Part shown: piece after piece, positions 1 to 38,150 of the stretch
Position numbering within the stretch: the first letter of the stretch is position 1
Layout: each line of letters begins with the position of its first letter
Notes under the pieces: model-generated
Databases searched by the model: none
What the model was told of the DNA's origin: nothing
What the model saw: the letters and a program-made list of their open reading frames with translations, nothing else
Translations under genes and position numbers: made by a program
From: a virus
Length of the DNA stretch: 38,150 bases
Strand: one strand, 5' to 3'
IMG/VR virus record: IMGVR_UViG_3300044949_000869
Span: 1 to 38,150 of that record

Positions 1-134
1 TAGACGCCGACGTCATGCGGCGCCTTGATGCCGATGCGGACGGCGCCGTTCGGCAGGACTTTCACGATGGCGATCTCGATCCCCTTGCTGGGGATGAGGA
101 CTTTCTCGCCCGCTTTCCTTGTCACTACAAGCAT
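1..134 (-). CDS. csrA: CsrA/RsmA-family translational regulator, cut by the window edge
   Basis: Translating the minus strand from the ATG at 134 gives 44 residues beginning MLVVTRKAGEKVLI, with VRIGIKAPHDVGV at the visible end. This matches the CsrA core (M-L-x-L-T-R-K/R-x-G-E near the N-terminus, then V-R-I-G-I-x-A-P). Members are dimers of about 60-70 residues that bind GGA in RNA hairpin loops near ribosome binding sites, repressing or stabilising mRNAs. R6 is present; the second RNA-binding arginine (R44 in E. coli, in the HREE segment) lies just beyond the edge and cannot be checked. Start: GGAG with 7-nt spacing. The gene follows the zinc-ribbon gene by 18 bp on the same strand, so it looks like the next gene of the phage early operon. 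If this is a prophage end it could instead be a host gene, which is less likely given the spacing. Confidence 0.9.
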   Translation of the reverse strand, partial: MLVVTRKAGEKVLIPSKGIEIAIVKVLPNGAVRIGIKAPHDVGV

Positions 135-135
135 G

Positions 136-151
136 GCTGACTCCGTTCAGC
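136..151 (-). promoter_or_regulatory. csrA leader hairpin with the Shine-Dalgarno in the loop
   Basis: On the minus strand GCTGA and TCAGC form a perfect 5-bp stem around the hexaloop ACGGAG, which is the Shine-Dalgarno of csrA. This is the geometry of a CsrA binding site and suggests autoregulation, known for E. coli csrA. That it binds here is inference. Confidence 0.55.
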
Positions 152-152
152 G

Positions 153-599
153 TTATGTGGCAGCGTAGCCTACAGAGGCAAGCCAATCCTTGCAAGCCTC
201 TTTCACCGATCCACTCTTGTGCTTTCCTGCACACCACTTGATGTATGCCATTCCCTGTTCGGTTTCTGACACTTGTGCAAGTGTCATGCCGGAGTAGCGG
301 CCGTCGAAGAAAATAAAGTCCGGAGCCGATGGCTTCAGTGTCCGCGCGGCCAAGACGTCCATCTTGAAGCCGCAGAAACAACACTCGATCAGCCACTGGC
401 CGCGATAGTCGTCGATAATGTCAAAATAGGTAGACCCGCAGTCGCAGGTGTAGTCGCCCTCCGAGCGGCCGATGATCTCCATGGGCCGCGTTTTGTGGGC
501 CGGCGCAGGCGCATTCTCTGGGGCCGGCGGCTTCCTGGCGGTCTTCTTTTTCTTCTGGTCCGGGACTTCTTCCGGCGAAATGTCGAAAAGCAGGCTCAT
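153..599 (-). CDS. Zinc-ribbon protein with an exonuclease-X/DUF3820-like C-terminal motif
   Basis: 148 residues. A basic, proline-rich N-terminus (KKKKTARKPPAP) leads to a zinc ribbon with CDC near residue 52 and ECCFCG about 20 residues later. The C-terminal part (FFDGRYSGMTLAQV, then YIKWC) resembles the small domain of quorum-sensing-regulated virulence factors (DUF3820) and of exonuclease tails, whose pattern is GKYxGxxLxxV...YLxW. The ATG overlaps the stop of the UvrD-like helicase gene (ATGA), so the two are translationally coupled, and no separate Shine-Dalgarno is obvious. A nucleic-acid-binding partner of the helicase is plausible. The fold match is from memory of the motif; no catalytic acidic cluster of a nuclease is visible. 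Confidence 0.72.
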   Translation of the reverse strand: MSLLFDISPEEVPDQKKKKTARKPPAPENAPAPAHKTRPMEIIGRSEGDYTCDCGSTYFDIIDDYRGQWLIECCFCGFKMDVLAARTLKPSAPDFIFFDGRYSGMTLAQVSETEQGMAYIKWCAGKHKSGSVKEACKDWLASVGYAAT

Positions 600-2242
600 A
601 GTTTCAGGTTCATCCGGTAGTCCACCGGCTCCGAGGACACAATCAGTTCGTGTCTGGCCCTTGTCACGCCGACGTACTCGATGCGGCGCTCTTCGTCGTG
701 CTGCTCGCGATCAGACCGCTGGGCTTCGTCGATCCGCCGCGTCGTGGTGGTCGACATCACAACAACGTCGGCCTCCATGCCCTTCGCAGCATGAATCGTG
801 CCGAGCCTGATCTGTGGCCGTGTCGCCAATTCGGCGCCCCATTTGACGGCCGAGTTCCGCCAGCGGTCCCCGCCAGTTACCAGATCCCCCCAGGTGCCGC
901 CGTTCACCCGGTCGACCATGGCCTGCGTCATGCCGGTGTCTTCCAGGTCGGTCGGAAACACGACGTCCCAGCGGCGCACCGTGAGTTCGTTCTGCCACAG
1001 GGTCTTCGTGCCTCGATCCAGGAGTGGCCCGTCCTTGCCGCGGGACGGCAGTTCCTGGATGGCGCAGGCAAAGTCATCGCCTGACACGGCTTCACCGTGT
1101 TCCAGATCCCAGAGGGCTTTGATGCCACGCATGGCGGCTGTGTTGTCCTTGGACTTGAGTTTGGCGAACGGCATCTTCCGTTTGCGGAGTGCTTCGGCCC
1201 AGTCCTCCAGCGTGAAGTTGCAGCGGGCCAGAATCAGCGTCGGCCGCTTCGGGTCCAGGCTGGGGATGACCGCCGATGGCCCGCCGGCCCGAGAAATCTT
1301 GCCGTCATGGTCGGCGGGGGCCACGCCGCGGTCGAAGTAGCCGTCGTGCATCTGCCGCAGGCAGCGTTCGCCGAGGGCCAGAATCGGCGCCGGGCAGCGG
1401 TAGGACTTCGGCATGATCCGCGTCTTGTCCGCCTCCCATGACAGAAAGTGCTTGGCGTCGGACCCGCCAAAGGAAAACACGGCCTGGAACGGATCGCCGG
1501 CGATGTAGACCCACTTGACGTCAGGCCCAGCCGCCAGCCGCTTGCAGACGCGATCCACCAGGGCCGAGGCGTCCTGGGCCTCATCGAAGATCCATGCCCG
1601 CACCCCATGCGGCAGGTCGCCCTCTGGGTCGACCTCATACAGCCCGTCCGCCTCAAAGTGGATGCCGGCGTAGCGGGCCAGCAGGTCGCTGAAGTCGCAG
1701 CGGCCCTCCAGGCGCTTGGCCTGCTCGTACCGCTGGATGAACTGCCGGCACTGGGCGAACGGCGGGACGTCCTGGCCAGCCCGCACCATGCGCTCAATGG
1801 TCTTCTTGAGCGGCTCGATCCGGGCGCGGCTGACCTCCCAGCAATTCAGGGCCGACGCTGCAGCCCTGTCCCCAGCATACACGGCGTAGCCGCTGTCATC
1901 GTCGATGATCGTCCGAATGTCCACCTTGAGGGCGTCGGCCAGCCATGTCTGGCTCGCCCTGGTGTCGTCGATCAGTTGCCCCTTGGCCACGGCCAACTGC
2001 CGGTGGGCGACGCCGTGGCAGGTCTTGAACCACCCGTCCCTGGCCAGCACCTCCGGAGGGATACCCCATGAGGCACTGGCCCGGGCGACGGCCTCGGCGC
2101 GGGCGGCCCGAGTGAAACTGGCGAACCCGATCGCAAATGGGCTACCGCCGAGGGCGTTCTTGGCACCCTCCATGACCTGCAAAAGTTCCGTAGTCTTCCC
2201 AGACCCCGCAGATCCAATCAGTTTGGCCGTCTTTTCTGCCAT
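596..2242 (-). CDS. UvrD/PcrA-like superfamily 1 DNA helicase
   Basis: 548 residues with all SF1A landmarks: Walker A GSAGSGKT (10-17), Walker B DEAQD (220-224), motif III GDPFQAVFSF (249-258), SYRCP (280-284), motif V GTIHAAKGMEA (481-491) and motif VI YVGVTRARHEL (523-533). The family unwinds DNA 3'-5' with ATP. At 548 residues it is shorter than UvrD (about 720), with reduced 1B/2B insertions, as in phage and plasmid members. I chose the ATG at 2242 over a GTG at 2326: the earlier start would read through the palindrome at 2282-2314, and homology starts right at the later one. GGAAAG precedes the start. The gene lies between prim-pol and the zinc-ribbon gene, so a role in phage replication or recombination is likely. 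Confidence 0.93.
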   Translation of the reverse strand: MAEKTAKLIGSAGSGKTTELLQVMEGAKNALGGSPFAIGFASFTRAARAEAVARASASWGIPPEVLARDGWFKTCHGVAHRQLAVAKGQLIDDTRASQTWLADALKVDIRTIIDDDSGYAVYAGDRAAASALNCWEVSRARIEPLKKTIERMVRAGQDVPPFAQCRQFIQRYEQAKRLEGRCDFSDLLARYAGIHFEADGLYEVDPEGDLPHGVRAWIFDEAQDASALVDRVCKRLAAGPDVKWVYIAGDPFQAVFSFGGSDAKHFLSWEADKTRIMPKSYRCPAPILALGERCLRQMHDGYFDRGVAPADHDGKISRAGGPSAVIPSLDPKRPTLILARCNFTLEDWAEALRKRKMPFAKLKSKDNTAAMRGIKALWDLEHGEAVSGDDFACAIQELPSRGKDGPLLDRGTKTLWQNELTVRRWDVVFPTDLEDTGMTQAMVDRVNGGTWGDLVTGGDRWRNSAVKWGAELATRPQIRLGTIHAAKGMEADVVVMSTTTTRRIDEAQRSDREQHDEERRIEYVGVTRARHELIVSSEPVDYRMNLKL

Positions 2243-2281
2243 GTTCCACTTTCCGGTTTTGAGAATTGGGATTTGTGGTAT

Positions 2282-2314
2282 GTCGTAACTCGTTGCTGTG
2301 CAACGAGTTACGAC
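2282..2314. repeat. Perfect 14-bp inverted repeat between primase and helicase genes
   Basis: The arms GTCGTAACTCGTTG (2282-2295) and CAACGAGTTACGAC (2301-2314) are exact reverse complements around a 5-nt loop. It starts 13 bp past the primase stop codon and ends 40 bp before the helicase ATG. There is no T-run on either side, so it is not a standard intrinsic terminator. It could be an operator for a dimeric repressor, an mRNA processing or stability hairpin, or part of a replication origin. AT content is higher than in the flanking genes. Confidence 0.8.
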
Positions 2315-2326
2315 GACAAAAACCAC

Positions 2327-4051
2327 TTAACCGCTTTTCCGCGCACTTTCGGCGCTGCTCACCCGCGTTTCGCTTGTAGTAATTAGGGAATCGCCCGCCG
2401 CGATCTTCTCCAGCGCCCGGATGTGCTTCCCGGTGAACCGGATGTACCGCCGCGTCGAGCCGCCGTCGCCGGCGTAGCGGCCCACCGGAAACGCTGCCTC
2501 GCCGGTTGCGGCCAGGAGCATCTTCTTGATCTTGAGTTTGTCGCCCTCCTCCAGACGCCTCTGGCGCCTGTCTACGTCCTCCCAGACGCGAGACCACCCA
2601 AACCACAGTTCCCAGATGCCGTCCTTGCTGCGGACCCAGGCGGGCCTCCCAGACGCATCCGGCTCGCCGTCCTCCTCTTCTTCCTCCCCCGGCTCCGGAG
2701 TCATGCAGAGGGCGTCGAGCATCCAGCCGGCGACGGCCGAATACCGGAGGTTCTCGGCCGTGGCGTCCTCCTGGACGGCCTCGTCCATGAGTTTGGCCTT
2801 CAACCCGCGAACCGCCGGCTGGCCGGCCCGCGGCCCCTTGGTCTTGGCGGCCGAGCCGCACCAGATCACGCCCCACTCCTCGGGGACGGCATCCAGGATG
2901 ACCGTGTGGGTGGCCTCCAGGACGGCGCAGGCGACCTTGGCCGATGACCTGTAGGTCTCGGCGTCCATGGTGACGTCGACCATCTTGGTCTCGCCCTTGC
3001 AGAACACCGGGATCGAAAGCACGAACGACACCGGATCCGAGTGAACCACCTTGAGCCGCCACCGGCCGGGGAACCACTCGCCGTCACGGTACTCCAGCCC
3101 GTTGAGCGTGAACGGGCAGTCGACCGGCTCCTCGGCCTCGACGGGGTCATCCATGCCGCCGGACTCGATTCGTTCCTCCAGCCGCTTTTTCAGGAACTCC
3201 GGCCCGCCGCCCTCGGCCCGCACTTTGATGGCCCAGCGGATCTGGCCGCGCCAGATGTTCTCGACCTCGATGTCCGGCAGCGGCGGCACGCACTGCATCA
3301 AGTTGATGGCCTTGGACTCGATCAACGTCTCCTGCTGCTCGCGCGGATCGTGGGGGTCCAGCATCCGCACACACTTCGACGCTATGTACCGCACCATCGT
3401 CAGGTGCCGGGAGCCAGAGTCCGCCTTCTTGTGGAGGATCTCGCTGGCCGGCGGCTTGGCGGCCTCGTCCCGCCCGGTGGCCTTGACGATGGCCTGCATG
3501 AGTTCCGGCGGGATCTCGGCGACGGCGACTTCGTCGGGCGAGAACCCGTACTTCCACCGATACCGGACGCCAGACGCATGGACGGACGGCGGAAACACCG
3601 ACTGCGCCCCTTTGCCGCCGCCGCCGATCCGGACCTCCAGGCCGCCGATCTTGATGACGGCCTGCTCCGGGAGCCGGTCGTCGAACTTGAAGATCCGGTG
3701 TTCGCTGCGGTGCGAGATGTAGGTCGGCGTCTCGACCAAGTGCAGGCCGAACTTTTCGGCCGTCTGCTTGCCGGTCTCGTCATCCCATTCGATGTCGACG
3801 ATGCCGGACTCCCGGCCCAGCGCGACGCCGATATTGGTGTTGGTCGCGCCGTCGAACCAGTCGGCGAGGGTTTCCTCGTCCGCCGTGGCCACGGTCTGCC
3901 AACGCGAGTCCACCGGATGCTTGCCGGGGGTGCCGCAGGCGGTCCCGTATAAGCAGGTGCAGGTTTTTCCGTCCGCCCGCAACCCGTTGATCCGCAGACA
4001 GCGCCAGCCCATCGCGGCGTAGGACGCCGCAGCCTTAAAGAAATCTTCCAT
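2327..4051 (-). CDS. Prim-pol type DNA primase/polymerase (archaeo-eukaryotic primase fold)
   Basis: 574 residues. The N-terminal 170 residues match the bifunctional primase-polymerase domain: a Cys cluster (CTC at 31-33, C39) followed by PGKHP (42-46), the acidic metal-binding strand IVDIEWD (84-90), and SHRSEHRIFKF (113-123) in place of the SxH motif. Such enzymes make RNA or DNA primers and often extend them. The C-terminal 400 residues have no Walker A, so unlike many phage primases it is not fused to a D5 or other helicase; the family there is unknown, and an acidic EEEEEDGE linker is visible. The ATG at 4051 has GGAGG 7 nt upstream. The longer frame from a TTG at 4159 crosses a terminator hairpin and is rejected. 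Confidence 0.88.
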   Translation of the reverse strand: MEDFFKAAASYAAMGWRCLRINGLRADGKTCTCLYGTACGTPGKHPVDSRWQTVATADEETLADWFDGATNTNIGVALGRESGIVDIEWDDETGKQTAEKFGLHLVETPTYISHRSEHRIFKFDDRLPEQAVIKIGGLEVRIGGGGKGAQSVFPPSVHASGVRYRWKYGFSPDEVAVAEIPPELMQAIVKATGRDEAAKPPASEILHKKADSGSRHLTMVRYIASKCVRMLDPHDPREQQETLIESKAINLMQCVPPLPDIEVENIWRGQIRWAIKVRAEGGGPEFLKKRLEERIESGGMDDPVEAEEPVDCPFTLNGLEYRDGEWFPGRWRLKVVHSDPVSFVLSIPVFCKGETKMVDVTMDAETYRSSAKVACAVLEATHTVILDAVPEEWGVIWCGSAAKTKGPRAGQPAVRGLKAKLMDEAVQEDATAENLRYSAVAGWMLDALCMTPEPGEEEEEDGEPDASGRPAWVRSKDGIWELWFGWSRVWEDVDRRQRRLEEGDKLKIKKMLLAATGEAAFPVGRYAGDGGSTRRYIRFTGKHIRALEKIAAGDSLITTSETRVSSAESARKSG

Positions 4052-4064
4052 ATCTGCCTCCGTG

Positions 4065-4107
4065 CGAGAAAGAAGCGCCGCCGGGGGCTTTCGCTCCCCG
4101 GCGGCGC
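4065..4107 (-). terminator. Intrinsic terminator or attenuator before the primase gene
   Basis: On the minus strand a perfect 12-bp GC stem (arms 4096-4107 and 4075-4086) encloses AGCGAAAGC, which can add two more pairs and a GAAA tetraloop. It is followed by TTCTTTCTC. This is a good rho-independent terminator. It ends the transcript of the gene at 4242-5021 only 14 bp before the primase ATG, so read-through may set primase level. The rest of the 190-bp gap holds a 6-bp hairpin at 4199-4214 and no convincing gene. Confidence 0.78.
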
Positions 4108-4241
4108 CGATGGCCGTCTGCTGCAGTGGCGGGAGAAGAGCGCCCTGCAGGTCAGACAACTTCCAGCGTTACGACGCCACCTCTGGCTGGGCGACCGGCC
4201 CACGAAGCCGTGGGTTTGGGCCGCCGGTCCAGCCGCTTTGA

Positions 4242-5021
4242 CTACTCCTCGCCGAGATCGTCGGCCTCGACGGCCGCCGCGATCGGCGGGGCGGTGAACA
4301 TCGCGCGGACGGGATCCGCGTAGACACGCTTGGCGACCTCGCCCTGCTCGGGCGTGATCGTGCCGACGAGCCGCGGCACGATCTGGGAGTACGGCTGGCC
4401 GCCGCGCCCCTTGGCCTTCGACAACTTGAGACCGATCACGGCCTCGTGCGGGAACACCGGGAGCCGCTTGAGGAACGGGATGATGTTCCGCAGGCTTCCG
4501 GGGCCGACCGTCACGAGAATCGGCCACGTTTCGCCCTGACGCAGAATCGCCAGGACGCGGGCCTCCTTGCACCGCTTGCCGGTGCCGCCGCGTCCGCTGC
4601 CGTAGCCGAACTCCGGCCCGTTGGACAGCGAGACCCAGTCGTACTTCCGGTCGCCGATCCGATACTTCTCCAGCGACTCCGGCCGGATCGAAGTCCCGAT
4701 GTCATCCGACACGCGGTAGCCGATCTGCAGATCGTTGGTCACGATCACAGGCCGCGCATCGCTCGGATCTTCTTCGGGCCACAACACTCCTTTCTTGCCG
4801 ACGCCCACCAGCAGGCCGACGATCTCGTCGGTCATGGTGAGATTGCCGTCGACGTCGATCGTCCACTGGGTCGCGCCGCCGAGAGGCGTCTTGACCCGCA
4901 CGAGATCCGTCTCGTGCATCTGCTCGCCTTCCAGGTTCGCAGCGATGATCGCCATCTGCCGCGAGTCCGGCGCCAGCGCCGGGTAATCGACCGTCTTTAC
5001 CGCCAACTCTGCAGTAGCCAT
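4242..5021 (-). CDS. Putative single-stranded DNA-binding/replication accessory protein
   Basis: 259 residues with no enzyme motifs. The layout matches a family I recognise from phages and integrative elements, usually unnamed: an N-terminal IIAANLEGEQ with DLVRVKTPLGG, a central GTGKRCKEARVLAIL, then VTVGPGSLRNIIPFLKRL and a closing YSQIVPRL strand. In those loci the gene also sits among primase and helicase genes, and an SSB-like OB-fold role is the usual guess. The central Cys cluster of relatives is mostly lost (only one Cys here). The start has a strong AGGAGG at 7-nt spacing. A terminator follows the gene. Function is inference from context. Confidence 0.62.
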   Translation of the reverse strand: MATAELAVKTVDYPALAPDSRQMAIIAANLEGEQMHETDLVRVKTPLGGATQWTIDVDGNLTMTDEIVGLLVGVGKKGVLWPEEDPSDARPVIVTNDLQIGYRVSDDIGTSIRPESLEKYRIGDRKYDWVSLSNGPEFGYGSGRGGTGKRCKEARVLAILRQGETWPILVTVGPGSLRNIIPFLKRLPVFPHEAVIGLKLSKAKGRGGQPYSQIVPRLVGTITPEQGEVAKRVYADPVRAMFTAPPIAAAVEADDLGEE

Positions 5022-5058
5022 TTATGGCCTCCTGTAGCCTTAGAACACCGAACCAGCG

Positions 5059-5508
5059 TCAGCCAACCGTGACATGACGCAACTTCATCTCCGTGTATTC
5101 ACCGACGAGGCCGTCGAACGGCGTCCCGGCGGCAAACGAGGAGCCGGCCTCCTTGCCGGCCTCCTTTGCCCGCTCGACGAGCCACGACTTGAGAGTCGTG
5201 GTCGCCACCGTCGTGATCGCATCCTCGATCCCAACGGCTCGCGCTGCCTCCAGCACCGCGTCGCGCCGATCCCTCGGCACCGACAAGTGAAGGGACTCCT
5301 CCACCCGCCAACTCCTCCCTGCAACCCGAACTCCGTCGAGTCGTTGCACCGTCATGTCTTCCACGGCGATCTGCTCCAAACTCGCGCGACGCTTCTTCAT
5401 TTCGTCGAGTTGTGCAGATACCGTGCCAATCTGCCGGTCGAGTTGCGTGATTTCTTCAAGCAGCCCCGACAGCCCGTTTTGTTCCACTGTAGCCTCTGAT
5501 GATTGCAT
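5059..5508 (-). CDS. Coiled-coil early protein of unknown function
   Basis: 149 residues. Residues about 13-50 (LLEEITQLDRQI, LDEMKKRRASLEQI) form a heptad coiled coil. The C-terminal half includes TTLKSWLVERAKE and ends in EYTEMKLRHV, a layout seen in small phage proteins related to Gam/Gp157-type nuclease inhibitors and their uncharacterised neighbours; I cannot assign it firmly. The ATG has AGGAGGT at ideal spacing and starts 53 bp inside the SNF2 helicase gene, so the two are coupled and may work together. GGA of the Shine-Dalgarno lies in a pentaloop closed by GAC/GTC (5513-5523). Confidence 0.7.
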   Translation of the reverse strand: MQSSEATVEQNGLSGLLEEITQLDRQIGTVSAQLDEMKKRRASLEQIAVEDMTVQRLDGVRVAGRSWRVEESLHLSVPRDRRDAVLEAARAVGIEDAITTVATTTLKSWLVERAKEAGKEAGSSFAAGTPFDGLVGEYTEMKLRHVTVG

Positions 5509-6832
5509 CTATGACCTCCTGTCTGCTCTCCAACGCCTTGTAAACTGATCCATCGACCGTCTGGTTGCCGTCAACGGTGGCCACCAGACTGTAGAAGTGC
5601 GTTTTCTTGGTTTGTCCCGGCCGATGCAGCCGCGCGATCGCCTGCAGGTAGTCGCTCAAACTGTGGCCCAGGCTGTAAAAGACCCCGTAGGCCGCGCGGG
5701 TCAGGTCGATGCCGACGCCGCCGCTGGCTTGGTTGGCGATCAGCACGGTGGTCTTTCCGGCCTGCCAGTCGGCCAACTCGTTGTGCTGCCCGTTGAGGAC
5801 GCTCACCGTTCGGCCGGCGGCGACACACGCGGCCGCGGCGGCTTCGCCGTCCGCCTTGTAGCGATGAAACACGACGAGCGGCTCGGATGGGTCCAAACAG
5901 TCCAGGATATCAGCCAGCGCCGCCGCCTTGCTGGGAGTGGCGTCGATTTTTGTGGCCTGCCGGGAGCCATCGACATGAATACTGCCGCCGCAGACTTCCA
6001 GCAGCCGGATCAGATGCACCAGGACATTGGCCGGCGTGACCTCGCGGCCTTCGACCGTGGCGCAGAAGTCCTTCTCCAGAGTGCGGTACAGGTCCGCTTC
6101 CTTGGGCGAGAGTTCGACGTCCACTTGCTCGTGCATGATGTCGGGCAGATCCAAAACGTCTTCCGAACGACGGTGAAATGTTGTCTGTGCAATCTTCGTG
6201 CCGAACTCTTCTGTGTTTCTGTAGCCCACCACCCAGCCTGGGTAACCTGGGCGGGTGACAGCGTACCGCGACCGAAACGCGGTGAACGACTGGCCAAACG
6301 TCTGGCACTCGGGCGACTCGACGGCCCGGTAGACGCCAAAGGCATCGAGTGGCGAGTGGGCCAAAAGCGTCCCGGACAAGCCGATCCGCTTGGCCGTGGG
6401 GTTCTTCTTGCCCATCCGCGCCGCCCACCGGCTCGTCGTGCCGCTTGCCGACTTAAGTTTGTGGCACTCGTCGTAGCAGATGGCGTCCCACTTGGTCTTT
6501 TCCAGAAGCGGGATCCTCCAGGCCGATTCGTAGTTGGTGACCACGATCAGCGGCCTGGAGTCGGCCATGGCCGCGGCCACGAGTTGCTCTTTCTGCTTGG
6601 AAGACCCCTTGGTGAGCAGCAGGATCCGGTAGTCCTGCAGCCACAGCCCCGCCTGCTTGCCCCAGGCCGGCACGACGGCCTTCGGGCAGCAGATCAAGAC
6701 TTTGGACAGCCCCTCGCCCTTGAGGATCTCCAGGAGGCAGCGGGACTTCCCGGTCCCCATCCCCATATGCAGCAGAACGCACAGCCTGCCGGCGGCCCAC
6801 GCAATTGCGTCCCGCTGATGTTGCCAGAGCAT
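5456..6832 (-). CDS. SNF2-family (superfamily 2) DNA-dependent ATPase/helicase
   Basis: 458 residues spanning both RecA-like lobes: Q-motif region WQHQRDAI (3-10), Walker A GMGTGKS (24-30), CPKAVVPAW (49-57), DECH box (121-124), LSGT (152-155), and motif VI with AIARLHRPGQ near residue 398-407. SNF2 proteins translocate on double-stranded DNA and remodel bound proteins rather than unwinding long duplexes. No nuclease or VRR-Nuc domain is fused. The ATG is preceded by AAGGAGGGAG. It is the first gene of the replication operon after the duplicated-domain regulator (38 bp gap) and overlaps the next gene by 53 bp. Confidence 0.92.
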   Translation of the reverse strand: MLWQHQRDAIAWAAGRLCVLLHMGMGTGKSRCLLEILKGEGLSKVLICCPKAVVPAWGKQAGLWLQDYRILLLTKGSSKQKEQLVAAAMADSRPLIVVTNYESAWRIPLLEKTKWDAICYDECHKLKSASGTTSRWAARMGKKNPTAKRIGLSGTLLAHSPLDAFGVYRAVESPECQTFGQSFTAFRSRYAVTRPGYPGWVVGYRNTEEFGTKIAQTTFHRRSEDVLDLPDIMHEQVDVELSPKEADLYRTLEKDFCATVEGREVTPANVLVHLIRLLEVCGGSIHVDGSRQATKIDATPSKAAALADILDCLDPSEPLVVFHRYKADGEAAAAACVAAGRTVSVLNGQHNELADWQAGKTTVLIANQASGGVGIDLTRAAYGVFYSLGHSLSDYLQAIARLHRPGQTKKTHFYSLVATVDGNQTVDGSVYKALESRQEVIDAIIRGYSGTKRAVGAA

Positions 6833-6870
6833 CGCTCCCTCCTTGGTGCGTGGAGGATAGCGGTCGATGG

Positions 6871-7389
6871 CTACCTGTCAACAAAAGTCTTCCTGGGCCT
6901 GCCCATCTTCTGGCCGGATTGCTCCAGGCGGGACGATTCGGCGGCACGAGCCTCGCACGACTGCCGCGACAGCACCCAGAGCCGAGACTGGGTGGCCCTG
7001 CCGGAGTGCAGAATCCGGCCGACGATTTTTCCTTCTTTGGCCAGCCGCGGCACCAGGGTCCAGAAGACACCTAGGATTTTTGCCGCCTCGTAGGCGCCGA
7101 TGGCGTCGCCGAACTTGATTTTGGGCCGTCCCTTGGCGGCCAGCAGTTTGATTGCCGCCGGCCGCTCGTGGACAGCCGTCCGCGGCCTCCGGCCGCCCTG
7201 GCGGTTGGCGACGTAGTCACGGTAGTTCTGCTCGCACTCGTCCCTAGAATAAACGGCAAACTCCCGCCCCTCCTGGCCGCACACCACGCGGACAGAAATA
7301 GCCCCCGCGTCCGCCATGCGGCGGACCCGTGACCAGTGGACGCCCATCAGGGCCGCCGCCTCCCACGCACCGATAGCCTCGTCTTTCAT
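6871..7389 (-). CDS. Regulator with two tandem MerR/excisionase-like DNA-binding domains
   Basis: 172 residues made of two copies of one unit: AIGAWEAAALMGVHWSRVRRM, about residues 5-25, with EFAVYSRDECE about 20 residues later; and AIGAYEAAKILGVFW, about 92-106, with LWVLSRQSCE. Each copy looks like a MerR/Xis winged helix (helix-turn-helix then wing). The C-terminus GRPRKTFV is an AT-hook-like basic patch. The ATG at 7389 fits the start of domain one; an in-frame extension to 7461 is possible but would use up the promoter region. There is no clear Shine-Dalgarno. It faces the plus-strand integrase unit, so an excisionase or lysis-lysogeny switch role is likely, but this is inference. Confidence 0.75.
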   Translation of the reverse strand: MKDEAIGAWEAAALMGVHWSRVRRMADAGAISVRVVCGQEGREFAVYSRDECEQNYRDYVANRQGGRRPRTAVHERPAAIKLLAAKGRPKIKFGDAIGAYEAAKILGVFWTLVPRLAKEGKIVGRILHSGRATQSRLWVLSRQSCEARAAESSRLEQSGQKMGRPRKTFVDR

Positions 7390-7474
7390 GGTGGTATTGT
7401 GGGCAGAATATACCGTCCTTGACAATTGGAGTGGAGGCGGCAACACTCTAAAGACGACCACGGAGGGCCGCTAA
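7390..7474. promoter_or_regulatory. Divergent promoter region between regulator and integrase unit
   Basis: This is the only divergent intergenic region in the window. Plus strand: a perfect TTGACA at 7419-7424, with a weak -10 (AACACT) 17 nt later. Minus strand: TATATT at 7407-7412, about 18 nt before the regulator ATG, with no clear -35. The two candidates lie back to back, as expected for a switch region. Only motif matching supports this. Confidence 0.45.
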
Positions 7475-7672
7475 ATGAGGCGATGGATCGTCATAGTCGA
7501 TTGGGTCGACGGCAATGTTGAGGATTCTGACGAGATTGTCGTTCGCGCAAGAACTGCCGCCGGGGCAACTTCTAAGGCGCGGGCTGCATGGGTTTCTCGG
7601 GCCGAGTGGCCGTTGAGCCAGATTCAAAAAGTTTTCGTTTTGACGCCGAAACGACTTCGGCGCCTTGCATGA
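7475..7672 (+). CDS. Small protein of unknown function upstream of integrase
   Basis: 65 residues, beginning MRRWIVIVDWVDG, with TAAGATSKARAAW in the middle and a basic C-terminus (TPKRLRRLA). GGAGG lies 8 nt before the ATG, the best ribosome binding site on the plus strand, and the promoter-like TTGACA is 50 bp upstream. I do not recognise the family. It could be a small regulator or a recombination directionality partner, based only on position. Its 3' end contains a 7-bp inverted repeat (CGCCGAA/TTCGGCG, 7644-7662). Confidence 0.7.
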   Translation: MRRWIVIVDWVDGNVEDSDEIVVRARTAAGATSKARAAWVSRAEWPLSQIQKVFVLTPKRLRRLA

Positions 7673-7681
7673 CCGCACGGA

Positions 7682-7713
7682 GGTGGCATATCTACTTCTC
7701 CAGAAGGGCCACC
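7682..7713 (+). repeat. Nested hairpin immediately before the integrase start
   Basis: GGTGGC (7682-7687) pairs with GCCACC (7708-7713), and inside it CTTCT (7695-7699) pairs with AGAAG (7702-7706). It ends one base before the integrase ATG and may hide its weak ribosome binding site. It could also be an arm-type site or part of attP; the sequence alone does not decide. Confidence 0.45.
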
Positions 7714-7714
7714 A

Positions 7715-8572
7715 ATGACGCTGACACAATTTCTTGACGAGATCTACATTCCCCTCAAGGGCATCTGCAAGCACACTGAAATCCTCTACAAAATCACAAT
7801 CTCCGAGTTCGGCAAATCCCTCGGCCACGAGCCGACGCTGGCCGACCTAGAGGAACTCAAGGTGGCACGGTTCCTGGCCAAGCGCGTCCGCGAGCGCCGG
7901 CCGGCGACGGCCGCCAAGGACCGGAGCCAGATCCGCGCCATGTGGGAACTGGCGGCGCGGCGGCGGATGGTCGATATGTGGCCGACGATCGGCCTCGTCA
8001 AAGTGCCGGAGCGGGTGCCGGAGGCGTGGACGTCCGACGAGATGCGGCTGATCATGCAGTCAGCCAGCAAAGAGACGTCACTCTACGACGGCATCCCGGC
8101 GGCCCTCTGGTGGCGCGCGTTCTTGCTCGTGTGCTACGACACTGGCGAGAGAGTGGGGGCCGTCAAAGCCCTGCGGTGGCGGGACGTTCGCGGGGGGACG
8201 GTCCTGTATTCAGCCGAGAACCGCAAAGGCGGGCGGCGAGACATTCTGCGGGCCGTCAGCCCAGAGACCAAGGAGGCGCTTGATCAGATTCGCTGCGGGC
8301 GTGGCGCCGAGGACGCCGTGTTCCCCTTCCCCCGCATGAAGTCCTATCTCTGGACGCGGCTGGGCATCATCATCCGTCGTGCCGGCCTGCCGGCCGACAG
8401 AACGTGCAAGTTCCACAAGATCCGGAAGACAACGGCGTCCTACGCAGAGGCCGCCGGACTCTCGGCGCAGGCGATCCTGGATCACTCCGACCCCAAGACC
8501 ACCCGCAAGTACCTCGATCCTAGGATCGTCGTCCAGGCCAATGCCTCGGACGTCCTGCCGAAAGTCAGTTAG
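7715..8572 (+). CDS. int: Tyrosine recombinase (phage integrase)
   Basis: 285 residues. N-terminal SAM-like core-binding domain (about 1-100), then the catalytic domain with all six expected residues: R146 in TGERVGA, K171 in NRKGG, H234 and R237 in HKIRK, H257 in DHSDPKTT and nucleophile Y266 in RKYLDP. It would integrate and, with a directionality factor, excise the phage genome at att sites. It is short for an integrase, with no arm-binding domain beyond residue 1, so it may act like simple XerC-like or phage-minimal recombinases. Its end overlaps the convergent gene at 8569 by 4 bp, so attP is not downstream; the upstream gap or the 7390-7474 region are candidates. No attP core can be named. 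Confidence 0.95.
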   Translation: MTLTQFLDEIYIPLKGICKHTEILYKITISEFGKSLGHEPTLADLEELKVARFLAKRVRERRPATAAKDRSQIRAMWELAARRRMVDMWPTIGLVKVPERVPEAWTSDEMRLIMQSASKETSLYDGIPAALWWRAFLLVCYDTGERVGAVKALRWRDVRGGTVLYSAENRKGGRRDILRAVSPETKEALDQIRCGRGAEDAVFPFPRMKSYLWTRLGIIIRRAGLPADRTCKFHKIRKTTASYAEAAGLSAQAILDHSDPKTTRKYLDPRIVVQANASDVLPKVS

Positions 8573-8877
8573 CCGTCCACCGGCAGCAACGCCACCGCCT
8601 CGCTCCAAGGGATCACCTCCACCGCAGGCAGCAGGACGGCCTGGTCGGCCGCTTCCCACATCCCCTGTAGCAAGCCTCCCGGCCCCACTTCGGTCAGCAC
8701 ATCCGCGCACAACATCAGCCTGCCGTCCGTCAGAACGCGAGGCATCGGCACGCAGTTGGTGGTGCCGTGTTCGGCGTGGAGTTCCGCGAGCCTCGCGGCG
8801 AGTTGCGGCGTGAAGACCAGCGCCAATTCTTTGGCGTCGGCGTCACTGATCGGGAGCGTGAGGTCGGAGAGGGTCAC
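8569..8877 (-). CDS. Small protein following the LamG tail gene
   Basis: 102 residues, acidic at the N-terminus, with no cysteine cluster or membrane segment. It starts with GTG overlapping the stop codon of the LamG gene (TAGTG), so it is coupled to it, and ends convergently with the integrase. Small genes in this place often encode tail-fibre chaperones or accessory parts, but I see no recognised motif. The Shine-Dalgarno GAGGAA sits in a short ACG/CGT hairpin loop (8881-8891). Confidence 0.65.
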   Translation of the reverse strand: MTLSDLTLPISDADAKELALVFTPQLAARLAELHAEHGTTNCVPMPRVLTDGRLMLCADVLTEVGPGGLLQGMWEAADQAVLLPAVEVIPWSEAVALLPVDG

Positions 8878-11264
8878 TAGACGTTCCTCGTAAGCGCGTT
8901 TTGGAACGCCTGTATGGCGGTGTAGTAACTCGCGGTCTGGGCGTCACTCAACCCTGCTCCGATGGAGTATCCAGCCATAAGACCGTTGTAATATTCGACA
9001 GGCCCGTTTCGGGCGAATACGAAGAAGGGGCTCGCGCCGGTCGTTTCGGCGGTGCTAGTGGCGTTGGTCCCAAGCGACACTGCATCGTCGTAAAGCGTAA
9101 GGAGCGCCGTACTGGTACGGCTTGCGAGAATTAGGCCGCCGTTTGTGTTGGTACGGTTATGTGCAACTGCGCTGTTTGCCTTGCCTAGTTCCGTCTGGAT
9201 TCCGTAGTTCGGCGCAGACGAGCCAGACAACTGAAGAAACAGCCGATAGCGGTCCGTCACGCCGTTTAACAGTACACCGACCAGAGTCCTTGCCGACGCA
9301 ATGTTCTGCGTTCCCCGAATGTACGCCGCTAAGTGGCAGTTGGCGGCACCGGGCAACTGATCGACGTTGAAGCCGGTGTTGAGGTATTTACTCGTCCCGT
9401 TCCCCAGCAGACCGCCACTCGCCCCCGTCTCAACGTAGTCGCCCGAGACAAAAGGCCCATTGTTCGTATCGGTGGCATTCCCGTACTGCGTCCCGCCCAG
9501 CGACGGCCCGCGATACAGCGGCACCAGACACGCCTCAAGGCCGGTGCCGCAGAAGAGATTGAGGCGGTAGAAACGATCCCGAATCCCAGCCGCGTCGATG
9601 GCTGTGCAGAACGCATTCACCGCCGTCGCCGTAGTGGACGAGACGGTGCCGCCGTTGGCGTAGACGCGGTTCACCCAGTCTTGGGCATCGGCGTTGCTGA
9701 CGATTGGGGCGAGCGTGATGCCCCACTTGGCGGCGAGGTAGCGTTCGATGTGCTGGCGTTCACTGCCAGACAGCGTGCGAGCATAGACGAGAAGTTCCGC
9801 AACCCGGCCGTTGTATAGAGACGTATTTGTAGACCGCCCAAGCGCCCCAACCGTAAACCTGTCCACGCTCAATGTACCGATTGTCTGCGTTACGGACGAG
9901 ACAACGGCGCCGTTGATCGCGAGCGAGCGAGCCGTCTCGCTGGAGACGCCAGCCATCATGTATTTCTCACCGCCTGCGCGGACGGCAGAAATCGCCTGAT
10001 CGCCAGTCGCGTTAGTGTCCCGAAGCCAGTATGCTGGCGTTCCTGTATACATCGCCGCTAGTGAACTTGAGCCATTCGACGGCCCTGCTGACGCGACCAC
10101 AACGGCGCTTGATGTGCTTGGCGTAACGACGGCAATCATGGACGCCGACTGATCGGCGCTGTTGAACACAGTCGCCGCTGCGTCCGCGCGGAGATGATCG
10201 TCGGAGCCGTCAAACGACAGCGCCGACTTGGCTGCAAAATAACTAGCAATCGTCGGCCTGCTCCCGGCCGTCGCCTGCGTGGCGTGCCTGTTGTTCCCAG
10301 ACTTGTCGCGCCAATACCCCACCGGATCGTTGGTCGCCGTTGCCTGCGCGTGGACTCCGCTGATCCCCCATTTCGCGGCGAGGTAGGCTTCGACGCGGGC
10401 GCGGTCGGAGGTGGAGATGACACCCTGATAGAAGATGATCTCCGCTATCGCAGCAGGCGCACCACCGCCGCCGAAGTTTCCGATAGTTAGGTCAAATGAG
10501 GCGTTCGTTGCAGCAGCCGCGTTCGCGGCAGTGTTGGTCGCGCCGGACAGGACGCCGTTCTGCCTCGCCAGCAACCGCGAAGCCGCTGTCGCGTTGGCGT
10601 TGTCCATGACAGCGGACATGATGCAGAAGGAGTTGGCCGCAGTGAAGAAGTCGTTTTGGCTTAACGATGACGTTGAGTTTCCGCTGACGCCGCGACTGAC
10701 TGTGAATTGCAGGCTGTTATTACGCGATACGCTGGAGCGATCATCCATGAAGATGGAGACGCCCGTATTGCCAGATGTGTTGTTGGTGTTGTTGAACAAG
10801 TACCGGATGCCGTCCGGGTTGCTCGTCGTTGCTGGCTTCAGCACAACAAACATGGTGGCGCCGGTGGCGTTATGCAGATAATTGAACGCCGCAGTGCTGC
10901 TGCCAAAAACAAGCGAATCGGTGTCATCAAACTCTATGGTTGCGCGTCCATTGAGGCTGGATGCAACCCGCTGCGGCCTGTTGGCCGATACAGCCTGCGA
11001 TGCTGCGGGAGAGCCAGCCCCGCTCTTGTCTCTCCACTCTGAAACATTGCTGCCAGAGAGCGTCATGCTGTTCAAGTCATCCGCATCAAGCCACAACGCG
11101 CACCCACTGATCTCCGTAGGTGCCGACACCGCCGTCACCGGCCCAGCGTCGGTGGTGTAGAGCGACGAGGTGTCAGCCGCGTCCAGCCAGAGGGCGAGGC
11201 CAGAGATGCTACGCGGGTCGAAGCCCGAGGCACGGGGCCGCAGGAGGCGTTGATTCATTCCCAC
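8877..11264 (-). CDS. Large LamG-domain tail or receptor-binding protein
   Basis: 795 residues built from concanavalin/LamG-like units. A stub GLALWLDAADTSSLY starts at residue 22, a full unit starts at 54 (ALWLDADD, WRDKSG at 77-82, ending LAAKWGI at 295-301), a further segment with YWRDKSGNNRHATQ (317-330) again ends LAAKWGI (510-516), and a third LamG-like block runs from about 525 to the end. Such jelly-roll domains bind carbohydrates in phage tail fibres and host surface proteins. No signal peptide is present. GTG at 11264 has GAGGAAC at good spacing; an ATG six bases later is the alternative. It is the last large gene of the late transcript. Adhesion to host glycans is inference. Confidence 0.82.
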   Translation of the reverse strand: MGMNQRLLRPRASGFDPRSISGLALWLDAADTSSLYTTDAGPVTAVSAPTEISGCALWLDADDLNSMTLSGSNVSEWRDKSGAGSPAASQAVSANRPQRVASSLNGRATIEFDDTDSLVFGSSTAAFNYLHNATGATMFVVLKPATTSNPDGIRYLFNNTNNTSGNTGVSIFMDDRSSVSRNNSLQFTVSRGVSGNSTSSLSQNDFFTAANSFCIMSAVMDNANATAASRLLARQNGVLSGATNTAANAAAATNASFDLTIGNFGGGGAPAAIAEIIFYQGVISTSDRARVEAYLAAKWGISGVHAQATATNDPVGYWRDKSGNNRHATQATAGSRPTIASYFAAKSALSFDGSDDHLRADAAATVFNSADQSASMIAVVTPSTSSAVVVASAGPSNGSSSLAAMYTGTPAYWLRDTNATGDQAISAVRAGGEKYMMAGVSSETARSLAINGAVVSSVTQTIGTLSVDRFTVGALGRSTNTSLYNGRVAELLVYARTLSGSERQHIERYLAAKWGITLAPIVSNADAQDWVNRVYANGGTVSSTTATAVNAFCTAIDAAGIRDRFYRLNLFCGTGLEACLVPLYRGPSLGGTQYGNATDTNNGPFVSGDYVETGASGGLLGNGTSKYLNTGFNVDQLPGAANCHLAAYIRGTQNIASARTLVGVLLNGVTDRYRLFLQLSGSSAPNYGIQTELGKANSAVAHNRTNTNGGLILASRTSTALLTLYDDAVSLGTNATSTAETTGASPFFVFARNGPVEYYNGLMAGYSIGAGLSDAQTASYYTAIQAFQNALTRNV

Positions 11265-11279
11265 GAGTCAGTTCCTCGT
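11262..11279 (-). promoter_or_regulatory. Hairpin covering the start of the LamG gene
   Basis: On the minus strand ACGAG (11279-11275) pairs with CTCGT (11267-11263), with the 7-nt loop GAACTGA. Part of the Shine-Dalgarno and the GTG start are in or next to the stem, so folding would reduce initiation. Confidence 0.4.
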
Positions 11280-11579
11280 CTGTTCTTCGACCACCGACCG
11301 CACGACTTGATGCAGTTCGCGCTGCCCGTGTGCCAACTCTTGCAGGGTCACGGCCTGCTGGCGCTGCACCTGTCCGATTTCTTTGAGCGTCTCCGATGTC
11401 GTGTCCAGGAACTCGACATGGGACTTGACCATCGGCTCGACGACCGTCCCGTGCAGGGCGATCGCGGCCTCGCGGCCAAAGAACATCACGACCGCGAGAA
11501 TGACACACGGCACGCCGAACCTGTCGGCGATGCGGATGAAGGCGTCCAGCACACCCTGCTTGATCTCCTCGGCCGTCAC
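11268..11579 (-). CDS. Holin-like membrane protein with a C-terminal coiled coil
   Basis: 103 residues. A single hydrophobic helix at about residues 22-43 (FGVPCVILAVVMFFG) is followed by a long amphipathic, heptad-rich tail (LKEIGQVQRQQAVTLQELAHG). A short N-terminal amphipathic helix precedes the membrane segment. The layout fits class III holins or XhlA-type lysis accessory proteins. It lies three bases upstream of the LamG gene, a usual place for lysis genes after the tail. No endolysin is next to it, so the assignment rests on topology only. The start is GTG with GAGGGGG upstream. Confidence 0.6.
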   Translation of the reverse strand: MTAEEIKQGVLDAFIRIADRFGVPCVILAVVMFFGREAAIALHGTVVEPMVKSHVEFLDTTSETLKEIGQVQRQQAVTLQELAHGQRELHQVVRSVVEEQTRN

Positions 11580-11592
11580 GGTCGCCCCCTCG

Positions 11593-11946
11593 TCAGGTCT
11601 TGAGGAGGACGACGCACGACACCGCCGTGCCGGCGGCTTGGCCGGCGACGAGTTTCAGCGCTCCGACGCCGTAGGCGGCGTCAGGGAGGGCGTAAACGCG
11701 GGCCTCGGTGGCCGATTGGGCCAAGGTGATGTCGGCCGCACTGCCGCTGGCGTCATAGAGCCGGCCGAACGTGCCGTCTGTCGTGCCGCTGCACCAGAGT
11801 TGAATCGAGGTGGCCGCGGTTGCGCCGGTGCCGAGAAGCACCGCGCCGCCGGCAATGTCGTCCCAGCGAATCGTGGTGGCCGCAGCGGTCGCCGTGGACA
11901 GCGTGACGGGGAGAGCCTTGAACTTCCGCCTGATTTTCGGTTCCAC
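11593..11946 (-). CDS. Small virion-structural-type protein
   Basis: 117 residues, Ala/Thr-rich and beta-strand-like throughout (SIQLWCSG, FGRLYDASGSA, ARVYALPDAAYG, LKLVAGQAAG). The pattern of a strand-rich body ending in VVLLKT is common for decoration or tail-associated proteins of phages of this kind. There is no signal peptide. GTG start with an ideal AAGGAGGTG Shine-Dalgarno. The leader folds into a hairpin with this Shine-Dalgarno in the loop. It lies between dNMP kinase and the holin-like gene. Confidence 0.65.
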   Translation of the reverse strand: MEPKIRRKFKALPVTLSTATAAATTIRWDDIAGGAVLLGTGATAATSIQLWCSGTTDGTFGRLYDASGSAADITLAQSATEARVYALPDAAYGVGALKLVAGQAAGTAVSCVVLLKT

Positions 11947-11949
11947 TCT

Positions 11950-11963
11950 GCACCTCCTTGTGC
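11950..11963 (-). promoter_or_regulatory. GGA-in-loop hairpin over the Shine-Dalgarno of the 11593 gene
   Basis: GCAC and GTGC form a 4-bp stem around the hexaloop AAGGAG, which is the Shine-Dalgarno. The geometry resembles CsrA binding sites. The same loop and stem length recur at 25340-25353. Confidence 0.45.
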
Positions 11964-12004
11964 GTTGCGGGCCTCTATGGGCCTCACGGGGCGTGCTACA
12001 GGGG

Positions 12005-12559
12005 CTATACCACCATTGTAGCGGCCAGTAGCCGGCTCATTGCGGCATCGACGGCGGCCTGGAGCGCCAGAATGCCGCCCCCGTTGACGATCTCGTCGTC
12101 GACGTATTCGTCGGGGATGCCTCGCTCGCTCTCATGGCTCGCCGTCTCGCCATCCAGGACGCCGAAGCCGGGACGCACCACCCGCCACACGACGCCGCCG
12201 CGGGCCTTGATGGCCGCCGCCTCGTTGGGGAAGCGGACGTCGGTGATGCAGAGGTCGCCTCCGGCGGCCTCTGCCCGCTGCATCGTCGCCATGACCCAGA
12301 TTTCGGGATGGATCATGTTTCGGCCCCAGTCGGTGCCGAGGGTCTGAAGGAGCCTCCGGGGCGAGCAACTGATCCACCCCAGCGTGTTCTCCTTCCGGGA
12401 GCGGTCCTGCAACTGCTCAACAGTCAGCCCAGTGATCGCCGACACGGCGTCATAGAGCGGGTCGGCGAACGCTAGCGGCACGAACCGATGCTCCAGGCAC
12501 AACCGCGCCGCAACCGTGTTCTTCCCCGCCCCGGCGGCCCCGCAGAGTCCAATGATCAC
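12005..12559 (-). CDS. Deoxynucleoside monophosphate kinase
   Basis: 184 residues. P-loop GAAGAGKNT (7-15) at the N-terminus, then the region LLQTLGTDWGR typical of phage dNMP kinases, and DVRFPNEAAAI, the conserved lid-side segment. It would phosphorylate dNMPs to dNDPs for phage DNA synthesis. GTG at 12559 overlaps the dCMP deaminase stop (GTGA) and has GAGGAG upstream; the longer frame running to 13150 is a shadow through the deaminase gene. Together with the deaminase it makes a nucleotide-supply pair. Confidence 0.88.
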   Translation of the reverse strand: MIIGLCGAAGAGKNTVAARLCLEHRFVPLAFADPLYDAVSAITGLTVEQLQDRSRKENTLGWISCSPRRLLQTLGTDWGRNMIHPEIWVMATMQRAEAAGGDLCITDVRFPNEAAAIKARGGVVWRVVRPGFGVLDGETASHESERGIPDEYVDDEIVNGGGILALQAAVDAAMSRLLAATMVV

Positions 12560-13059
12560 AGCGTCATCTCCTCGCCGTCGAACTTGATCGTCACCCCCAG
12601 CGGCTCCGCGAGCCACCGCATACTGACGTTCGCCTCGCGGAGCATGGCCTCGGCCTTGACGATGCTCGACGTCCACCGCTCCGGCGTCGCGGCCCGTGGC
12701 TTGACATGGCCGACGACCTCGGTGATCCCGGCCACGATGATCGCCCTGGCACAGTCCATGCAGGCGAACCAGGGGCAGTAAAGCGTCGCCCCCAGCGTCG
12801 GCGTGCCGACGCGGGCGGCCTGATAGATCGCCATCCGCTCCGCGTGTTCGATGTATTCGTATTTCGCCGGCCGCGTGAGCCGATCCGGCGCCGCCCACAC
12901 GCCCGCCGGCACCTTGTTGACGCCGACGCAGACGTAGGCCGCGGCCCGCGGCACCAGGATCGCGCCGTTCTGGGTGTGCATATCGTGGCTCCCCGCAGCG
13001 GCCTCCTGGGCGGCGATGCGGAGCCAGTCGAGCGGTGTGTTGTGTAATTGGGTAGCCAT
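12556..13059 (-). CDS. dCMP/cytidine deaminase family protein
   Basis: 167 residues. The zinc site is complete: H72-A-E74 in EHAERM and C100-x-x-C103 in FACMDCARAII, with E74 the proton shuttle. The fold and length match dCMP deaminases, which make dUMP for dTMP synthesis. No thymidylate synthase is seen in the window. The ATG overlaps the stop of the 57-residue gene (TGATG). A ComE-like or base-modification role is possible but the metabolic role is simplest. Confidence 0.9.
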   Translation of the reverse strand: MATQLHNTPLDWLRIAAQEAAAGSHDMHTQNGAILVPRAAAYVCVGVNKVPAGVWAAPDRLTRPAKYEYIEHAERMAIYQAARVGTPTLGATLYCPWFACMDCARAIIVAGITEVVGHVKPRAATPERWTSSIVKAEAMLREANVSMRWLAEPLGVTIKFDGEEMTL

Positions 13060-13232
13060 CAGTCCCTGACCTCAAGCCATTTCCGCAGCCGCTCGTTCTC
13101 GCCGCGAAGACTTTCGATCTCTTCTGCGGCCGACTCAATCCAGGACTCAAGAACGAACTCGTAGCATCCGATGTCCTCGGTACGATGTTTCAGCAGGTCG
13201 CGGAGGACTTGAAGGATGTCTTTTTTGTTCAT
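13059..13232 (-). CDS. 57-residue coiled-coil protein
   Basis: A short gene beginning MNKKDILQVLRDLL and ending ERLRKWLEVRD. The C-terminal half (ESAAEEIESLRGENERL) is a leucine-zipper-like coiled coil. It is supported by exact coupling on both sides: its ATG overlaps the phosphoesterase stop (ATGA) and its stop overlaps the deaminase ATG (TGATG). No family recognised. Confidence 0.7.
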   Translation of the reverse strand: MNKKDILQVLRDLLKHRTEDIGCYEFVLESWIESAAEEIESLRGENERLRKWLEVRD

Positions 13233-14386
13233 TCCGCCCCCGCAACGTGCATCGACACCAGCCCGCCCTCGGGGCGGTACAGGAACGTCTCCATCGCTCG
13301 CCGCGAGCCGATGAATCCGTTCTCGGCGTGCCAGTCATCCGGCGGGCAGAGGGCCGGGGCCGTCCTGACGATCACGCCGTCGATTGTTTCGATGGGGCGT
13401 TGCCACTCGGCGGCCTGCGAGTGGTAGTGGCCGGTGTGCCACTCCCGGCAGACAGACTGGCTCCAGTGCCGCGGCTGCTCCAGCGCCATGATCTGGCCCA
13501 GTTTCCGCTTGGCCTTGTGGCCGTGGCAGAAGCCAATCAAGTTTTTGCCGTGTGTCGCGTACTGCCGGCCCGTCCACGCCCCAGACACGGTGACGCGGCC
13601 GTCGTTGCGAAACCGTTCCGCCAGCACTCGCTGAAAGGCCCAACTCAAGGTTTCGTCGTGGTTTCCGTTGACGACCAAGACGTCTGTCGGCGCCGTCGAG
13701 GCCGACCGCTCGACGATTTCCAGCAGGCAGTCCCAGCCGATCTGGAGCATCTTCTGAAGCCGGCCGTCCCGCTCCAGTTGCGTGCCGGAGGTGGTCTGGC
13801 CCCGGGGGTTGTCGTAGTGCAGTAGATCCCCCAGGAACGCGATCGTTCGGCGGGCCGGCTTCATGGCGTCGCCCACGGCCAGCAACTCGCCCGACGCCTG
13901 CCGCACTACTTTCTCGGCGATGTAGAGATCGTAATTGCTCCCGCCCGTCGTTCCCTGGTAGGCGTAGTTGCCAAAGTGGACGTCGGACACGACCACGACT
14001 TGCCAGAGGCCGCTGCGCTTCGCCGGCTTCGGCACGGCCTTGCGGCGCAGGTCTTTCGTCGCCGCCTTGATCATCGCCTCGACGCACTCGCGGACCCCAG
14101 GCCCAGCCTTGGGCTTGAGGCGAACGAAGACGCGGTGGAGTTCGACGGTCCCGCCACTTCCGTCGCCGCACTCCCACTTGGTCGCTTCAGACGAGGCGAC
14201 TTCGTATGCCTGCATATCCGCGCCGATATGCCGCAGGAGGTCTTCGACGGTCTTGATCCGCCGCGAGGTGCTTTTCGCCTCCAGCGTGTCGCCGTCCTGC
14301 CGCTGCGTGACCTGCTCGGAATCCGCAGCCGGCGTCTCCGCAGGCAGCGTCGAGAGGATCGCAGCCTTCAGCCCCTTTGCAGCCAT
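13229..14386 (-). CDS. Calcineurin-like metallophosphoesterase
   Basis: 385 residues. All metal-site motifs are present in order: SDVHFG (134-139), GDLLHYD (186-192), NGNHDE (240-245), CHGHK (287-291) and TGHYHS (318-323). The N-terminal 120 residues form a separate, less conserved region. Members act as nucleases or phosphodiesterases; phage relatives are thought to process DNA or nucleotides, but the substrate cannot be read here. GGAG precedes the ATG. It overlaps the small gene before it and the one after it. Confidence 0.9.
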   Translation of the reverse strand: MAAKGLKAAILSTLPAETPAADSEQVTQRQDGDTLEAKSTSRRIKTVEDLLRHIGADMQAYEVASSEATKWECGDGSGGTVELHRVFVRLKPKAGPGVRECVEAMIKAATKDLRRKAVPKPAKRSGLWQVVVVSDVHFGNYAYQGTTGGSNYDLYIAEKVVRQASGELLAVGDAMKPARRTIAFLGDLLHYDNPRGQTTSGTQLERDGRLQKMLQIGWDCLLEIVERSASTAPTDVLVVNGNHDETLSWAFQRVLAERFRNDGRVTVSGAWTGRQYATHGKNLIGFCHGHKAKRKLGQIMALEQPRHWSQSVCREWHTGHYHSQAAEWQRPIETIDGVIVRTAPALCPPDDWHAENGFIGSRRAMETFLYRPEGGLVSMHVAGAE

Positions 14387-14703
14387 GCTTCGACTCCTGG
14401 GAATCCGATCTTGCAGATGCCGCGCTCGTTGAGTTGCTTGGCAATCGCCTTCGCGAGCGTGCGTCGCGGTGTCTTGATGGCGCCGGCCCGAAACTGCCGC
14501 TTGATCTCGTCCAGTTCCGCCCTGGCGTCCGGCGCGACGTTGTCGATCCAGTAGCCGATGCCGTGGTAGGTGTCCGGGAGCGTGGCGACGACGGCGTCAA
14601 GCAGACTCGTCGCGGAGGCTCCAGAGGACGCGGGAGATGTCGCGGGCGGCCTCGGTAACGTGTTCTTCGCTGGCCGTGGGGAACGAGACATGGATGCACT
14701 CAT
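14368..14703 (-). CDS. Small protein, possible DNA-binding C-terminus, start uncertain
   Basis: Up to 111 residues. The C-terminal 50 residues (TLAKAIAKQLNERG, GFPGVEAWLQRG) look like a helix-turn-helix that pairs a recognition helix with VEAWL. The first 31 residues are Ser/Pro/Arg-rich and overlap the HExxH gene by 107 bp; they may be untranslated, but no ATG/GTG/TTG lies between the overlap and the conserved part, only a CTG near 14604. The ATG at 14703 does have GGAG at 10-nt spacing. It overlaps the phosphoesterase start by 19 bp. Confidence 0.55.
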   Translation of the reverse strand: MSASMSRSPRPAKNTLPRPPATSPASSGASATSLLDAVVATLPDTYHGIGYWIDNVAPDARAELDEIKRQFRAGAIKTPRRTLAKAIAKQLNERGICKIGFPGVEAWLQRG

Positions 14704-14881
14704 GCAGGATCGTCTCCAGGCGGGCGCGGCCCGTGAGCCGCTCGTCGATCAGGATCTTCCGCGGCATCTTCGGGTTCTTCGCATCCGGCAAGTACGCCCA
14801 CCCGGCCGCCCTGCCACGCAACCGCGTGAAGCGGAGGAGCCATTTGACGCCGTGGATGGTGAAGTGGTGGTCACCGGGCAT
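14597..14881 (-). CDS. HExxH zinc-binding protein, SprT/phage metalloprotein-like
   Basis: 94 residues. HECIH at about 63-67 in a hydrophobic helix (LETILHECIHV) followed by ASEEHVTEAARDI gives the zincin pattern with a possible third Glu ligand. The rest is short strands (MPRKILIDERL). It resembles the compact 'HExxH' proteins common in phages, which are usually unassigned; proteolysis or a purely structural zinc site are both possible. It has no clear Shine-Dalgarno. Confidence 0.68.
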   Translation of the reverse strand: MPGDHHFTIHGVKWLLRFTRLRGRAAGWAYLPDAKNPKMPRKILIDERLTGRARLETILHECIHVSFPTASEEHVTEAARDISRVLWSLRDESA

Positions 14882-14902
14882 ATAGATATGTTGCCATGTT
14901 GC

Positions 14903-15286
14903 CTATTGGTTGTCCACGGCTACTTTGCCTATCTTCTCGCGGGCGCGCCGGCAGGCTTTCCTAACCAGCCACTTCGCCCCAAGTTCGCTCCACGGCAGAA
15001 TCGTCTGGCGCTTGGCGAGTCGCTTGGAATGCTCCGTTCGCATGGCCTTGATGATTTCCGGCATCCCCGGCCCCTCGCACCAGTCTGGGCCGTTGGTGTT
15101 CATCTTCTTCGCCATTGCGTTGCACGAGCAGCCGAGCGTGGCGACGATCCCGAGCCAGTCCTTCAGGAGCGCCTTGAGTTCCGTCCCCGGCCCGGTTTCT
15201 GGCATATGGGCCGCTGCCGGCGCGCCGGTGTGGCAGTCGCGGTAGACGGCCTCGCCGTTCTCGTAGGTTTTTTCGACGCAACTCAT
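14903..15286 (-). CDS. Cys-containing protein of unknown function
   Basis: 127 residues. The centre reads GCSCNAMAKKMNTNGPDWCEG, a cluster of three Cys with M-N-x-x-G-P that recurs in small proteins next to tail-fibre genes in related phages, followed by a basic helical C-terminus (KRLAKRQTI, RKACRRAREKIGK). It may bind a metal. It lies 2 bp after the Cys-rich tail gene and has no obvious ribosome binding site, so it is probably coupled to it. Confidence 0.62.
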   Translation of the reverse strand: MSCVEKTYENGEAVYRDCHTGAPAAAHMPETGPGTELKALLKDWLGIVATLGCSCNAMAKKMNTNGPDWCEGPGMPEIIKAMRTEHSKRLAKRQTILPWSELGAKWLVRKACRRAREKIGKVAVDNQ

Positions 15287-15288
15287 GG

Positions 15289-17700
15289 TTATGCAATCGT
15301 GAGCGTGGATGTCGCCGAGTTATAGGTGCCTGTCTTCGTCGTTCCCGTCAGCGTAACGGTCCCGTAACTGTTGACAGTAGGTCCGGCAAGCAGGACATAC
15401 GCTGCGCCGGACGACGGCTCTCCGGAAAACGCCACCGTTAGCGTGTTGCTCGTAAACGTCGCCGAGGTCACGAGGCCGCCGGGATTGGTGATCGGCTCGT
15501 TGACGATCACCGTGCCGCCAGTGATCGACATACTCCCAGTCATGCTGTTTTGGTTGAGCGTCAGCGTGCCGTCTTCATTGACAATGCTGCCCGCGCCAGA
15601 CAGGTCGGCGACTGTGAGCGAGCCGCTGCCGTCCAAGGTCAGCGTCCCTGTGACGGTCAGTTCGTCCAAGGACTGCGACGCAGGCGGGTCGCCCGGTTCC
15701 TCCTGCACTGTGAGCGTGGCGGATGCGGCAGTCACGGCGGTCGCTGGATCAATACCGAATGGCGGACTCCTCACCAAGCGAAGCGTGGTTCCGGCTGAAA
15801 GCACTATTCCGCCGCCGGCCGACAGGACTGTCTCTCCAACAACCGCAGTTCCGTATCGAATAAATACCGTACCGCTCGTAGAGAATGTCCCGTCATAATT
15901 CTGCAACATAACTGTGCCAGCGAAGCCGTTGGCGCCGATGGTCACGTTATGCGTGGCGGGGGCAAGGTTTGTGGCGCCAGCCCAGCGGTTCTCAAAGTAA
16001 ACTGTGCCGCCATCCGCGGCCACCAGCGTCACATCGCGGCTCATTCGGACATTGCCGCCGGAGAACGTCGCCGTACCGGAAGTGTTGGCGCCGCCGATCA
16101 GAACCACCTGCGCCCCCGCCGATGCCCTCACATCAAAACTTGCAGTCGTATTGACGTTTTGTTCCAAAAGTAGCGCCGCGAACCCCCCTGCCCCTGCGGC
16201 CGTGTCCCCGATTGCGATCGTACTTCCGACCGCTGCGGCATTTGCGACCTGCATGGTGCCGCCCTTGACGGTCAGCGTGCCAAAGAAGTCCCTGCTGGTG
16301 GCGTTCATTCTCCACAACCCGATGCCTTCTTTGACAACGTTGCAAACGTTGCTGCCAGCGGGGTCGCCGATTCGTCGGATTTCGTTGAGGTGCGTGCTGG
16401 AGCCGGCCAGCGTCAGCGTCCTGTCGCAGTTGCCAGCGTGCGTGACGGCACTCGTCAGCACGAGCGGCCCCATGCCGTCTGCGCGAATCTCGCCGTCGCC
16501 TCGCATTACGATGTTGGCGTTGCTCGTGTGGCCTGGGCCGTCGTAGGTCATCACCGTCTTGCACTCGTACAGGCAGTTGCCCAGCCAGATTGTGATGTTG
16601 TTGCAGCCAGAGAACTTCAGCGTCTCAAGGTCGGTCGCCAGTTGATCCCAGCACACCTTGATCTTGAGGTCTTGGAAGTTGGAGCCGCACGGCACCGGCT
16701 CGACGTTGAATGCGTCCCAGCACAACGGAAACACAATCGTCTCGCGGACGCACCGATCGTATGGCGTCGGGATATACAACTCGCCGTGAACGCGGACGGC
16801 TGAACTAGATTCAAGTTCCACCCGCACCCAAACCGTATCGCTGATCGGCGGCATCCGCTTAGTGCGTGGCTGGTAGAATGTCAGGCCAGCGGCCTTGCTG
16901 GTTTTTTCTTCGCAGCAGCAGGCGTCAAACGGCGGTCGGCAACGAGCGTCCTGCGGAAACCCCGGCTCCGTGCATCCAAGGCACTCCGTCGTTCCTACGC
17001 CCTGGAACTCGCCGCCGACTCCGTCGCAGTTCGCCTTCGTTGTCGGCGACGACTCGTGCAGGACGTAGCCGTTTTCCTCGTCATAGACGCAACACGCCCC
17101 CACGCATGTGGCTTCGTCGCAACTGTTGCCCACGCCGCGAATGAGCGGCGCAGGACACGTCTGCTGGTCAATGACTTCACACGATTCCCCATCTGGGTCA
17201 CAGCACGGCACCGGACACCCGCGATCACAGCAGCCGCCAAGAACCTCACCGGCGCATTCGGAAGGCTTCTTGTTCTGGCAGTTGCCGTTTTCGCAGCACC
17301 GGCCCGGACACTCCCCCCACTGGTCGCGAAACACAATGCCGTCGCACGCTGGGCAGCACAAAGACGCCGCGACGTTTTCGGCGCCCTCAATGCCGCCGTT
17401 CTGCGCGGGGTCCATGAACTCCGGAGGCACGCACCCGCAGCACTGATCGACCCCGTCACCCCACCGCAGGAACGTCCAACCCTCCTCGCATGGTGCGTCG
17501 GGGTCGTTCTCTGGACTCCACAGTTCGTCGCCGCAGCAGTACCCAGGCTCCGTCTTCCACTCGTCGTTGCAGCACTCGCCCTCGTCGCAGTGGCACTCTC
17601 CGTTGCAGCAAGTGCCGCCACGAACGCACTCGCACCAGAACCGAAATGTTTTGACAATCAGGCCGTTGAACACGGCCAACGCGCCGTTGATTACGAACAT
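15289..17700 (-). CDS. Cys-rich and autotransporter-repeat tail spike or adhesin candidate
   Basis: 803 residues in two parts. Residues 23-263 contain 40 cysteines, including CC pairs and one GACC repeat unit (202-240: GACC ... C ... GGEFQGVGTTEC), a repeat found in planctomycete surface proteins. From about 400 the chain turns into Gly/Thr/Val-rich beta repeats with the autotransporter-associated pattern (KEGIGLWRMNATSRDFFGT and TVKGGTMQVANA, then repeated 'GTLTL' units), likely a beta-helix. No signal peptide or outer-membrane barrel is seen. It lies in the distal tail cluster, so a host-binding spike is likely. Disulphides or metal sites must form without export, which is odd. Confidence 0.75.
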   Translation of the reverse strand: MFVINGALAVFNGLIVKTFRFWCECVRGGTCCNGECHCDEGECCNDEWKTEPGYCCGDELWSPENDPDAPCEEGWTFLRWGDGVDQCCGCVPPEFMDPAQNGGIEGAENVAASLCCPACDGIVFRDQWGECPGRCCENGNCQNKKPSECAGEVLGGCCDRGCPVPCCDPDGESCEVIDQQTCPAPLIRGVGNSCDEATCVGACCVYDEENGYVLHESSPTTKANCDGVGGEFQGVGTTECLGCTEPGFPQDARCRPPFDACCCEEKTSKAAGLTFYQPRTKRMPPISDTVWVRVELESSSAVRVHGELYIPTPYDRCVRETIVFPLCWDAFNVEPVPCGSNFQDLKIKVCWDQLATDLETLKFSGCNNITIWLGNCLYECKTVMTYDGPGHTSNANIVMRGDGEIRADGMGPLVLTSAVTHAGNCDRTLTLAGSSTHLNEIRRIGDPAGSNVCNVVKEGIGLWRMNATSRDFFGTLTVKGGTMQVANAAAVGSTIAIGDTAAGAGGFAALLLEQNVNTTASFDVRASAGAQVVLIGGANTSGTATFSGGNVRMSRDVTLVAADGGTVYFENRWAGATNLAPATHNVTIGANGFAGTVMLQNYDGTFSTSGTVFIRYGTAVVGETVLSAGGGIVLSAGTTLRLVRSPPFGIDPATAVTAASATLTVQEEPGDPPASQSLDELTVTGTLTLDGSGSLTVADLSGAGSIVNEDGTLTLNQNSMTGSMSITGGTVIVNEPITNPGGLVTSATFTSNTLTVAFSGEPSSGAAYVLLAGPTVNSYGTVTLTGTTKTGTYNSATSTLTIA

Positions 17701-18194
17701 GCGGTTTCTGTCGATATGGGCAGCGAGAGCGTCGCCGTCTCGCCGGGGTAGGGAATCCAGGTCAGGATGCGCGTGAACTCGATGGCGGCCGTGGTCATAG
17801 TGACGGAGACGAACACGGCTGTCTCGTGGTGCTGGACGTTGAGGAGATGCCAGTCGGCCGTGGCTCCGGCTGGTTCAAGAGAAGAAACCTTGCCGATGTA
17901 GGCAACCTGTTCGTCGCAGGCGTCGCCAATTGTAAACAACTGGTTCGTGGCGACGACGGTGTTCGGGGTCGAAGTCACGCCCTGAAACGTCAGGGTCTTG
18001 GTCTCGTTGATCGTCCACGAGCCGGTGAAGGTGCAGGCGCGGATCTGCTTTCCAGAAGACGCAGCCGGCATTTCCTCAAACCGCGTCGGAATCCGGGACG
18101 TACCGTTCTGGTACGGCGTCGAGTCGACCCGCTTCACCACGCTGATGATGCGGTCGGTCAATACCGGGCCAAACGTGTTGCCCTTCTCGGCCAT
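17691..18194 (-). CDS. Tail-region protein of unknown function
   Basis: 167 residues, strand-rich, starting MAEKGNTFGPVL and containing IISVVKRVDSTPY. The middle (FTGSWTINETKTLTF) and end (TRILTWIPYPG) suggest a beta-sandwich. It sits between the 350-residue tail protein and the Cys-rich spike and overlaps both by 1-10 bp. Probably a distal tail or baseplate part; no named family. Confidence 0.62.
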   Translation of the reverse strand: MAEKGNTFGPVLTDRIISVVKRVDSTPYQNGTSRIPTRFEEMPAASSGKQIRACTFTGSWTINETKTLTFQGVTSTPNTVVATNQLFTIGDACDEQVAYIGKVSSLEPAGATADWHLLNVQHHETAVFVSVTMTTAAIEFTRILTWIPYPGETATLSLPISTETACS

Positions 18195-19246
18195 CAGACA
18201 ATGTCCTGGATGCGAACGCCCATGTTCACGAAGTTATTGCCGAATGGAATCGCCCCTTGCGTGATGTATTTCTTCGTCAGCACGCCGTTGGCCTGGACGT
18301 CACGCGGGGTTCCGTCGAGGTTGAGGGCGACGGGCAACGCAGACGGCCGCTGCATAAACCTCTTGCCGTTGAGGCTCGCAATCGGAATTACCGCCCGCAC
18401 TTTCTTGTTGGCCGTGTTTTCTGTGAGCGCGAACGGAACGACCACCTCGCCGTCAACGTGCTGCAGGTTCAGCCCCTCGTTGTATACATTTGCGCCGTTG
18501 AGATTCTTGTTGATGATGTTGAAGCCCTCGATCACCACTCGTTTCCACCATCCGTCGTATGGATTGATCGCAAACTCATATGTTCTGGTGAAGCCTCTGT
18601 AGATCAGCGTTCCGAACGCTTCCACGGTCGGGCGGACGTTCACACCGCGCAGCATACAAGTGTACGGGGCAACATCCATGCCAAGGAACGTAAGCCGGTC
18701 GGAGTTGATAAATCCAGACTCCGTAAGCCGACTTGTGGGATAGTTGTCGAACTGCTCAATGGAAATCGTCAGCATGGACGAGAAGTTCGTAACGCCGTCG
18801 TACCTGTCTTTTACGGGATTGACAGCCGGCGCAAACTGAGGCTGGACGGGGTTGCCGTCCTCGTCTTCGATCTCTGCCCATTGCGTTGCCGGCGTCTCGA
18901 CGAGACTTGACGAAATCGAGAACTTGGCTGGGCGAATGTCAGGCGGCTGGTTGTTTGGGTCGTTTGCGGTGCTGCTTCCAGGCGTTGCGCGGTAGGTCGC
19001 CGTCACGACGCGCACGACACGAGACTCGCCCTCGGCTCGCTCCGAGAACGATACGCACGGGAGCGTGCTGTTGACGGGGTGCATATCCCCGATCTTCACG
19101 CCGATCGCAGACTGGATGTCGTAGCCCTCGGACGGCGAGTTCAGGATGATTCTGAACGTCCGCACCGAGACGTCCGCAACGGCGCCGCCGTCAGCCGATC
19201 GCTCGTTAGACCCGCCGGAGGTGATTTCCTTGACTAACTTTGGCAT
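18194..19246 (-). CDS. Distal tail/baseplate-type protein
   Basis: 350 residues, mixed strands with aromatic-rich segments (FINSDRLTFLGMDVAPY, NPYDGWWKRVVIEGF). There are no enzyme motifs. Position two genes downstream of the tape measure is the usual place of distal tail and tail-associated proteins in siphoviruses. AGGG is present before the ATG. The assignment is by position. Confidence 0.62.
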   Translation of the reverse strand: MPKLVKEITSGGSNERSADGGAVADVSVRTFRIILNSPSEGYDIQSAIGVKIGDMHPVNSTLPCVSFSERAEGESRVVRVVTATYRATPGSSTANDPNNQPPDIRPAKFSISSSLVETPATQWAEIEDEDGNPVQPQFAPAVNPVKDRYDGVTNFSSMLTISIEQFDNYPTSRLTESGFINSDRLTFLGMDVAPYTCMLRGVNVRPTVEAFGTLIYRGFTRTYEFAINPYDGWWKRVVIEGFNIINKNLNGANVYNEGLNLQHVDGEVVVPFALTENTANKKVRAVIPIASLNGKRFMQRPSALPVALNLDGTPRDVQANGVLTKKYITQGAIPFGNNFVNMGVRIQDIV

Positions 19247-19248
19247 CT

Positions 19249-19617
19249 TCAGCCCTCCGTGATGTCTACCCGCAGCCTCGTGCCGGCCGCGCCAACCGCG
19301 GAGTAGTTAGTGCCGGCCGCCATCCGAAAGACCTGCGGCTCGCCGGCGCGCAGCGTGCAGAACGGCGCGAACGATCCGCCCGCCGTGATACCGATCTGGG
19401 CCGTGGACGAGGTGGCCGTGGATAGGTTTCGCAGGAAAGCCAAGCCGACGCTCGACAGGTTGGCCGTTGGGATAGAGACTGCGTTCGTCGTGAGCGTGAG
19501 CGTGAGCGACTGCAGTCCAACGCTGTTCATGGTGGCCGTGATGTTCGACACCGCCACCTGATTGACGAGGTTCTCTTTGTTGACGGTCAGAACGATTCCG
19601 TAAGAAATATCTGGCAT
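19249..19617 (-). CDS. Small beta-rich structural protein
   Basis: 122 residues with alternating Thr/Ser/Val strands (ITATMNSVGLQSLTLTLTT). The C-terminal half (VGLAFLRNLSTATS ... GEPQVFRMAAGTNY) follows the same layout as the two proteins at 26819 and 27329: a strand ending L(R/K)NLS, a short loop, then G-E/G-F strand. It may be a distant paralogue. AGGGGGT precedes the ATG. It lies directly after the tape measure. Confidence 0.6.
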   Translation of the reverse strand: MPDISYGIVLTVNKENLVNQVAVSNITATMNSVGLQSLTLTLTTNAVSIPTANLSSVGLAFLRNLSTATSSTAQIGITAGGSFAPFCTLRAGEPQVFRMAAGTNYSAVGAAGTRLRVDITEG

Positions 19618-19619
19618 GA

Positions 19620-22600
19620 TTACCCCCTGATTTCGACGATGGCGTTTTGGTCTTGCTTGCGCAGTTCATCGAGCGACTGCTGCAGAATCTCTGTCTGCTT
19701 CTGCAGTTCGATGAGATTGACGTCACGATTCGGGTCGTCGCCGCGGAGCAAGCGGTTGAGTTCCCGCTGGCCGTCCATGGTGTTGGCGTCGGCGACATTG
19801 AGCGCCGCCCGCGACGGCCCCTGAAGCAGCGCGTTGAGCCGCTCCTCGCGGAATCCCATCACGAGCGGCGCAACCTGCTGCGCCCTCTCAAGTGCCAACT
19901 GGTTCATCTTTTCGTTCCGCATGGCCTGCGGTGCGTTGATGCGATTCATTTCAGCGACAAGATCCCGTGCCTGCTGGGCGGACTCCCTGGCCGCCCGCTG
20001 GGCTGGAGTCATCGCCAGTTCGCGGCCGCGGTCCTCGGCAGACTGCCGCTGCTCGATCCTTGTGCTGTTGTCCCTGGCCGCACGAACGGACGGCGATTCC
20101 TCGATCTGACGGTCTACCTGATCCTGGAGGCGCCGCCGTTCTTCGATGAGGCGCTGCCTGTCTTGCGGCGTGCCGGCCCCGGAGGCCAACTGCTCGTCGA
20201 TCTCGCGGAGCCGCTTGAACGTCTGGTTGAGAGGGTTGTTGGCATCTTGCGCAAGCCGCTCAAGGCGGTCTCGCTCGCTGGCGACGGCCTCTTCCACCTT
20301 TCTGTTGGCGGCTCTCTGCTCCTCGACGTTCTGCCTTGCGCGATCCCTGTCTGCCTGCGTCGGCAGTGCCGCGCCGCGGCCTGGGGCAAGTCCTCGCCGG
20401 CGGACGTCGTCGTCGCGCTGCTGCGCTGCCTGCAGATTGCTCTCGGCCTCGGCCGTGGCGCGGGCAAGGGCTTCCGTAAACCGCTTCAGGCCAAGCGTGG
20501 CGGCCTCGATCGCTTTCATCTCCTCATTGATGGCCGCGATCTCTCGGTCTGCGCGCCTGCGAACGAAGACGCTATCTGGCCGCGCGGAAACTTCCGAATC
20601 CACCTTCGCCCTTCTGGCGTCAAGTTCCCTGATCCGGCGAGCAAGTATGCCCTGGTCTGCGCCAGCGGCCTGAAGATTTGCCTCTGCCCGCTGCCTTCTC
20701 GCATCCAGAGTCGACTGTGGGTCAAGGATCCGGCGCTGCTCCAGTTCGCTGGCCTGGGCCTGGGCTAGCAACCTCTGCTCCCTGCTTCGCTCGATGCGCG
20801 CTCTTGCTTTGCTTACTCGCTCGTCGCGAAGCGCGGCGTCCTCTTGCGTCAGGCCGCTTTCGGCAAAGTCTTTCTGCGCGGAGCGAATCTCGTTTTGCGC
20901 AGAGTCGATCTCTTCGGCGAGACTGTCGAGAAGCCCCTGGAGGGAAATCGCGGTGGGTACGCTAGATTTGATTGCGTCGGCTACCTGCCTCTGCGACTCT
21001 TCGATGGCAATGGCAGCGGCGTTCGCCGACTTGAAGATGTTCTGAATTGCCTTGTCTGCCTGCAGGCTCGCCGGAAGCCGCAGCGACTCAAGCAGCGACG
21101 TCAGCGCCGTAACATCTTCTCTCGCATTCGTTATTTCGACTGCGTCGCCGGTAAAGAAGTCGAGGGCGCCGATATTGCGGGAGGCGGTTTTCTGCCGCTC
21201 TCTGATTCTCTGCTCAACAATACGCGACAGCGCGAGCGGATCTGATCCGGCGGCGTCGAGTTCCCTTGCCGCGCGATCTCTCCTTGCCGCTGCCTCTCTT
21301 CTGGCCTGCTCATCAACCAGACGCACCGGGAACAGCCCGCCCTTTTCTTCAGAGAGCCTTGCGAACTCATTGTCTCGGATGCCTTCGATGACTGACTTGC
21401 GAACCGCATCTGCGGAAGGCGCGGCGGCGCCAACCCTAGCACGGATTGCGGCGCGTTCCTTTCGGCGAGATTCCTCGATTTCCCGCAGGATCGCTACACG
21501 CTGGCCGCCGTCAGAGGTGGCGTCAAGACGCTTTCTAAGACCCGCTTGCGTCGCTCGCTCGCTCTGTACCTGCGGATCGAGGAACGAAACGCGCTCCTCG
21601 CGGAGTTCTTTTTGCTTCCTGTCTATGTCGGCGAGTTCTTTTGTGAATGCCCTCGTAGACTGCCCAGCCGAAGAAAACGCCTTGCGGGCAATGGAGTCGC
21701 CGAGCGACTCAAACGCTTGCGCAAGACCCTCGACAAGCGACTTCTGCCGGGACAGGGAGTCATTCAGGGCTTTCGCCTTGTCGTCAGCCAACTCCGAGCC
21801 GGTTGCATACTTAAGGATCGACGTAATGACCTGACCGCCGATTACGGCCGACAGGCCGAGGAACAAGCCGGTCGTTGCCGAGAGTCCCGGAATCAGGCCG
21901 GACTGGCCAAGCAGCAATCCGAGTTGCGTGATGTTGTTGCCTACCGCGCGGAGTTTGTATTCCAGGCCGCCCGTCGCCGAGATGAGGTCATCAATCGCGA
22001 AAAGCCCCTGCTGAAACGCCAACTGCGCCACGGCGGCGCCGCCAACGCCGAACGAGCCGCGGTTCTTCAGGTTTCGCTCCGCAATGGCCCTGACCCTGTC
22101 GACGCCCATTCCCGCAGAGCCGTCGGCTCGCGACGAGTCAGCCACTGTGTTCAAAAATGCGTCGCTGCGCTTTCTAGCCGCGAATTCGACGGCTTTCCTG
22201 GCGCGATTTCTGCTCTCCTCACTCTTGAACTGGCCGTCGGCTATTTTCTGCTGCTTTATGGCGAGTTTTTCAAAGAACGCCAAGTCGCGCTCGATGGCCT
22301 GCTCGACCGATCGGCGGCCCACAGTGTTTCCGGACTCAAAGTTGCCGGCCAGTTGCCGGCCAGTTGCGATAAAACTCGCAGCGCGCTCAAGGTCTGTTCC
22401 GAGTTTATCGCTGCGGCTTCCGGAGATGGTCAGGAACTGGTCAAACCTCTTGCGGGCAGTTTCGGCAGACTTGAGTTTCGATTCAAACTTGTCGATCACC
22501 GGCAGCAGCGACTCAAGTTTTGCCTTGTAGTTATCAAGCCCCAGCGTGCCGCCGGCGGTCGTTTTGGCATCAAACGCGGAGTCAAGAGTGGCGTTGGCGT

Positions 22601-23966
22601 CTGCGGCCAGTTTTCTGATGCTGTCGAACTCGCCCGCTATTCCTGCGTCTTTTAGTCCTTTCACTCTGGACGAAAGATCTCCCACCCTGCCGGCAACACC
22701 GCGATTGAACTCCTCCCTAGCGAGAGACAGATTCTCACGAAGGCCAATTGCCGCCAGCCTGCGAGTGCCGGGATTTCTCTCCGACAAGATCTGGTCTCGT
22801 TGCTTTTGGGCGTCCTCGCGAATCTTGGAGATTTCTCTTTCTGACTCCGTCCTGATGAGGGCGTCAGCCTTGCCGAACCCTTCTTTGCCGAACGCCTTTG
22901 TGGCGTCCGCTGCGGCAAGCGCATCTATAGCCAATTTGGCCTTCTTGGCCGACACCTCGCTGCGGTTGAGTTGCTCGATCACTCGCCCAACGGACGCGAT
23001 CAGACCCTCAAATCGCTGGTCGTCTCCATCTCGCAGCCTCGCCGAAAGTGTGCCAAACTTGTCTGTTAGTTGCTCGACCTGCGACACGGCCTCGGGCGAT
23101 ATGATCTGCTTGATCTCGGCAGAGGAAATCTCCCTCCTGAACGACATATTGGTCGCTTCCTGGATGCGAACCAGGGCGTCAAGTCGCTGCTGCGCCACTC
23201 CTCTTGCCGTCAGCGTCGCAGGATTTTCTCCTTCATTTGCGACCCGAATCTGCGCGGCCGAAAGCCTTGCCGCGGCGCGCTCGATGAGGTCAGCGTTTCG
23301 CTCTGACCTCACAGACAGGTCGCCAAAGACCTCGCTCCTGGCTCTCGCAGGAATTTCCGATGCCTTCTTCCGCAGCGCCAGCGCGTCTGTCAGCGCGCCT
23401 TTGGCTCGTGGATTAAAGAAGTCCGCGCCGGTGTTTTTTGCCTGCAGGCTACCCGCCAGCCGCTTGAAGTCATCGGAGATGGCCGTGGCCCTTCCAAGGG
23501 CAACAAGCCTGCGTCGCAGGGCGTCGATCCGCTGTCCTGCGGCGTCGAACGTCGCCGTGCCTTCGCCAATCTCCGCGAAGAGGCGCTGAAATCCGTCCTG
23601 AATCCTCGACAGTTCCGGATACAGGCTCGACTGGACGGATGTGGCGAACCCTTCGATTTGATTCTTGAGGGCGGTCAGCGGCTTGCCGATGTCCTCAAGG
23701 ACGCGAAACTGATCCTCAAGTCGGCGTGTATTCGGGAGTCCGGCCCCTACTCCCCTCGACTGCAGGTCTTCAATCTGCCGCAGCGTCCGCTGGAACCGCT
23801 GCAGCCTAGTCAGCGTGCCGTCGAGTGCCTGCGTGTTGAGGTTGAACTGGATGCCGCGTGCCTGGCGCGCAAAATCCTGCAGTTCACGCCGGGACTCGCC
23901 AATGCGGCGAGTGAAGTCCTGCGTGTTCGCAGTCAGAACGGCAGAGATTTTGCCGAGCAGGGCCAT
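19620..23966 (-). CDS. Tail tape measure protein
   Basis: 1448 residues, the longest gene. Mostly Arg/Glu/Gln/Ala-rich coiled coil with one hydrophobic region near residues 680-740 (LGLLLGQSGLIPGL, GLFLGLSAVIGGQV), the usual tape-measure pattern. It starts MALLGKISAVLTANTQDF, also typical. It sets tail length during assembly and may be injected to cross the membrane. No lysozyme or peptidase domain is fused, unlike many tape measures of phages that cross thick peptidoglycan. Start at 23966 with AGGA 8 nt upstream in a hairpin loop. Follows the G/GT chaperones as expected. Confidence 0.92.
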   Translation of the reverse strand: MALLGKISAVLTANTQDFTRRIGESRRELQDFARQARGIQFNLNTQALDGTLTRLQRFQRTLRQIEDLQSRGVGAGLPNTRRLEDQFRVLEDIGKPLTALKNQIEGFATSVQSSLYPELSRIQDGFQRLFAEIGEGTATFDAAGQRIDALRRRLVALGRATAISDDFKRLAGSLQAKNTGADFFNPRAKGALTDALALRKKASEIPARARSEVFGDLSVRSERNADLIERAAARLSAAQIRVANEGENPATLTARGVAQQRLDALVRIQEATNMSFRREISSAEIKQIISPEAVSQVEQLTDKFGTLSARLRDGDDQRFEGLIASVGRVIEQLNRSEVSAKKAKLAIDALAAADATKAFGKEGFGKADALIRTESEREISKIREDAQKQRDQILSERNPGTRRLAAIGLRENLSLAREEFNRGVAGRVGDLSSRVKGLKDAGIAGEFDSIRKLAADANATLDSAFDAKTTAGGTLGLDNYKAKLESLLPVIDKFESKLKSAETARKRFDQFLTISGSRSDKLGTDLERAASFIATGRQLAGNFESGNTVGRRSVEQAIERDLAFFEKLAIKQQKIADGQFKSEESRNRARKAVEFAARKRSDAFLNTVADSSRADGSAGMGVDRVRAIAERNLKNRGSFGVGGAAVAQLAFQQGLFAIDDLISATGGLEYKLRAVGNNITQLGLLLGQSGLIPGLSATTGLFLGLSAVIGGQVITSILKYATGSELADDKAKALNDSLSRQKSLVEGLAQAFESLGDSIARKAFSSAGQSTRAFTKELADIDRKQKELREERVSFLDPQVQSERATQAGLRKRLDATSDGGQRVAILREIEESRRKERAAIRARVGAAAPSADAVRKSVIEGIRDNEFARLSEEKGGLFPVRLVDEQARREAAARRDRAARELDAAGSDPLALSRIVEQRIRERQKTASRNIGALDFFTGDAVEITNAREDVTALTSLLESLRLPASLQADKAIQNIFKSANAAAIAIEESQRQVADAIKSSVPTAISLQGLLDSLAEEIDSAQNEIRSAQKDFAESGLTQEDAALRDERVSKARARIERSREQRLLAQAQASELEQRRILDPQSTLDARRQRAEANLQAAGADQGILARRIRELDARRAKVDSEVSARPDSVFVRRRADREIAAINEEMKAIEAATLGLKRFTEALARATAEAESNLQAAQQRDDDVRRRGLAPGRGAALPTQADRDRARQNVEEQRAANRKVEEAVASERDRLERLAQDANNPLNQTFKRLREIDEQLASGAGTPQDRQRLIEERRRLQDQVDRQIEESPSVRAARDNSTRIEQRQSAEDRGRELAMTPAQRAARESAQQARDLVAEMNRINAPQAMRNEKMNQLALERAQQVAPLVMGFREERLNALLQGPSRAALNVADANTMDGQRELNRLLRGDDPNRDVNLIELQKQTEILQQSLDELRKQDQNAIVEIRG
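22341..22367. repeat. 11-bp tandem repeat inside the tape measure gene
   Basis: GTTGCCGGCCA occurs twice in tandem (22341-22351, 22352-22362) and starts a third copy. The unit is not a multiple of three, so gain or loss of a copy would shift the frame. Confidence 0.7.
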
Positions 23967-23967
23967 G

Positions 23968-23981
23968 CTTCATCCTTGAAG
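23968..23981 (-). promoter_or_regulatory. GGA-in-loop hairpin over the tape-measure Shine-Dalgarno
   Basis: CTTCA and TGAAG form a perfect 5-bp stem around the tetraloop AGGA. The core CAAGGATG matches the centre of the CsrA consensus. It also contains the stop codon of the GT chaperone frame. Confidence 0.55.
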
Positions 23982-24317
23982 TTTCTGTAGTTCCGCAAAC
24001 ATCTCGTCCGGCGTCTGATGGGGCTTTGCCTGCGACGGAATAAAGATGTTTTCCTCTGGCACCCGCTTGTAGTTCCCACTCGCCGCCATCACCGTCCGAC
24101 ACAGTCGCGCTGTCTGCCACCAGGAGTCAGGCAGCGGCCACCGCTGGTCGTAGGCATACCACTCACTCAACTCCGCGGAGTCGCACTCCGTCAGCAGCCG
24201 CTTGACTGTCATGCCTAGGGCCAACGCTAGGCGGAAATAGAACCTCCGCTCTGGTCGGTCAGTGAATCTTTTCCCAGGCTTTCCACAGCCTCCGACGTCA
24301 GGGCGTTGTGGCTCCAC
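23970..24317 (-). CDS. T part of the tail assembly chaperone GT, reached by -1 frameshift
   Basis: This frame has the features of lambda T-type partners: RRFYFRLALALGMTVKRLL followed by ELSEWYAYDQRW. It overlaps the G gene by 91 bp in the -1 frame and has no proper start of its own; the region before RFTD is shadow. Slippage on GGGAAAA joins G residue 111 directly to RFTDRPERRF, giving a 210-residue GT protein. GT proteins bind the tape measure and tail tube during tail assembly. It should be annotated as one ribosomally slipped CDS covering 24601 to 23970. Confidence 0.9.
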   Translation of the reverse strand: MEPQRPDVGGCGKPGKRFTDRPERRFYFRLALALGMTVKRLLTECDSAELSEWYAYDQRWPLPDSWWQTARLCRTVMAASGNYKRVPEENIFIPSQAKPHQTPDEMFAELQKLQG

Positions 24318-24601
24318 GCCTTCTCAAACAGCCGGTTGATCACCACGCTCGACTTCTTGCCGAGCAGGTCGAGGTCGGCATCGGCGAACAGGCGGTCGCC
24401 GGAGTCGTCGCACAGCGTCAGCAGGAGGAAGCGGACGCGGAACGACTTCATCTTCTGTTCGGCGTAGGACTCCTCAAACGAGTCCCGCTCCAGGCCAGAG
24501 AGCGTCTTGACGTAGACGTCACCGCCCCACTCGGGAACCTTGATCGCGTCGCTCAACCGAACGTCCTTCGCCGCCAGAATCGCAGCCTTGCTCAAAGCCA
24601 T
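24227..24601 (-). CDS. Tail assembly chaperone G
   Basis: 124 residues, alpha-rich, beginning MALSKAAILAAKDV with LERDSFEESYAE and FRVRFLLLTLCDDSG, the usual pattern of gpG-like tail chaperones that accumulate as the unshifted product. It lies between the tail tube and the tape measure gene, the conserved place. Near its 3' end is a canonical slippery heptamer that gives the GT fusion. Confidence 0.88.
   Translation of the reverse strand: MALSKAAILAAKDVRLSDAIKVPEWGGDVYVKTLSGLERDSFEESYAEQKMKSFRVRFLLLTLCDDSGDRLFADADLDLLGKKSSVVINRLFEKAWSHNALTSEAVESLGKDSLTDQSGGSISA
24269..24275 (-). promoter_or_regulatory. Programmed -1 frameshift slippery site GGGAAAA
   Basis: In the G frame the bases read G GGA AAA, the X XXY YYZ form, close to lambda's GGGAAAG. 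After slipping, the next codons give RFTDRPERR, which continues into the conserved T domain. Zero-frame translation ends 14 codons later at a TAG. Confidence 0.9.
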
Positions 24602-24604
24602 CTG

Positions 24605-24985
24605 TCAGGTTCCCTGGTAGTCGGTGAAGCGAAAAGTCGCAGACCCGCGCACCAACTCACCAACGCGGGCCTCCGTGTTTGCAGACTCAAGAATCGCGCG
24701 TTTCGACACCGACCATGTCGGCGACGAAAACGTCAACTGGCCGATGCCGCGGACAATTGCCGCAACGTCGCCGGTGGCCGGCGTGGCCAAGAAGTCCAGC
24801 GACACGCTGCCGCCAGACAACTCGCCGGTCGGCACAAGAACGGAGTACCCCGCCGGGTCTGCTGGAGACGTCATGTCGACGACCTCCGCGACCGGCGTCT
24901 CGACGCTGATGCCGACGACGCTGCCCTGGAAACTGCCCAGCGAACCGGCAAACGTGAAGGTCGCGCCGTGAGCAGATAAGGCCAT
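24605..24985 (-). CDS. Tail-tube-like protein (paralogue 1)
   Basis: 126 residues. Starts MALSAHGATFTFAGS and ends GELVRGSATFRFTDYQGT, matching the next gene at both ends (MGTSAQGLTFTFGGS; GDFVRGSATFRLA). Strand-rich and placed right before the G/GT chaperones, as the major tail protein is in siphoviruses. The pair arose by duplication and has diverged strongly in the middle. Either could be the main tube subunit. The Shine-Dalgarno is in a hairpin loop. Confidence 0.75.
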   Translation of the reverse strand: MALSAHGATFTFAGSLGSFQGSVVGISVETPVAEVVDMTSPADPAGYSVLVPTGELSGGSVSLDFLATPATGDVAAIVRGIGQLTFSSPTWSVSKRAILESANTEARVGELVRGSATFRFTDYQGT

Positions 24986-24987
24986 CG

Positions 24988-24999
24988 GACCCTCCGGTC
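24988..24999 (-). promoter_or_regulatory. GGA-in-loop hairpin before tail paralogue 1
   Basis: GACC and GGTC form a 4-bp stem with tetraloop GGAG, which is part of the Shine-Dalgarno. It is a candidate CsrA site. Confidence 0.4.
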
Positions 25000-25000
25000 G

Positions 25001-25333
25001 TCAGGCGAGCCGGAAGGTCGCAGAGCCTCGCACGAAGTCGCCGACCGAGCCGCCGAGGGACGCAGACGAGATCGTCGCGTTGCCGCTGAACGACATGGGG
25101 CCGGAGATCGACAGGGCGCCGGACACGCCGGCGGTGAGGATCGTCGAGTTGATGTAGTCGATCTGCACTTCCCGGTCGGTCGCGAATCCGCCAACGAAGA
25201 TGCGGCGGGCGTTGGGGGCCACGCCGAGGTGCGTCGCGTCGAGGAGGTCTTGGGTGTCATTGACCTGGACGGAAGTGACGGTGACGCCAGAGCCACCGAA
25301 GGTGAACGTAAGTCCCTGTGCCGAAGTTCCCAT
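25001..25333 (-). CDS. Tail-tube-like protein (paralogue 2)
   Basis: 110 residues of alternating beta strands (VTVTSVQVNDTQDLLDATHLG, REVQIDYINSTIL, GPMSFSGNATI). The DATHLG segment followed by a conserved C-terminal RGSATFR resembles small tail-tube proteins. It comes first in transcription of the pair, just after the tail terminator gene. A strong AAGGAGG lies in a hairpin loop upstream. Confidence 0.75.
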   Translation of the reverse strand: MGTSAQGLTFTFGGSGVTVTSVQVNDTQDLLDATHLGVAPNARRIFVGGFATDREVQIDYINSTILTAGVSGALSISGPMSFSGNATISSASLGGSVGDFVRGSATFRLA

Positions 25334-25339
25334 TACGCC

Positions 25340-25353
25340 GCGCCTCCTTGCGC
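25340..25353 (-). promoter_or_regulatory. GGA-in-loop hairpin before tail paralogue 2
   Basis: GCGC and GCGC form a 4-bp stem around AAGGAG, the Shine-Dalgarno. Same loop as at 11950-11963. Candidate CsrA site. Confidence 0.45.
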
Positions 25354-25360
25354 TATTGTG

Positions 25361-25789
25361 TTAGCCGGTCGCCTCGGACCAGCGAACCTGAAACAGTTGT
25401 CTGACTTCGTATGCCGGCGGAAGTTGCGCCCCAACCGCCGTGGGGTCGAGGAAGTCGTCCACTTCGGAGACAAGCCTCATATCGTGTATTGTAACCCCGA
25501 GTAGTGTGCCTGTGTGGCCATCCAGGGCCAGCCTCACCTCGTCGGCGAGGTCTTTGGCGCCCTCGTAGGTCAGCGCCCAGGAGGCGATCTGGAGCGACAC
25601 CTCCGGCATGAACAGCGGGGTGTTGCCCAGCGTGCCTTCCCGGCGGACGTTCGCCCGCTTGTAGATCACAAACGGCATCGCGGCGCCTTTTGGTACGGCG
25701 ATGGGGTAGATCTGGAAGCCAACGAGCCGCGCTACTCCGGGGGCCGAGGCCAACTTCGCGTAAACGTGCTTTTCTGGGAGCAATAGCAT
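25361..25789 (-). CDS. Tail terminator/tail completion protein (DUF3168-like)
   Basis: 142 residues starting MLLLPEKHVYAKLASAPGV. The mid-part (GAAMPFVIYKRANV, LFMPEVSLQIASWALTYEGAKDLADEVRLAL) is the pattern of DUF3168-type tail completion proteins that cap the tail tube and join it to the head: early strands, then S-LQI-W at the edge and a helix with AKDLADEV. ATG overlaps the gp10-like stop (TGATG). The longer frame to 26011 is a shadow. Confidence 0.82.
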   Translation of the reverse strand: MLLLPEKHVYAKLASAPGVARLVGFQIYPIAVPKGAAMPFVIYKRANVRREGTLGNTPLFMPEVSLQIASWALTYEGAKDLADEVRLALDGHTGTLLGVTIHDMRLVSEVDDFLDPTAVGAQLPPAYEVRQLFQVRWSEATG

Positions 25790-26508
25790 CAGAGTGACCC
25801 CGCGATGGCTGCGTTGATGGCGTCGATCAGCCCGTTGCGGATGATCGTCTGGGCCTGCGACCGGCGGGCCGAGATGGTGTTCTCCATGAGGTGATACCCG
25901 GGCATTGCGCCGTAGGTTTCCCCAGGCTGGAGCGTGAAAACGCCGCCGTCCGGCAGGAAGTCGTGGGTGTACCCCCGGCCGGCGCGGGCCTGGCGCGTCG
26001 GCTCCCGCCACGACGACATGAGGAAGTAGTAGCCCTTGGACCGGCGGGCGAACTTGTCACTGTCCTCCAGTTTGGCGACCTTCGTCATCTTCATGTTGAT
26101 CGACTGGTGGACATTGACGTAGGTCTTGCGCGTGCCGCGGCTGGATGGGCTGCGGCGGCCGTTGGACCCGAACTCCACCAACCAACTGTGATTGCCACTT
26201 GCCTGTTGTCCTGTGGCCCCCATATTCCCGGTGTGTCGCGGGCCGGCAATGGCCACCGAGACACCGGGGCGGTACGTCTTGGTCTTGATGGTCGTGCTTT
26301 TGGCGAGGTTGCCGGTCGCGTCGTGACGCAGGGCGGCGGCGCGGTAGCCGTCCCTGATCGGCCGCGCCGCTCGCTGCAGCACTCGCTCCAGCGCGTCGCC
26401 TGCGGCCAAGGCTCCAGCGACGTTCTGCAGGGTATCCAGGACAGGGCGAACGCCTTCGACGCCGATGCGAATGAATGCCTGCGCGCGTCCGAAATTGTCG
26501 ATGGCCAT
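25789..26508 (-). CDS. HK97 gp10-like head-tail joining protein
   Basis: 239 residues starting MAIDNFGRAQAFIRIGVEGV. The N-terminal helix with VLDTLQNVAGALAAGDALERVLQRAARPIRDGYRAAA is the HK97 gp10 family signature, followed by GNLAKSTTIKT and a loop-rich C-terminus with a large insertion. The family forms part of the head-tail connector. It overlaps its neighbours by TGATG junctions. It is longer than usual (about 120-160 residues). Confidence 0.8.
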   Translation of the reverse strand: MAIDNFGRAQAFIRIGVEGVRPVLDTLQNVAGALAAGDALERVLQRAARPIRDGYRAAALRHDATGNLAKSTTIKTKTYRPGVSVAIAGPRHTGNMGATGQQASGNHSWLVEFGSNGRRSPSSRGTRKTYVNVHQSINMKMTKVAKLEDSDKFARRSKGYYFLMSSWREPTRQARAGRGYTHDFLPDGGVFTLQPGETYGAMPGYHLMENTISARRSQAQTIIRNGLIDAINAAIAGSL

Positions 26509-26822
26509 CACTGCACCTCTCGGGCGAGGATTTCCAGGGCCGTGCGATTGTCTCGCTCGACGACGCTGGCGATTTCCATGGTCCGCCCGCGCCACAGGAT
26601 CCGCTGTGTGTGCGTGACGTCGGCCCGGTAGCGGATCCGGATGCGGTGCGTGGCCACGAGATTGGCCTGCTGGGCCTGCAGAATGTCCCGCGTCGATAGG
26701 CCGTCGACGCTGGCCCACACCGTCGCCAGCGTGGCCCAGGTCAAAGTCGTCTCGCCAACCGAGGTGCGAACCTCTGTCGGAGACTGGATCGTGACTCGCT
26801 CCCTCATGCGGCCGATGATCAT
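26508..26822 (-). CDS. Phage head-tail adaptor (head closure) protein
   Basis: 104 residues. MIIGRMRERVTIQSPTEV, TWATLATVWASVDGL and RYRADVTHTQRILWRGRTMEI are the family marks of SPP1 gp16/HK97-type head-tail joining proteins: R-V-x-I-Q at the start, W-A-x-V in the middle and H-R-I-L-W-R-G-R before the last strands. ATG at 26822 overlaps the preceding stop (ATGA); the longer Arg-rich extension is shadow. Confidence 0.87.
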   Translation of the reverse strand: MIIGRMRERVTIQSPTEVRTSVGETTLTWATLATVWASVDGLSTRDILQAQQANLVATHRIRIRYRADVTHTQRILWRGRTMEIASVVERDNRTALEILAREVQ

Positions 26823-27325
26823 GTAACCGTGCCTTCGCCGATGAAGATGACGTCGTAGGTACAGGAGCCGGAGGCGGCGGCGAAGCGAGCGATAGAGGCA
26901 TTGACGCCTGAAGATACGGTAAAACCGCCGTCGCTTGGCCCCGCAACGAGATAGCACCCGCCAGGAGGGATCTCGATGAACACGTTGATTGGTAGCCCGC
27001 TAAACGCCGTCAATCCAGACACGCCGCCGATCCGAAGGCTCTGCGTGCTGCTCGTGTTCCTCACATAGACCAGTTTGATCTGCGTGAAGGCCACGACGAC
27101 GGCGGCTCCGTCGCGGGTGTCCGAGAGAGCCGAGAGCGATAGGTCGTCGTTCGCCGTCGTCGCCGTCCGCGAGTCACTCCACACCACCTGCGCCTGATTG
27201 GCCCCGGTGCCGTCAGTGATCGACAGGGCGTAGTTGGCCGGCGTGGCCCGCAGCGTCCGCGACAGGTCGCCGATCGACGTCTCGTGGGCAAGGATGGAGA
27301 GGGCGATTTGAGCATTGAGCGCCAT
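26819..27325 (-). CDS. Beta-rich structural protein (paralogue A)
   Basis: 168 residues. Parallel to its neighbour at 27329: a VVWSDSRT strand, a DDLSLSAL segment, IKLVYVRNTS, a middle strand block, then GGCYLVAGPSDGGFTVSSG and a C-terminal VIFIGEG. Likely a jelly-roll or Ig-like fold. Both lie inside the connector gene run, where head fibres or decoration proteins may be coded. Function is unknown. Confidence 0.7.
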   Translation of the reverse strand: MALNAQIALSILAHETSIGDLSRTLRATPANYALSITDGTGANQAQVVWSDSRTATTANDDLSLSALSDTRDGAAVVVAFTQIKLVYVRNTSSTQSLRIGGVSGLTAFSGLPINVFIEIPPGGCYLVAGPSDGGFTVSSGVNASIARFAAASGSCTYDVIFIGEGTVT

Positions 27326-27328
27326 TGG

Positions 27329-27814
27329 TCAGGTTCCCATAACGTAGATTTCGTAGTTCTGCCCACTCGTGCCGCCGACGCGGAGGATGCTGCCGCCGGA
27401 CGTCGTGCCGAACCCAGCGGAGTTCGGGCTGCACAGCATGAACGCCCCGCCCTCGCGGATCGGGTAGCCACGCAGGGTCAGCGAGCCGAGGTTCACCATC
27501 GGCGAGAAGTTCCAGGCCGACGCGTCCTGCCGGAAGACGCTGAACTGGCTCCCCGTCCAGCCGGCCGACAGGGCAATCTGGTTTGTCGTCGACAGGTTCT
27601 TGAGGCACAGGAGTTTCACCGTGCCGATGCCGATGGCCGAGAAATCGACCTCGTCGTAGCCAGACGCAAACGTGCGTCGGTCGCTCCAGACCGTCGTGCA
27701 GTCGCCGACGTCGAAGAAGAACGTCAGCGGGTGGTCGGTGATCGAGGACGTCAGGCCACTTGTCGTGGCCGACCGTGCCGACACGGTGGCTGTGACCTGC
27801 GCCTCAATGGTCAT
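27329..27814 (-). CDS. Beta-rich structural protein (paralogue B)
   Basis: 161 residues from the ATG at 27814, which overlaps the gp6-like stop (ATGA). TTVWSDRRT, YDEVDFSAI, VKLLCLKNLS, GGAFMLCSPNSAGFGTTSGG and YEIYVMGT line up one by one with paralogue A. The duplicated pair lies between gp6-like connector and head-tail adaptor. Related proteins are frequent in the same place in phages from similar sources, but no role is known to me. Confidence 0.7.
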   Translation of the reverse strand: MTIEAQVTATVSARSATTSGLTSSITDHPLTFFFDVGDCTTVWSDRRTFASGYDEVDFSAIGIGTVKLLCLKNLSTTNQIALSAGWTGSQFSVFRQDASAWNFSPMVNLGSLTLRGYPIREGGAFMLCSPNSAGFGTTSGGSILRVGGTSGQNYEIYVMGT

Positions 27815-28455
27815 CGGTATCCGCCCCATCCGGAGGCGGCCAGCAGCGTCTCAAAGGTGGTCGGAATCGGCATCTGGCCGCCGGCGGCGACCGGCTGGCG
27901 GGCCTCGTACCAGTGGGCGACAAGCAAGAGGATCAGGTGCTTGAGGACGTTCGGCACGCTCGCCCCGGAAGCCCCGTACCCGGCCGACCACCGAACCAGC
28001 ACGCTGTTTTCGTCGCCCCGGACGGCTGGCCAGACGCCGCCGTAGATCGGGAAGATTCGCCCAGGCGTGGCATAAAAGTCCGTCTGAAACGCGCCAGTAC
28101 CGCTCGTCAGCGTCTGATTGGCGCCGCCCTCGTCACGGTAGACCAGCGTGACGTTGGCGTTCTGCATGGGTGGCCTGGGGAGGATGATCTCCCACAGCGG
28201 GAACGTGTCGTAGCGGGCCTCCCACACGGTCGTGATCATCGAGATGTCCAGGACGCTCTCGACGTACTCGCGGGCCGTGGCGATCAGCGTCGTGATGTAG
28301 GCGTCGTCGTCGCTCGTGTCGACGCGGCACTGCACCTTGGCCTCTGCGAGCGTCACCGGCTCGACGGCCGGCGCCGTGTATCGCGTCAGGCTGCGGTACG
28401 GGGTGATCGCGGAGTCGGGCTGCTGGGGCGAGCCGTAGACGATAGTGACAGTCAC
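27811..28455 (-). CDS. gp6-like head-tail connector protein
   Basis: 214 residues. YTAPAVEPVTLAEAKVQCRVDTSDDDAYITTLIATAREYVE is the classic N-terminal signature of the HK97 gp6/YqbG family: P-V-T-L-A-E-A-K, then D-D-D and a helix ending A-R-E-Y-V-E. A helical C-terminus (NVLKHLILLLVAHWYEAR) completes it. It forms the ring under the portal. Starts with GTG overlapping the previous stop (GTGA). Confidence 0.92.
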   Translation of the reverse strand: MTVTIVYGSPQQPDSAITPYRSLTRYTAPAVEPVTLAEAKVQCRVDTSDDDAYITTLIATAREYVESVLDISMITTVWEARYDTFPLWEIILPRPPMQNANVTLVYRDEGGANQTLTSGTGAFQTDFYATPGRIFPIYGGVWPAVRGDENSVLVRWSAGYGASGASVPNVLKHLILLLVAHWYEARQPVAAGGQMPIPTTFETLLAASGWGGYR

Positions 28456-28646
28456 TTGTGCCTCTTCTTTCCTTGCGGCTGGACGGCCTTCTCGGCGCGA
28501 AGTTCCATGGCGGCGGTCTCTTCGTCGCGCTCTTCGACCTGCCGGACGAGGCCGCGGGCGAGCAGGACTCTGGCCATGCCGTCGCCCCAGTCAAACTCTT
28601 GGCCGACCTTGTAGCCGCCGAACTCCTTGACGATTTTGACTCTCAC
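28452..28646 (-). CDS. Small head-region protein
   Basis: 64 residues from GTG, beginning MRVKIVKEFGGYKVGQEFDWGDGMARVLLARGLV. A single beta-rich domain with a charged tail ending GKKRHK. The GTGA overlap with the glycosyltransferase stop fixes the start. Such K-x-G-x-x-F...ARxLxxRGLV proteins are common just before gp6 in phages and are unassigned; a head-fibre base or accessory role is possible. Confidence 0.72.
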   Translation of the reverse strand: MRVKIVKEFGGYKVGQEFDWGDGMARVLLARGLVRQVEERDEETAAMELRAEKAVQPQGKKRHK

Positions 28647-29371
28647 TTCACAAACCCCCATGCGCCCTCTGGCGGCGTCCTGTCGCTGTTCCAGAACTCG
28701 GTCGTGTGCTGCTGAACTTTGCCGCACTCCACGGTCCTGGACGGCCATGTAATCATCAGTTCGGCGTGGCCGACGCTGACGCTGGTGGCGATCCCCAACT
28801 TGTTCCCCGTGGCGTGAAACTTCTTCCAGAAGTAAATGTCCTCATCAACGTGGCCGCCGGTGAACGTCCCCTCGGCGTTGGCCTCGGCGAGAAACCACGG
28901 CTTCGGCATCTTCTTGATGGCTTCGGTGCGGATGAACGTGCAGCCGAAGTGGGCCGTCTCGACCAACTGCACCGGCTTGGAGAACCAGTCGTTCTCGACC
29001 GTTGTCTTGTCGTCAGAGGTGACCCCAGGCAGTGCGAACATCACTGTGTTCGCTTCCCGCTTGGTCTGGAGTGGCGCGATGGCGTCGACGCCGGAATACA
29101 TCATCAGCGCCAGGAGCGCCTCGACGGTCTTCGCGGTGAAGATCGTGTCGTAGTCGATCGTCAGCACGACGTCGTGCGTGTCGATGACCTGCTCCATCGT
29201 CCGCTGCAGGCACTGGCCAAAGAACGCCCCGGTGTATTTGATCGGGGCGATCTTGTGCGGCGCTAGCGCCTGGGAGATGCAGAAGAAATTATCCGTGAAG
29301 CCGAGGCGTGGCACGCTCATGAGAGCGGCCACCTTGACCTCGGCTTCACAATTACCAACGCGAACCAGCAT
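28643..29371 (-). CDS. Glycosyltransferase-like protein in the head gene cluster
   Basis: 242 residues with a GT-A fold layout: DVVLTIDYDT with a DxD motif (D73-x-D75) binding the metal and sugar nucleotide, a FIRTEAI strand, and HVDEDIYFWKKF near residue 175 as the acidic catalytic region. No membrane helix. It lies between the decoration-type gene and the connector genes and shares their ATGA/GTGA junctions, so it is expressed with the capsid. It may glycosylate virion proteins or host surface glycans; the substrate cannot be read. Shine-Dalgarno is in a hairpin stem. Confidence 0.75.
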   Translation of the reverse strand: MLVRVGNCEAEVKVAALMSVPRLGFTDNFFCISQALAPHKIAPIKYTGAFFGQCLQRTMEQVIDTHDVVLTIDYDTIFTAKTVEALLALMMYSGVDAIAPLQTKREANTVMFALPGVTSDDKTTVENDWFSKPVQLVETAHFGCTFIRTEAIKKMPKPWFLAEANAEGTFTGGHVDEDIYFWKKFHATGNKLGIATSVSVGHAELMITWPSRTVECGKVQQHTTEFWNSDRTPPEGAWGFVK

Positions 29372-29375
29372 CGTG

Positions 29376-29393
29376 CGCTCCTTGTGAGGAGCG
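29376..29393 (-). promoter_or_regulatory. Hairpin that pairs the glycosyltransferase Shine-Dalgarno
   Basis: CGCTCCT and AGGAGCG form a perfect 7-bp stem with loop CACA on the minus strand. AGGAG, 6 nt before the ATG, is fully paired, so translation should be low unless the stem opens. The loop-stem edge reads CACAAGGA, close to the CsrA consensus. The rest of the 77-bp gap holds nothing clear. Confidence 0.6.
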
Positions 29394-29448
29394 GGCGCGC
29401 ATCCTTGCGCCTTTGTCGGCCGTCAATGGCCGTCCCGCTTATGCAGGA

Positions 29449-29892
29449 CTAGCCCTTGACGAGACCGAGGACGCCGGCGTCGGCCGCCGTGGCCGGCGAC
29501 TCTTCGCCGCGACCCAGGCGAGCCACGATCGCCACGTTCGCCGACGCACCGGGGGTGTAGGACACCTTCAGGTAGCGCTTCTTGGCCTTCGTGTCGATGT
29601 CCATCTTGAGGATGGACGCCGAACCCGTGGCCGACGCAGCGATCGCCGGGATCGAGAAGCCGCCAGTGCCGCCGCCAACGAGGGCCGTGACGTTGGAGTA
29701 AGACGAGTTGTCGTCCGACTCCTCGACCTTCACGGCGCTGGCAAACACCGTGCTGGCGTTGCTGGCGCGCAGTACGGTCACGCTGGCGTGGTCGTACCCG
29801 ATGGTGTCGATAACAAGCGTCGCAGTCGCAGTCGCACCGACAGCCGCCGCCGGGACTTCGGCGACAACCTTATGGTTCTGGGAGTGAATCAT
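29449..29892 (-). CDS. Probable capsid decoration or head-fibre protein
   Basis: 147 residues, Ala/Val/Thr-rich, low in aromatic residues. VEESDDNSSYSNVTAL and KKRYLKVSYTPG followed by NVAIVARLGR are typical of small phage proteins directly after the major capsid gene. It has AAAGGAG at 11-nt spacing. Position 18 bp after the capsid gene supports a decoration or stabilising role; the fold is not proven. Confidence 0.75.
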   Translation of the reverse strand: MIHSQNHKVVAEVPAAAVGATATATLVIDTIGYDHASVTVLRASNASTVFASAVKVEESDDNSSYSNVTALVGGGTGGFSIPAIAASATGSASILKMDIDTKAKKRYLKVSYTPGASANVAIVARLGRGEESPATAADAGVLGLVKG

Positions 29893-29910
29893 TTGCTTTT
29901 GGCTCCTTTA

Positions 29911-31254
29911 TCACGAAGCAGCCGACTTGAGGGCGACGACGGGGCCGACCTCCGAAGTGCTGCCGAGGCTGTGGTGGTTGATGTCGAACCGCATGGTCCC
30001 CTGAAGCAGCAGTTGATCGGTGGTCGCGTAGACCTGATCGAACAGCCGCACCGAGAAGTCCCGACGACGGGCGTAGATGCTGGACAGGCCCATGTTGCCG
30101 AACAGCACCTTGACCTTGTTGGTGTCAGCGCCGAGCGTGCTGTTGAGGACATGAACCATCCGCACCGGGTAGCCGAGGAACGACTCACCGGCATCGCGGC
30201 CGAGGTTGTCGACCGTGTTGCCACCGGCCGCATACTTCAGGCGGCTGATGGACGCGGCGTAGCCGGCCGGCGAGACGTACCACGCAGCGCCCTGGCGGGC
30301 GTAGAGCGGCAACTTGCCGATGACGCCGAGGAAGTCCTCGATGTCGAGGGTCTCAAACGCCGTGTTGCCCGAGGCCGCCGTCACGACGCTCGCCGTGTGC
30401 GTGCCGTCGTTGATCTTGTTCACGATGCCGTTGATGCCGCCGAACTCGGACGTCCCCGAGCCGAGCCAGCCGCAGGTGTCGATCTTGTAGGCCAGCGAGG
30501 TCGCGAATTCAGCAGCCACACTGTCGGCCAGCGACACCAGGGCATCCTCGACCACTTCGGTCGACATCCGGCAGGACACGCCCAACTTCTTGGCGACGAG
30601 CGACACGTTGCCGTAGGTCGGCTCGCTCTCGCTGATGCTCGACCCCTCGCCAATAAAATACGCCGTGGTGCCGGACAGGCGCTTCGGCACCACCATCGTG
30701 TCGCGGTTCATCGAGACGTTCTCGGCGGCGCCGGGGAAGGTGCCGTAGGTCTCGACCAGCCGGATCACGCGGTTGGCGAACTCTTCGGGAACCAGCGCAC
30801 CACCGGCCGAGTTGCTGCCCTCGTTCAGAGCGCGGCTCTCGACGCCGTGGTCGCGGCACCACCGGAGATCCTCCTGGTTGCGGAACAGCGTTGCCCGCAG
30901 CCAGCGGCCGCAGCGGTAGGCGCTCTCGACGGCGTCGGGGCCGTCGTTGAAGGCCCGCAGGCTCGTGTGATGCGGGTTGATCGCCCGAATCTCGGCCTTC
31001 TTCGGCTCCTCGGCCGGGGCAGCGACGGGCGCCGGGGCGGGGGCGGCCCGCTCGACGACCGAACGCAGTTCCGCCTCCTTGGCGGCCAACTTCTGCTCAA
31101 ACTCCAGGTCCGACTTGACCTTGTCGGCCTCGTCCGTCAGGCGACGGAGTTCGGTGGTCTGCTCCTCGGAACGCTCCTCGCAGTCGGCGAGTTCGTTGAG
31201 GCGGGCGGCGATCGCCGCGGCACGGTCCTGAAGACGCTTGAGGTTGGAAGCCAT
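29911..31254 (-). CDS. HK97-family major capsid protein with scaffold-like N-terminus
   Basis: 447 residues. Residues 1-about 110 are coiled coil (LQDRAAAIAARLNEL, ELRRLTDEADKVKSDL, then an Ala/Pro linker), the delta domain that acts as internal scaffold and is removed by the prohead protease. The HK97 fold follows: ALNEGSNSAGGALVPEEFANRVIRLVE, the E-loop and P-domain region, AWYVSPAGYAA, GYPVRMVH and LFGNMGL. Start at 31254 with AAGGAG at 10-nt spacing. The cleavage site cannot be set by eye; the linker ahead of NPHHTSLRAF is likely. Confidence 0.95.
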   Translation of the reverse strand: MASNLKRLQDRAAAIAARLNELADCEERSEEQTTELRRLTDEADKVKSDLEFEQKLAAKEAELRSVVERAAPAPAPVAAPAEEPKKAEIRAINPHHTSLRAFNDGPDAVESAYRCGRWLRATLFRNQEDLRWCRDHGVESRALNEGSNSAGGALVPEEFANRVIRLVETYGTFPGAAENVSMNRDTMVVPKRLSGTTAYFIGEGSSISESEPTYGNVSLVAKKLGVSCRMSTEVVEDALVSLADSVAAEFATSLAYKIDTCGWLGSGTSEFGGINGIVNKINDGTHTASVVTAASGNTAFETLDIEDFLGVIGKLPLYARQGAAWYVSPAGYAASISRLKYAAGGNTVDNLGRDAGESFLGYPVRMVHVLNSTLGADTNKVKVLFGNMGLSSIYARRRDFSVRLFDQVYATTDQLLLQGTMRFDINHHSLGSTSEVGPVVALKSAAS

Positions 31255-31263
31255 TTGGCTGTT

Positions 31264-31278
31264 GCTCCTTTTTTGAGC
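31264..31278 (-). promoter_or_regulatory. Hairpin at the major capsid ribosome binding site
   Basis: GCTC and GAGC pair around a 7-nt A-rich loop (AAAAAAG), placing GGAG half in the stem. Another 7-bp hairpin lies at 31359-31380 (CTCCGCG/CGCGGAG). The 174-bp gap 31255-31428 contains these and no gene; it may hold a promoter for the capsid mRNA, though no clear -35/-10 pair is visible. Confidence 0.4.
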
Positions 31279-31428
31279 CAGCCAAACGCAAACGCGGCGG
31301 CTGGCGGGGTATCCCGCAAGCACGCCGCGACAAGAATCCTCAAGTCGCTCGCACTGATCTCCGCGAAATCCATCGCGGAGCGGTTATGTCTCTCTGTAGC
31401 CTAGCGTGTGGACGCGTAGGCGTGCAAG

Positions 31429-31728
31429 TCAGTCGGGGGCGCCGTCTTCGGGTAACGCCATCGCTTCGTGAATGATGGGCTGGAGATTTTCGATGTCGCA
31501 CGAGATTCCCCAGTTCTGCAAAAACTCCGCCGCATCTGGATAGAGCATCCCGTACCGGCGGCCGAGATACGTCGATGAGTCGGCGTAGCCGCTGATCCTT
31601 TCAGGAGAGAAGTGTACGAGCAGCATTTTGAGCGGAACGTCCAGTCCGGCGCCTTCGCCTCGCCACACGCCTGCTTCATCGTCGACGTAAGCAGTCCAGT
31701 CGCTTCCGACGAGTGCGGTTCGCTTCAT
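31429..31728 (-). CDS. Small protein of unknown function before the capsid gene
   Basis: 99 residues, acidic, beginning MKRTALVGSDWTAYVDDEAG with VPLKMLLVHFSPERISGY and RRYGMLYPDAAEFL. The ATGA overlap with the metallopeptidase gene fixes its start. It has no motif I know; a link to the metallopeptidase (inhibitor, immunity or chaperone) is possible from coupling alone. Confidence 0.62.
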   Translation of the reverse strand: MKRTALVGSDWTAYVDDEAGVWRGEGAGLDVPLKMLLVHFSPERISGYADSSTYLGRRYGMLYPDAAEFLQNWGISCDIENLQPIIHEAMALPEDGAPD

Positions 31729-33296
31729 AGCAGCCCAGCCAAGACGAGGAGTGAGATGTCAAAGCCGTGCCGCGCTCGCTTACGAAATGCAGCCGGTTCA
31801 CGGTACACCGACTCAATGCCAGTTGAAAACACTTCTGTCCCCTTGTCAACGCGCGCGGCGTCTGGGTGATTTGCGTAGCGTGTCACCATCGACCCTTTGA
31901 ATCCAGCGTCAGAGTATCTGCGCGCGTACCCAAGGTAACTTGGAGCGTCAATTTGGTAGTCGCCTACCTTCTCTCCGGCTTTGTGAATTGCTTCATAGTC
32001 AGGGGCTGCGCTTAGCGATTTGTATTTGGCGCCTTTGTTTGAAGCCAAAAAGTCAGCCGCCCTTGCCCTGTAGTCCTCCGTCAGCGCACGAAGCGTGTCT
32101 TTGCTTGCCGACTCAATGGCGTGTCCGTACTCATGGGCTGTCGTTTTTCTTATCCCAGCGCCCAAGTCGTCAACGCCTATCGTGATATCGTTTTTTCCGT
32201 TTACCGACTGATGCGATCCGCCGCCACCGGGCCTCAACTTGATTGTGGCGCTAAGAATTCTTTCTTCGTGCTTCCTGGCGGCAACACGCGACAGCCAATT
32301 CCAGGCTCTTGCTATCTCTTTTTTCGCAATTTCGGCATTGTTTTTAGCCGTGGCAATGGCGCTTTGGACAAAGACACTTCCGGACGACGCAAGAGAATCG
32401 GTCCTAGCAAGCGCGCCGGCGTGCGCAATCGTGAACTCGCCGACCAAGTCGTGCAGATCGCTGTCCCGCTTGGTCTCCAGTTCCTCAATCCGCTTATTCG
32501 CAGCGTTGTATTTGTCAAGCGATGCGCTTGACCCATTCGTCCTGTACCCGGCGTATGCGTCGTCGCGATCTTTCTTTGCTTCTGAAAGTTGCTTTTCGTA
32601 TCGGGCCTCGATCTTTGTGGCCTCGGAGTGGTAGGCGTCGAGGTCTTTCTGGTATTTGCGCTTGAGAAACTCGGTCTTGAGTTCTCCCTGCGCCTGAACA
32701 GCAGACTCGTCGCCTCTGCCAGAGAACACCGATGGGGGCTTTTCGACAACCTTGAGTTGCTCGTTCGCCTTCTTGATGCGGATCTTCTGCAGCATGGCGG
32801 ACCGCTTTGCGGCGGCGGCCTCGGCGGCGGCCTGCTTCTCCGCGGCATCGCGCTCCCCCTTCTGGGCCTTGCGCTCGGCGGCAGCGCGGCGCAGTTCGTC
32901 GATGCGCTTCTGCTTTTCTGCGGTCTTCTTCCGCTCCAGGCGGGCGGCCTCGCGCTGCGGTCTGGTGGCCGCTGACTTGGCCTTGTCGGCGGCCTCTTTC
33001 TTGGCTTTCTTTGCGGCGGCCTTCTCGCGCATCGCCTTGGCGCGGGCAAGGTCGCTCTTGGCATTGGCGCCCTTCAGCGCGCCGCCCTGCGAGAGCGGCT
33101 TCCGCGGGATGCCATCTTCGGTTGCGCAGTTGTTGCCGGCCTTGAAGCCGCCGGCTCCAGTCCCGCACCCAGCCGACGCGCCCATCTTGGCCGGCCGGCG
33201 ATTGGCGACCTTGACCTTCTTCTGCTTGCGAGGGCCGCGGCGGCGAAACTCGGCGAACCGCTCTAGGGCGGCCCGCAGTTCAGCGAGGACGTCCAT
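31725..33296 (-). CDS. Coiled-coil head protein with C-terminal zinc-metallopeptidase domain
   Basis: 523 residues. N-terminal basic segment, a GCGTGAGGFKAGNNC motif (43-57), then 250 residues of Ala/Lys/Glu coiled coil, and a C-terminal zincin: HEYGH at 388-392 with a downstream TEVFS (487-491) whose E488 fits the third zinc ligand of gluzincins. There is no MuF signature. Its position between protease and capsid is that of MuF-type minor head proteins, which often carry toxin or enzyme domains that are packaged and injected. The ATG at 33296 was chosen because the longer frame lies within the protease gene. Injected peptidase is inference. Confidence 0.75.
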   Translation of the reverse strand: MDVLAELRAALERFAEFRRRGPRKQKKVKVANRRPAKMGASAGCGTGAGGFKAGNNCATEDGIPRKPLSQGGALKGANAKSDLARAKAMREKAAAKKAKKEAADKAKSAATRPQREAARLERKKTAEKQKRIDELRRAAAERKAQKGERDAAEKQAAAEAAAAKRSAMLQKIRIKKANEQLKVVEKPPSVFSGRGDESAVQAQGELKTEFLKRKYQKDLDAYHSEATKIEARYEKQLSEAKKDRDDAYAGYRTNGSSASLDKYNAANKRIEELETKRDSDLHDLVGEFTIAHAGALARTDSLASSGSVFVQSAIATAKNNAEIAKKEIARAWNWLSRVAARKHEERILSATIKLRPGGGGSHQSVNGKNDITIGVDDLGAGIRKTTAHEYGHAIESASKDTLRALTEDYRARAADFLASNKGAKYKSLSAAPDYEAIHKAGEKVGDYQIDAPSYLGYARRYSDAGFKGSMVTRYANHPDAARVDKGTEVFSTGIESVYREPAAFRKRARHGFDISLLVLAGLL

Positions 33297-34809
33297 GGGC
33301 CGCGGTCTCCAGTGCCTTGGCCTTGAGGCGGGCCGCCTCGGCCGCCGGATCCACGCTCCGCTTCGCGGGCTGCGCGAGGCGTTCCTCGGGGATGACCCAG
33401 AGTTTGCAGACGGCGTTCGGGTCGATCTGCCCTTCCACAACGTCGCACGAGCCGCCTTCGTTCCAGAACACGCAGTTCTGGCACTTCATGCCGCGTTCGG
33501 CGAACGGGTTCTCGGTCATGTAGTGGGCGCCGTCCGGCCCTTCCTGCGGCCACTGGCCGTTCTCGACGGCGATCTGCTCGATGGCCTCGTAGAGCGCGAA
33601 GTTGGCCGGCGACAGGGACTCCATGGTGGCGTCTTCTTCGGCGCGGACCTCGACCTCCTGGGCCGGCGCCTCGCGGTCGGCCGACTCCATGGCCGACACC
33701 TTGCGGGCTGACCAGTTCTTTGCCGGCGTGCCGCCCCACAGCAGCCACGCCACGAACCCCGGCTTCTCCTCGCCGGCCTTGTCCCACCCCGGCGACTTGC
33801 TCGCCTTCTCATGCCTCGCGAACCACGCGTTCATCTCGCGGACATGGTCGTCGGTGAGTTCTTCCCGGCGGGCGATCTTGTTGGCGCGGGCCACGGTCTC
33901 GGGCTTCAGGCCGTCGCCTGACTTGCCCTCCTCGTGCAGCCGCAGGCCACGCTTGGCTGCGGCGGCCATGCCGGCAGTGGGCTTGAGGCCGACTGCCCGC
34001 TGGTCGATGAACGCCGGAACCTCGCCCATGATGTTGCTGGCGGACACCAGTTCGCTCATCTTCTTGGCGACGAAGTAGTCCGACTCTTCCCAGACGCCTT
34101 CCTCAAAGTCGTACTTTCGCACCAGGGCGGCCGGATCGTCAGGCGTGGCCTCGATTGGCTCCTCGGAGTAGTCGCCGATCGTGCCTTCGGCCATGACGTA
34201 CTCGATGCGACCGACGCCGCCGTCCCAGGCCACGAAGTCGCCCGCCTCGTACATGGCCCGCTTCGCCATCTCCAGCGCCCGGCGGCTGACGAACACCTCG
34301 GTCGCCGGGTAGGCCGGCCGCAGGACGGGGCCGACGTCGAACAGGCCGTCGAAGTCGACGATTTCCCGGAGTTGGCGGCCGTCTGTCATCCGAGACCAGC
34401 GCTCGCCAGCCCCTTTCACCTTGAAAGCGAAGGACGAATTTCTGACTTCACCACGCTCGATAGCCTCCACGACGTCAGCGCGGCTTTCAGGAGCGTCGAT
34501 CTCATAGCGCAGACCACGCTCGTCGACGGAGAGACGAAGAGTTCCGGCCGACTCGCGACCAAGGAGGAACATCGGCTCATGGTTGTAGAGAGCGACGACG
34601 TCGGTTCCGCGCTTGATGACATTGTCAAAGGCTCCGGGGAGAATCCGCTCCACAAACCCGCCCAAGTCCTGCGAGTCGCTGGAAAATAATGCCGCATAGC
34701 CGCGGATGACGGTCTTCTTCTTGCCAGTCTTGTCGCAGAGGCAGCGCTCGACCCCGGTATCGGTGTCGATCAGCCGTCGCTCAAGGTCTTCTCGACTCTG
34801 TCCGTCCAT
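33280..34809 (-). CDS. HK97 prohead protease with extra C-terminal domains
   Basis: 509 residues. The N-terminal 180 residues are an HK97 gp4-like protease: RGYAALFSSDS, NHEPMFLLGR with catalytic H77, and VRNSSFAFKV with S125/S126. Then come a segment starting DYSEEPIEATPDDPAALVRKYDFEEGVWEESDYFVAK, a KPTAGMAAAAKRGLR-LxxxG domain (helical, ends WALLWGG-like at FVAWLLWGGTPAKNWSARKV), and a Cys cluster C443-x2-C446...C455...C468 resembling high-potential iron-sulphur proteins or rubredoxin-like sites. The usual family length is about 200. GAGGAGG precedes the ATG. The protease matures the capsid and is itself degraded or lost. Confidence 0.88.
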   Translation of the reverse strand: MDGQSREDLERRLIDTDTGVERCLCDKTGKKKTVIRGYAALFSSDSQDLGGFVERILPGAFDNVIKRGTDVVALYNHEPMFLLGRESAGTLRLSVDERGLRYEIDAPESRADVVEAIERGEVRNSSFAFKVKGAGERWSRMTDGRQLREIVDFDGLFDVGPVLRPAYPATEVFVSRRALEMAKRAMYEAGDFVAWDGGVGRIEYVMAEGTIGDYSEEPIEATPDDPAALVRKYDFEEGVWEESDYFVAKKMSELVSASNIMGEVPAFIDQRAVGLKPTAGMAAAAKRGLRLHEEGKSGDGLKPETVARANKIARREELTDDHVREMNAWFARHEKASKSPGWDKAGEEKPGFVAWLLWGGTPAKNWSARKVSAMESADREAPAQEVEVRAEEDATMESLSPANFALYEAIEQIAVENGQWPQEGPDGAHYMTENPFAERGMKCQNCVFWNEGGSCDVVEGQIDPNAVCKLWVIPEERLAQPAKRSVDPAAEAARLKAKALETAAHGRPR

Positions 34810-36374
34810 GTCTCAAGAACCTCCTCGTAGGGGCGGCCGCTGCGATGACACTCCAGGAGCAAATCCCGCGTCTCGTTCATCCAACTCGCCGCGAACTCGT
34901 CAATCTGTAGCCCGGTAGCCTGGGCGACGTCGCACAGTTCCGTCCGCATCCGCTTCTCGTGCGCCTCCAGCCACGCCGCCAACTTGGCGGGCTTCGTTCG
35001 CCGTTCGCGAATCCCGTCCGCCTCGACGGCGGCCAGTTTCCGCAGGGTCTGCTTGAACAGGACGCCGGCGGCCGAACGGGCGGCAGGCTCCTCTTCGATC
35101 ATCGGCTCCTCATCCTGCACCGGCGCCTCTTCGGCTGGTGCTGGCGCTTCTTCCGCGGGCGGCGGTTCCGGCGGCTGGACAACGAACGACTCCAGCAGCG
35201 CCATGTTGACCTGCACGAACCGCTTGTCGCCATGTTCGATGGGGTTCATGCCTTCGGCAGCGCGGATCTCGTTAATCGACAAAACGCCCAGGTTCCAGAG
35301 TTCCCGGAAATACTGGGCGCGGCCGGCGTTGTCGCCGCGGAGCAGGCCGCGGACGTCGAACTCGGCGAAGTAGTTGTCGTCGTCGGCCACGAGGTCGCGG
35401 CGGACGGCGCTCTCCCAGCGACGCAGCCACGGGACCAGCGTGAACGTGACGAAATCCAAGCCTTGCTGCTCGACCGAGGAGTACGAACTTTTGGTCAAGT
35501 CGCCGATCATGTAGACCGGGACGCGGTAGGCGCGGGCGATGTCTTCGACTTGGTAGCGGCGGGTCTCGATGAGTTGACTGGACTCGTTGCTGCCGGAGAG
35601 TTCTTTGATTTTGATGCCGTGCGGGAGGACGGCTGTTTTGTTGCCGTTCTTTGGGCCGCCGCCGTGAATATCGTCCCACGACTGCCGCAGCCGCTGGGCG
35701 GTCTCGGGCTTGAGCGGCTGATCGGATTCCAATACGATCCCCGGCCGCGCGCCGTTCCCAAAATATGCGCTGCTGTGTAGTTCTGTAGCCCTTGCGAGGG
35801 CGATGGCTTCGCGGGAGATCGTCGTTGGGACGTAGCAGTTGACGCCGTCCTGCGTCATCCATGGGATCCGGAAGATCTGATCCTGCGAATAGATCGTCGG
35901 CGTGGCCTTGTCTGGCTCCTGGTAGAGAAACCGAAGCCGGCCGTTCTTGATCCGCTCGACCTTCATGCGGCTGGGGTGGAGCGGCCACAGTTCGGTCACC
36001 GCGCCGAGGCGGCCGGGGCGGATCTCCGCGTAGGCCGCGCCCCAGAGCATACACCAAGACTGCATCAGTTCCCGGAACTCAAAACTCGTCATCCACGAGT
36101 TCGGCTGCTCCGACAGGATCTTGTGCAGCGGCATCCCATCGGCGATCTCCTTGCCTCCGGCCATCAGTCGGCGATAGAGCGAGAACGGGAGCGAGGCCAC
36201 CGATTCCGATACCACGCGGACACAGGCGAGGACCGCGCTACACTGGAGGGCCGTTTCTGGCGAGACATGGATGCCGGAGACGGTCCTGCTGCTCTCGGCG
36301 ATCTCCTCAAAGACCCGCGAGATGCCGCTGCGAACCTCAACAATGTCGTCGATGACGGAAGTCTGTGGTTCCAC
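34770..36374 (-). CDS. HK97-family portal protein
   Basis: 534 residues from GTG, overlapping the terminase stop (TAGTG). Family marks are ALQCSAVLACVRVVSESVASLPFSLYRR near the start, ELWPLHPSRM, YRVPVYMIGDLTKSSYSSVEQQGLDFV, then a long Pro/Glu linker (PPEPPPAEEAPAPAEEA) and a helical C-terminal tail. It forms the 12-mer ring at the packaging vertex. The acidic Pro-rich linker and 110-residue tail are additions beyond the usual length. It overlaps the protease gene by 40 bp. Confidence 0.95.
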   Translation of the reverse strand: MEPQTSVIDDIVEVRSGISRVFEEIAESSRTVSGIHVSPETALQCSAVLACVRVVSESVASLPFSLYRRLMAGGKEIADGMPLHKILSEQPNSWMTSFEFRELMQSWCMLWGAAYAEIRPGRLGAVTELWPLHPSRMKVERIKNGRLRFLYQEPDKATPTIYSQDQIFRIPWMTQDGVNCYVPTTISREAIALARATELHSSAYFGNGARPGIVLESDQPLKPETAQRLRQSWDDIHGGGPKNGNKTAVLPHGIKIKELSGSNESSQLIETRRYQVEDIARAYRVPVYMIGDLTKSSYSSVEQQGLDFVTFTLVPWLRRWESAVRRDLVADDDNYFAEFDVRGLLRGDNAGRAQYFRELWNLGVLSINEIRAAEGMNPIEHGDKRFVQVNMALLESFVVQPPEPPPAEEAPAPAEEAPVQDEEPMIEEEPAARSAAGVLFKQTLRKLAAVEADGIRERRTKPAKLAAWLEAHEKRMRTELCDVAQATGLQIDEFAASWMNETRDLLLECHRSGRPYEEVLETWTDRVEKTLSDG

Positions 36375-37876
36375 TACAGCACCAGGATTTCGGGTTCTAC
36401 CTGCGGCCCGTGAACTTCGCCGCTGGCGAGAGAGAGGGCCATGCACAGGGCGACGATGCCGTCGATGCGGCCGATGTCGTGAGACGACTTTTTGACGGGC
36501 TTGATAAGACCTTCGTCATTCGTCTTCACTTGCACGTTGCTGGCCTGCCACATCAGTACCGGGTTTCCGCCGTGCCGCAGCCTGCCGGATGTCACAAGGT
36601 TTTCAAGCAGGCGCGTCGGCGCGTTCATCGGGCCAAAACCCTGCCCGAACGGGTGAACTGTGACCCCTTCGGCCGAGAGTTGGGTCATGAGGTGGACCGC
36701 ATTCCAGCGGTCCACCGCCACGCCCTTGACCCAATTTTTCTCGCAAAATTCGAGAATGTAGTCCCGAATCTCGTCGTAATCCGTTATGTCTCCATCAGTT
36801 AGTCTAACAAAACCGTCCTTGGCCCATGAGCCATACGGCACCCTGTCGGCCTTCTCGCGCTTGTCGGCGTTGTCACCTGGGATCCAGAACGTCGCCTGAA
36901 CGTCGACGCTGCCGTCCTCGTCAGGCCAGATGGCCACGAACGCCGTCGTGTCGTAGGTGCTGGCGAGGTCGAGGCCGCAATAGCACGGCCGGCTGGCTGA
37001 CGCCCGGAGCGGCGCGTTGCAGGCTTCAAAGGCGCCATGCTTGAAGAACTTTTCTTCCGAGGCCGTCCATTGGTTCAAGTGGAGCCGGCGAAAGGTCATT
37101 TCGTCGCTCGTCGACTCCCTGGCCTTGGCCGACATTTGCGCGAAGTAGTCTTCCTTGATGGTCACGCCGAAGTTCGGATTAGCAGCGCGCCACGTTGCGG
37201 AGTCAAATGGGTCGGCGTCCTGCGCAGCCGCGTAGATGCAGGGCAGAAACGTCTCGTCGACCAGGAGGCCGTCGCGGATCTTCTCGGCACGCTCCCAGGT
37301 CTTGAAGCACGGGGACTGCCGGTCGTAGCCGGCCGTCGTCAAGAAAATGGTCAGCGGCTGGCGTCTGGCGCCGGTGGCCGTTTCTAGGACGTCGACCAAT
37401 TCCCGGTCTTTTTGGACATGGTATTCGTCCACCAGAATGCACGATGGGTTGTACCCGTGCTTGGTTGCCGCCTCGCTGGAGATGGTCTTCATGACGGCGT
37501 TGGTGCCGGGGACAGCGATGCTGTTCCGGTACAACTTGCAGCGGGAGAGCAGGGTCTCGTTGCTCTCGACCATCTGCTTGGCGGCGTCATGGAGGAGGGC
37601 CGCCTGCTGGCGGTCGCCGGCCGCGACGATCACTTCCGCGCCGATGTCGTCGCAGAACAACATATACAGCCCGATGGCTGCACAGAGTTGCGTCTTGCCG
37701 TTTTTGCGAGGAATCGCGAGCAGGCTTGAGCGATACTGACGCAGGCCGTCAGGCCGGTAGGTGTTGAACAACTTGTGCAGGTACTCGGCCTGCCACGGGA
37801 ACAGTTCAAACGGCTTGCCGGCGAACTCGCCGCGCGTGTGCCGCAGGCACGAGATGAAATCGCGTATGTCAACCAC
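36374..37876 (-). CDS. terL: Terminase large subunit (HK97-type)
   Basis: 500 residues. Walker A IPRKNGKT (55-62), Walker B CILVDEYH (146-153 with D150, E151), a coupling-region TTAGY, and the C-terminal RNase H-like nuclease with GLDLASTYDT, VAVDRWN and HDIGRIDGI supplying the acidic residues. The enzyme packages and cuts DNA. Starts with GTG inside the end of the small terminase gene (8-bp overlap). A Terminase_1-type family member, typically cos or headful depending on the lineage. Confidence 0.96.
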   Translation of the reverse strand: MVDIRDFISCLRHTRGEFAGKPFELFPWQAEYLHKLFNTYRPDGLRQYRSSLLAIPRKNGKTQLCAAIGLYMLFCDDIGAEVIVAAGDRQQAALLHDAAKQMVESNETLLSRCKLYRNSIAVPGTNAVMKTISSEAATKHGYNPSCILVDEYHVQKDRELVDVLETATGARRQPLTIFLTTAGYDRQSPCFKTWERAEKIRDGLLVDETFLPCIYAAAQDADPFDSATWRAANPNFGVTIKEDYFAQMSAKARESTSDEMTFRRLHLNQWTASEEKFFKHGAFEACNAPLRASASRPCYCGLDLASTYDTTAFVAIWPDEDGSVDVQATFWIPGDNADKREKADRVPYGSWAKDGFVRLTDGDITDYDEIRDYILEFCEKNWVKGVAVDRWNAVHLMTQLSAEGVTVHPFGQGFGPMNAPTRLLENLVTSGRLRHGGNPVLMWQASNVQVKTNDEGLIKPVKKSSHDIGRIDGIVALCMALSLASGEVHGPQVEPEILVL

Positions 37877-38150
37877 CGGCCAGCAGCGCCTGCATCGGGT
37901 CTGCCGACTTGGCCTGACGGTCGACGATTGCCATTCCTAGGCGCGTCCTGTCGGCGGGCGTGAACCCAAGAACCGACTCAAGTTGTCGCAACTGCTCGTG
38001 ACAGGCTGACGATTGCGCAAAGAACGGGGAAGGCTTCGCTGCCTTCTCCTCGCCCTGGCGGCCCGTCATGGAGTGAAAATGGATCGCTGATTTGGACAGT
38101 TCTTCCTCGGCCGAATACCAGCGGTCGAGCGTGACGGCGTAGCGGAGGAC
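37869..38150 (-). CDS. terS: Terminase small subunit, P27 family, cut by the window edge
   Basis: The frame stays open to 38150, giving 93 visible residues. LRYAVTLDRWYSAEEEL and HEQLRQLESVLGFTPADRTRLGMA are the P27-family signatures; the second matches the conserved end block (L-x-x-L-x-x-x-L-G-L-T-P-x-x-R). P27 proteins recognise the phage DNA and hand it to the large subunit. The N-terminus is outside the window. Confidence 0.88.
   Translation of the reverse strand, partial: VLRYAVTLDRWYSAEEELSKSAIHFHSMTGRQGEEKAAKPSPFFAQSSACHEQLRQLESVLGFTPADRTRLGMAIVDRQAKSADPMQALLAGG

Follow-up and report, generated by a model that had tools for sequence, protein, structure and literature searches.

Four leaders in the phage contig analysed here (the window, 38,150 nucleotides) present the Shine-Dalgarno GGA inside a hexaloop of the form A-N-GGA-X, closed by a stem without mismatches. 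They belong to csrA, the gene of a 117-aa beta protein, the tape measure gene and the tail tube gene (Table 1). We consider it likely that these hairpins are translational operators of the CsrA/Rsm type, read most likely by the phage CsrA in the csrA-bearing group of related, uncultured bacterial viruses and probably by host CsrA in a sister clade. A core regulon of csrA, tail tube and 117-aa gene is well supported. The tape measure belongs to it variably, and neither 24605 nor the weak sites described below are part of it.

Table 1 Genes and leader hairpins of the window
Feature	Position	Strand	Description
csrA	3..134	-	44 aa, 3' end lost at contig end; open frame; PF02599 42.3 bits, E 4e-12
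csrA leader hairpin	136..151	-	GCTGA-ACGGAG-TCAGC; ANGGAX hexaloop over csrA Shine-Dalgarno; predicted autoregulatory operator
117-aa beta protein	11593..11946	-	AlphaFold model and Foldseek
117-aa gene hairpin	11950..11963	-	GCAC-AAGGAG-GTGC; hexaloop over that gene's Shine-Dalgarno
Tape measure protein	19620..23966	-	1448 aa; open frame; named from length and place after tail chaperone
Tape-measure hairpin	23968..23981	-	CTTCA-AGGA-TGAAG, equally CTTC-AAGGAT-GAAG; over Shine-Dalgarno, overlaps stop codon of upstream gene
Tetraloop hairpin	24988..24999	-	GACC-GGAG-GGTC; rejected as CsrA site
Tail tube protein	25001..25333	-	110 aa; AlphaFold model and structure matches
Tail-tube hairpin	25340..25353	-	GCGC-AAGGAG-GCGC; hexaloop over Shine-Dalgarno, in gap between two called genes

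The truncated csrA lies at one end of the window. Its PF02599 score is above the curated cut-off of 27, and record L120, identical over the first 44 residues, encodes a whole 56-aa CsrA. Among solved structures, the phage CsrA profile matched entry 2jpp best, a translational repressor and carbon storage regulator homolog (E 1.3e-14), which we take to be RsmE. Six full-length CsrA relatives share an arginine at one alignment column; its equivalence to a GGA-contacting residue was judged by eye, and the position lies beyond the cut csrA of the window. Such contact by a conserved arginine near the beta5-H1 junction of CsrA is described in the available text of PMC7366521. The AlphaFold model of the tail tube (mean pLDDT 73.5) found its matches among tail-tube proteins and related proteins of the tail, with a best E of 8e-4 at probability 1.0. 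For the 117-aa protein (mean pLDDT 83.4), the best Foldseek match was a modest one to a capsid chain of Agrobacterium phage 7-7-1 (E 1.1e-3, TM 0.64); it is probably a virion protein of the capsid-decoration-like kind. Comparison of the tape measure with PHROGs yielded no match. Among isolated phages, positions 13800-38150 had no DNA match, the tape measure had no protein match and the terminase reached 43% at best.

The four main hairpins named in a sequence-only reading of the window (all those in Table 1 except that of csrA) are present as described, and every stretch named there is read on the minus strand. That reading regarded five hairpins as suggestive of more than chance. Stems of at least 4 bp with loops of 4-6 occur at 5 of the 28 GGA sites in leaders, whereas exchanging 5' and 3' flanks between leaders gave an expectation of 1.0 (p 0.0035). 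Measured against GGAs of the coding strand as a whole, the expectation rises to 2.3, which makes this the weaker control. RNA folding placed the csrA, 117-aa, tape-measure and tail-tube hairpins in both the minimum-energy and the centroid structures. The folding energies of the five leaders were ordinary (z -1.5 to +0.8) and the z-scores are uninformative; stability adds nothing to the case, which is built on geometry and conservation.

Three of the hairpins had been assigned to tail genes as candidate CsrA sites, and this assignment holds for the tail tube and, variably, for the tape measure. The site at 24988-24999 was rejected: its loop is a tetraloop and so differs from the CsrA geometry, its hairpin is perfect in close kin only, and in the predicted fold it is missing and its GGA is paired elsewhere. 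The weaker sites proposed at 5026-5039, 5513-5523 and 8881-8891 were discarded, having 3 bp each and other loop geometries. The primase leader of the window, with only 2 bp, was likewise rejected.

The excess over controls that the sequence-only reading had proposed as a check was found across the csrA-bearing group. Leaders were taken from a coding-potential gene caller, which replaced a first, cruder ORF-based finder. In 33 group records, 13 of 532 non-redundant sites carried the ANGGAX-type hexaloop, against 2.36 expected (p 1.3e-6); with the window, L119 and L120 set aside, there were 11 against 2.39. Of 28 loop geometries tried in this group, the hexaloop (NNGGAN) alone had an excess surviving correction; the other 27 pooled gave 53 sites against 59.4 expected. 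Hexaloops with A as first base numbered 13 against 0.84 expected, those with any other first base none against 1.57. Position 1 was thus A in 13/13 sites, N was A in seven, T in four and C in two, and X was G in ten, T in two and A in one; the constancy of the loop GGA is built in, as it was a search requirement. A-first hexaloops were also more frequent at leader sites (13/185) than at coding non-leader sites (37/2128, p 9e-5). The strictest dereplication lowered the group excess to 4 against 0.78 (p 0.0085). With the cruder finder the group signal was weaker (5 against 1.44, p 0.016), and unrelated csrA-bearing phages gave 3 against 1.01 and distant kin 2 against 0.23. Applied to other single genomes, the leader test used on the window gave no significant excess for G015, G019, G026 or G018, and a borderline one for G005 and G034.

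No excess was observed in 19 unrelated csrA-bearing records (0 against 0.87 expected) or in csrA-less GC-rich phages (0 against 0.77). At annotated starts, phage F116 had none (0.18 expected) and four csrA-less phages had one (0.93 expected); an F116 match obtained with the cruder finder was rejected, as it is not at an annotated start. Within the group, the leaders of capsid, portal, terminase, exonuclease and chaperone genes, found in 4 to 8 of 11 records, had no hexaloop. A later comparison of shared genes served as a check on group membership: at least two other window proteins recur in 30 of the 32 group loci, while L130/L131 share none and belong to the group by CsrA alone. Among 18 non-group loci, 17 share no window protein and L158 shares two. 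The csrA search covered all of the first 80 relatives except L033, L037, L038 and L047.

Of the 32 group loci, 29 keep the csrA leader hairpin at 4-5 bp; it is lost in the csrA-bearing lineage G019/L123/L124. In an alignment of 17 distinct leaders, all from the group, compensatory change was observed in 5/5 stem pairs, and 94.1% of cells are paired (shuffled mean 69.2; 0/500 shuffles as high). Ranked against every possible pair of columns, the five stem pairs all fall in the top six. Both csrA records found once the pattern was fixed fit it, one with a new stem (acgga-AAGGAC-tccgt).

For the tail tube, all 30 distinct leaders from orthologues with at least 69% identity had the hairpin; the other 20 of the 50 distinct leaders, with no more than 42% identity, do not enter this count. 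The hexaloop itself was found in 14/14 window-type leaders and in 17/18 distinct leaders of the sister clade, clade B (eight of these via a G-T pair); these counts leave out 37 of the 69 leaders, which are low in identity, mostly same-locus paralogues, and have no hexaloop. Across both clades, all four stem pairs show compensatory change, with 95.8% pairing, in an alignment of 18 of 36 distinct windows that was hand-picked to drop near-duplicates and two paralogues and that retains L210, in which the hairpin is lost. All eight large csrA-bearing records have this hairpin. Two of the 20 low-identity leaders also carry a hexaloop, L076 with 5 bp and L079 with a G-T pair.

The 117-aa gene hairpin occurs in 8 of 9 distinct orthologue leaders (4-5 bp, loop N being A, C or G). 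It is present in all six large csrA-bearing records in which the gene was found, and is retained in G050, for which csrA was not detected. The tape-measure site is more variable. Compensatory change was seen in 2 of 4 stem pairs among 14 distinct GGA-bearing windows, a figure that describes only leaders having the site, since 12 of 35 leader rows were left out (ten without GGA in range; L043 and L072 with GGA outside any hairpin). The hairpin is lost in G019, broken in G034 and absent from the csrA-bearing G026 and G030, which have just look-alikes over the start codon. Other csrA-bearing phages carry hexaloops at small genes and, with 4-5 bp, at primase (G034, L157/L159, L136, L167), although a second analysis puts the primase starts of G034 and L136 elsewhere, with no hexaloop there. 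The proposed late-gene CsrA regulon is thus upheld in its excess and in its conservation among csrA-bearing relatives; its membership differs, and it is not purely late, since primase and small genes join in other csrA-bearing phages.

Conservation extends to relatives in which no csrA was detected. None of nine clade-B records of 37-97 kb contained the gene, and a sensitive profile search of 25 clade-B records plus loci gave no match (best E 0.36). The tail-tube hairpins there, and the 117-aa hairpin in G050, mean that the phage CsrA need not be the sole or original reader.

The A-N-GGA-X hexaloop on a stem is the published high-affinity CsrA/RsmE element, described for the operators of hcnA, RsmZ and flaA in the accessible parts of PMC4005645 and PMC4894983; in hcnA and flaA it overlaps the ribosome-binding site. 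Here the same element lies on phage genes, with one site seen over each Shine-Dalgarno, and no antagonist RNA matched Rfam at gathering score within the window. According to the available text of PMC4066749, E. coli csrA counts as a repressed target and has several sites in the region of its Shine-Dalgarno, whereas the phage csrA has one compact hexaloop there. That phages can carry csrA is established (in 2020 the gene was known from 30 of 2517 phages, in the accessible text of PMC7366521), and the present group has this in common with F116, Burkholderia JC1/DC1 and Vibrio phages. The roles given to phage CsrA/RsmA in the accessible parts of PMC8450108, PMC9144972 and PMC12038007 are host-directed or unknown, with none demonstrated. 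Among the matches listed in the open-access literature, none described a phage CsrA that acts on the phage's own genes. The hexaloop excess distinguishes the group from the 19 unrelated csrA-bearing records and from F116 at annotated starts.

It is quite possible, if somewhat less than an even prospect, that host CsrA reads the operators and ties virion-gene translation to the host Csr state, the phage csrA mainly manipulating the host, e.g. CRISPR-Cas. The hexaloops of clade B on the tail tube and the G050 117-aa gene agree with this, as does the proposal, in the part of PMC8450108 available, that phage RsmA is an anti-CRISPR. The closest terminases in the genome collection also come from two Planctomycetota MAGs with two csrA genes each, and 24 of 59 Planctomycetota genomes have csrA; at only 42-43% identity, these terminases make the host a guess, which weakens the argument. 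The wider target set (csrA, primase, small genes) and the strong excess belong to the csrA-bearing group, whereas clade B has 3 hexaloops overall against 0.85 expected (p 0.054), and the csrA leader is itself an operator candidate, as self-control predicts.

Hairpins over ribosome-binding sites, a high-copy gene such as the tail tube and modest folding energies would also suit control by RNA structure alone, with a single-stranded Shine-Dalgarno in the loop or a thermometer-like element and no protein reader. This is unlikely, because the surviving excess is limited to the NNGGAN geometry, csrA itself is targeted, and an invariant first A beside a varying N fits CsrA contacts, not anti-Shine-Dalgarno pairing. 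A phage structural protein binding in the manner of a coat-protein operator would suit the two virion or virion-like genes in the core set; it is very improbable, since the same hexaloop, on stems unrelated to one another, also precedes csrA, primase and small genes, and its invariant part is the CsrA recognition element. Chance, or a compositional artefact of GC-rich leaders picked after the fact, probably accounts for 24988-24999 and the three weak sites and possibly for single-lineage sites such as 24605, as 4-bp stems are common in GC-rich DNA and the all-GGA control of the window gives 2.3 expected against five found. As an explanation of the whole pattern it is scarcely credible, and for csrA, tail tube and 117-aa gene it is contradicted by the excess and its restriction to one geometry, by the controls, by compensatory change and by the records found later.

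From the geometry, excess, Shine-Dalgarno position and compensatory conservation of the hairpins, we infer that CsrA binds and represses these leaders. Displayed in the hexaloop on its short stem, the ribosome-binding GGA would be covered by a CsrA dimer and the 30S subunit kept off. The phage CsrA would limit its own synthesis through the csrA leader and meter a small regulon of the tail tube and the 117-aa virion-like protein, with tape measure, primase and small genes as variable members. In the sister clade, the same virion-gene operators would probably be read by host CsrA.

The phage mRNAs of this group carry a textbook CsrA site kept by compensatory mutation, which gives the phage csrA a testable function and gene-by-gene target predictions. 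There is about an even chance that the lineage built a self-limiting CsrA circuit of csrA, tail-tube, virion-protein, tape-measure and replication genes atop older operators that its sisters leave to host CsrA. The phage csrA would then serve the virus as a switch for timing and stoichiometry that works on phage mRNA, and not mainly as a host-directed or anti-CRISPR factor. Because the csrA-less sisters carry operators, an order is suggested in which virion genes answered first to host CsrA and the phage may have taken the regulator over later.

The minus strand of the 38,150-base virus record carries 44 of the 46 called genes, while a 285-aa open frame at 7715-8572 is one of just two plus-strand calls. 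Terminase, portal, head protease, major capsid, head-tail connectors, tail chaperone, exonuclease, helicases and primase-polymerase were identified by profile; tape measure and tail tube were named from place and fold. Within 23970-24601, the tail chaperone frame (24227-24601) overlaps the one that follows (23970-24317), an arrangement known from phages that use a programmed frameshift ahead of the tape measure. Among the isolated phages of the collection, none is close to the window. The same 44 residues as in its partial csrA are found in the related locus L120, which holds the whole gene, and the phage CsrA profile matches solved CsrA-family repressors, with entry 2jpp as the best match.

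Four leaders of the window share one architecture: a perfect 4-5-pair stem topped by a six-base loop that starts with A and holds the GGA at positions 3-5 (hereafter hexaloop). This matches the high-affinity site defined from RsmE complexes in PMC4005645, an ANGGAX hexaloop that sits immediately on its stem and in which A and GGA are fixed while N and X are free. According to the same account, CsrA or RsmE bound to a GGA over the ribosome-binding site blocks 30S docking.

Predicted leader hexaloops and csrA in the window
Feature	Position	Strand	Basis or remark
csrA	3-134	-	cut by contig end
csrA leader hexaloop	136-151	-	sequence reading
117-aa gene leader hexaloop	11950-11963	-	sequence reading
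Tape-measure leader hexaloop	23968-23981	-	sequence reading
Tail-tube leader hexaloop	25340-25353	-	sequence reading

Every stretch named in the sequence-only reading was re-read. That reading had placed GGA-in-loop hairpins over these four leaders, which holds, and over 24988-24999, where the hairpin has a tetraloop and is absent from the RNA fold. A structure of a different kind occurs at 29372-29401 (-), where the Shine-Dalgarno of the 28643-29371 gene can pair within a stem (CTCC...GGAG). The suggested excess over chance is apparent in the window when flanks are swapped, with stems of at least 4 pairs (loops 4-6) at 5 of 28 leader GGA sites, 24988-24999 being the fifth, against 1.0 expected (p 0.0035), but is weaker against the rate at all coding-strand GGAs (2.3 expected). 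When 11 relatives were each tested in this way, p was below 0.05 for five (including two close kin of the window), borderline for two and not significant for four.

The group-wide comparison with chance used gene calls from 33 records of the group of relatives with csrA of the window's kind, and all GGAs 6-18 bases before starts were taken; removal of near-duplicates left 532 of 1048 sites. The null combined the 5' flank of one leader with the 3' flank of a different one. Across 28 geometries, each defined by loop length and place of the GGA, a loop of 6 holding GGA at 3-5 ranked first (13 vs 2.36 expected, p 1.3e-6). Loop 8 with offset 3 came next (8 vs 2.37, p 0.003), partly as the same stems re-read one pair out, and loop 3 gave 6 vs 2.05 (p 0.018); all 27 geometries other than the first, pooled, yielded 53 vs 59.4 expected. 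Loop position 1 was A in all 13 matches, although only 183 of the 532 sites are A-first (13 vs 0.84 expected for A-first sites, 0 vs 1.57 for other first bases), while the following base varied (7 A, 4 T, 2 C). The values were 11 vs 2.39 without the window, L119 and L120, and decreased to 4 vs 0.78 under the strictest dereplication. Leader sites also exceeded coding non-leader sites (13/533 vs 93/11115, p 0.001; A-first only, 13/185 vs 37/2128, p 9e-5). No excess was found in 19 records of unrelated csrA-bearing phages (0 vs 0.87), in the csrA-less GC-rich phages D3, YuA, D3112 and TM4 (0 vs 0.77; 1 vs 0.93 with annotated starts) or in Pseudomonas phage F116 with annotated starts (0 vs 0.18). 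With a cruder gene finder, the group had 5 vs 1.44, unrelated csrA-bearing phages had 3 vs 1.01 and the csrA-less phages had 0 vs 0.66.

Conservation among csrA-bearing relatives, which the sequence-only reading had named as a check, is seen in the csrA leader. The hexaloop with 4-5 pairs is present in 29 of 32 group loci; it is lost in L123 and L124 (the latter equals record G019), and L143 retains three inner pairs. In 17 distinct windows, all five pairs show changes on both sides (22 cells vs 5.4 in shuffles) and 94.1% of cells are paired (69.2 in shuffles). Stem types include GCTGA/TCAGC, CGCAA/TTGCG, AGCAA/TTGCT, AACGG/CCGTT and TCCGA/TCGGA, around the loops AAGGAG, ACGGAG, ATGGAG, AAGGAT and AAGGAC. 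Two csrA records found later via the capsid gene both fit, one with the fresh stem ACGGA/TCCGT. At the 18 csrA loci outside the group, this geometry does not occur with 4 or more pairs; one of them, L133, carries a 5-bp hairpin with GGA shifted one place further on. In E. coli, csrA is listed among CsrA-repressed targets (PMC4066749).

Loci L130 and L131 have no other protein in common with the window, their CsrA is 94% identical to that of group record G030 and their leader hexaloop covaries; csrA and operator may move together. In F116, an early gene (16229-16600) matches CsrA and a second gene, in the structural module (33363-33569), is annotated as CsrA-like; leader hexaloops are absent genome-wide and at both genes. 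The motif TAGGCTAC recurs 5' of csrA in many group phages (L118-L167) despite changing surroundings. In the window (165-173, minus strand) it falls within the last codons (V-G-Y) of the upstream gene, so its conservation may be at the protein or the DNA/RNA level.

For the tail tube, the hexaloop is present in all 30 distinct near-orthologue leaders, 28 with GCGC/GCGC stems amid otherwise changing flanks and two with TGAA/TTCA. In the sister clade B, it stands on other stems (CGTCC/GGACG or GGGCG, TTCCC/GGGAA, GTCT/GGAC) in 17 of 18 distinct leaders, 8 counting a G-T pair, and is lost in L210. Across the two clades, compensatory change is seen at 4/4 pairs, with 95.8% of cells paired in 18 hand-picked distinct windows. 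The predicted structure of the protein has a tail-tube-like fold. Three sister-clade loci (L202, L204, L213) encode several tail-tube-like paralogues each, with the hexaloop on the best orthologue only. For the 117-aa gene, a (C)GCAC/GTGC(G) stem with loop N being A, C or G was found in 8 of 9 distinct leaders (three pairs in L113); the protein model gave a modest match (E 1.1e-3) to capsid or neck chains from the Agrobacterium phages 7-7-1 and Milano.

The tape-measure site shares bases with the upstream gene's stop and is thus partly fixed by coding. Its conservation is partial: 2/4 pairs are compensatory, with 83.9% of cells paired in 14 GGA-bearing variants, but the site is absent in csrA-positive G019, G026 and G030, broken in G034 and in need of a G-T pair in G005 and G015. 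Instead, the G026 and G030 types carry TGCCA-GGGA-TGGCA across the start codon, perhaps as a replacement, perhaps by chance. In single lineages, further predicted targets are primase, with three types of stem, a small gene adjoining csrA and several short genes. No hexaloop stands at the leaders of capsid, portal, terminase, exonuclease and chaperone genes, each located in 4 to 8 of the 11 records covered.

Either the phage's own CsrA or that of the host could read these sites. On the window's side, csrA is present in 7/7 records of at least 40 kb from the chaperone search and in 4/5 further ones reached by way of the capsid. The exception, G100/L246 (56 kb), has no leader hexaloop in the 21 kb examined, and its sole tail-tube-like match (36% identity) lacks the hairpin. 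In clade B, csrA was found in none of nine records of 37-97 kb, nor by sensitive profile search in 25 records and loci. The fuller set of hexaloops is seen in the csrA-bearing group, yet clade B keeps tail-tube hexaloops, and its member G050 carries them on the tail tube (G-T pair), a 117-aa homologue (52.6% identity) and a third gene; pooled, clade B has 3 vs 0.85 expected (p 0.054). The nearest terminases lie in two Planctomycetota MAGs, each with two csrA, and 24 of 59 Planctomycetota genomes carry the gene. Two such genomes, G132 and G156, gave 9 and 17 csrA matches. Taken together, the distribution of csrA and hexaloops therefore makes phage CsrA the likeliest reader in the csrA-bearing group and host CsrA the likeliest in the sister clade; both may act.

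Phage csrA genes are already known, with a role given as unknown or host-directed in the accounts cited here (PMC7366521, PMC8450108, PMC9144972). What is new is a conserved set of predicted CsrA-type operators on the phage's own genes, at which we propose that CsrA would bind, repress and time expression.
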